Shown here one piece after another: positions 1 through 64,000 of a stretch of 64,000 nt of DNA (position 1 is its first letter; the number at the start of each line of letters is the position of its first letter). Both the position numbers and the translations under genes were made by a program. Source of the stretch: an uncultured Dehalococcoidia bacterium (GTDB lineage Bacteria > Chloroflexota > Dehalococcoidia > Lucifugimonadales > UBA3495). The stretch covers positions 199,029 to 263,028 of the forward strand of contig OX638345.1 in NCBI GenBank assembly GCA_951813535.1, read 5' to 3'. Below the pieces are notes generated by a model. The model ran no database searches, was not told the origin of the DNA, and saw only the letters and a program-made list of their open reading frames with translations.

Positions 1-1191
1 GCTGCTGCTGCTCGTCCCCGCTTCCGACCGGTTGATGCGCCACGCCGACCAGCACGCCATTGCCGCCATCGCGGCGATCGCCACGTACAGCGGGAAGTCC
101 CAGGCGTTGATGAACGCCAGCGAGCCCAGCGCCAGCGCCAGCGCCGCCGCCTCTCCCGGTCGATGGCGCAGCCAGCGCAGCCCGGGCGCAAAGGGCGACA
201 CCATCAGCGCCAGCGTCAAGGTCAGCGCCAGCGTCACGAAGGGCAGCGCGGATACGTGCGCGTGCAGGTCGCCCAGCAGGAAACTGAAGAACGGAACTTC
301 CGTGATGGTGTAGTCCAGCGACGTTCCCGTTTCCGTCAGCGTGTCGATCACCCGGGTCCCCCGCCACCACCACCAGAACCCGTCGGGCAGCCAACCGTCG
401 CCGCCGGCCGGCGCCTCCAGGCCCTTTACCGCCACCCATTCCCAGAACCAGTCTCCGCCCACTCCTCGAACGTAGGCCAGCTCCAGCACGCCGGACAGAT
501 TGCCCAGCATGGTTACGCCCACCGCCGTCAGCAATCCGGCTCCCAAGGCGGGAAATGCCCGCGCTCCGGCCAGGCGCAGCACGTTGTACACCAAGCCCAG
601 TATTCCGGCGGCCAGCAAGGCTGGAATCGTCGCCACGGCCAGGTTGTACGTCTTGTCCGTCGCCACGCCGGTCAGCGTCGACAGCATCGCCGCCACGTAG
701 TGGCCCCCGTAGTAGTAGGCGATGCTGTGCCCCGACAGCCACTGGTCTTCCGGCGGAAATCCGTCCGCGTTGGCCACGGCGTTGAGTATGCCGAAGTCCA
801 TCGGCTTTTCCGTGTGGCTGATCCCCGGCGCCTCGCTGATCACCAGCGCCCAGAACGCGAAGACGGCCAGGAAGGTCAGCTCGGTGATCGCGACCACCGC
901 CCAGCGCCGGCGGAAGAAGTCCGCCAGTTCTGCACGCCGCTGGTACGCCAGCCACGCCGCCGCGATGCCCATGATCACGAGCACGGCGGCGATGCCCGCC
1001 GCCGAGTTGGGCACGATCCCAATCGTGCCGCCGATCCACGTCACCCACGCCAGCGCCAGCAGCGCCAGCACTCGCGATACCGCCCACCCGCGATCGGCCA
1101 GCCGCCCCAGCCCGCACAGCGTGGATGCGATGGGGAACCCGACCAGCGACAGGGCCCACAGGGCGATGAGCCAGGCGAGAACGTCCTGCAC
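1..1191 (-). CDS. DUF2298 (Chlor_Arch_YYY) multi-pass membrane protein, 3' end outside window
   Basis: About 397 codons are visible; the C-terminus lies beyond base 1. The reading frame is open from a GTG at 1189-1191, with an in-frame TAG just upstream at 1201-1203, so GTG is the best start. The protein is a chain of hydrophobic segments with the signature SGHSIAYYYGGHYVAAML around residue 158, the 'YYY' tract that names this Chloroflexi/archaeal family, followed by a luminal-type loop rich in Trp and Gly (around residues 245-265). Family members are very large predicted membrane proteins, sometimes treated as glycosyltransferase-like, but no reaction is established. It starts 22 bases after the ftsY stop on the same strand, so the two are probably co-transcribed. 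Identity as a family member is fairly secure; function is unknown. Confidence 0.8.
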   Translation of the reverse strand, partial: MQDVLAWLIALWALSLVGFPIASTLCGLGRLADRGWAVSRVLALLALAWVTWIGGTIGIVPNSAAGIAAVLVIMGIAAAWLAYQRRAELADFFRRRWAVVAITELTFLAVFAFWALVISEAPGISHTEKPMDFGILNAVANADGFPPEDQWLSGHSIAYYYGGHYVAAMLSTLTGVATDKTYNLAVATIPALLAAGILGLVYNVLRLAGARAFPALGAGLLTAVGVTMLGNLSGVLELAYVRGVGGDWFWEWVAVKGLEAPAGGDGWLPDGFWWWWRGTRVIDTLTETGTSLDYTITEVPFFSFLLGDLHAHVSALPFVTLALTLTLALMVSPFAPGLRWLRHRPGEAAALALALGSLAFINAWDFPLYVAIAAMAAMACWSAWRINRSEAGTSSSS

Positions 1192-1212
1192 GGCTTTGGG
1201 CTAGCCCGGCCG

Positions 1213-2172
1213 TCAGGCGGCCGGCGACAGCATGGCGTCCACGAACTCGCGGGAATCAAAGGGAGCGATGTCGTCCAGCCCCTCGCCGGTGCCGATGAAC
1301 AGGATCGGCACGCCCAGCGCCCGCCGTATCGACAGTACAATCCCGCCCCGCGCGGTGCCGTCCAGCTTGGCCAGAAAGATGCCCGTGCAGCCCACCGCCT
1401 CGGTGAAGGCCTGGGCCTGCGTCAGCCCGTTGTGCCCGGTGGTGGCGTCCAGCGTGAGCAGCACCTGGTGCGGGGCGGCCTCGTCCAGCCCGTTGATGAC
1501 CCGCCGCACCTTGCGCAGTTCGTCCATCAGGTTCTGCCGCGTGTGCAGCCGTCCCGCCGTGTCCACGATCAGGATGTCCGCGCCCCGCGCCCGGGCCGCC
1601 TGCCAGGCGTCGTAGGCCACCGCACCGGGATCCGCGCCGTGCTGGTGGCTGATCACGTCCACACCCACCCGTTCGCCCAGGATCTCCAGCTGCTCCTCGG
1701 CGGCCGCCCGGAAAGTGTCGGCCGCGCCCAGGATGACCTTCTTGCCCGCTCCGGTGAAGTGATGCGCCAGCTTGGCGATGCTGGTGGTTTTGCCCACCCC
1801 GTTCACGCCGCACACCAGTATCACGTAGGGGGATGCGACGCCATCGTCGTCCAGCCACGCGTCCGGGTTGTCCGATGCCGCCAACTCCGATGCGATCAGC
1901 TCCTTGAGCCGGTCGAACGCCCCTTCGCCGTCCGCAACGCGCCCCGACCGGACCTCGGCCCGCAGCTCGTCCAGCACCGTCATGGTGGTGTCCACCCCAA
2001 CGTCCGCCGAGATCAGGATCTCCTCGATCTCGTCCCACACCGAGTCGTCCAGCTCCCGCGACGCGAACAGGTTCCGGATGCGCCCGAACCAGCTATCCCG
2101 ACTCCGCTTCACCCCGGCGTCAGTCTGCTCCCGGTTAACTGCGTCCCGGTTCCGCTTGAAGATCGAAAACAT
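1213..2172 (-). CDS. ftsY: Signal recognition particle receptor FtsY
   Basis: 319 residues. FtsY is the SRP receptor GTPase that docks ribosome-nascent chain complexes at the membrane translocon. An N domain of about 100 residues is followed by the G domain with P-loop GVNGVGKTT, the [11 protein letters not shown] insertion-box motif, DTAGRLHT (G3) and [10 protein letters not shown] (G4/closing motif), ending in the usual [14 protein letters not shown]. The acidic A domain of proteobacterial FtsY is missing; only a short basic N-terminus ([10 protein letters not shown]) is present, as in many Gram-positive-like and Chloroflexi proteins. No clear Shine-Dalgarno precedes the ATG. Its 5' end (first seven codons and upstream bases) is duplicated at 2737-2801. 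Confidence 0.96.
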
Positions 2173-2215
2173 AGCGGCGCAAGATTAGCAGCGCCACCGC
2201 CCACGCGCAACCACG
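2151..2215. repeat. Direct repeat copy A (ftsY 5' end)
   Basis: A 65-base segment covering the first seven codons of ftsY and 43 bases upstream recurs at 2737-2801 with four mismatches in direct orientation, offset by 586 bases. The segment between the copies carries the retropepsin-like gene. Copy A is the functional one because it belongs to intact ftsY. Confidence 0.9.
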
Positions 2216-2317
2216 GCGCTCACCTCACGTTAAGGCCTGTGGACAAATGATCCGCCTGCCCACTAGCATGGAGGGACGGAAACCGGGCAGACCATACCAA
2301 ACCACCGGAGAATAATC

Positions 2318-2674
2318 TTGGGAACCGTAACAGTAACCATCCAGGTCGATGGCCGCGACGGCCACCAATTCGAAGAGATGGACATCATCGTCGACACCGG
2401 TTCCACCTACACGGCAGTACCTCGGGTCATGCTCGAACGACTGGGAGTGCCCATCCAACGGTCAATGCCGTCACAGACCGCAGACGGCAGGATCGTCCCC
2501 GTAGACATCGGCCAAACAATCGTAAGGCTCGAGGGGTTCGAGTTTTACACACCGGTCATATTCGCCGCAGAGAACGAGCCAAGCCTCCTCGGAGTCGTAA
2601 CCCTCGAAGAGGCTGGTCTCGCCGTAGACCCAGTGAACGGCCGCCTCATTCCCACACACCTACTCCGCTACTGA
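2318..2674 (+). CDS. Retropepsin-like aspartyl protease domain protein
   Basis: 118 residues starting at a TTG (2318) with GGAG seven bases upstream. The segment MDIIVDTGSTYTAVPRVML (about residues 27-45) carries the DTGS/T catalytic motif of clan AA aspartic proteases, and LLGVVTLEEAGLAVDPVNGRL near the C-terminus matches the second conserved region of the small bacterial retropepsin-like family. Such proteins act as homodimers, each giving one Asp; the substrate is unknown. The gene lies alone, opposite in strand to ftsY, between two copies of the ftsY 5' end, which suggests it was added as part of a small module. A 7-bp-stem hairpin (2717-2741) follows its stop. Family assignment is good, role unknown. 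Confidence 0.8.
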   Translation: MGTVTVTIQVDGRDGHQFEEMDIIVDTGSTYTAVPRVMLERLGVPIQRSMPSQTADGRIVPVDIGQTIVRLEGFEFYTPVIFAAENEPSLLGVVTLEEAGLAVDPVNGRLIPTHLLRY

Positions 2675-2736
2675 CAGCACCCGGCACTTCGAAAACACCC
2701 GCGGCCAATCAATCCTGCGGACCCGCAATCAATTGG

Positions 2737-2801
2737 TCCGCCTGAAGATCGAAAACATAGCGGCGTAAGATCATCAGCGCCACCGCCCACGCGCAACCAC
2801 G
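2737..2801. repeat. Direct repeat copy B (decayed ftsY 5' end)
   Basis: Second copy of the 65-base ftsY 5' segment (61 of 65 identical to 2151-2215). On the minus strand it still holds the ATG and first codons of ftsY but is not followed by the gene body. It marks one edge of the retropepsin module. Confidence 0.9.
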
Positions 2802-2871
2802 CCCCTTTGATAACAGTTCAGTGCTTTGCCGCCGTTTACCGCACCCGTTGGCTATCTTCTCCGTTTGTATC

Positions 2872-3228
2872 TCAGTTCGTTGGCGGACGTGAAACGCGAA
2901 CGTGCCTGCCTTGCACGGTTATGATGGCCTGTTCCTCAACCTCGGGCCCGTATCGGTCGATTATCTCTGCGATGATTTCGATCCGCCGGACCATGCGCAC
3001 GTCTGGTAGGCGAATGAGTCCGGCGTGCGGAATTCTGTGCAGGTAAATCAGTTCTCCGAAATCTTTGTCGATCGTGATGATGGCCCGGTTCTCCGACGCC
3101 GCCAGTTCCAGCAATGCTTGGTCGCCCGGGTCAGGGCCGATGGTTTGGGCTTCAAGCGTGTCATGCCCGTTATTGAGAAGCCATTCCGCCAGGCGACGTC
3201 CAGCGCACCTATCGACCAGAAACCTCAC
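2872..3228 (-). CDS. DUF5615 PIN-like protein, putative toxin of a DUF433/DUF5615 pair
   Basis: 118 residues. The sequence opens MRFLVDRCAGRRLAEWL and has the spaced acidic residues of the Mut7-C/DUF5615 PIN-like fold (FLVDR, then IITIDKDFGEL around residues 48-58). This fold is predicted to be a metal-dependent RNase. In canonical members the first motif reads FLxDEN; here it is FLVDRC, so the second acidic residue is replaced and nuclease activity may be altered. Its start overlaps the stop of the upstream DUF433 gene by 4 bases, the tight coupling usual for such pairs. Family and pairing are well supported; toxin activity is inferred. Confidence 0.82.
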   Translation of the reverse strand: MRFLVDRCAGRRLAEWLLNNGHDTLEAQTIGPDPGDQALLELAASENRAIITIDKDFGELIYLHRIPHAGLIRLPDVRMVRRIEIIAEIIDRYGPEVEEQAIITVQGRHVRVSRPPTN

Positions 3229-3476
3229 GCTTCGGCTACTGAAACCGTGGCGAGCGTGTCCTTGGCAATGACGGCGTGAGCGTAGGCGATGCAGGCGCGG
3301 ATGTCTTCCGGTTCCAATCCGGGGTAGTCGTCCAGCAACTCATCCGAGTCGGCGCCCTGACTCAACAAACTGAGGATGAGTTCCACCGATATTCGCATGT
3401 CGCGGATAATCGGTTTACCTCCAAACACATCGGGGCGAGCCGTGATCCGTTTCAGCAGTTCCTGGTTGGCGGGCAT
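3225..3476 (-). CDS. DUF433 protein, putative antitoxin
   Basis: 83 residues with the DUF433 core: ITARPDVFGGKPIIRDMRISVELILSLLS (residues about 11-39) and DYPGLEPEDIRACIAYAH (about 49-66). DUF433 is a small winged-helix-like domain regularly found directly upstream of DUF5615 PIN-like genes and regarded as the DNA-binding/antitoxin half. Overlap of 4 bases with the downstream gene indicates translational coupling. The GGGGAGGAC ribosome site precedes the ATG, and a 7-bp inverted repeat lies 16-39 bases upstream and could be its autoregulatory operator. Confidence 0.85.
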   Translation of the reverse strand: MPANQELLKRITARPDVFGGKPIIRDMRISVELILSLLSQGADSDELLDDYPGLEPEDIRACIAYAHAVIAKDTLATVSVAEA

Positions 3477-3491
3477 GGTTGTCCTCCCCGG

Positions 3492-3515
3492 CGTTTCAGT
3501 TTAAGGGTTGAAACG
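3492..3515 (-). promoter_or_regulatory. Inverted repeat, candidate operator of the DUF433/DUF5615 pair
   Basis: Arms CGTTTCA and TGAAACG separated by 10 bases, lying 16-39 bases upstream of the DUF433 start codon. The position suits autoregulation by the putative antitoxin. This rests on symmetry alone. Confidence 0.35.
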
Positions 3516-3563
3516 GCCATAACCAGACCTCTGGCATCTGGCATCCCGGTCAAATCTCAAATG

Positions 3564-4916
3564 TTACACCGGCGGCGCCTCATTCAACCCCGCAATCCGC
3601 TCGCACCACTGCGCCGCGCCCAGCACCCGGCCCTCCTGCGCCCACGGCCCGCCGAACTGCACCGCCATGGGCATACCCAGTTCGCTCAGGCCCGTCGAGA
3701 CCACCACCGTGGGCAACCCTGCTGCCGTCCACGGCACCTGAAAAGCCGCGTCCCCCGTGGTGTTCAGGTCCCGCGGAGCCGGCGCCGGTATCGCCGGCGT
3801 CATCACCACGTCCACCTTGGCGACCATCTCGCTCATGTCGGCGCGGAACTGCCGCCGCAGCCGCTGCGCTTTCAGGTACGCCGAGGTCGGCATGATCATG
3901 CCCATCTCCATGCCGGCGCGGATGCGCGGCCCGTAGTCGGCGGCGCGCACCCGGTGGTTGACCTCGTGGAACCCGGCGCACTCGACGTTCATCACGATGC
4001 GCTGGAAGCTGTGCACCACCGCGAAGCTGTCGGGCAACGGTATTTCCTCGACCTCCGCCCCGGCCTCGGCCAATTGGTTGGCGATTGCCTCCGTGTGCGC
4101 CCACATCTCCGGCGTGGCATAGTCCTGGTAGTACTGGCGCACCAGCCCGATGCGCGGCGGCCGGTCGTGTTCTGCCATCTGCGCGACGAAGTCGGGCGCC
4201 GGTTCGCGCAGACTGCCGGGATCGTTGTCGTCTTCGCCGCTGAGCACGGTCAGCATCAGCGCGGCATCGGCCACCGTGCGGGTCAGGATGCCCACGTGGT
4301 CCAGCGACCAGCTCACCGGCGCCACACCGTACCGGCTGATCCGCCCGTAGGTCGGCTTCACGCCGACGATGCCGTTGTAGGCTGCTGGCCGGCAGGTGGA
4401 CCCGCCGGTCTGCGAACCCAGCGCCGCTGGAACCATCCGCGCCGCCACCGCCGCAGACGACCCACTGCTGGACCCGCCCGGCGTGTGCTCCAGGTTCCAG
4501 GGGTTCCGCGTCGGGGAGGGGTCGGAGGTCGCAAACTCGGTGGTGACCGCCTTGCCCAGTATGATCCCGCCGCCCGCTTTGATCTTGGCCACCGACGTAG
4601 CGTCAAAATCCGGCACGAAGTCGGAGTACACCTTGGAGCCGCAGGCGGTCAGCATCCCCTCGGTGTAGAAGATGTCCTTCAGGCCCACCGGCACGCCGTG
4701 GATCGGACCCAGGGGGTCGCCGCGCTGCACCTCGGCCTCCCGCTGCCGGGCCGTCGATAGCACCGCGTCCCGGTCAATGGTCACCCAGGCCTTCAGGTCG
4801 GCGTCTAGCGCGTCGATGCGCGCCAGCAGCGACTCCGCCAGCGCCACCGGCGACAGGGTTCCCTCGCGAATCTGCGCGGCGGCTTCCGCCACCGAAAGCT
4901 CGTGAAGTTCAGGCAT
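3564..4916 (-). CDS. Amidase signature family hydrolase
   Basis: 450 residues from the ATG at 4916, chosen because GAGG lies seven bases upstream; two more ATGs exist slightly upstream (4919, 4940). Amidase-signature enzymes hydrolyse amides with a Ser-cisSer-Lys triad. The Lys is in HGVPVGLKDIF (about residue 80), the glycine/serine-rich loop is TPGGSSSGSSAAVAA (first Ser about 149), and the nucleophile is in GSQTGGSTCRPAAYNG (about 173). Length and order match GatA/AtzE-type enzymes, but no gatB is nearby, so a tRNA amidotransferase role is unlikely. A 59-residue gene lies just upstream on the same strand and may encode a GatC/AtzG-like partner. Substrate cannot be read from sequence. Confidence 0.9.
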   Translation of the reverse strand: MPELHELSVAEAAAQIREGTLSPVALAESLLARIDALDADLKAWVTIDRDAVLSTARQREAEVQRGDPLGPIHGVPVGLKDIFYTEGMLTACGSKVYSDFVPDFDATSVAKIKAGGGIILGKAVTTEFATSDPSPTRNPWNLEHTPGGSSSGSSAAVAARMVPAALGSQTGGSTCRPAAYNGIVGVKPTYGRISRYGVAPVSWSLDHVGILTRTVADAALMLTVLSGEDDNDPGSLREPAPDFVAQMAEHDRPPRIGLVRQYYQDYATPEMWAHTEAIANQLAEAGAEVEEIPLPDSFAVVHSFQRIVMNVECAGFHEVNHRVRAADYGPRIRAGMEMGMIMPTSAYLKAQRLRRQFRADMSEMVAKVDVVMTPAIPAPAPRDLNTTGDAAFQVPWTAAGLPTVVVSTGLSELGMPMAVQFGGPWAQEGRVLGAAQWCERIAGLNEAPPV

Positions 4917-4994
4917 CATCCAACCTCGTGGTTGCGGCACTGATGCCGCAGGTGTTTGGCCGTTTGGCGGTCCGGGCCCAGGGTCCGTTCCCGG

Positions 4995-5174
4995 CTATTC
5001 CTGGTTCAGCGGCTCCAGGTCCGGATGCACCTCGGCGCCCTCGACGTCGTGGATCTGCTCCGCCGCGGTTCGCAGGTACGATTCCAGCTCCACCGCGCGG
5101 TCCTCGCCGAACTGGGCGGCCGCCCTCCGGCGCAGCTCCTGGTAGATCCGCTCCAAGTCGTTGCTCTGGCTCAT
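4995..5174 (-). CDS. Small 59-residue protein upstream of the amidase, possible GatC/AtzG-like subunit
   Basis: Opens with ATG at 5172-5174 and ends with TAG at 4995-4997, 78 bases before the amidase start. It is a charged, helical protein (SNDLERIYQELRRRAAAQFG, then ELESYLRTAAEQIHDVEGAE) ending in a Pro-containing tail VHPDLEPLNQE. The layout, two helices followed by an extended V-x-P tail, resembles GatC-type subunits that wrap around amidases, and the gene order fits, but similarity is weak. It may equally be an unrelated small protein. The coding frame is supported by the third-position GC pattern. Confidence 0.55.
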   Translation of the reverse strand: MSQSNDLERIYQELRRRAAAQFGEDRAVELESYLRTAAEQIHDVEGAEVHPDLEPLNQE

Positions 5175-5260
5175 GTTGCTGACACCTCAGGACGCGTGAG
5201 TGTAATGGCCTGCAAGATACCCCGCCAACGCGTGACCGTCCAGAGCCGGTCTGGTCTCAA

Positions 5261-5415
5261 GCGTGCCCACATTCATAAATCGTCAGAAGCAGGATTTACG
5301 GGATTTTATGATTTGTCAGGATTGGGAGATCTCCATCATGGGACGGCGCCAATCCTGAGAATCTTCAAATCCGGAAAATCCTGATTCTGACGATTCCCAA
5401 AAGCGGATACGCATG
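5261..5415. repeat. 3'-end palindrome R1
   Basis: Imperfect palindrome: CGTCAGAAGCAGGATTT on the left, AATCCTGATTCTGACG on the right, outer ends GCGTGCCCA and GGATACGCATG. The centre (GGGAGATCTCCATCATGG) is type I in reverse orientation. It starts about 60 bases beyond the stop of the minus-strand gene at 5478-5918. Confidence 0.85.
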
Positions 5416-5477
5416 GGCCCGGCGTCTACATCGCCGGGCCCATGCGTTCTGCGTACCGGTTCGCTTGAACCAGGCAA

Positions 5478-5918
5478 CTATCCGCGGTTGTGCGTCTTCG
5501 TCTCCGCCCACGCCACGATGTGCGGGATCGCCGCATCAACGTCCCGCTGGTCGACGTTGCGCGCCGTGCTCTCGGCCTGGCAGCGCATCAGCATGATCGG
5601 CAGGCGGTTCTGGATCTTGTCCAGCGTCCACGACAGCGGGTCTCCCTCGGCGGTGAAGTCCAGCTCCAGCCGGTCGTTCTGCCCGATGGGACCATTGCGG
5701 TAGTGGTAGTGCGGGCCGATGCGGAAACAGTCGAACCGCAGCAGTTCCTTGTCGTCGCCGTCAACGTCGTTGCCGTAGACGTGGATGCAGATGCCCTCGT
5801 CGTCCATGGCCCCCACACCGGTGCGGTACACCAAGCCGAAGGTCACCGCGCCGGCCGGGATCAGCTCCTCGCCGCCGCCGGTGCTTCCTCCCATCTGTGC
5901 ATGCATTTGTTGCGTCAT
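5478..5918 (-). CDS. Conserved-looking protein of unknown function
   Basis: 146 residues, no signal peptide or membrane segment. A central stretch LLRFDCFRIGPHYHYRNGP (about residues 60-78) is rich in His, Tyr and Phe and could bind a metal or ligand; the C-terminal third is helical (WTLDKIQNRLPIMLMRCQAE). An alternative start at Met5 or Met9 is possible; GGAG sits two bases before the ATG and GGGAGG further upstream. Palindrome R1 follows its stop. I do not recognise the family. Confidence 0.7.
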   Translation of the reverse strand: MTQQMHAQMGGSTGGGEELIPAGAVTFGLVYRTGVGAMDDEGICIHVYGNDVDGDDKELLRFDCFRIGPHYHYRNGPIGQNDRLELDFTAEGDPLSWTLDKIQNRLPIMLMRCQAESTARNVDQRDVDAAIPHIVAWAETKTHNRG

Positions 5919-6046
5919 TTCTCCATACCTCCCTTGGTAAAGGTCGAATCACTATCTTGAGCCGGTTCAACCGACTACTTTGGATCGATTATACAATCTG
6001 TGTGGCTGAATTCGTCATATTGCTGGTTGCGATACGCGTGCGAACA

Positions 6047-6826
6047 TCACCGTCTTTCGCGTTGGCTATTCGCCTCGGCACCCAGAGCATCCCTCAGACC
6101 CTTCCACTCGCCATCACCGGTCGACCCGTTCCAGTCGTCGAAGTGCAGCAGGTCCTCCACGGGCAGCCGGTCGCGCCAGCCGGCCCGCTGCAGACCCGGC
6201 TCGTCCGTGAACTCCACCGGATAACCCAGGCAGAGGTAAGCCACCGGGATGATGTGTGGCGGTATCCCCAATATGCCCCGCAATTGCGGCTGCTTGAGGA
6301 TGCTCACCCAACCCGCGCCGACGCCTTCGCTCCGCGCGGCCAGCCAGAGGTTCTGCACCGCGCAGCAGGTGGAATACACGTCGGTCTCCGGCATCGAGTT
6401 GCGCCCCAGCACCACCTCCGCTCGGGTCGGGTCGCAGGTGACGCACAGGTTCACCGGCGCTTCGAGTATCCCTTCCAGCTTCAGCGAAAGATACGTGGAC
6501 CGGCGCGGCTCGTCGAAAAAGCACGCCGCCGCGTCCCGCTCCCGGTCAAAAAGATCCTTCACCTTCTGCCGCTTTTCGACGTCCTTCACCAGGATGAAGT
6601 CCCACGGCTGCATGAACCCCACGGACGGCCCATGGTGCGCCGCCCGGATGATGCGCGCCAGCGCCTCGTCCGGTATCGGGTCGGGACGGAAATTGCGGAT
6701 GTCGCGCCGCTGGTAGATCGCGCGGTACACCGCCTCCCGCTCCGCCTCCGGAAAGGCGAGAGAAGACCCGTTCGCCGGTATCCCGTTTACGGAAATATCG
6801 TCTGGTTGGTTCCTGTGTTGTTCCAT
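6047..6826 (-). CDS. bluB: 5,6-dimethylbenzimidazole synthase BluB
   Basis: 259 residues. BluB is a flavin-destroying member of the nitroreductase fold that converts reduced FMN into DMB, the lower ligand of cobalamin. Diagnostic motifs are RRDIRNFRPDPIPDEAL (about residues 40-56), AAHHGPSVGFMQPWDFILV, ETDVYSTCCAVQNLWLAAR and GVGAGWVSIL. It is about 35 residues longer than typical because of an unconserved N-terminal extension (MEQHRNQPDDISVNG), so Met1 may not be the true start, although GGGGGCGG precedes it. No other cobalamin gene or B12 riboswitch is visible. It is divergent from cofE. Confidence 0.92.
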   Translation of the reverse strand: MEQHRNQPDDISVNGIPANGSSLAFPEAEREAVYRAIYQRRDIRNFRPDPIPDEALARIIRAAHHGPSVGFMQPWDFILVKDVEKRQKVKDLFDRERDAAACFFDEPRRSTYLSLKLEGILEAPVNLCVTCDPTRAEVVLGRNSMPETDVYSTCCAVQNLWLAARSEGVGAGWVSILKQPQLRGILGIPPHIIPVAYLCLGYPVEFTDEPGLQRAGWRDRLPVEDLLHFDDWNGSTGDGEWKGLRDALGAEANSQRERR

Positions 6827-7034
6827 CCGCCCCCCGCCAAAGCCGATTGCTGCGCTTGCCGGACGCTGCCGGTCCCGCGTGCCGCCATCATACCCACGCG
6901 GTCGGGGTTACGCTAGGATTGCCTAACCCTCACCGGTATCGAGTTTGTCATGGCGAGCAGCGAAGCGGCGCGGTGATAAACTGGAACCATCCCACAGTAA
7001 TCAAACACCCCGCCGCAACAACGGGAGGTGCGCC

Positions 7035-7793
7035 ATGCCGCCGGAAATTCGCGCCGTAGGAATCGAGGGACTGCCCGAGGTCCAGGCCGGTGACGACCTG
7101 GCCGCCCAGATCATGGACGCCGCCGCCGCCCAGGGCACGCCCATCGAGGCGGGCGACGTGGTCGTCGTCACCCAGAAGATCGTCAGCAAGGCCGAGGGCC
7201 GCGTCATGACCATCGACGAGGTCGAGGCCTCGCCCCTGGCCATCGCCATCACCGAGGGCCACCGCCGCGATCCCCGCCACACCGAGATGATCCTCCGCGA
7301 GAGCCGCCGCGTCGTCCGCATGGACCGCGGCGTCATCATCAGCGAGACCTACCACGGCTACATCTGCGCCAACGCCGGCATCGACGCCTCCAACATCCCC
7401 GGCTCCGACTCCATCTGCCTGCTGCCCGTGGACCCCGACGCCTCGGCCCGCCGCATCCGGGACAGCATCCGCCAGCGCCTGGGCGTGGACGTGGCCGTGC
7501 TGGTATCCGACACCTTCGGCCGTCCCTGGCGCAACGGGGCGATCAACGTGTCCATCGGCGTGGCCGGCTTCAACCCCGTCATCAGCTACATCGGCGAGTT
7601 CGACCCCCACGGCAACGAGCTGCACACCACCACCATCGCCGTCGCCGACGAACTGGCCGCCACCGCCGAGCTGGTCACCGGCAAACTCCTCGGCGTCCCC
7701 GTGGCCCTGGTCAAAGGCTACCCCTACGAACCCATGGAAAACGCCGACAGCCGCGACATCGTCCGCGACCCGGATAAAGACCTTTTCCGCTGA
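7035..7793 (+). CDS. cofE: Coenzyme F420-0:L-glutamate ligase CofE
   Basis: 252 residues from the ATG at 7035, which has GGGAGGT eight bases upstream; the frame extends further upstream without a site. CofE adds glutamates to F420-0 using GTP. Recognisable parts are EAGDVVVVTQKIVSKAEGR (about residues 38-56), ESRRVVRMDRGVIISETYHG, ANAGIDASNI and VLVSDTFGRPWRNGAINVSIG. This is the stand-alone form, like archaeal CofE, not the FbiB fusion of actinobacteria. An F420-type oxidoreductase at 61733-62575 would use the product. The rest of the F420 pathway is not in the window. Confidence 0.93.
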   Translation: MPPEIRAVGIEGLPEVQAGDDLAAQIMDAAAAQGTPIEAGDVVVVTQKIVSKAEGRVMTIDEVEASPLAIAITEGHRRDPRHTEMILRESRRVVRMDRGVIISETYHGYICANAGIDASNIPGSDSICLLPVDPDASARRIRDSIRQRLGVDVAVLVSDTFGRPWRNGAINVSIGVAGFNPVISYIGEFDPHGNELHTTTIAVADELAATAELVTGKLLGVPVALVKGYPYEPMENADSRDIVRDPDKDLFR

Positions 7794-7952
7794 TGCCTTC
7801 TGTAATGTTAGTGTCCGGGCTTCATCATGTGGTACTGATCCCGTGTCATAGCAACGAAGTATGGCCCCCGACGGTTCCTATCCAGCCACTGCGACATTTC
7901 TGCTCCGCATGACACACCTGCAGTTGGGTGGTCTGAAAGTGTCGAAACTACG

Positions 7953-9359
7953 ATGAACGATCTGCTGCGCAAAGCCGCACATGCTTTAGCCGACGTTGCA
8001 AACGATCCCGTCAAAGCCGCGTCTGAAGCCTCAACGTGGATTAAGGCTGCAAGAGCGGATGCGTTGGGTGACGACGACTGGGATACCGTGTATTTCCTTG
8101 AATGTATAGTCCATTGCATCAAACAGGAATACGATGCCGCCCATCGTATCGTGACGACGGTTCCCCATTCTGGAAGCGCTACCGCAGATTGGCGCCAGCT
8201 AACTACATTTGTTTACATGTACCGGTCCCCGTTAGATGGACATGAGCGAGCCCTTCAAGAGTGTGACGAAGCAATCCGTTGGATGACACTCGATGCCAAA
8301 GGTGAGAACGCGGACCGTTTGTTGGCGAATTTACATGGTCGCAAAGGGTTCCACCATCTGAATCTCAACCAATATCACGATGCCGAAGCTTCATGTAGGT
8401 TAGCATTTGATTTGTGCAGAGACTATGTCGGGCCCTTAAGACTCATGGCAATCATATCGTTGCACAGAGGTGAACCCAAGCAGGCTATAAACTACCTTTC
8501 GGAGTCCATAGTCCGACGTACTGGCGAACCCAACTTTTGGGACCATGCCAACCGAGGAAAAGCGCTCTTGGACATTGGCGACATCCACGGTTCAATACGC
8601 GATCTCAGGGCAGCAAATTATTTGAACCCGGGCAATCCAATCGTCCTCAGTAATTTGGGAATAGCCATAGACCTGTGGGGCGACACATCGCAAGCTTGGA
8701 GATTATATGGAGAAGCGCTACAGGTCGATTTTGATTGCGCTCCTGCTCATCACAACCGGGGGGTTTTGTTTTGTAGGCTCAAGAATTATGCGGAAGCCGA
8801 AAACTGTTTCACACGAGCGATTCGATCCGAGCCTACCGCACCTCTACTCCAGTTTAACCGCGGTGTTTGCAGGTATGAACAGCACAAGTACGGGGAAGCA
8901 CTCAACGACCTCAACAAGGCAGAGGCTAACGGTTACCGTTCGTGGGATTTATTCTATTTGAAGGGAATGTGCACAGGACAATTAAAAGAGTACACTACGG
9001 CGTTGCGGTTGTTGGAATATGCAGCGCGGTATCCTTTTGTTCCTGCAGGAGTCGAATCTAATATATGGAACAATATGGGTGTCATTGCGCACAAAATGGA
9101 CGAACTTCGGACCGCTCACCAGTGCTTTGCTAAGGCAGTTATGATCGATCCTTTGAATAATTTAGCCTCTACAAACTTTGACCGTATGGAGATCAATATG
9201 AGCGGCCAAGGTATGGAGCCTACTGACGAGAGTTCTATTGATATATCTCTTCTCCAATTTTCTCCATTTGTGGCCAATTTGTCGTCATCTGACCTTCTGA
9301 GCGCGGCTAGTATAGTGAGCAATTTTGCGTCCATCGGAGTAGCGATCGCTTTGGCGTAG
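7953..9359 (+). CDS. Tetratricopeptide-repeat protein
   Basis: 468 residues made mainly of helix pairs with TPR spacing, clearest in GKALLDIGDIHGSIRDLRAA, LGIAIDLWGDTSQAWRLYGEAL, RGVLFCRLKNYAEAENCFTRAI, RGVCRYEQHKYGEALNDLNKA and MGVIAHKMDELRTAHQCFAKAV, so a protein-protein scaffold is likely. There is no signal peptide; the last 25 residues are hydrophobic/small (LLSAASIVSNFASIGVAIALA) and could anchor it. Base composition is clearly lower in GC than its neighbours and codon use is more mixed, which suggests acquisition. No good Shine-Dalgarno precedes the ATG. Partner unknown. Confidence 0.8.
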   Translation: MNDLLRKAAHALADVANDPVKAASEASTWIKAARADALGDDDWDTVYFLECIVHCIKQEYDAAHRIVTTVPHSGSATADWRQLTTFVYMYRSPLDGHERALQECDEAIRWMTLDAKGENADRLLANLHGRKGFHHLNLNQYHDAEASCRLAFDLCRDYVGPLRLMAIISLHRGEPKQAINYLSESIVRRTGEPNFWDHANRGKALLDIGDIHGSIRDLRAANYLNPGNPIVLSNLGIAIDLWGDTSQAWRLYGEALQVDFDCAPAHHNRGVLFCRLKNYAEAENCFTRAIRSEPTAPLLQFNRGVCRYEQHKYGEALNDLNKAEANGYRSWDLFYLKGMCTGQLKEYTTALRLLEYAARYPFVPAGVESNIWNNMGVIAHKMDELRTAHQCFAKAVMIDPLNNLASTNFDRMEINMSGQGMEPTDESSIDISLLQFSPFVANLSSSDLLSAASIVSNFASIGVAIALA

Positions 9360-9381
9360 GAGAATACCTTATCAATGCAGG

Positions 9382-9409
9382 GCGGCCCCATCCCACCGGA
9401 TGGGGCCGC
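9382..9409 (+). terminator. Hairpin after the TPR gene
   Basis: Perfect 12-bp stem (GCGGCCCCATCC with GGATGGGGCCGC) and a 4-base loop, 22 bases after the TPR stop. No T-tract follows, so it may be a weak terminator or a 3' stability hairpin. Confidence 0.5.
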
Positions 9410-9440
9410 ACCAAATTGCCTGCTAGGTGCGCAGCAACCG

Positions 9441-9584
9441 CTACGCCACCCTCGCCACCCCTTCCTCCCGCTCGCCTTCCGCCTTCGATCCAGCCGGCGC
9501 TACTCGCAGCGCCAGCCCGTCCCCAGCCTCGTTCACGTCGGCAACGACGTGGTCATGCTCATCGAACTCGCCGGAGAGGACGCC
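9441..9584 (-). pseudogene. Duplicated fragment of the clpC 3' end
   Basis: This 144-base stretch matches 10057-10200, the last 48 codons of clpC including the stop, at a constant offset of 616 bases. On the minus strand it reads [20 protein letters not shown] and so on to a TAG at 9441-9443 aligned with the true clpC stop, but has no upstream gene body. Several substitutions cluster near its end, so it has drifted. It is a remnant of a partial tandem duplication that encloses the HigA-like gene and palindrome R2. Confidence 0.9.
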
Positions 9585-9605
9585 CGGTTGGTGCATGCGT
9601 CGTCA

Positions 9606-9866
9606 CTATTGGCTGAATTGTCGGTAATCGGCTTCAAGGTTGATCCAGTAATCCGCCTCGATCCCCAGCACCTGAAACAGCATCGTCGCTATTTCGTCCG
9701 TAACCGCGGCTTCGCCGGTGATGATGTCGTCAAGCGTCGCAGCCGGCACCCCCAACCGGACGGCCAACTCCACCGAGGATATCCCGCGCGCTGTGATTTC
9801 CTCGGCCAAGACCTCGCCCGGTGGAATGGCGAGATCCGATAAAGGACGTGGCCTGTTCGTTGACAT
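9606..9866 (-). CDS. HigA-family antitoxin, orphan
   Basis: 86 residues with the HigA/XRE layout: IPPGEVLAEEITARGISSVELA (about residues 14-35), RLGVPAATLDDIITGEAAVTDEIA as the helix-turn-helix, and a C-terminal LGIEADYWINLEADYRQF typical of HigA. It would bind DNA as a dimer and neutralise a HigB RNase. No HigB-like gene lies on either side: upstream is palindrome R2 and downstream the clpC fragment. It is therefore either a solitary regulator or the survivor of a lost pair. Confidence 0.85.
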   Translation of the reverse strand: MSTNRPRPLSDLAIPPGEVLAEEITARGISSVELAVRLGVPAATLDDIITGEAAVTDEIATMLFQVLGIEADYWINLEADYRQFSQ

Positions 9867-9904
9867 GGCTGTGGCTCCTATCTGCGCTCACGCTGACCCA
9901 GCTC

Positions 9905-10045
9905 GCGGTGGGAACGTCAGAATCAGGATTTTCAAGATTTGCAGATTATCAGGATTGGAGCCGTTCCGTGATGAATATCCCTCAATCCTGTCAAATCATA
10001 AAATCCCGTAATCCTGTTTCTGACAATCTCCGCAGGTGGGCACGC
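9905..10045. repeat. 3'-end palindrome R2
   Basis: Arms CGTCAGAATCAGGATTTTC and AATCCTGTTTCTGAC, type I centre (GGAGCCGTTCCGTGATG) in forward orientation. It ends about 12 bases beyond the clpC stop (clpC is transcribed leftward into it). Confidence 0.85.
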
Positions 10046-10056
10046 CTGAGCCGCAC

Positions 10057-12552
10057 CTACACCACCCCAGCCAACTCCTCCTCCCGCTCGCCTTCCGCCT
10101 CCGATCCAGCCGGCGCCACCCGCAGCGCCAGCCCGTCCCCGGCTTCGTTCACGTCGGCAACGACGTGGTCGTGCTCGTTGAACTCGCCGGACAGCACGCC
10201 CTGGGCCAGCCGGTTCTCGAGGTGCCGCTGGATGGCCCGGCGCAGGGGACGCGCCCCGTAGGTCACGTTGAACCCCTCGTTCACCAGCCAGTCGCAGCCG
10301 GCCTCGGTCAGCTCGCAAGTGATGTCCCGCTCCGCGAGCCGCTTCCGCACCTCGCCCACCATCAGCCCGACGATCTCGCCGATCTGCGCCCGGCTCAGCG
10401 GGTGGAACACGATCGTCTCGTCGATGCGGTTCAGCAGCTCCGGCCGGAACGCCCGCTGCAATGCGTCGCGCACTGAACGGGACAGCTCCGCCGACACTTT
10501 CCCGGCATCCTGCTCCCGGTCGGCCGTTGGGTTGAGCCCAAAGGGCCGTTGTCCCAGGTCCCCCGTGCCCAGGTTGCTGGTCATGATGATCACCGTGTTC
10601 CGGAAGTCCACCGTCCGACCCTGCCCGTCGGTCAGCCGCCCGTCCTCCAGGATCTGCAGCAGCAGGTTGAACACGTCCGGGTGCGCCTTCTCGATCTCGT
10701 CGAACAGGATCACCCGGTGGGGCCGCCGCCGCACCGCCTCGGTCAGCTGCCCGGCGTCGTCATATCCCACGTAGCCGGGAGGCGCGCCGATCAGCCGCGA
10801 CACCGTGTGCCGCTCGCCGTACTCCGACATGTCGAGCCGCACCATGCTGTCCTCGTCGTTGAACAGGAAATCGGCCAGCGCCCGGCTCAACTCCGTCTTG
10901 CCCACGCCCGTCGGACCCAGGAAGATGAAGCTGCCATAGGGACGCTTGGGGTCGTTGAGGCCCGACCGCGCCCGACGGATGGTATCCGCCACCGCGCTGA
11001 TGGCCTCGTCCTGCCCGACGACCCGCCGGTGCAGGTGCTCCTCCATGTGCAGCAGACGCTCGGCCTCGCCCTCCATCAACTGGCCCACCGGGATTCCCGT
11101 CCAGTTGGATACCAGCTCGGCGATGTCCTTCTCGTTGACCACCAGGTCGGGTCCCGTGGTGTGCTCGATGGCCTCGTGCTCGGCGCTCAGCTCATCCTCC
11201 AGGCGCAGCCGTTCGGTGCGGTGCTGCGCCGCCCGCTCGTAGTCGGACAGCTGGTTCGCCCGCTCCTCCAGGTCGGTCAACTCCCGCCGCCGGTTCTCCA
11301 TCTGCTGCAGCTTGGGCGGCAGCATCCCCGCGTCGATGCGCACCTTGCTGCCCGCCTCGTCGATGAAGTCGATGGCCTTGTCCGGCAGCTTGCGGTCGGT
11401 GATGTACCGGTCGCTCAGCCGCACCGCCGCTGCGATGGCCCCGTCGGTGAGCGTCACCCGGTGGTGGGCCTCGTAGCGCGGCTTCAGCGCCATGAGGATG
11501 TCCAGCGCCTGCTCGGGCGTCGGTTCTTCGACAAACACCGGCTGGAACCGCCGCGCCAGCGCCGGGTCCCGCTCGATGTGCTTGCGGTACTCGTCCAGCG
11601 TCGTCGACCCGATGGCCTGCAGCTCGCCCCGGGCCAGCGCCGGCTTGAGCATGTTGCTGGCGTCCAGGCCGCCCTCGCCGGCGCCGGCGCCCACCAGCGT
11701 GTGCATCTCGTCCAGGAAGACGATCACCTCGCCGTTGGACGACGTCACCTCGTCGATGACCGACTTCAGCCGCTCCTCGAACTCGCCGCGGAACTTGGCG
11801 CCGGCCACCAGCCGGCCCATGTCCAGCGCCATGACCCGCTTGTTGTGCAGCGAGTCGGGCACGTCGTCGCAGATGATCTTGCTGGCCAGCCCCTCGGCGA
11901 TGGCCGTCTTGCCCACGCCGGCCTCGCCGATCAGCACCGGGTTGTTCTTGGTGCGCCGGGTGAGCGTCTGCATCACCTGGCGGATCTCCTGCTCCCGCCC
12001 CACCACCGGGTCCAGCTTGCCGATGCGCGCCAGCTCGGTCAGGTCCACGCTGTACTTCTCCAGCGAGCGGTACTGTTGCTCCGCGTTCTGGTCCTCCACC
12101 CGGTGCGAGCCGCGCAGCTTCTGCATGGCCTGGTACATCATCTCCTGGTTGACGCCCAGATCCTGCAGCAGCCGCGCCGAATCGCCGGCGTTCTCCCGGG
12201 CCGCCGCCACCAGCAGGTGCTCCACGCTGATGAACTGGTCCTTCAGCCGCTGCGCCTCCTCGTCCGCCACCTGCAGCATCCGCTGCAACCGGGGCGTGAT
12301 GAAGATCTGCTGCGTGCCCGACACCACCTTCGGCGCCGAGTCCAGCGTCTGGTGCAGCCGGCTCTTCACCGCCTCGGCGTCAACGCCCAGCTCCCGGAAG
12401 ATGCGCTCCGGCAGCCCATCCTCCAGCGCCACCAGCGCCAGGAGTACGTGCTCCACGTCCCACTGGCTGTGCTGGTAGTTGCGCACCAGCTCCTGGGAGC
12501 GTTGCAACGCCTCCTGCGCCTGTCTCGTGAATTTGTCCGCGGTCATCACCAT
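10057..12552 (-). CDS. clpC: ClpC-type AAA+ unfoldase
   Basis: 831 residues. Two N-terminal Clp repeats (about 1-150) are followed by AAA-1 with GEAGVGKT and [12 protein letters not shown], a short middle domain (about 45 residues, [20 protein letters not shown]), and AAA-2 with [33 protein letters not shown] and [10 protein letters not shown]. The short middle domain and length fit ClpC, which feeds substrates to ClpP, not ClpB, whose coiled coil is much longer. First ATG has AGGAGG nine bases upstream. It is the last gene of dnaJ-hspR-clpC, so heat-shock control by HspR is likely. Its last 48 codons are duplicated at 9441-9584 and palindrome R2 abuts the stop. Confidence 0.93.
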
Positions 12553-12558
12553 ATCTGC

Positions 12559-12954
12559 TTACCTCCTGGTTGAGTTATTCCTGAGGGTCGAATTATTGCG
12601 AGGACTGCCGTCGCCGGCCGAGTTACGGGTCACGTTGTCGGCGGCGCGCAGTCGGTTCACTTCGTTGCTCAGCGCTTCCACCTGGCCTTCCAGTTCCGTT
12701 ATCCGGTCGATCAGCTTCAGCGCCACCTCCGCTCCAGCCAGGTTCACGCCCAGCTCGTCGACAAAGGTCTTGATCCTGCGCAGCCGCTCCACGTCGGCCA
12801 TGGAGTACAGCCGCTGCCGTCCGCCGGAGCGCGACGGCATCACCAGCCCCACGCGCTCGTAGTAGCGCAGGGTCTGCGCGTGCAGGCCCACCATGCGCGC
12901 GGCCACGCTGATGACGAAGCAGGGTTCGGTCGGGAAGTTGTTGCCCGGTGTCAT
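12559..12954 (-). CDS. hspR: MerR-family heat shock repressor HspR
   Basis: 131 residues. The N-terminal MerR helix-turn-helix reads FVISVAARMVGLHAQTLRYYERVGLVMPSRSGGRQRLYS, split here only by continuity (about residues 13-51), followed by VERLRRIKTFVDELGVNLAGAE and a coiled coil (about 80-106). The LHAQTLRYYE motif is characteristic of HspR, which represses chaperone operons with DnaK as co-repressor. It sits between dnaJ and clpC as in many actinobacteria and Chloroflexota. A GGAGGG site precedes the ATG. The C-terminal 25 residues (NNSTLRNNSTRR) are low-complexity and polar. Confidence 0.92.
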   Translation of the reverse strand: MTPGNNFPTEPCFVISVAARMVGLHAQTLRYYERVGLVMPSRSGGRQRLYSMADVERLRRIKTFVDELGVNLAGAEVALKLIDRITELEGQVEALSNEVNRLRAADNVTRNSAGDGSPRNNSTLRNNSTRR

Positions 12955-12970
12955 CTCGCTCCCTCCTTCG

Positions 12971-13861
12971 TTATTCCGCGTCGCGCAGCTGCTCGAAGAG
13001 TTCGCGCTGCTCGTCGGTGAGCCCGGTTGGCAGCGACACGTTCACCACCGCGTACAGGTTGCCCCGGTTCTCCGGATCGTTGAGCCTGGTCATGCCCTGT
13101 CCGGCCAGCCGGAACCGGCGGCCGTTCTGCGTCTCCGGGGGCAGCGTCAGCTCGATCTGCCCCCGCAACGTCTTCACCGTGGCCGAACCACCCAACACGG
13201 CGTCCAACAGCGGCACGTCCAGCGTCGTATTGAGGTCATCGCCCTTGCGCTCAAACCGGGCGTGGGGCAGCACCGTAACCAGCAGGTTGAACTCTCCGCC
13301 GGAACTGTTGCCCGCCGCGATGTGTACCCGCCCGCCGTCGGCGATGCCGGCCGGGATCTTGACCTCCAGCCGGCGGCCGTCGGGCAGGCTCACCAGCCGA
13401 ATGGTCCCGTGGTCGGCCTCCTCCAGCGTGATCTCCACCGGCACGTCCGCCGGCCTTGGCCGGAACCGCTCGCCCCTGCCGCCGCCCAGGTCGGACGCGA
13501 AACCGCCCAGTCCCCCCAGCAGGTCCGACAGCGTCGCCCCGCCGGTGGAGAAGCTGAACCCGCCCGGGCCGCCTCCGCCGAAGTTGCCGCCTCGGAAGAA
13601 CTGCGAAAAGTCGCCCCCGCCCTGCCGATCAAAGTGTTCGGCCTGCTCCCAACGGTCACCGTAGCGGTCGTACTTTTCCCGCTTGTCCCCGTCGGACAGC
13701 ACTTCGTAGGCGGCGTTGATCGTCTTGAACCGCTCCGCCGCGGCGTCGTCCCCGGGATTCACGTCCGGGTGATGCTGACGCGCCAGCCGGCGGTACGCCT
13801 GCCGGATCTCCTTTTCGTCGGCGCTGCGCGGTACGCCCAGTATGTCGTAGTAGTCAGCCAT
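12971..13861 (-). CDS. dnaJ: DnaJ/CbpA-type J-domain co-chaperone
   Basis: 296 residues from the ATG at 13861, which has AGGAG seven bases upstream and gives the usual [10 protein letters not shown]; another ATG six codons earlier lacks a site. The J domain (1-70) has the HPD motif in [13 protein letters not shown] Gly/Phe-rich linker (about 75-130) follows, then two C-terminal beta domains ([31 protein letters not shown]). No CxxCxGxG zinc fingers are present, so it is CbpA-like. First gene of the dnaJ-hspR-clpC operon, with a good promoter just upstream. Confidence 0.93.
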
Positions 13862-13897
13862 TGCGGCTCCTGCCTGCATTAAAATGATCGTGCCACC

Positions 13898-13926
13898 ATC
13901 ATATCAGACGATGCGGTTACAATCAA
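13898..13926 (-). promoter_or_regulatory. Sigma-70-type promoter of dnaJ-hspR-clpC
   Basis: On the minus strand TTGATT (13921-13926) and TATGAT (13898-13903) are separated by 17 bases, placing the transcript start about 28 bases before the dnaJ ATG. Confidence 0.65.
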
Positions 13927-13930
13927 TAAA

Positions 13931-13971
13931 TTGATGGTTAATAGTCTATAGACTTAACAATAGCCCATCAA
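13931..13971. promoter_or_regulatory. Nested palindrome in the divergent dnaJ/hsp20 promoter region
   Basis: A perfect 12-bp palindrome AGTCTATAGACT (13943-13954) is enclosed by the outer inverted repeat TTGATGG (13931-13937) and CCATCAA (13965-13971). It overlaps the hsp20 -35 box and lies immediately upstream of the dnaJ -35 box. It does not match CIRCE or the canonical HspR HAIR sequence, so the binding protein is uncertain; HspR is the natural candidate by context. Confidence 0.5.
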
Positions 13972-13982
13972 CTTTGTATAGT
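13954..13982 (+). promoter_or_regulatory. Sigma-70-type promoter of hsp20
   Basis: TTAACA (13954-13959) and TATAGT (13977-13982) with 17-base spacing, about 70 bases upstream of the hsp20 ATG. Confidence 0.6.
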
Positions 13983-14051
13983 GACATCACCGGCCAAAAC
14001 ACGGCCAATAACATCCCCGGCCAACGCGCCGATGCCTCTGGAGGATAAATT

Positions 14052-14531
14052 ATGACGACCATGCAGCGATTTGACCCCTTCCGCGAGATGCGCCATTTCA
14101 ACCGTCTGTTCAACAGCCCCCTGTGGGCGGCCCAGCGCTGGGGCGACCCCATGGACGACGGCGTAGAGACCGCCGGCGAGGCCTGGTCCATCCCCATGGA
14201 CGTGGCCCGCAACGACCGGCAGCTCACCGTCACCGCGTCCCTCCCCGGCTTCATCGCCGATGACGTGGACGTGTCCATCAGCCCCGACCGGATCCTCTCC
14301 ATCAAGGCCTCCCGCCAGTCGGAGGTCAGTCACGAGGGCGAGGAATACCTGATGCGCGAACGCCGCTCCGGCACCTTCTCCCGCGCCATCCGGCTCCCCA
14401 GCGAACTCAACCTGGACGACGCCTCCGTCGCCCTGGAACACGGCGTACTCACCGTCAAGGTCCCCGTCGCCGAGGCCGCCCAGACCCGGCGCCTGCAGAT
14501 CTCCAACGCCTCGGGCGCCAACGCCTGCTAA
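14052..14531 (+). CDS. Small heat shock protein, Hsp20 family
   Basis: 159 residues. ATP-independent holdase that keeps unfolding proteins soluble in oligomers. The alpha-crystallin domain spans about 50-145: WSIPMDVARNDRQLTVTASL, LPGFIADDVDVSI, ILSIKASRQSEV, FSRAIRLPSELNLDDASVAL, and EHGVLTVKVPVAE. GGAGG lies six bases before the ATG. Divergent from the dnaJ-hspR-clpC operon and sharing its promoter region, so it probably belongs to the same heat response. Confidence 0.95.
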   Translation: MTTMQRFDPFREMRHFNRLFNSPLWAAQRWGDPMDDGVETAGEAWSIPMDVARNDRQLTVTASLPGFIADDVDVSISPDRILSIKASRQSEVSHEGEEYLMRERRSGTFSRAIRLPSELNLDDASVALEHGVLTVKVPVAEAAQTRRLQISNASGANAC

Positions 14532-14570
14532 ACGCCGGTGCAACGCCCGATGAGACGCGGTCGTGGCACA

Positions 14571-14599
14571 GTGGAGGCGGGGCAACCCCCCGCCTCCAC
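14571..14599 (+). terminator. GC-rich hairpin after hsp20
   Basis: 12-bp perfect stem (GTGGAGGCGGGG with CCCCGCCTCCAC), 5-base loop, 40 bases after the hsp20 stop. T-tract is poor (ACTTCTGT). Likely terminator or 3' end protector. Confidence 0.55.
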
Positions 14600-14660
14600 T
14601 TCTGTCATGCCGCAACGCGATGCCTCGATCACCACAACCGTCACACCAACCACCCCAACC

Positions 14661-14690
14661 CGTCATTCCCGCTTTCGTGGGAATCCAGGA
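14661..14690. repeat. Short REP-like hairpin
   Basis: CGTCATTCCCGC and GGGAATCCAGG around TTTCGT form a small hairpin resembling a short repeat that I recall as common in many bacterial genomes. It lies in the 338-base gap between hsp20 and the cyclase gene. A further repeat-like phrase (TTAATCCTGTATATCC) follows at about 14723-14738. Confidence 0.4.
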
Positions 14691-14869
14691 AACCTCGTCC
14701 GCAAACATCCGGTCATATCCAGTTAATCCTGTATATCCATGCGAAATTCCCCTTGCACGCCAAAAGGACGCGCATGAGAGCTCGCCCGTGTTGCGCCCTC
14801 TCCCGCCCTGCGTCATAATTCGTCGCACCTGTCGCGCAACGTATGCTGATGAGGATGGAGGGAATTCTT

Positions 14870-15823
14870 ATGCCGCAAGCCGGTATTCCGTCGGAGCAGG
14901 AAGTGTTGGGCTGGTTCGATAGCCTGTCCAACTGGGGTAGATGGGGTGACGACGACGAGCTGGGCACCCCCAATCTGATCACTCCCGAGAAGACCCGCCA
15001 GGCCCTGGCCACCGTCCAGGAAGGCCTTTGCGTCTCCCTGTCTCGCGATGTGACCTGGGACCCGGCCCCGGACGTTCCGGCTCCACCGGTGCACTACATG
15101 ATCGAAAGCGGCGAGGGCTGGGCCACCGGCGACAAGGTGTCCAACCGCCCCTCCGCCGTGGCCATGGACTACATCGGCATGATCTTCCACGGGGTGTCCG
15201 TCACCCACGTGGACAGCCTGGCCCACTTCTTCTGGAACGGCAAGACCTACAACGGCAAGCCGGCCCACATGGTGTCCACCAGCCTTGGCGCCACCGTGTG
15301 CTCCGTCGAGCAGGCGAAAAACGGCTTCATCACCCGCGGCGTGCTGGTGGACGTGCCTTTAGTGCGCGGCGTCGACTGGGTGGAGCGCGGCGAGGGCGTC
15401 ATGCCCGACGACATCCTGGCCGCCGAGGAGCGCTGCGGCTTCCGCATCGAACCCGGCGACGTGCTCCTGGTGCGCACCGGCCAGCTTCGACGCCGCATGG
15501 TCGAGGGACCCGTGCCGCGCGAAGCCGGCTCCACTGCGTGCCAGGCCGCCTGCCTGCCCCTCTTCCGGGAACGGGACATCGCCGTGCTGGGTTCGGACAC
15601 CGGCAACGACGTCAGCCCGCCCCAGTATCCGGGCCAGCTCACCAACCCGGTGCACCAGGTGTCCATCACCGCCATGGGCCTGTGGATCCTGGACAACGCC
15701 AACCTCGAGGAGGTCGCCGACGCCTGCCGGGAACGCAACCGCTGGACCTTCATGGTCAGCATCAACCCCCTGCGTCTCCAGAACACCACCGGCTCTCCCG
15801 TAAACCCGGTTGCGGTTTTCTAA
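14870..15823 (+). CDS. Cyclase-family (KynB-like) metal-dependent hydrolase
   Basis: 317 residues from the ATG at 14870, which has GGAGGG seven bases upstream; three earlier in-frame ATGs have no such site. The family includes kynurenine formamidase and related amidohydrolases with a Zn/Mn-binding HxxxxDxxxH-type motif, seen here as GVSVTHVDSLAHFFW (about residues 107-121). Further conserved parts are RIEPGDVLLVRTGQ and VLGSDTGNDV. The N-terminus (WFDSLSNWGRWGDDDELGTPN) matches the larger bacterial cyclase proteins. Gene stands alone; substrate unknown. Confidence 0.85.
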   Translation: MPQAGIPSEQEVLGWFDSLSNWGRWGDDDELGTPNLITPEKTRQALATVQEGLCVSLSRDVTWDPAPDVPAPPVHYMIESGEGWATGDKVSNRPSAVAMDYIGMIFHGVSVTHVDSLAHFFWNGKTYNGKPAHMVSTSLGATVCSVEQAKNGFITRGVLVDVPLVRGVDWVERGEGVMPDDILAAEERCGFRIEPGDVLLVRTGQLRRRMVEGPVPREAGSTACQAACLPLFRERDIAVLGSDTGNDVSPPQYPGQLTNPVHQVSITAMGLWILDNANLEEVADACRERNRWTFMVSINPLRLQNTTGSPVNPVAVF

Positions 15824-15990
15824 CCGGCAACGAGCGCGCAAAACAACGAACCACCGATATCCGAACCCGCACGACAACTTCAGCCGCCATTTAACCCAAT
15901 CCGCGACCTCGTTCCGACCGCCGGAAGCCTCGACGGCGTCCTAACCCAGGTCGCAGCGCAAAAATGCTCCCCAAACGTCGTCCCATTCCA

Positions 15991-16019
15991 TTGACACTAT
16001 TGCGGCGCTAGGGTATTAC
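15991..16019 (+). promoter_or_regulatory. Strong sigma-70-type promoter of the DUF5679 gene
   Basis: TTGACA (15991-15996), 17-base spacer, TATTAC (16014-16019), 50 bases before the start codon. The preceding 167 bases after the cyclase gene hold nothing else I can name. Confidence 0.65.
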
Positions 16020-16069
16020 TCAAGACGGGCCCACGATAGGAGCCCTGCGACCATTGGAGGTAATTGTCA

Positions 16070-16225
16070 ATGACGACTCAGGTTCAGATCTACTGTGTGA
16101 AGTGCAAGTCGAAGACCGACTCGCGTGACGTTCAGGGCGTGACCATGAAGAACGGCCGCCCCGCAACCCAGGCGATTTGCACTGTCTGCGGGACCAAGAA
16201 ATTCAGGATAGGAGCCACTCCGTAA
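16070..16225 (+). CDS. DUF5679 small zinc-ribbon protein
   Basis: 51 residues, ATG at 16070 with GGAGG nine bases upstream. Two CxxC knuckles, YCVKCKSK (about residues 8-15) and CTVCGTKKF (about 36-44), flank the conserved VTMKNGRPATQA, giving a rubredoxin/ribbon-type zinc site. It resembles the small DUF5679 family, found as a free-standing gene or fused to DNA topoisomerases. Strong promoter and strong terminator bracket it, suggesting a well-expressed single-gene transcript. Function unknown. Confidence 0.85.
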   Translation: MTTQVQIYCVKCKSKTDSRDVQGVTMKNGRPATQAICTVCGTKKFRIGATP

Positions 16226-16349
16226 TCGCGGCGGACGTGCGTCAACGTCATTCGCATCCTCAGTACTGCTGAGGTCGAGGTCGCGCGACGATTGTTGAGC
16301 ATATAACTCGGCAACCGGGAGGGCGCACGGCCCCTTGGGTAGCCAAAAG

Positions 16350-16381
16350 AAAGGGCGCTCCCCACCGGGCAGCGCCCTTTT
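16350..16381 (+). terminator. Intrinsic terminator of the DUF5679 transcript
   Basis: 10-bp stem (AAAGGGCGCT with AGCGCCCTTT), 11-base loop, followed by T-C-T. The 125 bases between the DUF5679 stop and this hairpin form an unusually long 3' UTR with no reading frame I trust. Confidence 0.8.
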
Positions 16382-16444
16382 CTATCGCCGGCAGTAAACG
16401 AGTGCCATGCCGAACTTCAGATGATGCGAGCTCCGGGGTGAACT

Positions 16445-17503
16445 GTGGCCATTTGGACGATAAAAGGCGGCAGCAGTGGCGAATACGAGAATGCTTTTCT
16501 GGAAAAAGGCATCATAGCCATTGGGTTTGGCCTACGCAGGAGCATCGCTGACTTTGCGGACCGGAACGCCTTGCGCGACCACGTCGAAAGCCGTAACGGC
16601 GCCGACCAGCTCTAGCGCTTTTACTCGGAAGTCGACGAGGGCGACACGGTTGTACTCCCGCGCAAGGGAACCGGCAAAGTAGCCATCGGGCGGGTTAACG
16701 GCCAGTACTCATATCAGCCGGAGTTGGCGGGTATGCGCGCGCCGCACGCTCGCAGCGTTGAGTGGCTGGTTACCAACATACCGCGCTCGCACTTTGACCG
16801 CGATTTACTGAACTCGATGGGCTCACTGCTGACGCTGTCGCAACCCGGAGCTCCTGATGCGGAAGGCCGTATCAGGCAAATTGCCAACATATACCTGGAA
16901 CTGGAAACTCCCCCCATCAGCGAGGCGGAAACCGAGGGGGACACCGCATCGGCAATTGGCCTGGATGATGACGCCGCTGGCACAGAATCAGCCGAAGAAA
17001 CAAACCTTGACCAGGAAATCAGGGACCGCATCGTCGCTCGTCTTAGGCGGCAGTACGCCGGCCTGCAACTGGAATATCTGGTGGCCAGCATACTGGAATC
17101 GTCCGGGTATCACGTGCTGCGGACGCAGGAGGGGCCGGACGGCGGGATTGACGTACTTGCCGGCAAAGGCGAGATGGGCTTTGGTGAACCGCGATTGTGC
17201 GTACAGGTGAAAGGGCGCACCAGCCCGGTGAACCTGCAAGAATACGCCGGCTTGCAGGGCAACATCAGGTCCTTTGGTTCCGAACACGGCCTGCTGGTCA
17301 GCCTGGGAGGATTTACCAAGCCCGTCCACGACCGCAACGAACAACAGTCGTTCTTTATGATACGGCTATGGGGACCCGATCAGTTGGCTCAGAGACTGCT
17401 GGAAAATTATGATTCTCTGCCCGAGGACATTCGCGTCGATTTCCGTTCCGACGTTCCGCTGGAAACCGTCCGCATACTGCGGCGACAAGAATCTGACCTC
17501 TAG
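16445..17503 (+). pseudogene. Mrr-type restriction endonuclease gene interrupted by an amber codon
   Basis: One continuous frame from GTG 16445 to TAG 17501-17503 encodes about 352 residues except for an in-frame TAG at 16613-16615 (codon 57). Both sides are conserved parts of the same family: before it YENAFLEKGIIAIGFGL, after it FYSEVDEGDTVVLPRKGTG and IPRSHFDRDLLNSMGSL. The C-terminal Mrr nuclease domain is intact, with LEYLVASILESSGYHVL, EGPDGGIDVLAG and CVQVKGR holding the D...QxK catalytic pattern. In relatives the residue at the stop is Trp as I recall, so TGG to TAG is likely. A shorter product from TTG 16724 would keep the nuclease domain. Probably a recently disabled gene. Confidence 0.8.
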
Positions 17504-18909
17504 CGGCTCAACCACCGCACCAGCTTCCCGGTGATCCCCGTCGTCAGGGCGTCCAGGTGCGCATCCCACGCCACCTGCTGGTTACCGGTCGCCAAGGAGG
17601 GATACGCCTGCATCGTCCGGGCCACGTCTGCCATCTTGAGCCCGTGGTCGCCGGCCAGTGTCCACGTTTGCAGCGTTTCTGCCGCCCGTTGACCCACGAT
17701 CGTGGCACCCAGCGTCTCCCCGTTGCTCCGCTGCACCACCTTGATAAATCCCTCGGTGGCATCCTCGGTCACCGCCCGGTCGACGTGCGTCATCGGCAGG
17801 ATCGACACCCGCACCTTGTCGCCAAACCGTTGCCGGGCCTGCTCCTCCGTGTAGCCCGCGTGCGCCACCTCCGGGTCGGTGAACGTCGCCCACGGCGGAT
17901 GCTGCGGTCGGCCCCGCGAACGGCCGGGCAGCAGCATGTTGCGCGCCGCCATCGCCCCCTGGAATCCCGCGTAGTGCGTGAACTGGTAGCCGCCCGCGCA
18001 GTCGCCGGCCGCGTAGATATGCTTCACAGTGGTCCGCAAATAGTCGTCGACCGTGATCCCCCGTGCGCTGTGTTCGATGCCAGCCCGCTCCAGTCCCAGA
18101 TGGTCCACCCTGGCCCGGCGCCCCACGGCGACCAGCACCGCGTCGCCTTTGATTGACCCGCCGCCGGCGCTGACCAGGACACACTGCCCATGGCCGCTGC
18201 GTCCCACCGACTCCACCGGAGAAGAGAGCCGCAGACAGATCCCATCCCGCCGCAGCGCCTGCGCCACAACCTGGCTGGCTTCCGGCTCGTCGTTGGGCAG
18301 CAGCCGGTCCGCCGCTTCCACCAGGGTTACGCGCGATCCCAACCGCTGGCACGCCTGCGCCAGCTCGCACCCAATGGGGCCGCCCCCGATGACGACCAGC
18401 CGTTCCGGCAACGCTCCCAGATCCCAGATCGTCTCGTAGGTCAGGTACGGCGTGTGCTCCAGTCCGGGAATCGGCGGTACGAAGGGCGCCGCTCCAGTGC
18501 AGATCAGAAAGTGCCGCGCGGAGACCTCCTGTTGGCCGACGGCCAAAGTGCGGGTGTCCTGGAACTCGGCCCGTCCCTCCAGCACGTCAATCCCCTCCGC
18601 CCGCAGCGTTTCCGGCGACTCCTGGTCGTAGACCTCGTTCACCGCGCTCTTCACCCAACCCATCACGGCCCCGAAATCGACATGCTGATCTTTGGCGGTG
18701 ACCCCGTACCGGTTCGCGCTCCGGACCGTGTGCGCCACCTTTGCGGCGTGCAGCAGCGCTTTACTGGGAACGCATCCCGTCCAGGTGCAGTCGCCGCCTA
18801 CCCGGCTGGCCTCGATGAGCGCCACGCGCTTGCCCAGCCGCGCCGCGAACCGCGCCGCCGTCAACCCGGCAGAACCGGCTCCGATGATGCAGATGTCATA
18901 ATGCGCCAT
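17500..18909 (-). CDS. FAD/NAD(P) disulfide oxidoreductase, mercuric reductase-like
   Basis: 469 residues of the class I pyridine nucleotide-disulfide oxidoreductase fold. FAD-binding IIGAGSAGLTAARFAA at the N-terminus, redox-active Cys41 and Cys46 in GGDCTWTGCVPSKALL, NAD(P)-binding VVIGGGPIGCELAQACQRLG (about 175), second FAD motif YAAGDCAGGYQFTHY (about 312), and a dimerisation domain. The usual C-terminal His-Pro...Glu base pair of lipoamide dehydrogenase is replaced by MQAYPSLATGNQQVA, so it is not a standard Lpd; RclA/MerA-like proteins also vary here. No MerR or metal cluster adjoins. Its 3' end overlaps the end of the broken Mrr gene by 4 bases. Confidence 0.88.
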   Translation of the reverse strand: MAHYDICIIGAGSAGLTAARFAARLGKRVALIEASRVGGDCTWTGCVPSKALLHAAKVAHTVRSANRYGVTAKDQHVDFGAVMGWVKSAVNEVYDQESPETLRAEGIDVLEGRAEFQDTRTLAVGQQEVSARHFLICTGAAPFVPPIPGLEHTPYLTYETIWDLGALPERLVVIGGGPIGCELAQACQRLGSRVTLVEAADRLLPNDEPEASQVVAQALRRDGICLRLSSPVESVGRSGHGQCVLVSAGGGSIKGDAVLVAVGRRARVDHLGLERAGIEHSARGITVDDYLRTTVKHIYAAGDCAGGYQFTHYAGFQGAMAARNMLLPGRSRGRPQHPPWATFTDPEVAHAGYTEEQARQRFGDKVRVSILPMTHVDRAVTEDATEGFIKVVQRSNGETLGATIVGQRAAETLQTWTLAGDHGLKMADVARTMQAYPSLATGNQQVAWDAHLDALTTGITGKLVRWLSR

Positions 18910-18998
18910 CCTAGGCCTCCCAGCCCCGCCACCCTTTTCCCTGTCTTTATCGTCCGAGGCCTGACGATACGGCGCCGCACAGTCATGCGTATCGTCGC

Positions 18999-19385
18999 TT
19001 ATCCGCTGGCCAAGGCCTCTGCGTCGTCAATGTATTGAGCGGTCTCACGTATGCGGCGCTCGGTTTCCTGATTGCACCGCCCGTCATAAAAGCAGGATCC
19101 GTGCAGTTGCCCGAGCCTGCTGTAATAGCGGCCCTGCAGCGAACGAGTATCAGGTTGCCCTCGCGCCAGATTGTCCAGGCCATCCGAGGTGGCAGCTGTT
19201 GTTACGGGCTCCTCGCCGCTGAGCCTGAGAATGAGAGCGTCAGTAGCGCGTTTGGTCGCGCACCAAGCCTTCTCGGAAGCGTCTCTGACGTCACCCGCCT
19301 GGAGCCGTTCGAGGGCTTGCGCCTGCATATGGCGGGCGTCTTCGAATAACTCTCTGACCCTCTCTTCTGCCGTCGTAGTTGTCAC
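18999..19385 (-). CDS. Small helical protein, HEPN-like
   Basis: 128 residues from a GTG start, no membrane segment. The helical core ALERLQAGDVRDASEKAWCATKRATDALILRL (in two parts, about residues 24-55) matches the 'GD..DA..KAWxAxKRAxxALI' pattern of small HEPN/PaREP1-like proteins. The C-terminal part holds YYSRLGQLHGSCFYDG, in which the R..H-like basic residues are not in the classical RxxxxxH arrangement. Could be an RNA-binding or toxin-like protein, or a structural accessory. No partner nucleotidyltransferase is adjacent. Confidence 0.6.
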   Translation of the reverse strand: MTTTTAEERVRELFEDARHMQAQALERLQAGDVRDASEKAWCATKRATDALILRLSGEEPVTTAATSDGLDNLARGQPDTRSLQGRYYSRLGQLHGSCFYDGRCNQETERRIRETAQYIDDAEALASG

Positions 19386-19430
19386 GTCCTGCCTCTGGTG
19401 GTCTCTATAAACATTCTAGCAGTTCCAGGT

Positions 19431-20933
19431 TCAGCGCGGCCCCTTGATCTGGTCCGGCAGCCACAGGGCGAGGTCCGGAAACGCGATAATCAGCCCGATC
19501 ACCACCGCCATGCACGCCATGAACGGCAGCACCCCGATGTACACGTCGTTTATTGTGCCCGTTCTAGCCACCTGACCCGTTCCAGCCGCCTCCTGTTGGG
19601 CCACGTCGTGGCGCGCTCCCTGTAGCACGTACAGGCTCAGCCCCTGCGGCGGGCTGATCTGCGCGGCCTCCAGCAGGATGATCATGATGATCCCGAACCA
19701 AAGCAGGTCCACCTCGGCGGCCCGCAGCACCGGGGATATGATCGGCAGCGTGGTCAGCATCATGGAGTACGCCTCCATGAACGTGCCCAGCAGCAGGTAG
19801 AACACCACCAGGAACAGCACCAACTGCACCGTGGTCAGGTTGAAGCTGGCCACCCACTCCGCCATGGTGATGGAGATGCGCAGGTAAGCGAAGGCGAACT
19901 GCAATGTGAAGGCCGCCATGAGGATGAACAGGATCATCGCCGAGGACCGGGCCGCCGACCCGCACGATTCCAGGGTCATCGCGCCCATGAACCGGCAGTA
20001 GTTGCGCAGGCTTTCGCCATCGAACCGGTACTGCTCCCGCCATCCCTCCAGCGTTCCCCGCACCTCCGGCGACAGCCGGCCGCCAATGCCGCTCCGCAGC
20101 AGCAACCCTGCGATATCTCCGGCGAACAGGCGCACGAAGTTGTAGATGATCGCCAGCGCCATCGCGCCCGCCACGCCGAACCCTGCCGCCTCCGACGGCG
20201 TCGCCCAACCGAAGTAGATGCTGCCCAGCACGATGAAGATCAGCGCTATCACCGGGATCATCAGCACGGTGAACAGCAGCCGCTCCGTCCAGCCCTCCCA
20301 GGTCCAGAACCGTCCCTGCTGCTGTCGGGGCGCGATCGCCGGCCAGATCACCGATGCCACGCCGATCATCAGCATGAACACCAGCGCCAGCAGTATCCCC
20401 GGGATGAACCCCGCCAGGAACAGCCGCCCGATGGACTCGCCCACCGTTAGCCCGTACAGCACCAGCAGGATGCTCGGCGGAATCAGGATGCCCAGCGTCC
20501 CGCCGGCCGCCAGCGAGCCCACCACCAGCCGCTCCTGGTAGCCCTGCGCCCGGAACGACGGCAGCGCGACCCGGCTCACCGTCGCCGCCGTGGCGATGCT
20601 GGAGCCGGCGCACGCGGCGAACACCGCGCACGACGCGATGTTGGTGTGCATCAGCCCGCCGGGTATGAAGTCCACCCAGCGGGACAGGGCGCGGTACATC
20701 AGGTCGGCGAACCCGCCCCGCAGCACGATCTCCCCCATCAGGATGAACAGCGGGATCGCCACCAGGTTGATGTTAGTGTTGGTCTCCCAGGCCCGGTTGC
20801 CCATGATGTTCCAGACCGGGTTGTCGGAGAACAGGCTGAGCAGGATCAGCGCCAGCGATCCCAGCGCCCCGGCCACATACATGCCGGCCAGGAACATGAC
20901 CCCCATCAGGACGAATGCGACGGCGATGAGCAT
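19431..20933 (-). CDS. TRAP transporter large permease, DctM type
   Basis: 500 residues with about 12 hydrophobic segments. The family signature is seen in NINLVAIPLFILMGEIVLRGG, HTNIASCAVFAACAGSSIATAATVSRVALP and GGTLGILIPPSILLVLYG. DctM subunits carry the Na+-driven transport of organic acids together with a DctQ small permease and a periplasmic DctP, neither of which is present nearby. A soluble insertion (about residues 285-335) and a C-terminal extension make it longer than the usual 430 residues. It begins 45 bases after the leftward terminator of the CDF gene. Confidence 0.9.
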   Translation of the reverse strand: MLIAVAFVLMGVMFLAGMYVAGALGSLALILLSLFSDNPVWNIMGNRAWETNTNINLVAIPLFILMGEIVLRGGFADLMYRALSRWVDFIPGGLMHTNIASCAVFAACAGSSIATAATVSRVALPSFRAQGYQERLVVGSLAAGGTLGILIPPSILLVLYGLTVGESIGRLFLAGFIPGILLALVFMLMIGVASVIWPAIAPRQQQGRFWTWEGWTERLLFTVLMIPVIALIFIVLGSIYFGWATPSEAAGFGVAGAMALAIIYNFVRLFAGDIAGLLLRSGIGGRLSPEVRGTLEGWREQYRFDGESLRNYCRFMGAMTLESCGSAARSSAMILFILMAAFTLQFAFAYLRISITMAEWVASFNLTTVQLVLFLVVFYLLLGTFMEAYSMMLTTLPIISPVLRAAEVDLLWFGIIMIILLEAAQISPPQGLSLYVLQGARHDVAQQEAAGTGQVARTGTINDVYIGVLPFMACMAVVIGLIIAFPDLALWLPDQIKGPR

Positions 20934-20977
20934 GGGTCGGGTGTCTCTCAGATCAGGGTTTTGGGCACACGCAAAAA

Positions 20978-21043
20978 CCCCGTCGCGCGACTGTATTACC
21001 GACCTGGCACGGAGCCGCCGGTAATGGCGCCGCGGCGACGGGG
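20978..21043 (-). terminator. Two-tier terminator hairpin after the CDF exporter gene
   Basis: On the minus strand an outer 9-bp stem (CCCCGTCGC with GCGACGGGG) encloses an inner 6-bp stem (TTACCG with CGGTAA) and is followed directly by TTTTTG. It lies between the CDF gene stop (21186) and dctM start (20933). The plus-strand side also ends in GAAAAA. Confidence 0.7.
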
Positions 21044-21185
21044 TGAAAAACCTGCGCCATGTTATCCGACGGCACGGGGACTGTCTAGCAGAGTGACCGC
21101 CTCGCCCCGCCGCGCCAGATGGCGGCTGCTACAGCCCGGGGTGGTTCAGGATGACGCGACGGGAGGATCTGCCGCCGTCCGCAAT

Positions 21186-21896
21186 CTAGGCTCGGCAGCA
21201 GGCCGCCCGACACGTGGACAGGCCAAAGAAACAGTTCGGGCAGAAGCAGACCCGCGCCGCCTCGTGCCCGTGCTCATGCTCGTCGTCATCGTGGTCGTGG
21301 TGACCCGAGATGTTCTCCATCCCTTCCTTGATGAAGAAGGGGATCAACAGCAGCGCCGCCACCGGGTCCGCCCACCACCAGGCGAACAGCGCGTTCAATC
21401 CCAGCCCCACCAGGATGGCCAGGTCCTGCAGGTCGCAGAACAGGCTCTCCACGGCCTCCGCCCGCAGCGCCCGGGACTGCATCCGTGCGGCAACCCGCAT
21501 CTTGGCTACGTAGAGGATGCTCATCACCACGGCGCTGGCCACCGCGATCCCAGCCCCCACCAGGCTCGGCTGCGGCTCGGGCAACAGCCCGGCCAGGCTG
21601 GCGGCGGAGTGCAGGCCAACGTAGCCCGCCAGCACGAAGAAGGAGATGGCGATCAGCCTCTGGGCCCGTCTTTCCGCCGCCTCGCTCTCGTGCTCATCGC
21701 CCTCCTGTCGCAATCGCCACACCAGCACCCCGCCGGCGAAAAGCTCGATGACGCTGTCCAGTCCGAAGGCAATCAGGGCCACACTGCCAACTTTGGCGCC
21801 TACCCAGAAACCGGCCCCAGCCTCCACCAGGTTCCACGCCAGTCCTATGGAAACCAGTACAAGAGCTGTTCGGCGCAGGTCGTCGGCTTGGATCAT
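21186..21896 (-). CDS. Cation diffusion facilitator exporter with Cys/His-rich tail
   Basis: 236 residues from the ATG at 21896, preceded by AAGGCGG; an ATG six codons upstream has no site. Five to six membrane segments follow the CDF pattern, with the metal-site-bearing helix VALIAFGLDSVIELFAGGVL near the N-terminus and the matching ALRAEAVESLFCDLQDLAILVG helix. The C-terminus is unusual: a His/Asp/Glu stretch (SGHHDHDDDEHEHGHE) and then six Cys within 20 residues (CFCPNC...CRAACC). This likely binds zinc or a softer metal on the cytoplasmic side and replaces the usual folded C-terminal domain. Confidence 0.88.
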   Translation of the reverse strand: MIQADDLRRTALVLVSIGLAWNLVEAGAGFWVGAKVGSVALIAFGLDSVIELFAGGVLVWRLRQEGDEHESEAAERRAQRLIAISFFVLAGYVGLHSAASLAGLLPEPQPSLVGAGIAVASAVVMSILYVAKMRVAARMQSRALRAEAVESLFCDLQDLAILVGLGLNALFAWWWADPVAALLLIPFFIKEGMENISGHHDHDDDEHEHGHEAARVCFCPNCFFGLSTCRAACCRA

Positions 21897-21942
21897 CGGG
21901 AACCGCCTTCTCATCGATCAATATCGCGGGCGGTATCGCTTA

Positions 21943-21960
21943 CTGTATTTATTGATACAG
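21943..21960 (-). promoter_or_regulatory. Inverted repeat upstream of the CDF gene
   Basis: CTGTAT-6 bases-ATACAG, 47-64 bases upstream of the CDF start, in an AT-rich patch. Candidate operator; no regulator is adjacent. The rest of the 190-base gap holds nothing I can name. Confidence 0.3.
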
Positions 21961-22102
21961 CGCCGCCTATTCGCAGTCTATCAGGCGGCCCACGGTTTGT
22001 CACCGCAGATCACTGGATCAAGAAGCAAGTTTCGCCCACCGTTCCCGGCAGGCTACAGGTCGGATCTGGCAACCGACCCGGGGGCGGAAATGGCAAGACC
22101 GG

Positions 22103-22909
22103 CTAGATGCCGTATCCCCGGAACAACTCCCGCGCCGCCAGCTTTTCGTCCAGCGAGCCGAAGGCCATGGTGTAATAGCCGCGGTAGCCGGCGTCTTCCA
22201 GCCGGCGGAACGTGGCCGGGAAGTCGATGTTGCCCTGGCCGGGCAGCAGGTGGACCTCCACCTCGCCCGTGTTGTCGGCCAGCCGCACCTCTCCGATGCG
22301 GGTCACGTCCAGGGAGTCAATGAACCCGTTGATCCCCTCCGGCACCAGATTCGCGTGGTTCACCGTGAACGCCCATCCGAACCGGTCCGACTGGATGGCG
22401 TCGAAGAAGTACCGGCACTCCTCAACCGTGTGCCCCAGGTAATGCACCTCGGCGTTGTCCGGCTCCCAGTTCAGGTTCTCAAAGAAGAGCGACACGCCGC
22501 TGTTTTCGGCGTAGTCCACCGCCCGCAGCAATCGGTCTCGGGCCGCCTCCATGCGCGCGTCGATGGCCGAGCTGAAGTGCATCCCGCCGTGAACCACCAC
22601 GCCATGCGCGGTGATGCGCCGGGCGAGGTCAATGTTGCCTCGCAGGTAGGCATCCACGCCGTCGCTCACGTGGGGCGCGAATTCGGCCACATTCACCGAC
22701 GACGCCGTGTGCACCGTGACGGCGATCTCGTTCTGGTCCATCACCGTGCGCACGGCGCGCAGGCGGTCGTCGGGCCAGTTGTCCACCCGGTTCGCGCCGG
22801 TCTCGGCGGAGAAGTCCAGGTAGTGGATGCCGTGCTCTGCCGCGAAGGCCAGCGAGTCCTCCAGCGGAGTCGCGCCGCCGTCATATCCAATGCGGTCAAT
22901 GAAGTCCAT
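22103..22909 (-). CDS. Sugar phosphate isomerase/epimerase-like TIM barrel protein
   Basis: 268 residues from the ATG at 22909, with AGGAC seven bases upstream. AP endonuclease family 2/xylose isomerase-like TIM barrel: GIHYLDFSAETG, ITAHGVVVHGGMHFSS, SLFFENLNWEPDN (metal-ligand Glu), WAFTVNHANL, GEVRLADNTGEVEVHLLPGQGNID and YTMAFGS. The His and Glu residues at strand ends fit a divalent metal site. It follows the alpha/beta hydrolase gene by 13 bases, so both may act in one catabolic route. Substrate unknown. Confidence 0.8.
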   Translation of the reverse strand: MDFIDRIGYDGGATPLEDSLAFAAEHGIHYLDFSAETGANRVDNWPDDRLRAVRTVMDQNEIAVTVHTASSVNVAEFAPHVSDGVDAYLRGNIDLARRITAHGVVVHGGMHFSSAIDARMEAARDRLLRAVDYAENSGVSLFFENLNWEPDNAEVHYLGHTVEECRYFFDAIQSDRFGWAFTVNHANLVPEGINGFIDSLDVTRIGEVRLADNTGEVEVHLLPGQGNIDFPATFRRLEDAGYRGYYTMAFGSLDEKLAARELFRGYGI

Positions 22910-22922
22910 AAGTCTGTCCTGA

Positions 22923-23633
22923 TTAGTCCGCAGCGGCGGCCGCCGGAAGGTGATCCGGTATCCAGGTGCGCAGCAGGTCGCCCAGCTCTTCCCGGCATTC
23001 GTCCAGCCGGTGCTCCGCGCCCTCGTACAGCACCAGTTCCTTGGGTTCCTTCGCCCAGTCGTGGATGGCCACCGCGCACGAGAAGGGCAGCCGCGTATCG
23101 GCCTTGCCATGCACCACCAGCAGCGGCTTGGGCGAGATCATCCCCGCGCCCTGCGCCCCGTAGGTCTGCGGCGACAGTGACACTACGCCGGCGATGTTGT
23201 CGCTCACCGCGCCGGCCGCGATCACCACGGCGCCCCCGAAGGAATGTCCCACCACGATGGCCGGCCCGTGCCCCGTGGCCCGCAGGAAGTTGCACCCGGC
23301 CACCAGGTCAAGGGCGCACTGTTGGACGTCGTTGGGATAACGGTAGTCCATCCGCAGCGAGGTGATCCCCTGACCCGTCATTTCCTCAGCCAGTTCCGCG
23401 TAGAGCCCGCTGCCGGGCCCGCCGAATCCCCCACGCGCTCCGCAGACCCAGACCACGGCTTTCGTCGTCTCCTCGGCGGCGTGCAGGATGGCCGGGATAT
23501 CGCCCCGATTGGTGCAGATCATCAACCCCTGGCCGGCCTCTCCCTCGTGGGGCGGGCCGACCATGACCTTCTCGATCATCATGCCGATGCGGTTTTCCGG
23601 TTGTTGCTCGCCCGAGCCGGATTGAGTGGACAT
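22923..23633 (-). CDS. Alpha/beta hydrolase, dienelactone hydrolase-like
   Basis: 236 residues. Nucleophile elbow GHSFGG (Ser about 130), acid in VVHGKADTRLPF, and base in YEGAEHRLDECREE form a readable Ser-Asp-His triad. The early motif WVCGARGGFGGPGSGLYAEL supplies the oxyanion loop. No signal peptide; cytoplasmic. Co-directional with and 13 bases ahead of the isomerase gene. Likely a carboxylesterase-type enzyme with unknown substrate. Confidence 0.85.
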   Translation of the reverse strand: MSTQSGSGEQQPENRIGMMIEKVMVGPPHEGEAGQGLMICTNRGDIPAILHAAEETTKAVVWVCGARGGFGGPGSGLYAELAEEMTGQGITSLRMDYRYPNDVQQCALDLVAGCNFLRATGHGPAIVVGHSFGGAVVIAAGAVSDNIAGVVSLSPQTYGAQGAGMISPKPLLVVHGKADTRLPFSCAVAIHDWAKEPKELVLYEGAEHRLDECREELGDLLRTWIPDHLPAAAAAD

Positions 23634-23824
23634 ATAGCCGCCTTTGGTGGGTCGGTTGGTTGCGCCAATATAACACGGTCACTTCCCCGGGTAACGGCCT
23701 AACGGCAGCGCGAACCAGGCGGCCAGAATGCGCGTGCTATACTGCCGACCAGGCGCTTGCGCCCTGCTTTGCTACTCAAAATCGCCCACTACAGGGCGGT
23801 TTGGATCACCTGGGAGGACCATAG

Positions 23825-26755
23825 ATGGCGACGGTAATGGAACGCAGGATTCGCGGCCGCGAACGTCAGGAAATCGCCGACGAGTTGACCCGGCGCGTCG
23901 ACGGCGAGGTCCGTTTCGACCCGCATTCCCGTCTGCTCTACAGCACCGACGCCAGCATCTACCAGATGGAGCCCATCGGCGTTGTCATCCCGCGCTCCTC
24001 CGCTGACGTGCAGGCCGTGGTCGAGTTCGCCGCCCGTGAGGGTATCCCCGTGCTGCCCCGTTCCGGCGGCACCAGCCTGGCCGGCCAGACCGTCAACCAC
24101 GCCATCGTCATGGACTTCAGCAAGTACCTGAACAACGTCCTCGAGGTCAACGCCGAGGAGCAGTGGGCCCGCGTCCAGCCCGGCATCATCCTGGACCAGC
24201 TCACCCGCCAGATGGGTCCCCACGGCCTGCAGTACGCGCCCGACCCCACCACCGCCAACCGCGCCTGCGTCGGCGGCGGCATCGGCAACAACACCTGCGG
24301 CGCGCACTCCGTCATCTACGGCAAGACCCTGGACCACATCCAGGAGCTGGACGTCGTCCTCTCCGATGGTTCCACCGCCCACTTCGGCGAACTAAATCCC
24401 GCCGAGCTGGAATCCCGGGTCAGCGCCGGCGGCCTGGAGGGCGACATCTATCGCGGCGTCCTCCGCATCGCCCGCGAGCAGAAGGACGAGATCGACCGCA
24501 CCTATGCCAAGATCCAGCGCCGCGTCAGCGGGTACAACCTGGACGAGTTCATCCTGGACGACGCGCGACGCGGCGGCCCGGTGAACCTGGCCCGCATGGT
24601 CGTTGGCTCCGAGGGTACCCTGTGCGTGGTCACCGAGGCCAAGGTGAACCTGGTGCAGCGGCCCACCATGACGTCGCTGTCCGTGCTGCACTTCCGCACC
24701 ATCTACGACGCCAGCGAGGCCACCACCCGCGTCCTGCGCCACGAACCATCGTCCATCGAGCTGATCGACAAGATGGTCCTCGACCGTTCCCGCGAGGCCA
24801 TGGGGAACGCGCGGCTCCCCGGGTTTGTGGAGGGCGACCCCGGGGCCATGCTGGTTGTCGAGTTCTACGGCGAGTCAGAGCACGAACTCACCGCCAAGAT
24901 GGATGGCCTCAAGGCCGACATCGGGCTCGCCTACGCCTGCGTTAACATCCTGGACCGGGCCGGTCAGGCTGCCGTCTGGAACCTGCGCAAGGGCGGCCTC
25001 GGCCTGCTCATGAGCACCCGCGGCGACGCCAAGCCCATCCCCTTCGTGGAGGACCCGGCCGTCGACCCGTCGGTGATGGGCGAGTTCGTCCGCCGCTTCG
25101 ACGAGATCGTCACCGAGCACGGCACCACCGCCGGATACTACGGCCACGCCTCCGTGGGTTGCCTGCACATCCGCCCTCTGGTCAGCCTGAAGAACCAGGA
25201 CGGCATCGACAAGATGGTTTCGATTGGAGAGGCGGTTTCCGACCTCATCAAGGAGTTCGGCGGCTCGATGAGCGGCGAGCACGGCGACGGCATCGTGCGC
25301 GGTGTCTGGACCCGCAAGATGTTCGGCGACCAGATCTACAACGCCTTCCGAGAGCTGAAGCAGACCTGGGACCCCCAGGGCATCATGAACCCGGGCAAGA
25401 TCATAGACACGCCGCCCATGACCGAGAACCTGCGCTACGGAGTCGCCTACCAGCCTCAGGCGTTGGACACCACTCTGGACTTCTCCCAGGACTTCGGCTA
25501 TGCCGGCGCCGTGGAGATGTGCAACGGCATGGGCGCCTGCCGCAAGCTGGACGGCACCATGTGTCCGTCCTTCATGGCCACCCGCGACGAGGAACACTCC
25601 ACCCGGGGCCGCGCCAACCTGCTCCGCGCCGCTCTGTCCGGCCGCATGCCCGATGGCGCCGAAAGCTCCATCACCGACCACCGGCTGCACCAGGCCCTCG
25701 ATCTCTGCCTGGAGTGCAAGGCCTGCAAGGCCGAGTGCGAGTCCGGTGTGGACATGGCCAAGCTGAAGTACGAGTTCCTGGACCACTACCATAAGGAACA
25801 CGGCGTGCCGCTGCGCTCCCGCTTCTTCGCCAACATCAACGGGCTGAACAAGCTGGGTAGCCGCTACGCGCCGCTCACCAACTGGTTGGCCGGATCCGCC
25901 CTGGGCCGTTCACTGACGTCAAAGTTCCTGGGCATCGCGCCGCAACGCCAGCAGCCGGCCTTTGCGTCAATGTCCCTGCCCGACTGGTTCGCGCGGCGCG
26001 CTCCGAACGGGCATGGCGAGGCGAAGTACGGCACGGTCGCTCTCTACAACGACACCTTTATGAACTACAACTACCCCGAGATCGGCATCGCCGCCGTGGA
26101 GGTGCTGGAGGCCGCCGGCTACCGGGTCGAACTGGTCAACGGTGGCTGCTGCGGCCGTCCCATGATCTCGAAGGGTCTGCTGGACCAGGCCCGCGACCAG
26201 GCCCGTTCCAACATCGACACGCTGTACGGCTACGCCAGCCAGGGCATCCCCATCGTCGGCTGCGAGCCCAGCTGCCTGCTCACCCTGCGGGACGAGTATC
26301 CCGAATTCGTGGCGGACGACCGCGCCCGCATCGTCGCCGAAAACGCGTCCCTCATCGACGAGTTCATCGCCAACGCCCGATCCGAGGGCCGGCTGGATCT
26401 GCAATTCTCCGACCTGGAGAAGCAGGTGCTGTTCCACGGCCACTGCCACCAGAAGGCCATTGTCGGCACCGCCAGCTCAATGGCCGTGCTCAACATGCCA
26501 TCGGGCTACCGGGCCGAGCTGATCAATGCTGGGTGCTGCGGCATGGCCGGCTCCTTCGGCTTCGAGAAGGAGCACTACGACATCTCCATGCAGATCGGCG
26601 GCCTCTCCCTCTTCCCGGCAATCGAAGCGAAACCCGACGCCGAGGTCGCGGTCATGGGCGTCTCCTGCCGCCAGCAGGTGGAGCACGGAGCCGGACGCCG
26701 CGCCCGCCACCTGGTCGAGGTGCTGCGCGACGCGGTGGTGACCCCGTCGGGCTAG
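23825..26755 (+). CDS. FAD-binding and iron-sulfur fusion oxidase (GlcD/GlcF or D-lactate dehydrogenase type)
   Basis: 976 residues, GGAGG ten bases before the ATG. The N-terminal half is a PCMH-type FAD domain (LPRSGGTSLAGQTVNHAIVM, VGGGIGNNTCGAHS) with an FAD-oxidase C-terminal domain (VGCLHIRPL, MSGEHGDGIVRG). The second half carries two Cys clusters, CNGMGACRKLDGTMC with a downstream Pro, and CLECKACKAECESGVDM, then two CCG domains (NGGCCGRPMISKG, NAGCCGMAGSFGFEKEH). This architecture oxidises a 2-hydroxyacid such as glycolate or D-lactate and passes electrons on to the quinone pool. The start of the gene has a TATACT -10-like box at 23738-23743. Its stop overlaps that of the convergent CARDB gene. 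Confidence 0.92.
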   Translation: MATVMERRIRGRERQEIADELTRRVDGEVRFDPHSRLLYSTDASIYQMEPIGVVIPRSSADVQAVVEFAAREGIPVLPRSGGTSLAGQTVNHAIVMDFSKYLNNVLEVNAEEQWARVQPGIILDQLTRQMGPHGLQYAPDPTTANRACVGGGIGNNTCGAHSVIYGKTLDHIQELDVVLSDGSTAHFGELNPAELESRVSAGGLEGDIYRGVLRIAREQKDEIDRTYAKIQRRVSGYNLDEFILDDARRGGPVNLARMVVGSEGTLCVVTEAKVNLVQRPTMTSLSVLHFRTIYDASEATTRVLRHEPSSIELIDKMVLDRSREAMGNARLPGFVEGDPGAMLVVEFYGESEHELTAKMDGLKADIGLAYACVNILDRAGQAAVWNLRKGGLGLLMSTRGDAKPIPFVEDPAVDPSVMGEFVRRFDEIVTEHGTTAGYYGHASVGCLHIRPLVSLKNQDGIDKMVSIGEAVSDLIKEFGGSMSGEHGDGIVRGVWTRKMFGDQIYNAFRELKQTWDPQGIMNPGKIIDTPPMTENLRYGVAYQPQALDTTLDFSQDFGYAGAVEMCNGMGACRKLDGTMCPSFMATRDEEHSTRGRANLLRAALSGRMPDGAESSITDHRLHQALDLCLECKACKAECESGVDMAKLKYEFLDHYHKEHGVPLRSRFFANINGLNKLGSRYAPLTNWLAGSALGRSLTSKFLGIAPQRQQPAFASMSLPDWFARRAPNGHGEAKYGTVALYNDTFMNYNYPEIGIAAVEVLEAAGYRVELVNGGCCGRPMISKGLLDQARDQARSNIDTLYGYASQGIPIVGCEPSCLLTLRDEYPEFVADDRARIVAENASLIDEFIANARSEGRLDLQFSDLEKQVLFHGHCHQKAIVGTASSMAVLNMPSGYRAELINAGCCGMAGSFGFEKEHYDISMQIGGLSLFPAIEAKPDAEVAVMGVSCRQQVEHGAGRRARHLVEVLRDAVVTPSG

Positions 26756-29700
26756 CGCACCAGCGCCGGCGCTTTGGAACACACGACAGCGCGCGGCAGG
26801 CTCTCCCCAATCTCTCGTTGGTATCGCGCGCACTCCCACGGCGAAAGCTGGGCCGAACGCCATCGCCAGTACATCCGGGCCGGATCGTAGTTTCCACCCG
26901 TTGGGTTCGGCGATACATCCATTGGCGGGCCCGATGCCGGAGCAACCGGCCGGTCAATCGGAGTTTGCCTTTTGCCGACTACCAAAATGTCGTTGCGATA
27001 CCGGGCGATCGCCGACAGGTCGGCTTCCGATGCCGGCTCGGCGAATACCACTGGGCGGTGGTCGTTGCCAAACCCGACGGTGATGTCGCGGTTGGTCAGC
27101 AGGTGAACGTGGACCCGATCCGACTCATCGTTGTCGGGGTCGGTGTCATACTCCGCATCAACGCGAGCCAGTAATTCGTAGCCGCCCACCGGGTACCGCA
27201 GTGTCTTCCACGTGAACTCCACTTCTCTGAACTCGCCTGGTTCCAAGCTTGCGCCATGTTCGTACATCGTGTCGAGGTTGGCGCTGTCGAGCAGGTAGAC
27301 CGTGCCACGGCCCGCGTATGGCCCCTGGTTCTGTACCAGGGCGGTTATCTCAACCCAATCGCCTTTCACTATCGGGCGCAGTGGGTCCGGCGCCTGGATA
27401 TTGACAACAGCAAAATCGACTTCGGCCGGCCTCAGTCCTATCTCGAATGTTCTGACCGCGCCCGCCACCCCGGGTATCTGCACGCGGAACAGATGGTCAC
27501 CAGGTTCGTATCGGCTGGTGCGCCACGTGAAGCTCGCCGTGCCAACGGCTCCCGGCGCCACGCGAGGTCGCCTCGTTTCCGGTTGCTTGTCCCCTGAAGG
27601 AAAGTGCAAAGTGACCGGTATGTTGGCCGCGACCAGCCCATCGTTGCGTACCGTGACCGTGATGCGCACCGGTTCGCCCACCACCGGGGAGTCGGGGCTC
27701 CACGATATACCCACTATCGACGCGATCAACTGGGCGGAGATGAGCCTGATCTGGATTGTGGCGGATGTGTCCAGTTCGGTGATGTTGTACTCCGCCAGAA
27801 CCGTGGCGGTAAGAGTGTGAATTCCGGGATCGTAGTTTGAAGTCTTCCAGGTGAACTCGATGCGCGCTATTTCTCCCGGCTCGATCCGCGGGGACTTCCG
27901 TTCCGGCTGCTTGTCGCCGGCCGGAAACGAGAGCTGCAATGGAACGCTCCGGGCCGACGGGCCATTGTTGATCACATCGATCCAGACTTTCACTTCCTGA
28001 CCCTGGACTGCCATCTCGCTGGGGTCGGAGCCCATGCCGACGATGGCAACGTCAACGATGGGAGGGAGTAATTCGACGGTGAACTCACGCGTTGCTGGCG
28101 GCGTGCTCGCCACTTCGACGACGAACGCGTGGACCCCGGGTTCGTAGTGGCTGGTACGCCACGCGAAAGAAACCTCGCCGGTAGCTCCCGGGTCGACGCG
28201 GGGACGCCGGGTTTCCGGCTGTTTGTCACTTGATGGGAAATGCAGCGTGACCGGGATGTTGGCCGCAATCCGGCCGTCATTCCGCACGGTCACCGCAATG
28301 GTCACCGGTTCGCCGACGCGCGGCTCCTCCGGATTTACGGCGACGTCCACGATTGTCGCATCGATTATCAGGGGTGTCAGGGCGAACCTGATTTCCTCCG
28401 CAGTTCGGCCAAATGTAATGTTGCCGCCGAGGCGGATGGCCGCGCGCAAAGTGTAAATGCCCGGTTCGTAGTTTGAAGTTTTCCACTCGAACCAGACCCT
28501 CGCGGTTTCGCCCGGGGCCACCCGTGGCGACCGGACCTCCGGGCGCTTGCTGGCGGATGGGAACGTGAGCCGAACCGGAACGTTCAGGGCAACCGGCCCA
28601 TCGTTGCGGACGTCGATCCACACTTCCACCGGTTCGCCCACCATCGCGGTTTCGACCGGGTACGTGCCCATGCCCACAAGCGCGACGTTTTCCACGGTAG
28701 GCAATAGTTCGACAGTGAAGCGCTGTTGGGGAGTGTCTACGGCCGCTACCTCGATGCTGAATCGGTGCGTGCCCGGCCGGAAGTTGCCGGTGAGCCATTC
28801 GAAAACCACCGTCCCGGTTTCACCCGGATCCAGGCGCGGCTTCCTGCTATCAGGCTGTCTGCTGCCCGGCGGGAAGTGCAGCGCAATCGGGATTCTAGTC
28901 GCAACCGGCCCGTCGTTGCGAACCCTCACCGCTATCGAAACCGGCTCGCCTACCATCGGCGCTGTCGGGTATACCGAGACATCCACGATTGTTGCCGCGA
29001 CCACCAGCGGGGAGACACGGAACGGCAATTCCATCGATGTCTCGCCACCGGCGACGTTGTGCTGCTCGGGCACGGTCGCGGTTAGCATGTGCTCGCCAAC
29101 GGCGTAATCCCTGGTTTTCCATGCGAAACGGACGGTCTCAGTCGATTCTGCGGGCACCGACGGGCTGCGTGTCTCGGGGTTCTTGGTTGCCGATGGGAAG
29201 TGCAAGGTTACCGGCACGTTGACGCTGGCCAGCCCGTTGTTCCGCACCTCAACCTCGACCGCGACCTCTTCGCCCTGCATCGCGGTCTCCGCGGGCAACG
29301 CGTCGATGCTGACTATCTCGGCGTCGATGTGAACGGTGATCTCCGAATTGACAACGGCGATGGGGCCAAAGTCTTCTGAGAACGCAACTAATTTTAGAAT
29401 GTGTTGTCCCAGCATTTTGGCAGAGGCCGGGACACGCCAGGCAACCTGCTCTTCAGCCTGACCGTCCGACGCCAATTCATCGAGGTTTTTCGTGACTGTG
29501 GGTTCCAGCTCATCGTCGACATACAATTCCAGGTTGATGAAAAGGGCCACCTCGCTTTTGTTATGGATCGCCAGGGATACCGTAACGTCGTCGCCCAGCA
29601 TCAGGACCTCGGGCGAAACGGAGACGTCCAACATCTCAACCTCGACCATTGGGCCCATTCGGGTAATTTCAACGGTCGCCGTGTTGTTTTCCGGCGACTG

Positions 29701-32700
29701 ATCGATTGCCGCCGAGAGCAGGACTTCAACGGTATGAGCGCCGGGCAGCACACCCGTCACCGGCACTTCCAGACTTGCGGTTTTAGTTTCGCCCGCCCGT
29801 ATGACCATCGTATGCCGGTACAATTCCTGCGGTTCTGTTCCGTCCGTGGGAATCAACGCAAACCGGACGCTTGCCGGTTCGGTTGTCGGTCCGTCATTGG
29901 CCACCTCAACGGCAATTTCGACGGTTTCGGCGGCGAACCCCAGGGTGGTCTGTAGCGGTTGAACAGATACCAGTCGGACATCCACCGCTCCGAATTCCGG
30001 CCCGGACAACGACTGGCGCGGGCTGACTTCTTCGTCGTTTTGTTCCCCAAGGCGCACCACCAAATCCTCAGGATGGACGATATTCATCCGGTCTGTTGAC
30101 GCATTGGAGTTATTGGATACGTCGATGTCCACGAAGTCTTCCGGCCTCACAATGGTGACGGCAGCGTTGATCGGCTGGTCGCTCAAGGCCGGAAGCGTGG
30201 GAATTGTCCACGCGATTTCGCCCTCCGACTTTCCGCCGAAGGGAACGACGCAATTCGAAAAGCAGAGCGCTTCGGTATCGTTGACCGCGTGGTCCCCGGG
30301 GCCGCTCATCGTGATGGCAAGTGTGATGTCCGTCTGGCAGCTGAAATTGTAGATCCGGTACGCGGCCTTCAGTTGCTCGCCAACAAGGTAGTTCGGCGGC
30401 GAACGTTTTTGGCCGCTGAAGTCCCGGATGTCGGTGACTTTTATTCGGACATCCTCAACGCAGCCGTCCACATCTTCAGCGCCGTCGAATGCGGATCGGA
30501 ATAGCTCGATTTCCAGAAAATGCTCGTTGTCGGCGGTAGTAGTGTCCTCGGGAAGTTCCGCAGCGATTTTCAGCGTATGCGTTCCGACGCTTTCCCCGGT
30601 GGAGTCCCACTGCAGCCCCACCTCCGAACTGGATCCAGGCTCGATGCGCGACGATGTTCCCGTTGACGCAACCGTCGTTTGTTGCAGATCTCCGACCAGG
30701 TACAGGCCCACGGGTACCGCGACCGCGGCTTCTCCATGGTTGGTGATACTGGCAGCCACCTCCAGGGTTTGGCCGATGGCAGCCACGTCGCGATTGACGG
30801 TCGCAGCCGTGAGCGCCACGGCCATGACCGGCGCCCGGAGGGTCACGTCGAGCAGCGCTTCATCGTTGGAGTCGGCGTTGTACTCCGCAGAGCCAGCTAC
30901 GACCTTGAGCTGATACTCGCCGGGTCCGTCATCGCCGGCATCCCATGTCACGCTGGTCCCGACGGTTTCCCCGGCCGGGATTGACTCGATGGTTGCAGTT
31001 TCGCTCGCCTCTTCGGAGTCCCCGACATACAAACCGACCGCGACGTCGGTGACCTCGGCGTCGCTCTCGTTGAGCACCTGTACATTGACGGTAACGGACG
31101 ACCCGGCCACGTTGTCTGTCGATGCGAGAACGGCCGATGACAGCGCTATGGGATTTCGGAGATCAATGTTGACCCTTTGGCTGTCGTCTCCATCCGGGTC
31201 CTGACCATCCACGCCGGCGGATACTATGAGGCCGAGCACTTCGACCTCCCGACCGTCTGTGTCCCATTCAAATGTGGCGTCGGCGGTACTACCCGCTGCT
31301 ATGGACGCAATCGTCGTGGAACCCAGCGTGCCGGTCACGTTGGGTTCGAACAGGCCAACCGTCAAGTTGGTCAGTTCTTCCTGCCCGACGTTCGCAACCC
31401 GGGCGGCTAACTCGACCGCTTCCCCAACCACCGCGACGACCCTTTCCGGAGTGACGCTCTGGAGCACCAACCAGTTGCGTATTTCGATGCTTGCCGAGAC
31501 TGAGTTATTCCTCTGATCCGTATCCCCGGCCGTGGTTGCCACCAGCAAGATTTCATAGTGGCCGACATTCGCGTCCGCAGTGTCCCATGTCAGCGTGTCC
31601 GAGGTCGATTCATTGACTGCCAACGTTGATACATTGGCAGTCGCCGTAGCTTCCTCCTCCTGATCTTGACCGGCTTCAGTGACATAGAGACTGACCAGCA
31701 CTTCGACTGTGTCGTTCTCTCCAGAGTTGGTCACGGTAAACGGCACAGTCACGGAATTGCCGTTGACCGCTGAGGAGGCAACGGGACTGGTCAAACTCAA
31801 CGCGACTTCCACCGGATCGTGCAGGGTGAGCGATGCAGTCGCGCTGTCGTTGGTTGAATCGTCGTCGTCAGCAACCGTGGCGACTGCACGCAGACTGTAT
31901 GTCCCGGCTTCTGCGTCGTCGGTATCCCATGAGATGCTGACGGTGCCTGTCCCTCTGACCACGATCGTGGCGGCGGTCGCAGAGCCTAACGCTTCCGTGT
32001 CGTCCCCTTTGTATAACGAAACGGCGGGGGCAATCGCGACGTCGCCGTCATTTTCGAGGGAGACGGTGAAATCAACCGTTTCCCCAATGATCGCTTCGGC
32101 CGGCGACGCTTTCAGCGCGGTAACGGCGATGTCGATAGACGGCTCACGAAGGGTCACTCTGACCGTCTTGCTATCGTTCGCCGAGTTGCTGTCCCCCTCG
32201 GCTTCTGCCAGCACGCGCAGATCGTGTTCTCCCGCCTCTGCGTCGTCCGTGTCCCATGAGAGCGTCACCATGCTCTCTCCGTCGGCCGCGAGATCGGAAA
32301 CCATGGTTGAATCCAGTTCGTCCGTATCCTCGCCAAGGTCGAGGGTAACCGTGGCGTCGGCCTCCGCATCGCCGTTGTTTCTGATAGTAACGGTGAAATC
32401 AATGTCATCCCCAATCAAGGCCGCCGTCTTGGACGCCGTAGCCGATTTGACGGCGACGTCAACCGTAGACACTTCATTAACTATGTTGATGGCGTCAGTT
32501 GAGGTGGCGCTGTTATTGCTCGTATCGGCGTCGCTGAAATCCGACGGCGCGTCGATCGTTACGGTAGCAACCACCTTTTCACCGGTGGCGTTGGGGTGCT
32601 TGCTCAAATCCCACTGGGCGTTCGATTGTTGCGTTGCGCCGGCGGCTATGGTGCATCCGTCCAGACAAGGCGCTGAAGAGCCGTCGGCATCGTGAATTGT

Positions 32701-33021
32701 CGCCCCACTCACCGACCCCGTCAGAACCACTGTGACCGTTACTTCGCGGCAGCTCGCATTGACAACATCGTAAAAAATCACGATATCGTCCCCATTGGCG
32801 TAATCGGGAGGATCCTGGAAAACGTAGCCGTTACCGCGATCATAAATGGACAGATTCTGCACGCTCAGGTCGTCAACGCAGGACTGTTGCGGGGTCGCGC
32901 TCTCTGCAACTCCGGCAGGCAGGAATGCCTTCCAACCGGCGAGACCGGGCGACATGATTGCCAAAGCCACGCAACCGGTTGCCACCGCCAGGGTCAGTAC
33001 CAGCGGACGGACGCCGTTCAC
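26752..33021 (-). CDS. Giant secreted CARDB-repeat protein
   Basis: 2,089 residues. A signal peptide (residues 1-41, hydrophobic core LVLTLAVATGCVALAIM) is followed by a Cys-containing domain (about 48-185) and roughly 15 CARDB-like beta-sandwich repeats of about 100 residues, with the pattern VGExVxxxVxVxNxGxxxA and WxTxxYxPGxHxL. The first Cys domain recurs at about 852-980 with its Cys pattern kept (CV[DE]D, SC, CxxxC) and both copies ending near NIV. The last third alternates two repeat types (A and B) in about 210-residue supermodules, A repeats sharing IPVTLHFPS and KQPETRRPRV. No LPxTG, dockerin or C-terminal anchor is seen. Likely extracellular surface or matrix protein. Operon partner is the gene at 33067. 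Confidence 0.88.
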   Translation of the reverse strand: MNGVRPLVLTLAVATGCVALAIMSPGLAGWKAFLPAGVAESATPQQSCVDDLSVQNLSIYDRGNGYVFQDPPDYANGDDIVIFYDVVNASCREVTVTVVLTGSVSGATIHDADGSSAPCLDGCTIAAGATQQSNAQWDLSKHPNATGEKVVATVTIDAPSDFSDADTSNNSATSTDAINIVNEVSTVDVAVKSATASKTAALIGDDIDFTVTIRNNGDAEADATVTLDLGEDTDELDSTMVSDLAADGESMVTLSWDTDDAEAGEHDLRVLAEAEGDSNSANDSKTVRVTLREPSIDIAVTALKASPAEAIIGETVDFTVSLENDGDVAIAPAVSLYKGDDTEALGSATAATIVVRGTGTVSISWDTDDAEAGTYSLRAVATVADDDDSTNDSATASLTLHDPVEVALSLTSPVASSAVNGNSVTVPFTVTNSGENDTVEVLVSLYVTEAGQDQEEEATATANVSTLAVNESTSDTLTWDTADANVGHYEILLVATTAGDTDQRNNSVSASIEIRNWLVLQSVTPERVVAVVGEAVELAARVANVGQEELTNLTVGLFEPNVTGTLGSTTIASIAAGSTADATFEWDTDGREVEVLGLIVSAGVDGQDPDGDDSQRVNIDLRNPIALSSAVLASTDNVAGSSVTVNVQVLNESDAEVTDVAVGLYVGDSEEASETATIESIPAGETVGTSVTWDAGDDGPGEYQLKVVAGSAEYNADSNDEALLDVTLRAPVMAVALTAATVNRDVAAIGQTLEVAASITNHGEAAVAVPVGLYLVGDLQQTTVASTGTSSRIEPGSSSEVGLQWDSTGESVGTHTLKIAAELPEDTTTADNEHFLEIELFRSAFDGAEDVDGCVEDVRIKVTDIRDFSGQKRSPPNYLVGEQLKAAYRIYNFSCQTDITLAITMSGPGDHAVNDTEALCFSNCVVPFGGKSEGEIAWTIPTLPALSDQPINAAVTIVRPEDFVDIDVSNNSNASTDRMNIVHPEDLVVRLGEQNDEEVSPRQSLSGPEFGAVDVRLVSVQPLQTTLGFAAETVEIAVEVANDGPTTEPASVRFALIPTDGTEPQELYRHTMVIRAGETKTASLEVPVTGVLPGAHTVEVLLSAAIDQSPENNTATVEITRMGPMVEVEMLDVSVSPEVLMLGDDVTVSLAIHNKSEVALFINLELYVDDELEPTVTKNLDELASDGQAEEQVAWRVPASAKMLGQHILKLVAFSEDFGPIAVVNSEITVHIDAEIVSIDALPAETAMQGEEVAVEVEVRNNGLASVNVPVTLHFPSATKNPETRSPSVPAESTETVRFAWKTRDYAVGEHMLTATVPEQHNVAGGETSMELPFRVSPLVVAATIVDVSVYPTAPMVGEPVSIAVRVRNDGPVATRIPIALHFPPGSRQPDSRKPRLDPGETGTVVFEWLTGNFRPGTHRFSIEVAAVDTPQQRFTVELLPTVENVALVGMGTYPVETAMVGEPVEVWIDVRNDGPVALNVPVRLTFPSASKRPEVRSPRVAPGETARVWFEWKTSNYEPGIYTLRAAIRLGGNITFGRTAEEIRFALTPLIIDATIVDVAVNPEEPRVGEPVTIAVTVRNDGRIAANIPVTLHFPSSDKQPETRRPRVDPGATGEVSFAWRTSHYEPGVHAFVVEVASTPPATREFTVELLPPIVDVAIVGMGSDPSEMAVQGQEVKVWIDVINNGPSARSVPLQLSFPAGDKQPERKSPRIEPGEIARIEFTWKTSNYDPGIHTLTATVLAEYNITELDTSATIQIRLISAQLIASIVGISWSPDSPVVGEPVRITVTVRNDGLVAANIPVTLHFPSGDKQPETRRPRVAPGAVGTASFTWRTSRYEPGDHLFRVQIPGVAGAVRTFEIGLRPAEVDFAVVNIQAPDPLRPIVKGDWVEITALVQNQGPYAGRGTVYLLDSANLDTMYEHGASLEPGEFREVEFTWKTLRYPVGGYELLARVDAEYDTDPDNDESDRVHVHLLTNRDITVGFGNDHRPVVFAEPASEADLSAIARYRNDILVVGKRQTPIDRPVAPASGPPMDVSPNPTGGNYDPARMYWRWRSAQLSPWECARYQREIGESLPRAVVCSKAPALVR

Positions 33022-33066
33022 AATCGAACCCGGTTAGCAGAGCCCTCAGATTAGACGGATCCCGCG

Positions 33067-34098
33067 TCAGGAGCTCGGTTTGGTGTACACAAACATGACC
33101 GCCCCGGTTGCGGTTGCTCCGGTGTCGACGGCGACTGTAACTTCGTAGAGACGGCTCGCATCGTCGGTACGTTCCAATTCGAAGCCCGATACGGCCAACC
33201 GGGAGGGTTCCTGAACTGTCACGACCGCATTGCCATCTACCATCAATTCGGCCGTCACCGCGGATTGATCCTGCGTCCGCCTACTGGTGATCAACACCGC
33301 TGCCGACGCCAGGATGTTGTCGATGGTCGGCGGGACTACGAACCTGACCGGATCGGATGTCCCTCCTTCTGACGCATGGCTGAACAGGATAAAGGCGTTA
33401 TACTCCGGATGTTGCCAGTGGTAATAGCCGACCGTGTCGTGATCCGCCTCGACGATTTCCGGCACGTCTTGCCTGGCAACTGACAGCACCTCGTTAATGG
33501 CCAGGACCAGAAGGTTCTGTTTCAGATCGTTCGCCGGCAGGTTCGCCGAGTCGTACTGCCAGATGCCGGCGGCAGGCGCGTCGGACGGCAGATATGCCAC
33601 GACCCACCCGCGGTCATCGAAATACACCGTGACCCGTGTAGGCGGCACTGTGGGCCCGAAGTTCTTCGTGGCGGACATCGGCAACTCCACTATGCCAAAA
33701 TTGCCTCCCGAATCCACATGGTGGCCGGGGTCCACGCGGTTGCTGTTTGATTCGTCCGGATCTTCGAGCAGGGCATTCGTGATGGCGAATACATTGAGTC
33801 GCGGACGGAGGTCATTTTCCCCGTCTCCCTGGAAGTGGTCCGGAACCCGGTGATGCGCAGAAAAGCCAGCAGCCTCTTCACGAAACGCCGTGGTATCGTC
33901 GCTCTGGGAGGTGGCCGCCAAATCGTTCGGCTCCGCCAGGCCCCAAACTGTTACAGTACCAGTGCGCGCTTGGCTGGCTTCTGCCGGTGATCCATTGCCC
34001 AGCCAGAAAATCAGGGCAGCCGACACAGCAACAGCCACATGAACCCAGAGCAAACGATTGGAAATTAGTTCTCGATACGACGTGTTTTGATGTTTCAT
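33067..34098 (-). CDS. Membrane-anchored or secreted protein co-transcribed with the giant CARDB gene
   Basis: 343 residues from the ATG at 34098; an upstream ATG at 34188 would add a 30-residue tail before the membrane segment and is less likely. A hydrophobic segment (VHVAVAVSAALIFWLG, about 19-34) ends near SPAEASQA, a possible signal peptidase site. The remainder is exported: Asp/Asn/His-rich GQ-like stretch HFQGDGENDLRPRLNVF, a beta-rich middle (RVTVYFDDRGWVVAYLPSD), and a C-terminal beta domain ending VMFVYTKPSS. The central part with YLPSDAPAAGIWQYD resembles exported Chloroflexi proteins I cannot name. It precedes the CARDB gene by 45 bases. Confidence 0.7.
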   Translation of the reverse strand: MKHQNTSYRELISNRLLWVHVAVAVSAALIFWLGNGSPAEASQARTGTVTVWGLAEPNDLAATSQSDDTTAFREEAAGFSAHHRVPDHFQGDGENDLRPRLNVFAITNALLEDPDESNSNRVDPGHHVDSGGNFGIVELPMSATKNFGPTVPPTRVTVYFDDRGWVVAYLPSDAPAAGIWQYDSANLPANDLKQNLLVLAINEVLSVARQDVPEIVEADHDTVGYYHWQHPEYNAFILFSHASEGGTSDPVRFVVPPTIDNILASAAVLITSRRTQDQSAVTAELMVDGNAVVTVQEPSRLAVSGFELERTDDASRLYEVTVAVDTGATATGAVMFVYTKPSS

Positions 34099-34198
34099 AG
34101 GGCAAAATCGCACGACTTCGTCAAAAGGTGTGTGAAACGAGCAAAGTAGTGGCTTGATATTGCACGATATTTGGTGTGAACATCCCATACCTTTGACT

Positions 34199-34226
34199 TG
34201 CCACTAATTGGGGCGTGCTGGATAAT
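34199..34226 (+). promoter_or_regulatory. Candidate promoter of the membrane HTH gene
   Basis: TTGCCA (34199-34204), 16-base spacer, GATAAT (34221-34226), about 70 bases upstream of the ATG and just before the palindrome at 34249-34270. Confidence 0.45.
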
Positions 34227-34248
34227 AAGCACGAGATTGCCGAAAGTC

Positions 34249-34270
34249 TGTGCAAATGCCAATTTGCACA
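34249..34270. promoter_or_regulatory. Perfect 9+9 palindrome, candidate operator of the membrane HTH regulator
   Basis: TGTGCAAAT, spacer GCCA, ATTTGCACA: arms are perfectly complementary. It lies 27-48 bases before the HTH gene start, downstream of its candidate promoter, in a position to block transcription. A related half-site (ATTGCACG) occurs near 34159 in the same divergent region, closer to the secreted-protein operon. Confidence 0.6.
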
Positions 34271-34296
34271 TGTCACTGTCGTAGCGTGCAGAAAAC

Positions 34297-35757
34297 ATGG
34301 GACTGGAACGCGAGGACCGCCGGTTGAGAGCCGCCCAGGTGGGTATGCTGATGCGGGCCTACCGCGAGTCCTTCGTGCAGCCCGACGGTCGCAAAGGCCT
34401 TACCCAGGAAGAGTTGCTGGGCCGCATGGCGGAAGTGGATGGCCAGTACGGGGAGCGGTACAGCCATAGCACCGTGTCCCGCTGGGAGTCTGGTGCGACG
34501 CGCCCGACCAAGCAACGGTTGATAGCGTTTGGCAAAGCCCTCGAACTGTCATCGGTGGAAGTGGAAGGGTTGATAACCTTGGCGGGTCTGGATAGCCGTG
34601 ATCCGCCTGTCCCCCTTCACCAAATGTCCCCTTCGGGCACCTCACGCGCTGGCGTTTCTGATGACTCGAGGGATGCGCTGGCGAATCTCGGCGTTGCGGA
34701 TTCTCAGGCCGGGGAGAGATTGGTCGCTTCATCCAATCTCTCCGGAGCGATCCGTTTTTGTCTCTCGCGGTTCCTGTTGCCGGGACTGTGCGTCGCTGGC
34801 GGCGGGTATGTGCTGTCGTCCCTTGGTTGGACCGCAGACTGGATACTGACCTTCTTCATTGCCGTCGTTATGGGGCTGGTGCTGACCCAGGGATTTCTCC
34901 GGATGCGCAAGGGGGATCAGCTACGCGAATTCTTCTTCGTGTCGCTGTTCTTCCTGCTGAGTACCCCCTTGCTGCAGATGCCGCTAATTCGCATGGACAA
35001 CTATGGCCTCTACACCATCCCCGATTTTGCGGGCACGCCGATACCCTGCCTGCTGGCGCTGTTGGTGAACTTGGCTCTGGCTCTAATTGCAGGGCTGATG
35101 TTCGACTTTTTGTGGAAATGGCAGTACTCCAAGGAAGTCAGCGAGCGACGGGCTCCGCAGAGAGCGGCGTGGGTTGCGCTCCTGCCGTTGGCATTTGTTT
35201 ATTGCTGCGTCATGGTCATCTCCAACGTTGGCTCCTGGATACATCTTACGGTGATTATGCCCGTTTTAGGCGTCGTGTTTATCACCCTGCTGGTGCTGCG
35301 CGACCCGGTCGTCACGCCGCGGGAACGCGATCTGAGATTCCTGCTTTGGGCGGTGGTGACGGCGATTATCGTACTGTCGGCCCTCGGCGGAGCCGCCATC
35401 CTGACGCTCTATCTGGCGCCCAGTTCGCTGCCCCAGCCGGACCATAACCTCCTGTATTCCTGGAATATCGATTTCGCCGCGCTGGGATACACCCAGGATG
35501 AGTTGACCGAAAGATTGCATCTCGGATTTATCTGGGTCGCGCTGTCCAATCTCGTTTACGTGGTGGTCGTTATTGGAGGGAACCTCATCGTCGCCATCTA
35601 CAGGCGTGGCAGCGGCAGCGGCGCCCAGCCCGCCACTGGGGTCTCCGAGCTGTCCGTCTCCGAGCCGTCTGATGAGCCTCCTCACTCTCAACAGATGAAA
35701 TCCCTCTTTATCCCCAAACTTATCCGAAATCGCCCTGGCGATCCTCGAGCAGCTTAG
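34297..35757 (+). CDS. XRE-type HTH protein with multi-pass membrane domain
   Basis: 486 residues. An N-terminal helix-turn-helix (about 10-90) has GLTQEELLGRMAEVDG and YSHSTVSRWESGATRPTKQRLI, the Cro/C1-type fold. A linker (about 90-150) leads to about eight hydrophobic segments, for example LPGLCVAGGGYVLSSLG, WILTFFIAVVMGLVL, EFFFVSLFFLLSTPLLQM, LLALLVNLALALIAGLM, WVALLPLAFVYCCVMVI and LSNLVYVVVVIGGNLIVAIY. DNA-binding domain should be cytoplasmic with the membrane part acting as sensor. It is divergent from the secreted CARDB operon, with a palindrome in front. I do not know a described family with this architecture; a one-component membrane regulator is the inference. Confidence 0.82.
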   Translation: MGLEREDRRLRAAQVGMLMRAYRESFVQPDGRKGLTQEELLGRMAEVDGQYGERYSHSTVSRWESGATRPTKQRLIAFGKALELSSVEVEGLITLAGLDSRDPPVPLHQMSPSGTSRAGVSDDSRDALANLGVADSQAGERLVASSNLSGAIRFCLSRFLLPGLCVAGGGYVLSSLGWTADWILTFFIAVVMGLVLTQGFLRMRKGDQLREFFFVSLFFLLSTPLLQMPLIRMDNYGLYTIPDFAGTPIPCLLALLVNLALALIAGLMFDFLWKWQYSKEVSERRAPQRAAWVALLPLAFVYCCVMVISNVGSWIHLTVIMPVLGVVFITLLVLRDPVVTPRERDLRFLLWAVVTAIIVLSALGGAAILTLYLAPSSLPQPDHNLLYSWNIDFAALGYTQDELTERLHLGFIWVALSNLVYVVVVIGGNLIVAIYRRGSGSGAQPATGVSELSVSEPSDEPPHSQQMKSLFIPKLIRNRPGDPRAA

Positions 35758-35827
35758 AAACGGACCCTGATCGCTCCGAACACAAGGCCATTTCGTGGTC
35801 AGTGAGATAATCCTGTAGCGCGCTGCC

Positions 35828-35874
35828 AATCCCGCAGGTCTCGTCAACTCAAGCGGCGAAGCCTGCGGGATTTT
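35828..35874 (+). terminator. Hairpin between the membrane HTH gene and imuB
   Basis: 11-bp perfect stem (AATCCCGCAGG with CCTGCGGGATT), 23-base loop, followed by TTC. Lies 70 bases after the HTH stop. Confidence 0.5.
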
Positions 35875-35897
35875 CATGACATCCCGGCATGTTATAA

Positions 35898-35909
35898 GAA
35901 CGTCTGTGC
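35898..35909 (+). promoter_or_regulatory. SOS-box-like sequence upstream of imuB
   Basis: GAAC-4-GTGC differs by one base from the Gram-positive-type LexA core GAAC-4-GTTC, 17 bases before the imuB ATG and next to TTATAA. Suggestive only; no lexA in the window. Confidence 0.3.
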
Positions 35910-35925
35910 TGTTATCTTGTGGCGC

Positions 35926-37326
35926 ATGGACACCACAGTCGGATGCCTGCTGGTTACGCACTTTCCCGTAAAGGCCGAACTGGCGCGACGGCCTGATCTG
36001 GCGGGCCGCCCCTTGGTTGTGGCCACCGGAGACTCCGGCCGTCGCCTGGTGGTGGACGCCTCGCCGGAAGCCGGAGACGTTCGTGCCGGACAGACGTTGA
36101 CGGAGGCATTGTCCCGGTGTGCGGAGGCGGTGGTTTTAGCCGTAGATGACCAGTATTTGTCGTCATTCAACGATGATCTGATGCTCTCGCTGTTTCAGGT
36201 TGTGGATCGAGTGGAGCCGGACGGTTACGGTCGTTTCTATCTGGACCTGACCGGGATGGCGTCCATGCACGGCGGAGCGTCCGGCCTGGAGACGGCGATC
36301 CTGTCCACGATTGATTCCAGCCTGCAACCCCGGCTGGGGTTGGCGTCAGGCAAGTTGCCGGCCTACTGCGCTGCGGCCAGCGCCGAGGTCGGCAAGGGGT
36401 TCACGGCCCCGGGAAACGTCGCTCGATGGCTGGCGCCCTGGCCGGTGTCGTGGCTTCCGCTGGACCCCGATATCACGGCGCGGTTGCGCGGTTTTGGCAT
36501 CGCCACGCTGGGCAACGTGGCCGCGATGCCGGCACACGTCCTGGCGGATTTTCTGGGAGTCGTTGGATACCGAGCCTGGAAGCTGGCCCAGGGCATTGAT
36601 GACGACCCGGTGGTTCCGGCAGCGCTGCCGGAGGTGCTTCACGAACGCATGGAGTTCCCGTTTCCGGTGGATACGGTTTCCGGTTGGGAAGCCGGCGTTC
36701 GCCTGTTGTCCGAACGCATTTGGAAGGCTCCTGGCCTTCAGGGTAGAGGGATAACGGAAGTATCGATCGAGGGTGAGCTTTCGCCGAATGGCATCTGGCA
36801 ATTTGACCGGCGTCTTCGCACCCCCGCCGGCTCATCCGATAGTCTGGCGTCAACGATTCTGGCCGGGTTGAATGCCCAGGACAACCGGGGTCACGGTCGC
36901 TGGCCCTGCGCAGCCTTGACGGACCTGTCGCTCACGGTGTCCGGCCTGGTCCATTTGGGCGGTCGGCAAATGGGCCTGTGGCTGGCGGAGCGCCGGGGTG
37001 CGGCCGTCCCGACGATTGACGGAGTTGACCGTCCCGTGGCGCTGGCTCTCGGGTCGCCCTTGCCGGAGCGGCGGTGGGCCCTGGGTTCCGAGCTGACGCC
37101 GCTGGGCCGGGTCGCCGCCGTGGCCGTTTCCGCGGTCCAAAACGTGCCTCGAGCAGTGGAGTCGCACTCCGTCCGGAAAGTGATTGACCTGTGGGAAGTG
37201 GATACCGAGTGGTGGATGCCCGAGCCGGCCCGCCGGCGGTACTGGCGCCTGGTGGTGGACGGAGGCAAGTTGCTCACGGTGTACCGCGACCTCGCCACCG
37301 GCGAGTGGTATCGGCAGGGTTACTGA
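35926..37326 (+). CDS. imuB: ImuB-like Y-family polymerase homologue
   Basis: 466 residues from the ATG at 35926. ImuB is a catalytically dead Y-family polymerase that links the beta clamp to DnaE2 in the mutasome. The N-terminal strand reads GCLLVTHFPVKAELARRP, lacking the catalytic Asp of the YxDxDxFFA motif, and the second motif is FYLDLTGMASMHGG, both ImuB hallmarks. A palm/thumb region with RLRGFGIATLGNVAAMPAHVLADFLG (helix-hairpin-helix) follows; the C-terminus (WWMPEPARRRYWRLVVDGG) is a DUF6504-like tail seen in ImuB. One base separates it from dnaE2. No imuA/recA-like partner precedes it. Confidence 0.88.
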   Translation: MDTTVGCLLVTHFPVKAELARRPDLAGRPLVVATGDSGRRLVVDASPEAGDVRAGQTLTEALSRCAEAVVLAVDDQYLSSFNDDLMLSLFQVVDRVEPDGYGRFYLDLTGMASMHGGASGLETAILSTIDSSLQPRLGLASGKLPAYCAAASAEVGKGFTAPGNVARWLAPWPVSWLPLDPDITARLRGFGIATLGNVAAMPAHVLADFLGVVGYRAWKLAQGIDDDPVVPAALPEVLHERMEFPFPVDTVSGWEAGVRLLSERIWKAPGLQGRGITEVSIEGELSPNGIWQFDRRLRTPAGSSDSLASTILAGLNAQDNRGHGRWPCAALTDLSLTVSGLVHLGGRQMGLWLAERRGAAVPTIDGVDRPVALALGSPLPERRWALGSELTPLGRVAAVAVSAVQNVPRAVESHSVRKVIDLWEVDTEWWMPEPARRRYWRLVVDGGKLLTVYRDLATGEWYRQGY

Positions 37327-37327
37327 C

Positions 37328-40300
37328 TTGTCCACCGGCTTCATTGAGCTTTGCGCCCACTCCTGGTATTCCTTCGGCGCTGGCGCTTCGTCTCCGGCAG
37401 AGCTGGTGGAACGGGCCGGTTGTTACGGCTATCCAGCCCTGGGTGTGACCGATACGAGCAATTTGTGCGGCGCGCTGGATTTCGTGCAAGAGTGCCGGTC
37501 CGCTGGCATACAGGCGATACTGGGCGCCGACCTGACCGTTCGGGAGGGTGACCGGAGTGGCCCGGTGACCTTTATCGCGGAGAGCGGCGCGGGTTACTCC
37601 AACCTGTGTCGGCTGATATCGCTGGCGCACGTAACGGGCGGACGAACCACGCCGGTTCTGGACATCCGCTTCCTGGAGCCGCACGCCGAGGGTCTTATCG
37701 TACTGCTGGGGAATCCGGATGGCCTGCTGGCGGAGGACATTGCCGCCGGACGCTGGAGCATGGCCGAGGGACGGGCAAGGCAATACGCCGGCTGGTTCGG
37801 CGCCGGGTCGGTATTTCTGGCGCTGCAGCAGCATCTGGTCCATGGCGATACCGTCCGCAACGAGCGTATGTCACAGCTGGCGGAGCGGTGTGGCCTGGGC
37901 TGCGTTGCGACCAATGCTCCCTGGTATCACGATGCCTCCCGCGCACGGCTGCACGACTCGCTTACAGCCATGCGCTTGAACTCTTCTCTAAGCGAGATAC
38001 GTAACAGTCTTAAGGTCAATGGCAACTACGATCTGCAAGCAAGAGATGTGATGCAACGACGCTTCCGCAAATATCCGGAGGCCCTTGCCAACACACTTTT
38101 CCTGGCGGAGCGGTGTTCCGATTTTGGCGCGCTGGATTTCGTTGCCAGCAGCTACCGTTTCCCGGATGTGCCCACGCCGCCGGGCCACGACGCGCAGTCA
38201 TGGCTGGAGCGTCTCTGCGAGGAGTCGGCAGCGCGACGCTATGGCGGTGTCGACCGGCGGGTGAGAGAACGCCTGGATGAGGAGTTCAGGCTAATCCGGA
38301 AGCATGGTTTAGCCGGGTTCTTCCTGGTCTATCACCGGGTGGTGGAACTGGCGCGCGAGGTCATGCTGGAGCTGGGATGGGGACACCAGGAAACGCCCCT
38401 GGAGTGGCTCCCTCCGGGTCGTGGGCGCGGCTCCTCGGTGTCAATGCTGGTGGGATACCTGATCGGCCTGTCCCACGTTGACCCGCTGGACTACGGCCTG
38501 GCCCTGGACCGTTTCCTGTCGTCCGAGAGCACGTCGATGCCGGATATCGACCTGGACTTTCCCCGGGACATACGCGAGCGTCTCATACTGCGCATCATCG
38601 AGGAGTGGGGTTGGGACCATGCCGTACTGACGGGAATGTTCCCCACGTACAAGGCGCGAGGGGTGGTGCGGGGACTGGGCAAGGCCCTGGGATTGCCGCC
38701 TGACGAGGTGGGCGCGCTGGCCCGTCGGCTGGATTCCAACTCCGTGTCGGAGCTGCCCTATCTGCCCGGCTACGGGGAACTGGTGAAGCGGCCGGGTTGG
38801 GACCGCCTCTTCGCCCTTGCCGACAGCCTCCAGGGCTTTCCCAAGGGTGTGGCGCAGCACCCGGGCGGAATGCTGCTGAGCTCCACCGCCCTCACGGACT
38901 TCATGCCGGTGCAGCCGGCCGCCATTGCGGGACGCTACATCGGCCAGTGGGACAAGGAGAGCGTGGATGACGCCGGCATGGTGAAGATCGACCTCCTGGC
39001 CCTGGGAGCCCTGTCCCAGTTGCAGCAGGCGGTGCGGCTGGTCCGGAACCGCACCGGCATTGAGCCGGACCTGAGCCGGATCGACTACCGGGAGCAGGAC
39101 GTTTTTGACGACCTGGGGCGGGGTGACACCGTGGGAGTCTTCCAGGTGGAGTCCGCGGCGCAGATGCAGACCATTGTGCGTATGCATCCCCAGGACATCT
39201 ACGAGCTGGCCCTGGAAATCGCTGCGGTGCGTCCCGGTGTGGGGGCGCATGACGGCGTGGCGGAGTTCCTGCGCCGGCGCAAGGGGGCTGACTGGGAGTA
39301 TGCTCACCCCCTGGAACAAGGAGCCCTGGAGCGGTCGCTGGGAGTGATAATGTTCCAGGATCAGGTGGTGCAGCTCGGCATGGACGTGGGCGGTTTCACC
39401 GCTGCGGACGCGGACCGGATGCGACGCGCTTTTGGACGCCGTAACGGCGCCGCCCTGGTGGCGGAGTACCGGCAGCGTTTCCTGCAGGGCGCCCGTGAGC
39501 GCGGCGTGCCCGAAAATGCGGCCGAAGCGATCTTCGGGAAGTTCAATCCCCACTACATGTTTCCGGAGGGCCACGCCCTAGCGTTCGCTTTTACCGCCTA
39601 CCAGATGGCGTGGCTGCGCCGTCACTACCCGCTGGAGTTCTACGTCGCGCTCTTCAACGAGCAGCCCATGGGCTTCTGGGACCTGGACACGCTGAAGCAG
39701 GATGCCCGACGGATCAACCTGCGGGTGGCCCATCCCGACATCAATCGTTCCGGGCTGCTGTGCACCGCAGAGGGCGAGCGCACGCTGCGGCTGGGGCTGA
39801 CCTTTGTGAAGGGCGTGGACCGTCGCCTGGGCGAGATTCTGCTGCGCGCGCGCGAGGCCGGCGAATTCAGGGGCCTGGCGGATGTGCTGGCGCGCTCCGG
39901 CCTGCCACGCCGGGCATTGGAGAACCTGGCCCGCGCCGGCGCAATGGACAGCCTGCCGGATGTCACCGACCGGGGCAGCGCGCTGTGGCAGATCGGGGCC
40001 GGCTACGTGCCGGACGCGCGCCGCGGCCAGCTGGCGCTACCCATGGCGGTGGCCGAAGCGCCGGCAGCGGTGGCGTCGAAGAACCGGTCCATGCTGATGC
40101 TGGACGAATACGACATGCTGGGCCTCTGCCCGGATGGCCACATCATGGAACTGGCGCGCCACGAGCTGAGAGGAGTGCATAGCAGCGATACCCTGGAGGG
40201 CTGCCACGAAGGCGATGTGGTCCGCGTGGCGGGCCGGGTCGTCAGGCGGCAGCGTCCCCTGGCCCGGGCCGTGTTCCTCACCCTGGAAGACGAATTCGGG

Positions 40301-40486
40301 TTGATACCGGTGGCCGTTTGGGAGCAGCGCTGGGAGATGCTCAAGCACGTGCTGCGGCGGCCGCTGGTCGTCATTGAAGGTAAAGTTTCCCGCCGGGACA
40401 ACACACTCAACGTGATGGCGGAACGGGCGTGGCCACTGCGGGCCGATATGGAATTTCACGCCGGTTCCGGACATGACTGGAGGTAA
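37328..40486 (+). CDS. dnaE2: Error-prone DNA polymerase III alpha subunit DnaE2
   Basis: 1,052 residues from a TTG at 37328, one base after the imuB stop, which gives the expected start of the PHP domain (IELCAHSWYSFGAG). The first His of the usual HxH is Cys, consistent with loss of PHP metal chemistry in DnaE2. Polymerase residues are in SMPDIDLDFPRDIRERL (about residue 400), with RGSSVSMLVGYLIGLSHVDPL and VAQHPGGMLLS; an OB domain (GDVVRVAGRVVRRQRPL) lies near the C-terminus. It performs mutagenic translesion synthesis with ImuB. Length and order match DnaE2. The 50-base gap to the convergent kinase gene holds nothing. Confidence 0.93.
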   Translation: MSTGFIELCAHSWYSFGAGASSPAELVERAGCYGYPALGVTDTSNLCGALDFVQECRSAGIQAILGADLTVREGDRSGPVTFIAESGAGYSNLCRLISLAHVTGGRTTPVLDIRFLEPHAEGLIVLLGNPDGLLAEDIAAGRWSMAEGRARQYAGWFGAGSVFLALQQHLVHGDTVRNERMSQLAERCGLGCVATNAPWYHDASRARLHDSLTAMRLNSSLSEIRNSLKVNGNYDLQARDVMQRRFRKYPEALANTLFLAERCSDFGALDFVASSYRFPDVPTPPGHDAQSWLERLCEESAARRYGGVDRRVRERLDEEFRLIRKHGLAGFFLVYHRVVELAREVMLELGWGHQETPLEWLPPGRGRGSSVSMLVGYLIGLSHVDPLDYGLALDRFLSSESTSMPDIDLDFPRDIRERLILRIIEEWGWDHAVLTGMFPTYKARGVVRGLGKALGLPPDEVGALARRLDSNSVSELPYLPGYGELVKRPGWDRLFALADSLQGFPKGVAQHPGGMLLSSTALTDFMPVQPAAIAGRYIGQWDKESVDDAGMVKIDLLALGALSQLQQAVRLVRNRTGIEPDLSRIDYREQDVFDDLGRGDTVGVFQVESAAQMQTIVRMHPQDIYELALEIAAVRPGVGAHDGVAEFLRRRKGADWEYAHPLEQGALERSLGVIMFQDQVVQLGMDVGGFTAADADRMRRAFGRRNGAALVAEYRQRFLQGARERGVPENAAEAIFGKFNPHYMFPEGHALAFAFTAYQMAWLRRHYPLEFYVALFNEQPMGFWDLDTLKQDARRINLRVAHPDINRSGLLCTAEGERTLRLGLTFVKGVDRRLGEILLRAREAGEFRGLADVLARSGLPRRALENLARAGAMDSLPDVTDRGSALWQIGAGYVPDARRGQLALPMAVAEAPAAVASKNRSMLMLDEYDMLGLCPDGHIMELARHELRGVHSSDTLEGCHEGDVVRVAGRVVRRQRPLARAVFLTLEDEFGLIPVAVWEQRWEMLKHVLRRPLVVIEGKVSRRDNTLNVMAERAWPLRADMEFHAGSGHDWR

Positions 40487-40536
40487 CGCGCCCGGATCCC
40501 GCACATTCGTCTATCGCATTGGCGCGACGCGAAACC

Positions 40537-42204
40537 CTAGCACCAGTCTTCGTCGTCATCACCCCGATCGTCCATATCGGCAGCCGCAGTCTCGGGCGCC
40601 GGCATCGTCATCACAAACTCGGCGTAGTCGCCGTACACGGTGTCGAGCAGGAGGTCTCCGCCGGCCCGCCGCGCCACATCGGCAGCGATGGTCAGGCCCA
40701 GGCCAGCCCCCATCACGCCCTCCTGGGTGGTGAAGAACGGGTTGAAGACCCGGTCCCGCACATCGTCGGCGATACCCGGCCCGTTGTCCCGCACCCTGAT
40801 CTCAACCACGCCGTCCGCCAGTCGGCTTGATACCGCCAACGCTGGCTCATAATCGTCGCCCAGATCCGCCTTTTTCAGGTTTATCGCATAGCACGCGTTG
40901 GTAACCAGGTTGCCGACCGCTTCCTTGAATTCCTCGACGACGATTGGCCTCGAACCGATGTTGTCGTCCAGGTCGAACGCCGGAGTCAGGTCGTAGTCCG
41001 CGCAGGCCGACAGGGCGGCGTCCCGCAACTCCGCATTCACATCCGCCAGTTCCGGCGGCTGGGTGTCGACGCTCAGACCCTGCATCCGTTCCACGATGGC
41101 CAGCGCCCGGCCGCCATTGGTGATCACCCGTCCGAGGCTGTCGCTCATTTCATTGGTGATATCGTCCAGCAGGGCGACATCCTCGGACTTCATGCCGTCG
41201 CGGTAGGTATCCAGCATCTCGGTGAGTTCGCTATGCAGCTCGGTGGCTCCCTGGCTGAAGTTCTGTACGAAGTTCAGCGGGTTGCTGATCTCATGGGCTA
41301 CACCGGACACCAGTTCGCCCAGGGCCGCCAATTTCTCCTGCGCCACCAGCCGCGCCTGCATGGTCTGGAGCTCGTCGTTCGCTTCCCGCAACTCTTCGTA
41401 GAGCTGTTCCACCAGGTTGAGGCGCTGCACCTCACGGGCGTGTTGCCGGAAGACCTCCAGAGCTCGCGCAAGTTCACCGATTTCGTCGCGGCTGACCTCG
41501 GGCACCGGTGTCTCCAGGTCTCCCTGGGCCATGCTGCGCATCCGGTCCGACACGCGGGACAGGCGGCGCAACACGCCATTGCCCACCCAGATCCACGCCG
41601 TGAGCGTGGCCGCCACCACGCTGATCGCGCAAATGGTTGCCAGCAACACGCGTCCCTGGTCGAAACTGCCCACCGTCGCAGCGAAGTTCACGTCGGCGTA
41701 CTGGCCGGCGCTGTCCACCAGGAGGCCAACCGATTGATCAAGCGTATCGCTACTGGCGTTGAACTCCGCCACCAGGGCCGGCCGCTCCGACGCCTGGGAA
41801 GTAGCCGCCAGGCGATCGATGACTCCGGCCATTTCGTAGGCGGCGTCCTGGACGGCCAGCGCCAGGAATTCCATGTCCTTCAGCGCGACCAACCGGCTCA
41901 GTGATTCTTCCAACTCAGCCAGGATGTCCCCGATATCCGTCTGCGTCGTGACGGCGGAGGCGGAACCCGAACCGGCGATGACTTCCCGACCGTGTGAGCG
42001 CAGCTTCTCGGCGGACAGCGCCGCAGCCCACGCGGCGTCGACCGCCGGTGCGGACTCGGAGCGGATCCGGTAGCTGAGGTCTCCGCTGCGCTCGAAATAG
42101 TAAATGCCGACGGCGCTGGACAGGAGCGTAAGTGCCACGGCGAAGACGAGCGCCAGGTAGAGTCGCGTGCCTACTTGACGCCACCGATTGATCAGAAATC
42201 TCAT
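40537..42204 (-). CDS. Sensor histidine kinase
   Basis: 555 residues. Transmembrane helix 1 (LYLALVFAVALTLLSSAVGIYY), a helical extracytoplasmic domain of about 155 residues, helix 2 (LLATICAISVVAATLTAWIWV), HAMP (RLSRVSDRMRSMAQGDLETPV), a coiled coil and a kinase core with H-box GVAHEISNPLNFV (His about 303), N-box NLVTNACYAI, DNGPGI, FNPFFTT and GAGLGLTIA. The four-helix sensor resembles TorS/NarX-like modules. The acidic C-terminus (DMDDRGDDDEDWC) is odd. No response regulator gene is next to it, so it is an orphan kinase. Confidence 0.92.
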   Translation of the reverse strand: MRFLINRWRQVGTRLYLALVFAVALTLLSSAVGIYYFERSGDLSYRIRSESAPAVDAAWAAALSAEKLRSHGREVIAGSGSASAVTTQTDIGDILAELEESLSRLVALKDMEFLALAVQDAAYEMAGVIDRLAATSQASERPALVAEFNASSDTLDQSVGLLVDSAGQYADVNFAATVGSFDQGRVLLATICAISVVAATLTAWIWVGNGVLRRLSRVSDRMRSMAQGDLETPVPEVSRDEIGELARALEVFRQHAREVQRLNLVEQLYEELREANDELQTMQARLVAQEKLAALGELVSGVAHEISNPLNFVQNFSQGATELHSELTEMLDTYRDGMKSEDVALLDDITNEMSDSLGRVITNGGRALAIVERMQGLSVDTQPPELADVNAELRDAALSACADYDLTPAFDLDDNIGSRPIVVEEFKEAVGNLVTNACYAINLKKADLGDDYEPALAVSSRLADGVVEIRVRDNGPGIADDVRDRVFNPFFTTQEGVMGAGLGLTIAADVARRAGGDLLLDTVYGDYAEFVMTMPAPETAAADMDDRGDDDEDWC

Positions 42205-42398
42205 CGCGTTATCGCCCTTTATCTAACGTTCTCGTTGTAAGCAACACACGCAATTATATGCCGCACACACTTCCCATCACACAGCAGTGTGCGCGCAGCT
42301 TGTCGTGGGACTGCACCCAAAGGCCTGGCTACCGCAAGACCATCGGTATAGCAGTTATGAGGGCCGGAAAATGGATTGATACGCTCGAGTCGTTCCGT

Positions 42399-42426
42399 TT
42401 GACGCAGTTAATGCAGGTGGTAGGAT
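42399..42426 (+). promoter_or_regulatory. Promoter of bioY with near-leaderless start
   Basis: TTGACG (42399-42404), 16-base spacer, TAGGAT (42421-42426). The predicted transcript start falls about 3 bases before the bioY ATG, and no Shine-Dalgarno is present, so a leaderless mRNA is likely. Confidence 0.45.
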
Positions 42427-42435
42427 ATTAGAGCA

Positions 42436-43092
42436 ATGCAAACGCGAACCGCTGTTCCCCTCCCTTCGCATCCGCTTCCGGGCACCCTCGCGGACCTGAT
42501 CCTGCCCGAATCGGCCGGCGCGCGCCGCGTTGCCAGGGACGTGGCCCTGGTGGTCGCCGGCAGCCTGGTGGTGGCGCTTTTCGCGCAGATCAAGATACCG
42601 CTGGGGTTCACTCCGGTTCCGATCACCGGGCAGACGTTTGCCGTGCTGCTGGTGGGCGCAATGCTCGGGGGCTGGCGCGGCGGGCTGGCGCTGGCGCTCT
42701 ACGCCGTGGAGGGAGCATTCCTGCCGTTCTTCGCCGGCGGAGCGTCCGGGTGGTTCTGGCTGTTGTCATCGGGCGGATACATCGTCGGCTTCATACCGGC
42801 GGCGGCGCTGGTGGGCTGGCTGTGCCAACGCGGATGGAACCGGCGCCCCTGGATATTGGCCGCCATGCTGCTGGGCAACGCCGCGCTCTACGTGCCGGGG
42901 CTGATCCAGCTGAACCTGTTCCTGCCGGCCAACGTGGCGGAGGCCTGGGGCTGCGCCAACGTGTGGCAGTGCGGCCTGCTCCCGTTCGTCGCCGGAGACC
43001 TGGCGAAGCTCATCGTGGCGAGCCTGGCGGTGCCAGCGGGATGGGCGCTGCTGGATCGGTTCGCGAGTAAGCCCGAACACGGCGCTGAGTAA
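42436..43092 (+). CDS. bioY: Biotin transporter BioY (S component)
   Basis: 218 residues with six hydrophobic segments. BioY is the membrane biotin-binding subunit of ECF importers and can act alone. Signature parts are IKIPLGFTPVPITGQTFAVLLVGAMLGGWRGGLAL split over residues about 51-85, AVEGAFLPFFAGGASG, SSGGYIVGFIPAAALVGWL and the C-terminal FVAGDLAKLIVASLAV. No bioM/N energising genes or biotin biosynthesis genes adjoin. The downstream MBL gene begins 12 bases later and may be co-transcribed. Confidence 0.93.
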   Translation: MQTRTAVPLPSHPLPGTLADLILPESAGARRVARDVALVVAGSLVVALFAQIKIPLGFTPVPITGQTFAVLLVGAMLGGWRGGLALALYAVEGAFLPFFAGGASGWFWLLSSGGYIVGFIPAAALVGWLCQRGWNRRPWILAAMLLGNAALYVPGLIQLNLFLPANVAEAWGCANVWQCGLLPFVAGDLAKLIVASLAVPAGWALLDRFASKPEHGAE

Positions 43093-43104
43093 CCGCAGAA
43101 GCCC

Positions 43105-43791
43105 ATGGATATCTACTGGCTGGGACACGCCTGTTTCAGGCTGCGGTCGACAACCGCGGGGGTGTCGATCATCACCGACCCGTATGCCTCCGGCGTGGGC
43201 GGCCTGGGTGTGCAGATCGACCCGAGACAGATTGCGGATGCGGTAGGGGTGACGGTGAGCCACGACGACCCGATGCACAACAGCGCGGCCGAGGTGAACG
43301 GCCAGCCTCGAGTGTTCGACTCGCCCGGCGAGTACGAGTTCCAAGGGATTACCATTCGTGGGGTGATGACTCCGCTTCCTGAAGGCACGCCGCGCAGCAA
43401 GCGCAACGTGGCGTTCGCCATCGCGCTGGACGGGATCAACGTGTGCCACCTGGGGAATATCACGCAGCCGCTCACCGCGCAGCAGATCGACCTGATCGGG
43501 CCGGCCGAGGTGGTGCTGGCGCCAGCCGGCGGCTCCGACCACGACCTGCTGTCGTACCGGGCCATCAACCAGACGGCGCAGCAGTTGGACGCGCGCTGGC
43601 TTATTCCCATGCACTACCGGGGCGAGCGGGAGCCCTCGGCAGTGGAGCCGGAGGGGCCGGAAACGTTCCTGCGAGAGCTGGGCGTGGCCGAGGGAAGTTT
43701 GCAGGCCCAGGGCCGGATGCAGGTCACGCGCAACAACCTGCCGCCATCGCTCCAGGTGGGGCTGATGGCTCCACAGTTCAGGGCGCAGTAG
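43105..43791 (+). CDS. MBL-fold metal-dependent hydrolase-like protein
   Basis: 228 residues of the UPF0173/beta-lactamase-like type: WLGHACFRLRSTTAGVSIITDPY at the N-terminus, VSHDDPMHN, FDSPGEYEFQGITIRGV, HLGNITQPLTAQQIDLIG and LIPMHYRGE. The central HxHxDH metal motif is reduced to SHDDPMHN, so the metal centre may be weakened or changed. The 'GHACFR...TDPY' opening and 'SPGEYE' are typical of a Chloroflexi-rich subgroup. It follows bioY by 12 bases; palindrome R3 follows its stop. Confidence 0.82.
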   Translation: MDIYWLGHACFRLRSTTAGVSIITDPYASGVGGLGVQIDPRQIADAVGVTVSHDDPMHNSAAEVNGQPRVFDSPGEYEFQGITIRGVMTPLPEGTPRSKRNVAFAIALDGINVCHLGNITQPLTAQQIDLIGPAEVVLAPAGGSDHDLLSYRAINQTAQQLDARWLIPMHYRGEREPSAVEPEGPETFLRELGVAEGSLQAQGRMQVTRNNLPPSLQVGLMAPQFRAQ

Positions 43792-43796
43792 GCCTC

Positions 43797-43957
43797 ACGT
43801 GTACCCACTTTCGTAAATCGTCAGAAGCAGGATTTGCGGGGTTTTATGATTTGACAGGATTGGAACCGTCCCCTGATGGAGCTCTCCCAATCCTGACAAT
43901 CCCTGAATCTTGAAAATCCTGATTCTGACGTTTCCCCGCCGCAAACCGGGTGCACGT
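43797..43957. repeat. 3'-end palindrome R3
   Basis: Outer GTGTACCCA and GGGTGCACG, arms CGTCAGAAGCAGGATTT and AATCCTGATTCTGACG, type I centre (GGAACCGTCCCCTGATGGAG) in forward orientation. Begins 6 bases after the MBL gene stop. The remaining 130 bases before the CocE gene contain a TATAAT at 44059-44064, a possible -10 box. Confidence 0.9.
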
Positions 43958-44087
43958 TAGCGCAGTAAGCGCGTCATCCAACACCGGACCCCAGTCGGCG
44001 ACGAGATTGCCGCGCTGCGCGGGCGATGACGGACGGCGTGGGTGTTCGGGTGGCTGTGTATAATGGCGGCGACATGGAGGTGACGTT

Positions 44088-45845
44088 ATGCCAGCAGAGT
44101 TGATGGGCCCTTACACCAAGCTCCGCAGCGAATTCGGCGTGCCGGTCAGGATGCGGGACGGCGTCACCCTGTACGCCGACGTGTACCGTCCGGACGCGGA
44201 CGACCCGATGCCGGTGCTGCTGCAACGCACGCCGTACGACAAGTTCCAGGGGGTGGGCGGCGGCTTGGACGTGCTGCGGGCGGTGTCCCACGGGTACGCG
44301 GTGGTGGTGCAGGACACGCGGGGCCGGTATGCCTCGGAGGGCGAGTTCTACCCGTTCCTGGACGAGCCCAACGACGGGTATGACACGGTGGCCTGGTGCG
44401 CCGAGCAGCCCTGGAGCACGGGCAAGGTGGGGATGTTCGGGCGGTCGTACGTGGGGGCGACGCAGTGGCTGTGCGCCATCACCAACCCACCGGCGCTGAC
44501 CTGCATCGCGCCGGGGATCACGGCGTCGGACTACTACGAGGGCTGGACCTACCAGGGCGGCGCGCTGGCCTGGGGCTTCGCGCTGTCGTGGACGATGCGG
44601 CAGTTGACCATGGCGAACATGGGCGCGATAAGCAGCCGCCACGACATCCCAGACGGCACCCGGGAGGGACTGCTGGCGGCGTTCAACGAGCTGGATTGCG
44701 CCTTCCGGCACCAACCCATCGTGGACCTGCCGCACCTCAAGGAGCCGCTGGCGGGATACTTCTACGACTGGATCAAGCACTCCAGCAGCGACGAGTACTG
44801 GAAGCGGTGGCGGATCGAGGACCACTACCCGCACATCACCACGCCGGCGCTGCACATTGGCGGGTGGCACGACATCTTCCTGCTGGGCACGCTGCGGAAC
44901 TTCGCGGGGATGCGCAAGCAGGCGGAGGACGCGACGGCCCGGGACGGGCAGCGGCTGATCGTGGGACCGTGGCATCACGGCCCGTTCGGCGAGACCTCTG
45001 GCGACTTCTTCTTCGGGCTGGGCGCGGCCGGGGGGGCCATCGACACCGACGGCATCCAGCTGCGGTGGTTCGACCACTGGCTCAAGGACGAGGCGAACGG
45101 GGCCAACGAGGAAGCGCCGGTGCGCATCTTCGTGATGGGCGACAACCAGTGGCGCAACGAGCAGGAATGGCCGCTGGCGCGGACGCAGTACACCGACTAC
45201 TACCTGCGCAGCGGCGGCCGGGCCAACACGTCGTCTGGCGACGGCGGGCTGTCGGTGGACGCGCCGGGGGACGAGGCGGCGGACGTGTTCCTGTACGACC
45301 CGCGGGACCCGGTGCCCACGCGAGGCGGGCCGCTGTGCTGCGGACCGTCCTTCGTGCCGGGCGGATCGTACGACCAGCAATTCATCGAGAACCGGAGCGA
45401 CGTGCTGTGCTACACCACGCCGCCACTGGCGGAGGACCTGGAGGTGACCGGTCCGCTGACGGTGACGCTGTTTGCGGCGACCACCGGGGCGGATACGGAC
45501 TTCACCGCCAAGCTGGTGGACGTGGAGCCGTGCGGCGCGGCCCGGGCGCTGGTCGACGGGATCATGCGGGGGCGCTACCGGAAGGGCACGGACGCGGCGG
45601 TGGCGGTCACGCCGGGCGCGGTGGAGGAGTACACCATCGACCTGGTGGCGACGAGCAACGTGTTCAAGGCGGGGCACCGGGTCCGGCTGGAGATCAGCAG
45701 CAGCAACTTCCCGAGGTTCGACCGGAACTTCAACACGGGCGGCGATCCGTGGGCGGCCACGGAGTGCGTGCCGGCGATCCAGACCATCATGCACAACGAG
45801 CAGTATCCGTCACGGTTGAGACTGCCCGTTATTCCAGCTACCTAG
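44088..45845 (+). CDS. CocE/NonD-family alpha/beta hydrolase
   Basis: 585 residues, GGAGGTG six bases before the ATG. X-Pro dipeptidyl-peptidase/cocaine-esterase-type serine hydrolase: VRMRDGVTLYADVYRP, RTPYDKF, QDTRGRYASEGEFYPF (oxyanion), GMFGRSYVGATQWL with the nucleophile at about residue 120, HIGGWHDIFLLGTLRNF with the acid, and GPWHHGPFGE with the His. The C-terminal jelly-roll domain (EDLEVTGPLTVTLFAAT, RLEISSSNFPRFDRN) is complete. No signal peptide, so probably cytoplasmic. Cleaves acyl or prolyl compounds; substrate unknown. Confidence 0.92.
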   Translation: MPAELMGPYTKLRSEFGVPVRMRDGVTLYADVYRPDADDPMPVLLQRTPYDKFQGVGGGLDVLRAVSHGYAVVVQDTRGRYASEGEFYPFLDEPNDGYDTVAWCAEQPWSTGKVGMFGRSYVGATQWLCAITNPPALTCIAPGITASDYYEGWTYQGGALAWGFALSWTMRQLTMANMGAISSRHDIPDGTREGLLAAFNELDCAFRHQPIVDLPHLKEPLAGYFYDWIKHSSSDEYWKRWRIEDHYPHITTPALHIGGWHDIFLLGTLRNFAGMRKQAEDATARDGQRLIVGPWHHGPFGETSGDFFFGLGAAGGAIDTDGIQLRWFDHWLKDEANGANEEAPVRIFVMGDNQWRNEQEWPLARTQYTDYYLRSGGRANTSSGDGGLSVDAPGDEAADVFLYDPRDPVPTRGGPLCCGPSFVPGGSYDQQFIENRSDVLCYTTPPLAEDLEVTGPLTVTLFAATTGADTDFTAKLVDVEPCGAARALVDGIMRGRYRKGTDAAVAVTPGAVEEYTIDLVATSNVFKAGHRVRLEISSSNFPRFDRNFNTGGDPWAATECVPAIQTIMHNEQYPSRLRLPVIPAT

Positions 45846-45857
45846 TTCCGGCTGGCG

Positions 45858-46067
45858 ATGGCGCGATACGGTTGCCTGGCGCTGGCGGTGGTGATCGCCA
45901 TGGTGGTGCTGATCTTCATCGTGTTCCTGTGGTCGGGGTGGCTGAACCGGCCGGTCGGGCATACTCCGATGGGCGATGCCCCGGCGGCAGTCTCGATAGC
46001 GCATGACCCGCCAGCCACAGCGCCGGCGAACGGAGCGCGTGTTGCGCGGGATACGGGCGGTTGCTAG
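45858..46067 (+). CDS. Small single-pass membrane protein
   Basis: 69 residues, 12 bases after the CocE gene. A single hydrophobic helix (CLALAVVIAMVVLIFIVFLW, about residues 6-25) is followed by a polar Pro/Ala/Asp-rich tail. The helix and the good reading frame support it; the stop codon coincides with the -10 box of the tRNA promoter. Function unknown. Confidence 0.5.
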   Translation: MARYGCLALAVVIAMVVLIFIVFLWSGWLNRPVGHTPMGDAPAAVSIAHDPPATAPANGARVARDTGGC

Positions 46068-46070
46068 AAT
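46042..46070 (+). promoter_or_regulatory. Promoter of tRNA-Trp
   Basis: TTGCGC (46042-46047), 17-base spacer, TAGAAT (46065-46070); the tRNA begins 10 bases after the -10 box. Confidence 0.6.
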
Positions 46071-46080
46071 GGTTGAGCGT

Positions 46081-46154
46081 ACCGGCGTGGTGTAGTGGTA
46101 ACGCATCGGTCTCCAAAACCGAAAACGAGGGTTCGATTCCTTCCGCCGGTGCCA
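46081..46154 (+). tRNA. tRNA-Trp (CCA anticodon)
   Basis: 74 bases including an encoded 3' CCA. Acceptor ACCGGCG pairs with CGCCGGT; D stem GTGT/ACGC; anticodon stem TCGGT/ACCGA with loop CTCCAAA, anticodon CCA; T stem GAGGG/CCTTC with loop TTCGATT. All arms fold without mismatches other than G-T pairs. Confidence 0.97.
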
Positions 46155-46158
46155 ACGC

Positions 46159-46184
46159 ATCCCCACTTTGAGTGGGGATTTTCT
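46159..46184 (+). terminator. Intrinsic terminator of tRNA-Trp
   Basis: 9-bp stem (ATCCCCACT with AGTGGGGAT), 3-base loop, followed by TTTCTTT, five bases after the tRNA. Confidence 0.85.
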
Positions 46185-46250
46185 TTGGCCGGCGCTTGCG
46201 GTTTTGAACGCTGGCATGCACCGGCCTGGTCGTCGAGCCCAGGGCATGAT

Positions 46251-46413
46251 GCGTACCCGGTTTGGTAAATCGTCAGAATCAAGATTTACGGGATTTTATG
46301 ATTTGGCAGGATTGTGATATCTCCACTACAGAACGGTTCCAATCCTGGTAATCCCTGAATCTCGAAAATCCTGATTCTGACGTTTCCCCGCCGCCAAACC
46401 GGGTACGCGTGGG
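46251..46413. repeat. 3'-end palindrome R4
   Basis: Outer GCGTACCCGGTTTGG and CCAAACCGGGTACGC, arms CGTCAGAATCAAGATTT and AATCCTGATTCTGACG, type I centre in reverse orientation (ATATCTCCACTACAGAACGG). The outer arms are perfect complements here. It lies 21 bases from the stop of the leftward gene at 46434. Confidence 0.9.
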
Positions 46414-46433
46414 CACCCAGGGCTCGCTGACAT

Positions 46434-47024
46434 TCAACCGCTGGCGGGAGTCGGCGGTTCCACGGCCGCTACTGTCGCGGCGCCGCGAGGTATGCCTATG
46501 CCCTCCAGAAACGTGTACACGCCTGCGACTTCCCACTCGCTCACCACTCCGATGTAGAGTTGGTTGATGCCTTCGTGCAGGTCGATCATGTGCACCCCGT
46601 CCTGATCCCATATTCCCTCTGACTGCATCAGGTCGTACCATTCAGAAAGCGTGGTGATGGTGTAATCGGCCCGGATGACGTTCAAGCTCAGGCCCGACCT
46701 GGGATCAAGCAATTCTTCGAGGGATTGTCGGGTCTGCTCCCATTTTTCGGGGTCGTTCTCGTCTTCGGCAAGGTAGATGTTGACAACGGTCCCTCTTTTG
46801 GTAAGGAAAACTCCACCGAATTCGGGAGTTTGACTGGCGGCGTGTATCAGTCGTCTTTTGTTGCCTTCCCGGTAGATTGACGGGTCAAGGTAGGTCACTG
46901 CGCTGTGGTTATCGTAGGGTGACGGGGCAGGGTCGTCGGACGGCCATTGGGTCCACGCGAACCCGGCCATGCCTGCCACCAGGATGAGAAACCAGATGGT
47001 CGCAATGACATACTTCGATGCCAT
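46434..47024 (-). CDS. Membrane-anchored exported protein of unknown function
   Basis: 196 residues from ATG 47024 (AGGAA just upstream). One N-terminal hydrophobic helix (VIATIWFLILVAGMAGFAWT, about residues 5-24) is an uncleaved anchor or signal. The exported part has IHAASQTPEFGGVFLTKRGTVVNIYL, suggestive of an alpha/beta substrate- or inhibitor-like fold, and a C-terminal GINQLYIGVVSEWEVAGVYTFLEGIGIP resembling the end of chymotrypsin-inhibitor-like or 'streptogrisin prodomain' repeats. No firm family. Confidence 0.65.
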   Translation of the reverse strand: MASKYVIATIWFLILVAGMAGFAWTQWPSDDPAPSPYDNHSAVTYLDPSIYREGNKRRLIHAASQTPEFGGVFLTKRGTVVNIYLAEDENDPEKWEQTRQSLEELLDPRSGLSLNVIRADYTITTLSEWYDLMQSEGIWDQDGVHMIDLHEGINQLYIGVVSEWEVAGVYTFLEGIGIPRGAATVAAVEPPTPASG

Positions 47025-47089
47025 TTCCTTTCCATGGGAATTTGGCCGTGACCGTGGCCGTGGCCGCGCTGCGGCACCATACTTTGGGG

Positions 47090-47881
47090 TCAGGTTGTGG
47101 CTTCGCTCTGCGGGCCCCAGGTGTCTCCGAATTCGGCTCGGGACACCAGCGCGCCGGTGAGGGTTGCGGCGGTCTGGCCGGCCAGCCACACGCCGGGCGG
47201 GGCCAGCGCCTCGGGCTGAACCATGGGAATGTGGGCGGTGCCCGGCCAGTCGCCGCGGCGGTTCATCCAAGTGTCCACGCGGCCGGGTTCGAAGACGTTG
47301 ACCGCGATGTTGTGGGGGCGGACCTCCTCGGCCAGGCTGAAGAACATCCGCTCCAGGGCGGCTTTGCTCATGGAATAGCCGACGCGTCCCTCGCGGTAGG
47401 CCCGGGCGGAGCCGGAGGTAACGCAGTAAATGGAGCCGCCCTCGCCTCGGGATATCATCGACGGCAGGGCGTACTTGCAGAGGAGCAGGGGGCCGCGCAC
47501 GTTGACCGCCAGGCACTGGTCCAGCAGATCGACGTCCAGGTCCACCACCGGCGACTCACAGTCCATGCCGGCGTTGCAAACGAGAACGTCGATCCGGCCG
47601 AAACGGTCCAGCGCGGCGGTGACCAGGTCCCGAATGTCCTGGACCTGGGCCATGTCGCAGCGGACCGGTATCGCCGCGCCTCCGCCGGCATTGATCTGAT
47701 CCGCCGTGTCGCGGATGTCGCCCGAGCCGTACTTCTCGTACTGGGTGCCGGCCGACCGGTCCACTTCAGTGCGGGACGTTACCACCACGCTGGCCCCGGC
47801 CTCGCCCAGCCCCAGGGAGATGGCGCGCCCGATGCCGCGGCTGCCGCCGGTTACAATCGCTACCTTTCCGTCAAGTCTCAT
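47090..47881 (-). CDS. Short-chain dehydrogenase/reductase
   Basis: 263 residues of the classical SDR type. Cofactor motif TGGSRGIG (residues 11-18), VLVCNAGMD, and the catalytic Ser (SIYCVTSGSARAY) and YxxxK (GYSMSKAALE). After the first strand VVVTSRTEVD the Arg suggests NADP(H) preference. C-terminal part WLAGQTAATLTGALVSRAEFG is the usual closing helix-strand. Downstream of its start sits palindrome R5. Substrate unknown. Confidence 0.9.
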   Translation of the reverse strand: MRLDGKVAIVTGGSRGIGRAISLGLGEAGASVVVTSRTEVDRSAGTQYEKYGSGDIRDTADQINAGGGAAIPVRCDMAQVQDIRDLVTAALDRFGRIDVLVCNAGMDCESPVVDLDVDLLDQCLAVNVRGPLLLCKYALPSMISRGEGGSIYCVTSGSARAYREGRVGYSMSKAALERMFFSLAEEVRPHNIAVNVFEPGRVDTWMNRRGDWPGTAHIPMVQPEALAPPGVWLAGQTAATLTGALVSRAEFGDTWGPQSEATT

Positions 47882-47970
47882 GCCTACCGTCCAAGGTTCG
47901 AAATCAGGAGAACCCGAGTTTCGGCAAGCGTATATCGTCGTTGGGGTTGCCGCAAGTCGGCCGGGCGGCC

Positions 47971-48127
47971 AGGCGCACCCAGTTTGGTGGCGGGTAAACG
48001 TCAGAATCAGGATTTGCCGGATTTATGGATTGTCAGGATTGGGAGCGCTCTGCCCCAAATGGTCTTAATCCGGCCAATCCGTGAATCTTGATTCTGACAA
48101 ACTACCCAAACTGGGTACGCATGATGG
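47971..48127. repeat. 3'-end palindrome R5
   Basis: Outer GCGCACCCAGTTTGG and CCAAACTGGGTACGC, arms CGTCAGAATCAGGATTT and AATCTTGATTCTGAC, with the type II centre GGAGCGCTCTGCCCCAAATG. It ends 37 bases beyond the stop of the DtxR-family gene, which is transcribed toward it. Confidence 0.9.
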
Positions 48128-48163
48128 CCGGGCGGCCAGGCGTACCCTGGCGTTATCGCGGCG

Positions 48164-48919
48164 TTATGCGGTGTCGGCGGGGCGCACCACGATCTGCCGC
48201 GCCACGTCGTAGCCGATGGAGAACGTATCGACCTCAGTCTCCACCTGCATGACGCCGAGGTAGGGCATCGCCTCCAGAAGGGTCATGCGTTGTCCGGGCA
48301 CCAGCCGGGATGCGTCCAGAAACCGGAGCAATTCGGTGTTCTCCTCGGGTACGCGGTCGACGACATAACGCGCCCCGGCGACCGCGCTGTCCAGGGTAAC
48401 CGCGCCCGGCGTTGACCCGGCGGCGCCGCTGCCCGGTATGGGCCATCCGAAAGGCGAATGGGAGGGATTGCCCAGCCGCTCCCTGAGCTTGGCGACCATG
48501 GCTTCCGACATGCCATGCTCAAGCTGGTGCGCTTCGATGTGGGCTTCGTGCAGATCCATGCCCAGCAGGCGCACGACCATCCATTCCGCGAGGCGATGCC
48601 GCTGGGCGATGCTCTCGCCTTCGCGCTGCCCGTGATCGGTGAGGCGGATGCGCTTATCGCCGCCGACGTCGACCAGTCCCTGGTCCTGCATCCGCCGCAG
48701 CATACCGGCAACGGACGGCACCGACGTCCCCAGTTCCTCGGTCGGGGGCAGTTGCCGCAGCGCTTCTGTCAGTTGGGTCAGCGTCGGCGATTCCGAGCTT
48801 TCCCACATCTTGTACAGGGATAAAAGGTAGTTTTCGGTTACCGGCGATGGCCGGTCGGGCCCATTGGGCCGGCGATCTCGAGGGTTGGAGCTGGTGGTCG
48901 GTTTGCGTGGTCGGGGCAC
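48164..48919 (-). CDS. DtxR/MntR-family metal-dependent regulator
   Basis: 251 residues from GTG 48919 (AGGA six bases upstream); a TTG two codons earlier is possible. Winged helix: ENYLLSLYKMWE, LTEALRQLPP, VPSVAGMLRRMQDQGLVDV, IRLTDHGQREG. The dimerisation/metal domain has the ligand-bearing RHRLAEWMVVRLLGMDLHEAHIEAHQLEHGMSEAM, split about residues 105-140, with the canonical E and H positions. A FeoA/SH3-like domain follows. Such proteins sense Fe(II) or Mn(II). It is divergent from urtA; whether it controls the nitrogen island (urease needs nickel) is open. Confidence 0.88.
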   Translation of the reverse strand: MPRPRKPTTSSNPRDRRPNGPDRPSPVTENYLLSLYKMWESSESPTLTQLTEALRQLPPTEELGTSVPSVAGMLRRMQDQGLVDVGGDKRIRLTDHGQREGESIAQRHRLAEWMVVRLLGMDLHEAHIEAHQLEHGMSEAMVAKLRERLGNPSHSPFGWPIPGSGAAGSTPGAVTLDSAVAGARYVVDRVPEENTELLRFLDASRLVPGQRMTLLEAMPYLGVMQVETEVDTFSIGYDVARQIVVRPADTA

Positions 48920-49174
48920 AGCCAATCCTGACGGCGATGAAAGAATATCGATTGAGTATACCGCAACTCCGTTGCCGCCATATCACCAGCCGCGCCGTTA
49001 CGCGTCGTTTACACCGACGCAACTTCACGGTCATAGAGTTGCAATTTGCCGGTAACACCGTGGGGCTAGCGTATTTGGCATCGACACCGGCGCGCCGCGT
49101 CCGGCGCAGTCGTTTTACCACCGTTGGCGGCGACCTGCCGTTGATGAAACACCCCAGAGGAGGAAACACCCACG

Positions 49175-50482
49175 ATGTCTGTAACCGGTTTAACCAAACT
49201 GCCTGTACTGATGCGGTTCGCGCTCATTGGCGTGGCCGCCGTTCTCATGCCCCTGATGCTGGCCGCGTGCGGCTCCGAGCCGCCACCGGCGCCGGCCGCG
49301 ACTGCGGCTCCCGCCGCCGCCTCCGAGCCGGCCAGCGCGCCCGCCGCCCCCGAGTCCGACACGATCAAGGTGGGCATCCTGCACTCCCTGTCCGGCACGA
49401 TGTCGATCAGCGAGACCGCGGTGCACGACGCCGAACTGCTGGCGATTGAAGAGATCAACGCCTCGGGCGGCGTGATGGGCAAGCAGTTGGAGGTCGTCAT
49501 CGAGGACGGCGCGTCCGACTGGCCGACCTTCGCCGAGAAGGCGCGCAAGCTGCTCCAGGAGGACGAGGTGTCCGTGGTGTTCGGCGGATGGACCAGCGCC
49601 AGCCGAAAGGCGATGCTGCCGGTGTTCGAGGCCAACAACGGGCTGCTGTTCTACCCGGTGCAGTACGAGGGCCTGGAGACGTCGCCCAACATCTTCTACA
49701 CGGGCGCGACGACCAACCAGCAGATTGTGCCGGCCATCGAGTACCTGTTGGAAGAGGGCAAGACCAAGTTCTACCTGCTGGGTTCGGACTACGTGTTCCC
49801 GCGCACATCGAACCTGATCATCAACAAGCAACTTACCGCCGCCGGCCTTGAGGCCGTGGGCGAGGAATACACCCCGCTGGGCCACACCGAGTACAGCACC
49901 GTGATCACCAAGATCAAGGCCGCCGACCCGGACGTGGTGTTCAACACGCTGAACGGCGACTCCAACGTGGCCTTCTTCAAGCAGCTCAAGGACGCCGGCA
50001 TCACGGCCGAGGACCTGCCCACGATTTCGGTGAGCGTGGCCGAGGAAGAGATCACCGGCATCGGCGCCGAGAACATCGCCGGACACCTGGTGGCGTGGAA
50101 CTACTTCCAGACCACCGATACGCCGGAAAACGTGAAGTTCGTCAGCGCGTTCAAGTCCAAGTACGGCGAGGACCGCGTCACCGACGACCCCATCGAGGCG
50201 GGCTACTTCGGCGTGTACCTGTGGAAGGCCGCCGTTGAGAAGGCCGGGTCCACCGAGGTGGCCGCGGTCAAGGAAGCCGCCAAGGGCATCCAGTTCGCCG
50301 CTCCGGGCGGGATGGTGACCATCCACAACGAGAACCAGCACGTGTCCAAGACCGTCCGCATCGGCACGGTGCGCGACGACGGGCAGATCGACGAGATCTG
50401 GAACTCCGGCTCGCCGGTGGTTCCGGACCCCTACCTGGACAGCTACGAGTGGGCCGCCGGCCTGCGGGAGTTGGCCCAGTAG
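49175..50482 (+). CDS. urtA: Urea ABC transporter substrate-binding lipoprotein UrtA
   Basis: 435 residues. Lipoprotein signal with lipobox LAAC (Cys32), then an Ala/Pro-rich linker and a type I periplasmic binding fold: [34 protein letters not shown], split over residues about 64-97, [40 protein letters not shown]. These last motifs separate UrtA from branched amino acid receptors. Anchored outside the membrane, it hands urea to UrtBC. GAGGAGG lies 13 bases before the ATG. It opens the nitrogen island, and palindrome R6 separates it from urtB. Confidence 0.95.
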
Positions 50483-50487
50483 TCTCA

Positions 50488-50605
50488 ACCGTCTGAAGCA
50501 GGATTTGCCGGATTGAAGGATTGACAGGATTGGGTGTTCTCCGCCACCGGATGGCTCCAATCCTGTAAATCCCGAAGTCCGGAGAAGCCTGACACTGACA
50601 ACAAA
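50488..50605. repeat. 3'-end palindrome R6 inside the urt operon
   Basis: Shorter copy: left arm GTCTGAAGCAGGATTT, right arm AATCC...AGCCTGACACTGAC, type I centre in reverse orientation, more diverged. Starts 6 bases after the urtA stop and ends 58 bases before urtB. Confidence 0.8.
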
Positions 50606-50662
50606 CATCGGCGCGGATGACATCCGCGCCTCCGCCTCCTCAAACTCCTTTATGGCCACAAT

Positions 50663-51559
50663 ATGGAAGTTTGGGCTCTACAACTGTTCAACGGGCTCAG
50701 CCTGAGCTCAATCCTGCTGCTGATCGCGCTGGGACTGGCGCTGTCGTTCGGGTTGATGAACGTCATCAACCTGGCGCACGGCGAGTTCATCATGATCGGG
50801 GCGTACACGACGTACGCGTTGCAGCAGGCCGCGCTCAACTTCACCGGTGACGCCCAATCGGGTATCACGTTCCTGATCGCCATTCCCGTTTCCTTCGTGG
50901 TTGCCGGAGCGGCGGGGTACGTGGTGGAGAACGCGCTGATCCGGTTCCTCTATCGTCGCCCCCTGGACACGCTGCTGGCGACGTGGGGCGTCGGCCTGTT
51001 CCTGCAACAGCTGGCGCGGACGATTTTCGGCGCGCCCAACGTGCAGGTGGTTGCGCCGCCGTGGCTGGGCACCGCGCTCACGGTCACGGCTGACCTGGTG
51101 CTGCCCGTGAAGCGCGTATTCATCCTAGGGCTGGTCACCGCGTGCATCGGCGGGCTTTACTTTTACATGTACCGTTCCAGCGAAGGACGCCGGATGCGAG
51201 GCGTGATGCAGAACCGGGAAATGGCCTCCAGCCTGGGGGTCTCGACCCGGCGGGTGGACAGCTTCACCTTCGCGCTGGGCTCCGGCCTGGCCGGCGTGGC
51301 CGGGTGCGCGCTGACGCTGATCGGCCCCATCGGGCCGTCGCTGGGCACCTTCTACGTGGTGGACGCTTTCATCGTGGTGATCCTGGGCGGGCTGGGGCAG
51401 GTGCCGGGCACCATCCTGGCGGCGCTGATCATCGGGATGCTGAACACGATGCTGGAGTTTGGCACGACGGCAGTGGTGGGCAAGGTGCTGGTGTTCGCCA
51501 TGGTGATCCTGTTCCTGCAGTGGCGGCCGGCCGGCCTGATGCGGGCCAAGGGACGGTAG
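50663..51559 (+). CDS. urtB: Urea ABC transporter permease UrtB
   Basis: 298 residues, about eight membrane segments of the LivH fold. Motifs IALGLALSFGLMNVINLAHGEFIMIGAY split near residues 20-47, VLATWGVGLFLQQL-like LLATWGVGLFLQQLARTIFG, and MRGVMQNREMASSLGVSTRRVD, the cytoplasmic EAA-like loop that docks the ATPases. VDAFIVVILGGLGQVPGTIL is the usual C-terminal signature. Forms the channel with UrtC. It follows urtA across R6 and precedes urtC by 6 bases. Confidence 0.93.
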   Translation: MEVWALQLFNGLSLSSILLLIALGLALSFGLMNVINLAHGEFIMIGAYTTYALQQAALNFTGDAQSGITFLIAIPVSFVVAGAAGYVVENALIRFLYRRPLDTLLATWGVGLFLQQLARTIFGAPNVQVVAPPWLGTALTVTADLVLPVKRVFILGLVTACIGGLYFYMYRSSEGRRMRGVMQNREMASSLGVSTRRVDSFTFALGSGLAGVAGCALTLIGPIGPSLGTFYVVDAFIVVILGGLGQVPGTILAALIIGMLNTMLEFGTTAVVGKVLVFAMVILFLQWRPAGLMRAKGR

Positions 51560-51565
51560 GGCGTC

Positions 51566-52708
51566 ATGACGACCATGTCATCGATCATGACCGTGGTGCG
51601 CAACGCGTCGGCGCCGGTCCGGATGCACGACCGCATCGGCTCGTGGATCGCGCCGGCGATCATGCTGGCGGTGCTGCTGGCGGCGCCGGCGGTGCTGTCC
51701 GACTTCCGGATCGCGCTGCTGGGCAAGTTCCTGACCTTTGCCATGCTGGCGGTGTCGCTAAACCTGATCTGGGGATACGCCGGGATGCTGAGCCTGGGGC
51801 ACGGCGTGTTTTTCGGGCTGGGCGGGTATGCCATGGCGATGTTCCTGAAGCTGGAATCGGCCGGCGGCAAGCTGCCCGACTTCATGTTCTGGAGCGGCCT
51901 GACGGAGTTGCCCTTCTTCTGGGCGCCGTTCAAGTACGCGTGGTTCGCCATACCGATGACGTTCGTCGTGCCGGCGGTCCTGGCCGGGGCGCTGGGATAC
52001 CTGGTGTTCCGCAGCCGCATCACGGGCGTCTACTTCGCGCTGATCACCCAGGCGCTGGCGCTGATCGTCAGCATCCTGTTCATCGGGCAGCAGGCGTACA
52101 CCGGCGGAACCAACGGCATCACCAACTACACGACGATTTTCGGCTATCCGCTGAACGCGCCGTCGATGCAGTTGATCCTGTACTACGCCAGCGTGGCCGC
52201 GCTGGTCGCGGCCTACCTGCTGTGCTGGTGGCTGATCTCGTCGCGGCTGGGCCGGCTGCTTGTGGCGATGCGCGACGACGAGAACCGGGTGCGGTTCTCC
52301 GGCTATGACCCGGCGGTGCTGAAGACGCTGGTGTTCTCGCTGTCGGCTGGCATCGCCGGCGTGGCCGGGGCGCTGTTCACGCCACAGGTGGGGATCATCT
52401 CGCCGACGATGATGGGCATCGTGCCGTCCATTGAGATCGCCATCTGGGTGGCCGTGGGCGGACGAGGGGTACTGCTGGGGGCGGTAATCGGCGCGGTGGT
52501 GGTCAACGGGGCCAAGAGCGGCCTGAGCGAATCGTTCCCGGCGGTGTGGCAATACTTCCTGGGCCTGCTGTTCATCGGCGCGGTGCTGCTGTTCCCGTCG
52601 GGCATCATGGGGCTGCTGCGCGGCGAGGGCTGGCAGAGGCCGTGGTGGCTGTCACGCGAGCAGGTTCGCGGGGCGATCAGCCGCCTAATTCCGGGAGCGA
52701 CACGATGA
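51566..52708 (+). CDS. urtC: Urea ABC transporter permease UrtC
   Basis: 380 residues, LivM-type permease with about ten segments. Features: [32 protein letters not shown] (in parts, about residues 65-96), the [18 protein letters not shown] loop characteristic of Urt[18 protein letters not shown], and the coupling loop [28 protein letters not shown]-like [20 protein letters not shown] ends the protein. Overlaps urtD by 4 bases. Confidence 0.94.
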
Positions 52709-53577
52709 TTGGAAGAACCAACAACTCAGCCTCGCACAACGGCTCCCGGCCGACGCCAGACCTGAGCAAGCCCATCCTGTCGGTGGAGAGCCTGACGGTG
52801 AGCTTCGACGGCTTCACGGTGCTGGACGAGCTGGACCTGGCGATTGGGTACGGGGAGATGCGGTTCCTGATCGGGCCCAACGGGGCGGGCAAGACGACGC
52901 TGATCGACGTGATCACGGGCAAGTCGAAGCCCACCAAGGGGCGCATCATCTTCGACGGCACGACGGATCTGAGCCGGCGGCAGGAGTACCAACTGGTGCG
53001 GCTGGGGGTGGGGCGCAAGTTCCAGACGCCGGCCATTTTCTCCAGCCTGACCGTGTACCAGAACCTCGAGGTCACGCTGGGGTTCCGCAGCCGGATCACC
53101 GGGCTTTTGCGCAAGCTGCGACAGGGCGACGGGGACCGGATCATGAGCACGCTGGAGGAAGTGGGCCTGCAACACCGGGCGCAGGACATCGCCGGTGGGC
53201 TGTCCCACGGCGAGAAACAGTGGCTGGAGATCGGGATGCTGCTGGTGCAGGAGCCGAAGCTGCTGCTGCTGGACGAGCCGGTGGCCGGCATGACCCGCCG
53301 GGAGCGCGACCGGACCGGCGAACTGCTCCAGTCCATCGGCGGCGCGCGGTCGGTGCTGGTGGTGGAGCACGACATGGACTTCGTGCGGCAGTTCGCGCAG
53401 ACGGTCACCGTGCTGCACCTGGGCAAGGTACTGAGCGAGGGCACGATGGAAGAGGTGCAGCAGGACCCGGAAGTGGTCCGCGCGTACCTGGGCAACAGCC
53501 GGTCGCAGCGGCCACAGGCCGGCCGGCTCAACGGGCGACGCGAGGCGGAACACGCCGCGCCGGTGGCCGCGGACTGA
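52705..53577 (+). CDS. urtD: Urea ABC transporter ATP-binding protein UrtD
   Basis: 290 residues from the ATG at 52705, overlapping the urtC stop by 4 bases. LivG-type ATPase: Walker [28 protein letters not shown], signature [14 protein letters not shown] and Walker [12 protein letters not shown]. The '[11 protein letters not shown]' signature in place of LSGG is typical of UrtD/LivG. A 25-residue hydrophilic extension ([18 protein letters not shown]-like) closes it. Pairs with UrtE to energise urea import. Confidence 0.94.
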
Positions 53578-53596
53578 TCATCGCTGAGAGATCATC

Positions 53597-54325
53597 ATGA
53601 CCATGTTTCGCCAACCCGAGCCGTTCCTGGCCATCAAGGGGCTGTCCGTGGGCTACGGGCAGAGCCTGGTGCTGACTGATGTGGCCCTGGACGTGCCGCA
53701 AGGGCAGGTGGTGTGCCTCATGGGGCGCAACGGTGTGGGCAAGACCACGATGCTCAAGGCCATCATGGGGTTGCTGAACCCCCGGGCCGGCGAGATCCGG
53801 TTCGGGCCGTCGGATATGACGCGATGGGCGCCGCACAAGCGGGCCAAGGCGGGGTTTGGCTACGTGCCGCAGGGTCGGCACATCTTCCCGTACCTGACGG
53901 TGCACGAGAACCTGCTGATGGGTCTGGAGGCCTTCGCCGGCAAGCAGGGGCGCGCCGAATCCGTGGAAAGGATGTATGCCCTGTTCCCGGCCCTGAAGAC
54001 CTACACGAAGAAGGTCGCCGGCACGCTGAGCGGCGGGCAGCAGCAGCAGCTTGCGCTGGCCCGGGCGCTGGTGCGTCAGCCGTCGCTGCTGCTGCTGGAC
54101 GAGCCCACCGAGGGGATCCAGCCGTCGATCGTCCAGGAGATCGAGGAGTTGCTGCACCGGCTGCGGGAGCAGAACGAGACGACGATATTGCTGGTCGAGC
54201 AGTTCCTGGACTTTGCCCTGGGCATCGCCGACTACTGCTACGTGATGGAAAAGGGAGCCATAGTGCTGGAAGGCGCCGCACGGGACCTGGACCACAACCT
54301 GGTCCGGGAGTACGTGGCGGTGTAG
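53597..54325 (+). CDS. urtE: Urea ABC transporter ATP-binding protein UrtE
   Basis: 242 residues. LivF-type ATPase with Walker A GRNGVGKTT, YVPQGRHIFPYLTVHENL, signature LSGGQQQQLALARAL, Walker B LLLLDEPTEGIQPSI and switch His replaced by Gln in LLVEQFLDFAL, as is normal for LivF/UrtE. FPALKTYTKKVAG and the 'GRHIFP' Q-loop region are UrtE-like. Nineteen bases after urtD; glnA follows by 36 bases. Confidence 0.94.
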   Translation: MTMFRQPEPFLAIKGLSVGYGQSLVLTDVALDVPQGQVVCLMGRNGVGKTTMLKAIMGLLNPRAGEIRFGPSDMTRWAPHKRAKAGFGYVPQGRHIFPYLTVHENLLMGLEAFAGKQGRAESVERMYALFPALKTYTKKVAGTLSGGQQQQLALARALVRQPSLLLLDEPTEGIQPSIVQEIEELLHRLREQNETTILLVEQFLDFALGIADYCYVMEKGAIVLEGAARDLDHNLVREYVAV

Positions 54326-54361
54326 GTCCCGGCTCATAAAACGCGAACGTGAGGAATAGCC

Positions 54362-55699
54362 ATGACAACTGAGACATCCGCCGCCCGGGACTTCGTACTG
54401 CGGACCGCGCGGGAAAACGACGTCAAGTTCATCCGCCTGTGGTTCACCGACATCCTGGGCAAGCTGAAGGGATTCGCGGTGACCGCCGACGACCTGGAGG
54501 ACGCGCTGGAGCGGGGCGTGGGCTTCGACGGGTCGGCCATCGACGGGTTCGCCCGCCACCACGAGAGCGATATGCGGGCGCATCCGGACCCGTCCACCTT
54601 CAACCTGCTGCCGTGGCGTCCGCGCCAGAACGCGGTGGCCCGGATGTTCTGCGACATCCGCCAACCCCGGGGCCAGACGTTTGCCGGCGACCCGCGGCAG
54701 GTCCTGAGGCGCAACCTGGACAAGGCGGCGGAGATGGGGTTCACGTACAACGTGGGCGCGGAGCTGGAATTCTTCTACCTGAAGAGCGCCGGCGCGCCGG
54801 AACTGCTGGACCACGACGGCTACTTCGACCAGCTTTCCAGCTACCCGGCGTCCGACCTGCGGCGGGACACGGTGCTCAACCTGGCGGAGATGGGCATACC
54901 GGTGAAGTACTCGCACCACGAGGGCGCGCCCAGCCAGCACGAGATCGACCTGGAGTACACCGACGCGCTGACCATGGCCGACAACCTGATGACGGCCAAG
55001 CTGGTGATCAAGGAGCTGGCGCAGCTGCAGAACGTGTACGCCACGTTCATGCCGAAGCCGGTTTCGCGCATCAACGGGTCGGGACTGCACCTGCACCAGT
55101 CGCTGTTCTCCGGCGAGGACAACCGGTTCTACAGCGCGGACGACGAGCAGTACCTGTCGGTATTGGGCAAGCAGTTCATCGCGGGGCTGATTGCCCACGC
55201 GCCGGAGATAACGCTGGTGACCAACCAGTGGGTCAACTCCTACAAGCGGCTCATACCGGGCTACGAGGCGCCGGTGTACGTTTCGTGGACCCATGTGAAC
55301 CGCTCGGACCTGATCCGGGTGCCCAGCTACGAGCGGGGCGAGGAATCGTCCATCCGCATCGAGTACCGGTCTCCCGACCCCGCGTGCAACCCGTACCTGG
55401 CCTTCAGCGCGATGCTGGCCGCGGGGCTCAAGGGCATTGAGGAGCAGTACCAGGTGCCGGCTCCGGTGGTGGGCAACGTGCAGGAGATGTCGCCGCAGCG
55501 TCGCCAGTCGCTGGGCATCCGGACGCTGCCGTCCAGCCTGGGCGAGGCGATCAACCTGGCCGAGACCAGCGAACTGCTGTACGAAGCGCTGGGCGACCAC
55601 GTGTTCAACAGCCTGATCGAGAACAAGAAGCTGGAGTGGGACGAGTACCGGTCGGAGGTCACCGACTACGAGGTGTCCCGCTACCTCTCCACGCTGTAA
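54362..55699 (+). CDS. glnA: Glutamine synthetase type I
   Basis: 445 residues. Condenses ammonia with glutamate using ATP. Beta-grasp N-domain has IRLWFTDILGKLKGFAV, and catalytic parts are GVGFDGSAIDGF, GAELEFFYL (metal Glu), SHHEGAPSQHEIDL, NGSGLHLHQSLF, NSYKRLIPGYEAP and SSIRIEYRSPDPACNPYL. Length and absence of the NLYDLP adenylylation site place it with GSI-alpha, so it is likely controlled by feedback or binding proteins, not adenylylation. Its position between the urea importer and the urease genes couples ammonia release to assimilation. Confidence 0.95.
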   Translation: MTTETSAARDFVLRTARENDVKFIRLWFTDILGKLKGFAVTADDLEDALERGVGFDGSAIDGFARHHESDMRAHPDPSTFNLLPWRPRQNAVARMFCDIRQPRGQTFAGDPRQVLRRNLDKAAEMGFTYNVGAELEFFYLKSAGAPELLDHDGYFDQLSSYPASDLRRDTVLNLAEMGIPVKYSHHEGAPSQHEIDLEYTDALTMADNLMTAKLVIKELAQLQNVYATFMPKPVSRINGSGLHLHQSLFSGEDNRFYSADDEQYLSVLGKQFIAGLIAHAPEITLVTNQWVNSYKRLIPGYEAPVYVSWTHVNRSDLIRVPSYERGEESSIRIEYRSPDPACNPYLAFSAMLAAGLKGIEEQYQVPAPVVGNVQEMSPQRRQSLGIRTLPSSLGEAINLAETSELLYEALGDHVFNSLIENKKLEWDEYRSEVTDYEVSRYLSTL

Positions 55700-55717
55700 G
55701 GCACGAGGCAAACCATC

Positions 55718-56020
55718 ATGATGCTGACCCCACGGGAATCGGAGAAGCTGCTGATCTACGTCGCCGCCGACCTGGCGCGCAAACGGCAGGGTCGCGGGCT
55801 GAAGCTCAACGTGCCCGAGTCGATTGCGCTGATCACGGAGGCGATCCTGGAGGGCGCGCGGGACGGTCGGACCGTCGCCGAGGTGATGGAGCAGGGTCGC
55901 CAAGTGCTGCGGCGGGAGGACGTGATGGAGGGCGTGCCGGAGCTGGTGGACATGGTGCAGGTGGAGGCGACGTTCCCCGACGGCACCAAGCTGGTGTCGG
56001 TGCATGACCCCATTGTGTAG
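55718..56020 (+). CDS. ureA: Urease gamma subunit UreA
   Basis: 100 residues, the standard length. [22 protein letters not shown] at the start, [23 protein letters not shown] in the middle and [31 protein letters not shown] at the end (quoted in parts) are the UreA hallmarks. Structural subunit of the (alpha-beta-gamma)3 urease. Eighteen bases after glnA. Separated from ureB by 136 bases holding a degenerate palindrome, whereas the other urease genes are packed tightly. Confidence 0.96.
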
Positions 56021-56044
56021 AACATCGCGCGTACGCGGCGGCGG

Positions 56045-56135
56045 GATATAGTCAGAAGCAGTATTTACAAGATTAGCGGATTATCGGGATTTTCATATCC
56101 CTGAGGCTGCCAATGCTGATGCTGACGTGTCCCAG
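56045..56135. repeat. 3'-end palindrome R7, degenerate, inside the urease operon
   Basis: Left arm AGTCAGAAGCAGTATTTAC, right arm CCAATGCTGATGCTGACGTG. Internal AGGATT units are eroded. Starts 25 bases after ureA and ends 21 bases before ureB. Confidence 0.6.
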
Positions 56136-56156
56136 GATAAACAAGGCAAAACAGTT

Positions 56157-56561
56157 ATGAGCAACCCCAGCGAACACTACATCATCGCCGACGAGCCGGT
56201 TGAGATAAACGCGGGCCGGCCCACGCGCACGCTGTCGGTGTGGAACACGGGCGACCGGGCGATACAGGTCGGTTCGCACTTCCACTTTTTCGAGGTGAAC
56301 CGGGCGCTGCGGTTCGACCGGGAGGTCGCCTTCGGGATGCGGCTGGACGTGCCAGCGGGAACTGCCGTGCGCTTCGAGCCGGGGGACCGCAAGGACGTGA
56401 CGCTGGTGGACATCGGCGGGACGCGGCGGGTGCGCGGGCTCAACGGACTGACCGACGGCAGCCTGGACTCGCCGGCCGTGCGGGCACGGGCGGTGGAGGC
56501 CGTCGCCAAACGGGATTTTCTCAACCAGCCGTCGAATCCGACGGACACCAGCGAGGCATAG
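56157..56561 (+). CDS. ureB: Urease beta subunit UreB
   Basis: 134 residues from the ATG at 56157; a GTG ten codons upstream lies inside the palindrome and is unlikely. The beta-sandwich core holds [27 protein letters not shown] (in parts), [19 protein letters not shown] and [21 protein letters not shown], all UreB hallmarks. The C-terminal 35 residues ([19 protein letters not shown]) exceed the usual length slightly. Followed by ureC after 4 bases. Confidence 0.95.
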
Positions 56562-56565
56562 CGAC

Positions 56566-58284
56566 ATGGCCCGAATCAGCCGCCGGCAGTACGTTGACCT
56601 CTACGGGCCGACCGTGGGGGACCGGTTCCGCCTGGCCGACACCGCCCTGGTCTGCCAGATCGAGCGGGACCTGCTCACCCACGGCGACGAGCTGGTGTTC
56701 GGCGGGGGCAAGTCGGCGCGGGACGGCATGGGGCAGGCCTCGGAGGCGACCAACCGCAACGGCGCGCTGGACCTGGTCATCACCAACGCGATCATCATGG
56801 ACCCGATGCTGGGCATCATCAAGGCGGACATCGGGGTGCGCCACGGGCACATCGTCGCGGTGGGCAAGTCCGGCAACCCGGGCGTGATGGACGGCGTGCA
56901 TCCCGACATGGTGGTGGGCCCGGGCACCGAGGTCATCGCCGGCGAGCACCTGATCGCCACGCCGGGCGGAGTCGACTCGCACATCCACATGATCGCGCCG
57001 CAGCAGGTGCATCACGCGCTGTCCAACGGGATCACGACGATGATCGGCGGGGGCACCGGGCCGGCCGACGGCACCAACGCCACCACCTGCACGCCGGGCC
57101 CGTGGAACATCGCGCGGATGCTGGAGGCCGCCGAGCCGCTGCCCATGAACTGGGGGCTGCTGGGCAAGGGCAACGCCAGCGATCCCGCGCCGCTGGAGGA
57201 GCAGATCGCGGCGGGGGCCAGCGGCCTGAAGCTCCACGAGGACTGGGGCACGACGCCGGCGGCCATCGACTGCTGCCTGGCCGTGGCGGACCGGTTCGAC
57301 GTGCCGGTGGCGATCCACACCGACACGCTGAACGAGGCCGGGTTCGTGGAGGACACCATCGCGGCCATCGGCGGGCGGGCGATCCACACCTACCATACCG
57401 AGGGGGCCGGCGGCGGGCACGCGCCGGACATCATCCGCATCGCGTCGGAGCCGAACGTGCTGCCGTCGTCCACCAACCCGACGCGTCCGTACACCGTCAA
57501 CACGCTCACCGAGCACATGGACATGCTGATGGTGTGCCACCACCTGAGCCCGCGGGTGCCGGAGGACGTGGCCTTCGCCGAGAGCCGCATCCGGCCGGAG
57601 ACCATGGCGGCGGAGGACGTGCTGCACGACCTGGGCGTGATCAGCATGTACGCGTCGGACTCGCAGGCCATGGGGCGGGTGGGCGAGAACTTCACGCGGC
57701 TGTTCCAGACCGCCGACAAGATGCGGCAGTTCAAGGGGAAGCTGGCCGAGGACTCGCCCGACCACGACAACTTCCGCGTCCTGCGCTTCCTGGCCAAGCT
57801 GACCATCAACCCGGCCATCACCCACGGCATATCGCACCTGGTGGGCTCGCTGGAGCCGGGCAAGCTGGCGGACATCGTGCTGTGGCCGCTGGGCAGCTTC
57901 GGGGCGAAGCCGAAGATGATAATCAAGGGCGGGATGATCTGCTGGGCGGTGATGGGCGACCCCAACGGGTCGATACCCACCGCCGAGCCGTCCTTCTACC
58001 GCCCCATGTTCGGCGCGATGGGCAAGGCGGTGGTCAGCACCTCGCTCACCTTCGTGTCCCAGGCGGCGTACGAGGCGGGCGTCCACCGCGACCTGGGGCT
58101 GACCCGGCGGGTGGAGCCGGTGCGCGATTGCCGCACCATCACCAAGCGGCAGATGGTCCGCAACGACGGGATGCCGGTGATCGAGGTGGACCCCGATACC
58201 TACACGGTGCGCGTCGACGGCGAGATTGCCACGGTGCCGCCGGCGGAGCGGCTCAGCCTGGCGCAACTGCACTTCCTGGTATAG
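56566..58284 (+). CDS. ureC: Urease alpha subunit UreC
   Basis: 572 residues, full length. Catalytic subunit hydrolysing urea at a di-nickel centre. Ligand and catalytic residues are readable: HIHMIAPQQ (His pair), GLKLHEDWG with the lysine to be carbamylated (about residue 221), [30 protein letters not shown], the mobile flap [22 protein letters not shown] (Cys and His; quoted in part by position about 323-344) and [13 protein letters not shown] with the Asp ligand. All essential positions are present, so active urease is expected if the accessory proteins suffice. Confidence 0.97.
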
Positions 58285-58294
58285 CGGACACGGA

Positions 58295-59008
58295 ATGATA
58301 GGCACCGACAGCAGCGCGAGCTTTCTGGCCGCCCTGCAGCTGGCGGACTCGTTCTTCCCTTCCGGCACCTATGCCCACTCCCAGGGGCTGGAGGGGATGG
58401 TGACGCGGGGCTGGGTCCGGAACGCCGACGACTTGGGGGAGTACCTGCGCAACCTGCTGGCCTGGTCGATCCTGCCGTGCGATGGGGTCGCGTTGCTGAA
58501 TGCCCACGGCGCGGCGGGGGACGGCGACCTGGCGACGCTGGTGGACATCGACTGGCATTTGCACGCGATGAAACTGCCTGATGAGTTGCGGGTGGCGTCC
58601 GGCCACGCCGGGCGGCGCATCCTGGACGAAACGGCGCCGTTGCTATCGGGAGCGCCCGGATGCGCGGTTCACGGCGAGTTTCGGCGGCTGGTGACGGAAC
58701 GGGAGACGCCGGGCACGGGGGCGGTCGCGCTGGGCGTGATGGCGTGCGCCTTTGGGATCGCGGGGCGGGAGGCGTTGCTGATGCTCTGCCACAGCTTCGC
58801 CGTGGGTGTGCTGGGGGCGGCGCAACGGCTGCTGCCCATCACGCACTCGGAGGCGCAGCGCATCCTGCGGTCACTGCACGAACCGGTGACCCGTGCGACG
58901 ACGGCGTTGCAGCATCGCGACTGGCGGGAGATGACGTCCTTCGCGCCGCAGACCGACATTGCATCCATGCTGCACGAACACGACGACGTGCGGATGTTCG
59001 CCAGCTGA
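58295..59008 (+). CDS. ureF: Urease accessory protein UreF
   Basis: 237 residues from ATG 58295, ten bases after ureC. UreF is an all-helical protein that bridges UreD and UreG in nickel loading. Typical elements are LQLADSFFPSGTYAHSQGLEGMV split over residues about 15-37, LRNLLAWSILPCDGVALLNAH, and GVLGAAQRLLPITHSEAQRIL. No ureE (nickel chaperone) lies anywhere in the island. The next gene in the operon is an unrelated Uma2 gene. Confidence 0.92.
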   Translation: MIGTDSSASFLAALQLADSFFPSGTYAHSQGLEGMVTRGWVRNADDLGEYLRNLLAWSILPCDGVALLNAHGAAGDGDLATLVDIDWHLHAMKLPDELRVASGHAGRRILDETAPLLSGAPGCAVHGEFRRLVTERETPGTGAVALGVMACAFGIAGREALLMLCHSFAVGVLGAAQRLLPITHSEAQRILRSLHEPVTRATTALQHRDWREMTSFAPQTDIASMLHEHDDVRMFAS

Positions 59009-59042
59009 CGGACGGACGCTCAACGGTCAAACCCGGCACGGG

Positions 59043-59048
59043 TATAAT
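59043..59048 (+). promoter_or_regulatory. -10 box (TATAAT) before the Uma2 gene
   Basis: Perfect TATAAT 50 bases before the start codon; no clear -35 box. Suggests the inserted gene and possibly ureGD have their own start. Confidence 0.4.
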
Positions 59049-59097
59049 CCACTTCATATCCCGCCGCTTTGGCCGACCCACCACGGAGAGTTTCAGC

Positions 59098-59793
59098 ATG
59101 ACCAGCGCTAAAACGCCGAAATCTCCACCCGTCTTCCGGCTCCCGGATCCTCCCAAATCTCCGGACGAGAAGATGACCGCCGCCAAACAGTTGACCGACA
59201 CCGGGCACGCCCACCACCTGGCCCTCCACCTCGGCGAGCCCCAGACCACTATCGTAACCACCGAACGATACATCACCCTCGTGCCCACGTCAGAAAGAGC
59301 TGACATGACCGGCGTCCTCTACCCCGACCTCCTGGTAGCCTTCAACGCCGACCCGGTCGCTTTTGAGGAACACAACGCGTACGTGATATCCGAACAGCGC
59401 AAGCCGCCCGACTTCGTGCTGGAAATCGCTTCCCGCTCCACCGGCCGCGCGGATACCGACGAAAAGCGCATCGCCTACGCGGAACTCGGCGTCGCCGAAT
59501 ATTGGCGCTTTGACGAAACCGGACAGTATCACGGCTCCCGCCTGGCCGGAGACCGGCTGGTGGACGGAAGATACGATCCCATCGAGATCACTGTGCTGCC
59601 GGACGGCAACCTCAGCGGATACAGCGCCGTCCTCGGTCTGGAACTCCACTGGACCAACGGTTCCCTGGGCTGGCACGACCCCGACACCGGCGAACACATC
59701 GCCACCTTTGACAGCGAGCGCGAGGGCCGCCTTCAAGCCGAAGCCAGGGTGCGAGAGCTCGAGGAGGAACTGCAACGATTGAGGGGCAACTGA
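59098..59793 (+). CDS. Uma2-family (DUF820) putative endonuclease
   Basis: 231 residues. PD-(D/E)xK fold: ITLVPTSERADMTGVLYPDLLVAF with the Asp of 'PD' (about residue 77), PPDFVLEIASRSTGRADTDEKRIAYAELGVAEYW (in parts) carrying the E-x-hydrophobic plus downstream K pattern and the hallmark 'Y...GV.EYW'. C-terminal 25 residues form a coiled coil (ARVRELEEELQRLRGN). Uma2 genes are numerous in cyanobacteria and Chloroflexota with unknown role. Here it splits ureF from ureG and has its own -10 box, so it is an insertion into the urease operon. Confidence 0.85.
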   Translation: MTSAKTPKSPPVFRLPDPPKSPDEKMTAAKQLTDTGHAHHLALHLGEPQTTIVTTERYITLVPTSERADMTGVLYPDLLVAFNADPVAFEEHNAYVISEQRKPPDFVLEIASRSTGRADTDEKRIAYAELGVAEYWRFDETGQYHGSRLAGDRLVDGRYDPIEITVLPDGNLSGYSAVLGLELHWTNGSLGWHDPDTGEHIATFDSEREGRLQAEARVRELEEELQRLRGN

Positions 59794-59893
59794 TACCCGA
59801 GCAAACGCCCGCGACCCGGAGAACGCCGCGGCATATGGTGGCAAGCAAACGGGCAGGGACGTGCCGGTTACCCCGCACAAATGGAGAATAGCA

Positions 59894-60517
59894 ATGAGAA
59901 GAGTTCCCCGAATTGGCGTTGGCGGGCCGGTGGGGTCCGGGAAGACCACGCTGGTGGAGCGGCTGGTGCCCATGCTGTTGGAGCGAGGCCGGCATCCAGT
60001 GGTCATCACCAACGACATCTTCACGCGGGAGGATGCGGAGCACGTCACGCGGACGCTGGAGGGAGTGTTCGACACCGGCCGGATCCGCGGGGTCGCCACG
60101 GGCGCGTGTCCGCACACGGCGGTGCGGGAGGATCCCAGCCTGAACCTGCTGGCGGCTGAGGAGTTGACCGAGGAATATCCGGATTCGGATATCGTCCTGA
60201 TCGAGAGCGGCGGCGACAACCTGACGCTGACCTTCAGCCCGGCGCTGGCGGACTACCAGATTTACGTGATCGACGTGGCGGCGGGCGACAAGATTCCGCG
60301 CAAGCGCGGGCAGGGCATAACCCAGACCGACCTGCTGGTGGTGAACAAGACCGACCTGGCTCCCCACGTGGGCGCGGACCTGGACGTAATGCGGCGCGAC
60401 CTCAACATCGTCCGGGGCGAGCGACCCTACGCGTTCACCAACTGCCGCACCGGCGAGGGGTTGGACGCCGTTCTGGACCGGATTATCGATGCTGTTGGCC
60501 CCGGCCCCGTCTGCTGA
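59894..60517 (+). CDS. ureG: Urease accessory GTPase UreG
   Basis: 207 residues from ATG 59894, with GGAG seven bases upstream. GTPase that delivers nickel: P-loop GVGGPVGSGKTTLVERL, TNDIFTREDAEHV, GVATGACPHTAVREDPSLN with the conserved CPH metal motif, ESGGDNLTLTFSPALADYQIYVIDVAAGDKIPRKRG (in parts) and VNKTDLAPHVG. Overlaps ureD by 29 bases. Complete and typical. Confidence 0.96.
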   Translation: MRRVPRIGVGGPVGSGKTTLVERLVPMLLERGRHPVVITNDIFTREDAEHVTRTLEGVFDTGRIRGVATGACPHTAVREDPSLNLLAAEELTEEYPDSDIVLIESGGDNLTLTFSPALADYQIYVIDVAAGDKIPRKRGQGITQTDLLVVNKTDLAPHVGADLDVMRRDLNIVRGERPYAFTNCRTGEGLDAVLDRIIDAVGPGPVC

Positions 60518-61391
60518 CGCCGGCCTGGCCGGCCAAAACGGGTTGGTCGAGCTGGGGCTGGAGCGGAGGGCGGGACGGACTCGGCTGACGCACTGCCGCA
60601 CCAGGCCGCCCCTGCTGGTCCAGCAGGCGCTGTATCCGGACGAGGCCGCGCCCGACATGGCCCACGTGTTCCTGGCCAACCCCACCGGGGGGCTGCTGCA
60701 AAACGACCGCCACTGCATCGCGGTGAGCGTCGGGGCCGGCGCCAGGGCCCACGTGACCACCCAGAGCGCGACGAAGGTGTACACGATGCCGGAGGGCGTC
60801 GCCGAGCAGCGGGTTCGCCTCGACGTCGCGGCGGGCGGATACCTGGAGTATCTTCCGGACCCGTTGATACCCTACCGGGACGCCAGCCTGGAGCAGGAGG
60901 TTGAGATCGCCTGCGAGCCGGGCGGCGCGCTGCTGTTCAGCGACGTGATAACGCCCGGAAGGGTGGCCATGGGGGAGTCCTTCCGGTTCCGGAGGATATC
61001 CAACCGGCTCACGGTGCGGGGCCAAAGCGGGCGGCCGGTCTATCTTGAGGCCTTCAACCTGGAGCCGCGTGCTGGAGACATGACCGGGATCGGCGTATTG
61101 GGCTTCGGGGGTCAGCAGGATGCAGATGAGGTGTCCGCGCGCACGCTGGGCTCGATGCTGATTGTGTGCGACGGCGGGCGCGCGAGTTCGATTCTGGACC
61201 GGGTCAGGCGCAGCCTGGAACCGTGCGCGGAAGTTCGGGTTGGCGCATCGATGCTGCCCGACGGCAGCGGGGTGGGAGTGAAGATGATCGGCTTGGATTG
61301 CGCAGCGGTTCAGCAGGCTTTGACCCGAGTCTGGTCGATTGCGCGGCGGGAGTTGCTGGGCGTGGACGTGCCGGCTCTGCGGAAGTATTGA
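60489..61391 (+). CDS. ureD: Urease accessory protein UreD (UreH)
   Basis: 300 residues from ATG 60489 inside the end of ureG. UreD is the scaffold linking apo-urease to UreFG. Readable signatures are FLANPTGGLLQNDRHCIAVSVGAGARAHVTTQSATKVY (in parts, about residues 61-98), GGYLEYLPDPLIPYRDASL and ALLFSDVITPGRVAMGE. The last gene of the island; palindrome R8 follows its stop by 39 bases. Confidence 0.94.
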   Translation: MLLAPAPSADAGLAGQNGLVELGLERRAGRTRLTHCRTRPPLLVQQALYPDEAAPDMAHVFLANPTGGLLQNDRHCIAVSVGAGARAHVTTQSATKVYTMPEGVAEQRVRLDVAAGGYLEYLPDPLIPYRDASLEQEVEIACEPGGALLFSDVITPGRVAMGESFRFRRISNRLTVRGQSGRPVYLEAFNLEPRAGDMTGIGVLGFGGQQDADEVSARTLGSMLIVCDGGRASSILDRVRRSLEPCAEVRVGASMLPDGSGVGVKMIGLDCAAVQQALTRVWSIARRELLGVDVPALRKY

Positions 61392-61430
61392 GGCGTGCTG
61401 CCCGTTGCCCAGCGTCATGGCGCCGAACCT

Positions 61431-61600
61431 CATGCGTGCCCAGTTTGGGTGGTTTGTCAGAATCAGGATTATCAGGATTCACGGATTGGCCGGATTGAGA
61501 CCATTTGGGGCAGAGCGCTCCTAATCCTGATAATCCATAAATCCGGCAAATCCTGATTCTGACGTTTCCCCCGCCACCAAACCGGGTACACATGATGGCG
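61431..61600. repeat. 3'-end palindrome R8
   Basis: Longest copy. Outer CATGCGTGCCCAGTTTGG and CCAAACCGGGTACACATG, arms GTCAGAATCAGGATT and AATCCTGATTCTGAC, type II centre (GACCATTTGGGGCAGAGCGC), the reverse complement of the R5 centre. Fills most of the 341-base gap between ureD and the next gene. Confidence 0.9.
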
Positions 61601-61732
61601 CCGGGCACGTTGGGGGGCGTCAGCGACGTTCATTGACGGCCCTGGGTTGCGGGCAGGGGCGTCGTGGCGGGAGCCGAATCCGGTGTCGTTCGGTGGTAAC
61701 ATCAGGCCAAGTTCTTGAAGGGAGGTCTCGAT

Positions 61733-62575
61733 ATGGATATTGGAGTGAGCGCCAGGGCTTCGAGCGATTCGGTTGACCCGGCAGAATTGGCGAAGCGCGC
61801 GGAGGAACTGGGGTTTGAGTCGTTCTGGCTTCCGGAGCACCCCATCCTGCCCGTGCATACCACCTCCCGGTACGGTGGCACGCCGGACGGGTCGATCCCG
61901 GCTTCCATGGCGGACATCGGCGATCCGCTGATCGCCCTGGCCATGGCGGCGGCGGCCACCAGCACCATAAAACTCGGCACCAGCATCAGCCTGGTTCCGG
62001 AACACAACCCGCTGATGCAGGCCAAGCAAATCGCCACCCTGGACAAGTTCTCCGGGGGACGGTTCCTGTTCGGGATTGGCGCGGGCTGGTTGCGGGAGGA
62101 AACCGAGATAATGGGCGGTGATTTTGAACACCGCTGGGGCCAGACGCGGGAAGCGATCCTGGCGATGAAAGAGCTTTGGACCAAAGACGAAGCGGAGTTC
62201 CACGGGCGCTTCTTCGATTTCCCGCTGGTCAAATGCTCCCCGAAGCCGGTTCAGGATCCGCATCCGCCGGTGCTGCTGGGAGGTTATGCCGCCAACGTGT
62301 TCAAGCGCGTGGTGGCGTGGGGCGACGGCTGGATGCCGGTGCGGGTGACCGAAGAGCAGGTTCGGGCGGGCCGCGCCGCCATGGACGAACTGGCGGAGGC
62401 CGCCGGCAGGGATCCCAGCACGATACAGCTCATCGTATCCAACGTACAACCGGACCGGGATGTCATCGCGGGATACGGCGAGGCCGGCGCCACCCGGGTT
62501 ACGGTGGCCCTGCCGCCGGACACCGGCGCTGAGGGTCTGAATGCGCTGGAGCGCCTGGCGGAACAGGTCCTGTAA
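61733..62575 (+). CDS. LLM-class F420-dependent oxidoreductase
   Basis: 280 residues from ATG 61733 (GGAGG seven bases upstream). Bacterial luciferase-like TIM barrel: KRAEELGFESFWLPEH, TSTIKLGTSISLVPEHNPLMQAKQIATLDKFSGGRFLFGIGAGWL (in parts), and PPVLLGGYAANVFKRVVAWGDGWMP. The GIGAGW and 'EHP' positions are typical of the subgroup using F420 rather than FMN, consistent with cofE in this window. Substrate unknown. A 108-residue gene begins 2 bases after its stop. Confidence 0.9.
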   Translation: MDIGVSARASSDSVDPAELAKRAEELGFESFWLPEHPILPVHTTSRYGGTPDGSIPASMADIGDPLIALAMAAAATSTIKLGTSISLVPEHNPLMQAKQIATLDKFSGGRFLFGIGAGWLREETEIMGGDFEHRWGQTREAILAMKELWTKDEAEFHGRFFDFPLVKCSPKPVQDPHPPVLLGGYAANVFKRVVAWGDGWMPVRVTEEQVRAGRAAMDELAEAAGRDPSTIQLIVSNVQPDRDVIAGYGEAGATRVTVALPPDTGAEGLNALERLAEQVL

Positions 62576-62577
62576 GG

Positions 62578-62904
62578 ATGTCGTCGGGCGGAGACCTGAA
62601 GCCGCCGGAGAACCCGCCCGCCTGGTCGCTGATGCGTGGCAAAAACGACGGCGACCAATGGGCGAGGAACGACGCGGAGATGGCCGACCTGATTGCCTGG
62701 GCCGATATTTCCGACTTCGAGCACTACATGGGGCCCATGCCCTTCCCGTACGACAACGGGGCGGCGGTGCAGTTGTACGAAGCGGCGAAATCGGACGCCT
62801 CGGCCCACGGCATCACCTTCAGCCATCAGCACTACGCCGGCGGTTTCCTGGAGGCGGTGTACGAACAGTGCCGGATCCGGATGGGGCTGGGACCGCTGCC
62901 GTGA
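62578..62904 (+). CDS. Hypothetical protein coupled to the LLM gene
   Basis: 108 residues, starting 2 bases after the F420-type oxidoreductase, so translational coupling is likely. Soluble, with aromatic- and acid-rich stretches (MADLIAWADISDFEHYMGPMPFPYDN split by position about 35-60) and FSHQHYAGGFLEAVYEQCRIRMGLGPLP at the end. No family recognised. It may be a partner or stabiliser of the oxidoreductase. Confidence 0.65.
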   Translation: MSSGGDLKPPENPPAWSLMRGKNDGDQWARNDAEMADLIAWADISDFEHYMGPMPFPYDNGAAVQLYEAAKSDASAHGITFSHQHYAGGFLEAVYEQCRIRMGLGPLP

Positions 62905-62956
62905 ACCTGCCGGCGGGTCAGTCGTGCCCGGCATGGGCGGCGTCCTAGCCCGTGGC

Positions 62957-63127
62957 CTCATGCGTGCCCAGTTTGGAGCAGGGAAACGTCAGAATCAGGA
63001 TTTTCAAGATTTGGGGATTGTCAGGATTGGAACCGTTCTGTGATGGAGATCTCCCAATCCTGCCCAATCATAAAATCCCGCAAATCCTGGTCCTGACGAT
63101 TTACGAAAGTAGGTGCGCATGAGGCTT
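62957..63127. repeat. 3'-end palindrome R9
   Basis: Outer TCATGCGTGCCCAGTTTGG and GTAGGTGCGCATGA, arms CGTCAGAATCAGGATTTTC and AATCCTGGTCCTGACG, type I centre (GGAACCGTTCTGTGATGGAG) forward. Starts 53 bases after the hypothetical gene stop. Confidence 0.9.
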
Positions 63128-63202
63128 CGGGTAAACACCCCAAACGACAGGGACATGGCCAAGGCGTTTCAGGTCATGCTGCCCTGGAGAGGATAAGTGA
63201 CG

Positions 63203-63409
63203 ATGGCATGTCATTACATGTACCGGGTCACATGGTCCGCCGAGGATGGCGAATTCGTCGGACTGTGCACCGAGTTTCCTTCACTGAGCTGGCTTGCGCC
63301 GACGCACGAAGAGGCGTCCGTGGGCATCCGCAAGTTGGCGGCGGATTGCGTAGCGGATATGGCGGCCGACGGTGAAAAGCCGCCGGAACCCACGGCAGGT
63401 CGCGCCTGA
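63203..63409 (+). CDS. HicB-like antitoxin-fold protein, short and orphan
   Basis: 68 residues from ATG 63203 (GAGAGGA upstream); a GTG two codons earlier is an alternative. The HicB partial RNase H fold is seen in YRVTWSAEDGEFVGLCTEFPSLSWLAPTHEEASVGIRKL (about residues 6-44, in parts). The protein ends at PPEPTAGRA, so it lacks the C-terminal ribbon-helix-helix DNA-binding domain of full HicB, and no HicA gene is adjacent. It resembles stand-alone HicB-like proteins. Confidence 0.75.
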   Translation: MACHYMYRVTWSAEDGEFVGLCTEFPSLSWLAPTHEEASVGIRKLAADCVADMAADGEKPPEPTAGRA

Positions 63410-63431
63410 CGATAGCGCGCCGGCGGGTTGG

Positions 63432-63776
63432 TCAGTTGTCCGAGGCGACGGCGGCGATGGCGTCCGCCCGGGAGGGATGGATTTCGATGAGCTGGTCGAA
63501 GCCGCTGGTCTCGAACACGGCGCGCACACCGTCGGACAGGGAGCACAGGGCCAGGATTCCGCCCTGCTGTTGCATCTTCCGCACGGCCTGCATGATCGCC
63601 CGGAGCCCGGCGCTGCTGATGTAGTCGAGGCTCTGCATATCGATCACCACGGCCCGGCTGGCGGCTTCGGTGACCGACTCCAACTCTTCGCTGAAGGTAC
63701 CGGCATTGGAGCTGTCCAGGCGCTGGTCGCCCAGCACGAACACGGTGGCGCCGTTGGAGAGGGCGTCGATCGCCAT
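63432..63776 (-). CDS. STAS-domain anti-sigma factor antagonist-like protein
   Basis: 114 residues from ATG 63776; the frame runs further upstream but without conservation. SpoIIAA-type STAS fold: GATVFVLGDQRLDSSNAGTF, AVVIDMQSLDYISSAGLRAIMQAVRKM (in parts) with the phosphorylatable Ser in YISSAGLR, and GILALCSLSDGVRAVFETSGF. It would be switched by a serine kinase (RsbW/SpoIIAB-like) not seen here. The 224 bases upstream to the window edge hold no gene I can support. Confidence 0.9.
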   Translation of the reverse strand: MAIDALSNGATVFVLGDQRLDSSNAGTFSEELESVTEAASRAVVIDMQSLDYISSAGLRAIMQAVRKMQQQGGILALCSLSDGVRAVFETSGFDQLIEIHPSRADAIAAVASDN

Positions 63777-64000
63777 GAGTCGAACCTCAGCAGGTGGCAA
63801 ATGTACGGATTGGGAAACGTCAACAGGCAGCCGGATGGGTGAACCGGCGCAGGATGCTGCCGACGTTGAGCGATTCTGGCGACCGGGTGCAGCGATCCGC
63901 AAGGTAATGGCGAGGGAGTTTCCGGCGATTCGCAGGATCTGGCGGCAACGCTGTCGTCTCGGTTGGATCGAACAGCGCGGGAATCTGGCGCCCGGCTCGG
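63777..64000. other. Window-edge stretch without a supported gene
   Basis: No promoter, hairpin or reading frame with recognisable content was seen. It may contain the 5' region of the STAS transcript or the edge of a gene lying beyond the window. Confidence 0.3.

Follow-up and report, generated by a model that had tools for sequence, protein, structure and literature searches.

The regulator encoded in the window (the whole stretch of DNA that was analyzed, 64,000 nucleotides long, from the 4.38-Mb one-contig genome G000) is, judging from its sequence, a member of an undescribed family of membrane-built DNA-binding proteins, in which an XRE domain is combined with eight membrane helices. We consider it probable (about 0.62) that this membrane one-component regulator autoregulates and controls exported adhesin-like proteins. 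The regulators of the family probably sense the cell exterior and set which surface proteins get made, because a shared predicted site precedes large exported adhesin-like genes. The features of the locus are listed in Table 1.

Table 1. Features of the regulator locus and the neighboring operon, in window positions.
Feature	Position	Strand	Remarks
Giant exported CARDB-repeat protein, 2,089 aa, 17 repeats	26752..33021	-	Pfam, iterated repeat profile
Exported protein, 343 aa, with N-terminal hydrophobic segment	33067..34098	-	Genus core gene; most likely start, corrected from 34188
Older promoter region of the exported-protein/CARDB operon	34099..34196	-	Shared with G012, which lacks the regulator here
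Sigma-70-like promoter of the regulator, TTGCCA-17-GATAAT	34198..34226	+	10/12 match; hexamers identical in three orthologs
Predicted operator, AGTCTGTGCA-N9-TTGCACA	34245..34270	+	Holds the 9+9 palindrome
Third half-site-like GTGCA	34286..34290	+	Similar distance after TTGCAC in most of nine aligned sites
Membrane-embedded XRE regulator, 486 aa	34297..35757	+	HTH residues ~10-97, linker, eight membrane helices ~140-438, tail
Half-operator GTCTGTGC directly before imuB	35902..35909	+	GTCTGTGC/GTCTGTAC in three orthologs

Residues 15-90 of the regulator match the Pfam families HTH_31 and HTH_3, and eight hydrophobic segments are found in the hydropathy profile. The alignment-based AlphaFold model (mean pLDDT 80), which superseded a prediction from the single sequence (pLDDT 47), contains the XRE domain and eight membrane helices. 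An earlier note on this DNA had described a cytoplasmic XRE domain with about eight membrane helices and had proposed structure prediction of the membrane domain; Pfam, hydropathy, and the full-length model, which includes that domain, agree with the description. In a fold search with the full protein as the query, matches of the HTH part to XRE structures (Z values of 8-10.6) took up the result lists, and nothing but the HTH was matched. A sequence search against solved structures gave no match. The membrane part has no convincing Pfam match in the 26 family members searched. Conservation within the membrane domain is strongest in two loops, RMDxYGFY and LPDHNLLxSWEIDFxxLGY, both of which would be exposed to the exterior, assuming an N-in topology with the HTH inside. 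In distant relatives, the same helices are accompanied not by the HTH but by a C-terminal domain that is winged-helix-like (L081 6214-7548; L082 953-2095 and 8957-10324); the helices may form a sensor module that is reused.

The family set comprises 36 loci. Matches to the family occur in 21 of the 250 genomes of the order, several of which carry three to seven copies, and in only six genomes among 393 of the class, the genomes compared being mostly MAGs with varying completeness. A divergent upstream neighbor is present at 35 of the 36 loci. This partner is exported in 9 of 14 independent groups vs 13 of 84 divergent neighbors in the background (Fisher p = 3e-4), where export was assigned by hydropathy with no signal-peptide program, some gene starts may be wrong, and genes were called with a home-made finder that had been trained on this window. 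The exported partners are the CARDB pair, a protein of 268-313 aa, a YscW-type lipoprotein, an LRR lipoprotein, another lipoprotein-like protein, and giant proteins whose domains are Calx-beta, cadherin, or cadherin-like/LRR, or which have none known. Every clade of the regulator tree retains its own partner, with 13 changes for 13 partner labels (minimum 12). Some family groups, among them that of gamma-glutamyltranspeptidase (gGT) and those of L076 and L078, lack an exported divergent neighbor.

The partners of several clades are described here in their own right. The 268-313-aa exported protein, divergent from the regulator across five families, forms the best-conserved pair (L062, L063, L121, L122, L124, and L127-L130) and has no clear Pfam match. 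At L069, L073, and L126, which belong to two separate clades, a histidine kinase-type protein and a response regulator are divergent from the regulator, and giant exported proteins are located nearby. The clade of L060, L065-L068, and L071 faces gGT, with the exported neighbor absent, and a dihydroorotase-like gene lies downstream in most copies.

Downstream of the regulator's promoter lies a perfect 9+9 inverted repeat, TGTGCAAAT-GCCA-ATTTGCACA, at 34249-34270, as the earlier note had reported. Inverted repeats of this class are not rare alone, since the window contains 22 overlapping matches, several of them intergenic; the weight of the palindrome lies in its conservation and recurrence, not in its length. 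The core common to the three orthologs is TGTGCAA-N8-TTGCACA. In most of nine such sites, which represent four kinds of locus and include unlinked loci, a -10-like GGATAATA is located 15-16 bp before AAAGTCTGTGCA. The promoter TTGCCA-17-GATAAT would place the predicted operator approximately 10-40 bp after the transcription start, where sites for repression are typically found. The distance from the operator to the exported gene is approximately 150 bp in the window.

The operator motif was found after looking, and out-of-group and genome-wide tests serve as the guard. In the short-exported group of other families, AGTCTGTGCA is found at a similar place before the regulator. With a matrix trained on this group alone, four untrained groups (those of the window, L126, L120, and L125) yield sites that outscore every one of the 336 upstream regions of the background, and several groups of the regulator family show no match to the operator. 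The exact motif GTCTGTGCA-N5..12-TTGCAC has 2, 3, and 4 copies in G000, G001, and G013, respectively, and 36 other genomes, 11 of which are in the same genus, have no close form of it. These three genomes are one sub-lineage, and therefore the joint presence of operator and regulator in them counts as one event.

A sequence-only model of nine window-type sites was run over 247 genomes and is strong in G000, G001, and G013 only. Its only match in each of G054 and G196 is the promoter of the genome's own family member. The eight further matches in family-bearing genomes whose loci were examined (G000:590205, two in G001, G013:C143, G002:C111, G054, G196, and G064), one of which in G001 is apparently orthologous to a training locus and five of which are weak (E 0.001-0.028), are all intergenic and upstream of exported genes, six of these genes encoding at least 800 aa. 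Among random positions, 0.8% are as close as this to where an exported gene of at least 800 aa begins. In genomes with no member of the regulator family, 0 of 19 matches are before exported genes; a looser gene rule raises this count to 2 of 19. The proteins at the matched and training loci include FN3 arrays, a Spondin_N/cadherin-like/Calx-beta/FN3 protein, an RCC1-repeat protein with FN3, and two exported proteins with no Pfam family; a heavy-metal P-type ATPase and DUF3090, neither of which is an exported protein, are also included.

The loci of the latter two are as follows. In L245, the site at 2568 (G000:C1:152067-152143) is a full promoter-operator unit before a DUF3090/PI-kinase-like locus, which is found in all three genomes, and a second TGTGCAAA site follows shortly after the first. 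The heavy-metal P-type ATPase, which has an HMA domain, is preceded by the operator in G001 and G013 (L243 and L244; sites at ~3424 and ~3608). The operator before the ATPase hints at a metal-linked cue.

The promoter and the operator lie in the regulator's own upstream half, the promoter region of the CARDB operon is common to a genome that has no regulator here, and GTCTGTGC is also found before imuB. All of this would fit a regulator that controls only itself, perhaps together with imuB-dnaE2 downstream, beside a CARDB neighborhood that is accidental. However, unlinked exported-protein genes have this operator upstream as well, the neighbors of the family are biased toward exported proteins, and imuB is unlinked to the family elsewhere in the genus. 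We regard control of the regulator alone as unlikely, though a serious alternative. The imuB/dnaE2 genes (35917-40486) have GTCTGTGC 1.66 kb from the regulator's operator, and only four copies of GTCTGTGC occur in the genome background, an evenly spaced 400-kb sample. The imuB-dnaE2 pair is a possible second target. A single cassette of the regulator with imuB-dnaE2 was considered and rejected, as imuB homologs are located away from the family in other genomes of the genus.

The operator might instead belong to another DNA-binding protein of the sub-lineage, either a global regulator or the paralog of the YscW-lipoprotein group, the membrane regulator being merely one of its targets. The distribution of the operator coincides with the three-genome sub-lineage, and the YscW-lipoprotein-group paralog is seen in the same three genomes only (G000, G001, and G013). 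Against this, the sole genomic site in two other families (G054 and G196) is the promoter of the membrane-XRE gene, and the matrix from those other families finds the window site. We consider another binder rather improbable. The element might also act as RNA, with the palindrome forming a hairpin in the transcript leader instead of a site for protein binding, since it is downstream of the -10 box and the window transcript has a foldable hairpin (z -2.0); but six folded sites have no common structure (z -2.0 to +0.3), the inner stem positions are not kept complementary, and no Rfam match was found. On the lack of a common fold and of an Rfam match, this reading was rejected as very improbable.

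Of the products of the exported-protein/CARDB operon, the giant fits the 2,089-residue secreted repeat protein that had been described, the ORF being confirmed with a signal-like N-terminus and CARDB repeats. Pfam CARDB matches it in 12 stretches with E = 2.5e-79 (262 bits vs the curated cut-off of 22.7). The iterated repeat profile detects 17 repeats in the window giant, 5-21 in most orthologs, and one in a 356-aa ortholog. The start of the 343-aa protein is most likely at 34098 rather than at 34188, where the 373-aa ORF begins, because orthologs have TGA in the extension and the coding signal ends at approximately 34053-34098. The protein had been called anchored. Its single N-terminal hydrophobic segment is followed by a signal-peptidase-like AEA, and therefore anchoring does not follow. 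No Pfam or NCBIfam family matches the 343-aa protein, and homology to the short exported partner of the other families was looked for and not found (hhalign probability 2.3%). The gene is present in all 14 genomes of the genus and in some other genera of the same taxonomic family, and a homolog of the giant follows it in 12 related loci. An FAD-oxidase-type gene (23825-26755) is usually found on the far side of the pair. The pair exists throughout the genus as an independent locus, and the number of repeats is strongly variable among species.

The regulator adjoins this operon in only 3 of the 14 genus genomes (G000, G001, and G013). G004 and G012 have a different flank beyond the operon, yet the upstream 100 bp of the operon are alignable between the window and G012; the regulator therefore either joined a pre-existing operon or was lost in the other genomes. 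The related half-site that the earlier note placed toward the operon, TTGCAC near 34160, reads TTTCAC in G001 and G012; it was ruled out as a conserved element and, from this comparison, belongs to the older operon promoter. That note had joined the three genes into one dedicated surface system, which a lack of conserved gene order in relatives would speak against. The arrangement is retained in three genomes, but the pair is widespread in the genus with no regulator beside it and other family members face unrelated proteins, so that a three-part system, the least probable of the readings, is contradicted by gene order. Its broader proposal, that a membrane HTH protein controls surface proteins, holds for the regulator family, which has divergent exported neighbors and a recurrent operator.

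Autoregulation with control of exported adhesin-like proteins, the reading that we prefer, would operate as follows. The cytoplasmic XRE domain would bind the operator, AGTCTGTGCA-N9-TTGCACA, together with the third, TGTGCA-like half-site. From the location of the operator just downstream of the regulator's own -10 box, we infer that the regulator autoregulates, repression being the simplest form. The eight-helix domain would receive an envelope or external cue, upon which DNA binding would change. Through the operator copies elsewhere, large exported adhesin-like proteins of the FN3 and spondin/cadherin-like/Calx-beta types would be controlled, and also a few other genes, namely the heavy-metal P-type ATPase and the DUF3090 locus. 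In one sub-lineage, the regulator would have been placed beside the older exported-protein/CARDB operon and probably controls it too, although the promoter region of the operon itself is older than the regulator.

The named carriers of the family are SAR202, Dehalococcoidia, and Chloroflexota MAGs. Among them, bin87 and bin16 are from the sponge Aplysina aerophoba (PMC5649159), the prefix jk18x occurs in work on Ircinia sponges (PMC9531527), and a sponge source is suggested for other bins by their names. The window bacterium is related to sponge symbionts. A tentative extension, which as a whole we hold to be rather unlikely, is that the eight-helix XRE family was duplicated in sponge-symbiont SAR202, with most paralogs tied to their own adhesin-like protein and several sharing an operator code, and that the cell switches its surface proteins by host-matrix sensing through the membrane domain. 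No paper on a membrane XRE regulator in SAR202 was found in the open-access literature. Sponge symbionts reportedly carry many cadherin, FN3, and other eukaryote-like proteins to which attachment to the host is ascribed, and, to our knowledge, no account of their regulation in uncultured symbionts has been published. The regulator family, the predicted operator, and the predicted targets are concrete and can be tested with synthetic DNA in a laboratory host. One-component signaling also gains a multi-pass membrane domain that has no family name.

Transmembrane transcription regulators (TTRs), such as ToxR, TcpP, and CadC, have a DNA-binding domain and membrane helices and are thought to act from the membrane (PMC10269533). 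Like them, the window regulator is one protein with both parts, and it possesses two elements of that paper's definition of TTRs, a DNA-binding domain and at least one transmembrane region. A third element is a response to an extracellular or membrane cue, for which the observation here is that conserved loops of the membrane domain are predicted to lie outside. The ToxR/CadC pattern is a winged helix, a single transmembrane helix, and a periplasmic sensor; the window regulator differs from it in having an XRE domain and eight helices, in having no separate periplasmic domain, and in that its membrane domain belongs to no Pfam family. The membrane-bound transcription factors of Sulfolobus acidocaldarius are described, in the part of the source covered, as one-component factors that control archaella and type IV pili (PMC6396743). 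By that description, they resemble the window regulator as membrane-bound one-component regulators with surface structures as targets, which are predicted ones in our case, and differ from it in being archaeal and in serving archaella and type IV pili. According to the covered part of another report, sponge-associated genomes are enriched in cadherin and FN3 genes, for which a role in attachment is proposed (PMC8163846). The partner proteins found here share these domains with the sponge-symbiont proteins, and a regulator is associated with them here, unlike in that part of the report, where none is described. The soluble XRE regulators C.AhdI, ClgR, and BldD, and 3pxp of Chloroflexus, have the same fold as the N-terminal domain, and the XRE domain here is, unlike in these soluble proteins, fused to eight membrane helices.

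Follow-up and report, generated by a model that had tools for sequence, protein, structure and literature searches.

A perfect inverted repeat at positions 34249-34270 of the window, the 64-kb stretch of DNA analyzed here, is the visible tip of a longer conserved element that lies just upstream of a gene for a helix-turn-helix (HTH) protein with putative membrane helices. The element and its spacing are conserved upstream of this gene in five families, and copies recur at other loci. It is near certain that it is a conserved regulatory element. Our preferred reading, to which we give a probability of roughly 60%, is that it is a DNA operator of a transmembrane one-component regulator that would control itself and a small regulon, with the HTH-membrane protein as the candidate binder. 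The features of the locus are the following.

26752-33021, minus strand: gene for a 2089-aa protein with repeated CARDB domains, adjoining the divergent gene
33067-34098, minus strand: divergent gene, 343 aa from the ATG at 34098 (alternative start 34188), with a hydrophobic N-terminal stretch and no family match; a second possible target of the element
34198-34226, plus strand: sigma-70-like promoter TTGCCA-17-GATAAT, both hexamers unchanged in the two closest orthologues
34244-34254, plus strand: left conserved block AAGTCTGTGCA; of 14 representative sites, 13 or 14 retain each base from G 34246 to A 34254, in part by selection, because this block was included in the patterns or models used to find the sites
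34249-34270, plus strand: perfect inverted repeat TGTGCAAAT-GCCA-ATTTGCACA, containing the left half-site TGTGCA and the inverted half-site TGCACA
34264-34270, plus strand: right (inverted) half-site TTGCACA; TTGACA/G or TTCGACA in other members
34285-34295, plus strand: third half-site CGTGCAGAAAA, directly oriented; it lies 36 bp beyond the first and ends 1 base before the ATG
34297-35757, plus strand: membrane HTH gene, a 486-aa ORF with an N-terminal XRE-type HTH (Pfam HTH_31, residues 15-90; HTH_3)

The perfect palindrome with a 4-base spacer that the original prediction had picked out is confirmed by direct reading of the sequence, and it does lie just before the membrane HTH gene, separated from the ATG at 34297 by 26 bases. 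Allowing up to 3 mismatches reveals no second match in the window, and the exact sequence has one copy in the 4.38-Mb genome, with 2 further places at 3 mismatches. The statement that such a repeat is very unlikely by chance was too strong: from 40 first-order Markov simulations, ∼5.3 perfect inverted repeats (arms of 9, spacers of 0-10) are expected per 64 kb; requiring a spacer of 4 lowers this to 0.5. The window contains 17 with spacers of 0-10, nested ones included. Perfect symmetry is lost at the inner two pairs even in the two closest orthologues, G001 (86% identity) and G013 (84%), where the palindrome position reads TGTGCAAAAGCCAATTTGCACA and TGTGCAAAAGCCAAATTGCACA, respectively; the outer seven pairs are kept, so that of the three genomes only the one under study (G000) has the perfect repeat. 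Both orthologues also keep TGTGCAAAWGCCAAWTTGCACA and the two promoter hexamers, the upstream TTGCCA-17-GATAAT being identical. The palindrome is notable for its place in a short intergenic region and above all for its conservation, not for its rarity.

The palindrome forms the middle of an arrangement that reads -10-like box, N13, AAGTCTGTGCA, N9, TTGCACA, N14, CGTGCAnAAAA. The conserved unit is this longer asymmetric element, made up of AGTCTGTGCA, a right arm with A-C, TGTGCR, and the -10-like box. Common to the aligned sites are the left and right blocks, a third block (GTGCAnnAAAA), and a -10-like box that precedes AAGTC by 23 bases. Among 14 representative sites, our own choice from 25, each base of GTCTGTGCA is kept in 13-14; in the -10 box, A2 recurs in 13 and T6 in 12, and no -35 stands out in these 14. 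The -10 box and the third block were absent from the patterns with which the genus was searched (TGTGCAA-N8-TTGCACA and AAGTCTGTGCA-N10-TGCACA). The right arm is TTGACA or TTGACG in most members beyond the species group, and at least two members (set B in G001 and the site at the HTH gene in G019) carry 1 or 2 extra bases between the arms. The half-site centers are 16 bp apart, which is wider than usual for XRE dimers and speaks against the HTH protein as the binder.

Conservation at the HTH gene extends well beyond the species group. HTH homologues at 49-50% identity in G019 (another genus) and G054 (another family) have the three blocks at near-equal spacing and distance from the start. The protein was searched across 250 genomes of the order, with homologues defined by E ≤ 1e-60, which gave 20 homologue-bearing genomes; a sequence-only model of the element (R2), built from 17 sites, was run on 250 genomes of the order with stricter filters. 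At E ≤ 0.001, R2 matches 10 of the 20 homologue-bearing genomes and 0 of the other 230, where five of the ten had contributed to the model and a site before the HTH gene entails the gene by construction; minus the five model genomes the comparison is 5/15 against 0/230. At E ≤ 0.05 it is 12/20 against 6/230, and the other 8 homologue-bearing genomes have no R2 match at that threshold. G034 just misses the stricter cutoff (0.00101), with a match inside a coding frame by ORF call. In G210, G074, G078, G075, and G217, none of which is among the building sites of R2, the site lies 19, 36, 37, 37, and 22 nt, respectively, from an HTH protein match that begins at residues 4-8. The independence of the unseen genomes matched at E ≤ 0.001 (G074, G075, G077, G078, and G210) is limited because four of the five share a genus and because the sites of G077 are on a different contig from its HTH gene. 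The models omit the poor matches L127/L155 (G013 C143) and L130/L137 (G002 C111), and we set aside weak R2 matches in G034, G060, G102, G196, G218, and G079 (E 0.00101 to 0.046) and further weak model matches in G009 and G003 (TGTGCACA tandem array). We note that in G003, of the same genus, a tandem array of TGTGCACAACGAA/TGTGCACAACGGAA-like units occupies ∼1460-1560 of locus L139.

The element is not universal before homologues. When 36 HTH-homologue loci were scanned, 11 matched: in 10 the site directly precedes the HTH gene, and in L188 a weak match lies ∼250 nt away; the remaining 25 show no element match at E ≤ 1, and 26 of the 36 therefore have no site directly upstream. Across 25 loci, TGTGCA was absent within 300 nt upstream in 15 that lack the element and present in 5 that lack it. 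In a protein tree of 33 sequences, which leaves out L029 (internal stop), L046 (contig end), and L193 (internal stops), the 10 element bearers cluster but do not form one clade, with 4 changes against a mean of 8.7 after shuffling and none of 500 shuffles as low. The co-occurrence of element and homologue partly reflects shared ancestry, because the genomes with extra sites are close relatives. The description of the palindrome as a strong operator candidate holds in that the element is rare, with 4 sites at E ≤ 0.05 in its own genome, and is kept upstream of the orthologues in G001, G013, G019, G054, and unseen genomes, so that neither of the refuting observations named in the original prediction was made; it does not hold for the perfect symmetry or for most homologues, which lack the element, and binding by the HTH protein stays a prediction.

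An AlphaFold model of the HTH-membrane protein (23 sequences, mean pLDDT 76.2, pTM 0.59) contains the HTH helices, a low-confidence linker (residues 101-145), and, from residue 143 to 439, eight long helices. As modeled, a DNA-binding domain and putative membrane helices are present in one chain, which is the architecture of the transmembrane transcription regulators (TTRs), a general kind of one-component regulator acting at the cytoplasmic membrane (PMC10269533); the main text of that paper mentions neither "Chloroflexi" nor "XRE". NCBIfam gave matches below the cutoff only, and Foldseek with the model gave no match at E ≤ 0.001. Its top match is 3pxp, a PAS and DNA-binding protein (E = 0.12), and among the weak matches the HTH part resembles the XRE domains of BldD, ClgR, C.Esp1396I, and TP901-1 CI. 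The same genome encodes two further homologues, one at 46% identity with an internal stop and one at 48%, and up to seven matches occur in other members of the genus. Almost all of the scanned HTH-homologue loci encode nearly the same recognition-helix stretch, SHxTVSRWESG.

The HTH-membrane protein is the simplest and most likely candidate binder because the element accompanies its gene in five families. In the mechanism that we favor, the palindrome would be the core of a multi-half-site operator that closely follows the -10 box of the membrane HTH gene (roughly +17 to +38, assuming that transcription begins some 7 bases past that box), with the third half-site at the start codon. Judged from the -10 box and the block positions, the palindrome falls just past the predicted start, a position suited to blocking transcription, and the three similar half-sites suggest cooperative binding. 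The cytoplasmic XRE-type HTH domains would occupy the half-sites, the bound protein would block its own promoter, and the signal would probably be sensed via the membrane helices. From the same divergent region, the opposite gene, often one for an exported protein, may be modulated as well, and copies of the element elsewhere would extend control to a small regulon.

Pattern searches of the 14 genomes of the genus located such copies. TGTGCAA-N8-TTGCACA with 1 mismatch occurs at 11 places in 4 of the 14 (two in G000, four each in G001 and G013, one in G012), compared with one place for its backward control, and in 9 of the 11 GTC directly precedes TGTGCA on one strand. AAGTCTGTGCA-N10-TGCACA with up to 2 mismatches gives 12 sites in G000, G001, and G013, the three genomes with the close orthologue, and none in the other 11 genomes; its backward control gives 3 matches. 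With the sites at the HTH gene designated set A, those elsewhere (sets B-I) represent seven locus kinds, E and F being counted together.

Set B: between a gcvH-like and a DUF3090-like gene, as we take these neighbors to be; G000, G013, G001
Set C: beside a CoA-transferase-like gene and an exported-looking protein; G000, G001
Set D: upstream of a heavy-metal P-type ATPase-like gene; G001, G013
Sets E and F: the same locus kind by eye; G013 (E), G001 (F)
Set G: variant with right arm TTCGACA; G000, G001, G013
Sets H and I: G077 and G078

Comparison of orthologous intergenic DNA shows the element as a conserved block amid diverged sequence in sets B and D; in set C the whole intergenic region is conserved and is little informative. 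The set B locus of the genome under study (L121) also has a second perfect dyad, GTGCAAAGC-GCT-GCTTTGCAC, at 1624-1644, ∼120 nt after the element, of which G013 and G001 keep the left half CATGTGCAAA only.

We scored the nearest divergent ORF at each locus type except I for a 17-residue stretch of mean hydropathy ≥2.0 near the N-terminus. Such a stretch was found in 8 of 12 locus types (set A in the triad, in G019/G210, in G054, and in family f19, and sets C, E/F, G, and H), including 4 of the 7 types away from the HTH gene, and was not found for set A in G217 or for sets B and D. The eight types amount to about six protein kinds because three of them have similar-looking divergent proteins, and within them single genomes fall short (set G in G000, set A in G075 (no ORF call), and set A in G074 (1.81)). 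Such a stretch is present in 7 of 139 control ORFs taken from imuB and lexA loci, these controls being unmatched in orientation and, unlike the site ORFs, filtered by composition. A Pfam scan of ten proteins gave one match above the cutoff (cadherin-like, L169). In L020, L021, L189, L194, and L195, the divergent gene of an HTH homologue (several families) encodes an exported-looking protein with a common stretch near TMxECxxxLxAGxAVxC.

The copies away from the HTH gene also bear on whether the element could be a real operator of another transcription factor, for which the HTH-membrane gene is one target among several. By the ORFs read, sets B-I are not beside an HTH gene, and the element is missing from paralogues whose recognition helix is nearly identical; both observations count against binding by the HTH protein. 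However, at E ≤ 0.001 the element is limited to genomes with an HTH homologue, as given above, and beyond the species group, in G019, G054, G210, G074, G075, G078, and G217, with G077 the exception, the best site precedes the HTH gene. We consider a different factor unlikely on this balance.

Rather more improbable is that the blocks act as RNA, for example as a hairpin or a pairing seed, in a short leader or small RNA made from the conserved -10. The conserved blocks do follow the -10-like box on its strand, and in sets B-I no ORF of at least 180 aa starts on that strand within 180 nt. By eye, the forward strand of set C enters a G+C-rich hairpin. A common 6-bp hairpin is obtained from 11 sites, and in a slide control the pairing falls from 87% to ≤65%, a drop that a palindromic consensus would give in the same way. 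This explanation is weakened because covariation is absent: across 17 sites, 0 of the 6 stem pairs are changed on both sides, so there are no compensatory changes; two pairs are broken in 5 of the 17, and the observed pairing was reached in 500 of 500 shuffles. Moreover, no Rfam match reached the gathering score in six element loci, and the sequence past the element in set D is poorly conserved.

In the species group, the HTH-membrane gene is directly followed by ImuB-like (IMS domain) and DnaE2-like polymerase genes (34297-40486). This would be the setting expected of a LexA (SOS) box belonging to the cassette, which we nevertheless consider highly improbable. The best ImuB matches of G019 and G054 are not on the contig of the HTH gene, and the link between the HTH gene and mutagenesis may be accidental for that reason. 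Eight lexA loci of relatives have neither TGTGCA nor TGCACA in the 200 nt upstream of the domain match, two lexA loci (L096, L097) carry TGTTCG-CAA-CGAACA instead, and G009 and G011 have an ImuB relative (57%) with neither an HTH homologue nor an R2 match at E ≤ 0.05. Between the HTH and imuB-like genes lies an inverted repeat with 16-nt arms (35828-35872, 88%), perhaps a terminator. Upstream of imuB, at 35890-35911, there is one stretch resembling the left half-site, AACGTCTGTGCT, overlapping TGTTATAAGAACG; the former is kept in G013 and has one change in G001.

A functionless chance palindrome is barely credible even with ∼5 such inverted repeats expected in 64 kb and orthologues without perfect symmetry, since the fixed spacing is kept in five families and the model matches in unseen genomes lie just upstream of a homologous gene; chance is refuted for the larger element and may account for the inner two base pairs of the palindrome.

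Our preferred reading, a self-controlling membrane regulator at its own operator, can be set beside known systems. Autoregulation from inverted half-sites is usual for soluble XRE-type repressors, with half-sites closer together than here. BldD, ClgR, C.Esp1396I, and TP901-1 CI, which share the HTH fold with the model at weak E-values, are soluble proteins, unlike the putative membrane regulator described here, and in contrast to soluble XRE repressors the element has a third half-site 36 bp from the first. Transmembrane one-component regulators are themselves a known kind, as the papers on BcrR and HigX describe. BcrR of Enterococcus faecalis combines a DNA-binding domain with a helical membrane domain, lacks obvious extracellular domains, and acts from the membrane (PMC3968067, PMC13384398). 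The likeness is one of general architecture; BcrR has four transmembrane helices (PMC13384398) compared with the eight long helices modeled here, and it responds to bacitracin. HigX of Caulobacter (PMC13384398) is likewise associated with the membrane: its ChIP-Seq targets include cell-envelope promoters, its motif is an inverted repeat, and in some strains it is induced with the SOS response. As presented there, HigX is discussed with LytTR-type DNA-binding domains, whereas the protein here is XRE-type; its motif, ATGTTASC-GSTACCAT, is spacerless and differs from our element; and its SOS link is the upstream higBA, whereas here the ImuB-like and DnaE2-like genes merely follow.

Our searches of open-licence literature found no paper on the motif. 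We tentatively suggest, at somewhat below even odds, that the protein represents an unnamed family of eight-helix membrane XRE regulators, with a spacing-locked three-half-site operator downstream of the -10 in several families, and a regulon rich in divergent genes for exported proteins, so that a membrane sensor would set the expression of surface proteins directly, with no second component. If right, this would define a site and its regulator as a pair open to testing, together with a short list of targets, for a multicopy membrane-regulator family in an order represented here mostly by multi-contig genomes, and it would offer a direct way to ask how a regulator without an obvious extracellular domain acts from the membrane.

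A phage origin was also considered and rejected, as the two proteins tried have no PHROGs match and the exact motif is absent from the viral contigs. The exact 22-mer pattern does occur on 13 stretches of the genome_contigs collection, in records labeled as other bacterial kinds. One of these, a Clostridiaceae metagenome contig (L016), carries the exact palindrome twice, 82 bp apart (4818-4921), and other contigs with the same isolate label (L008, L010) carry more copies.
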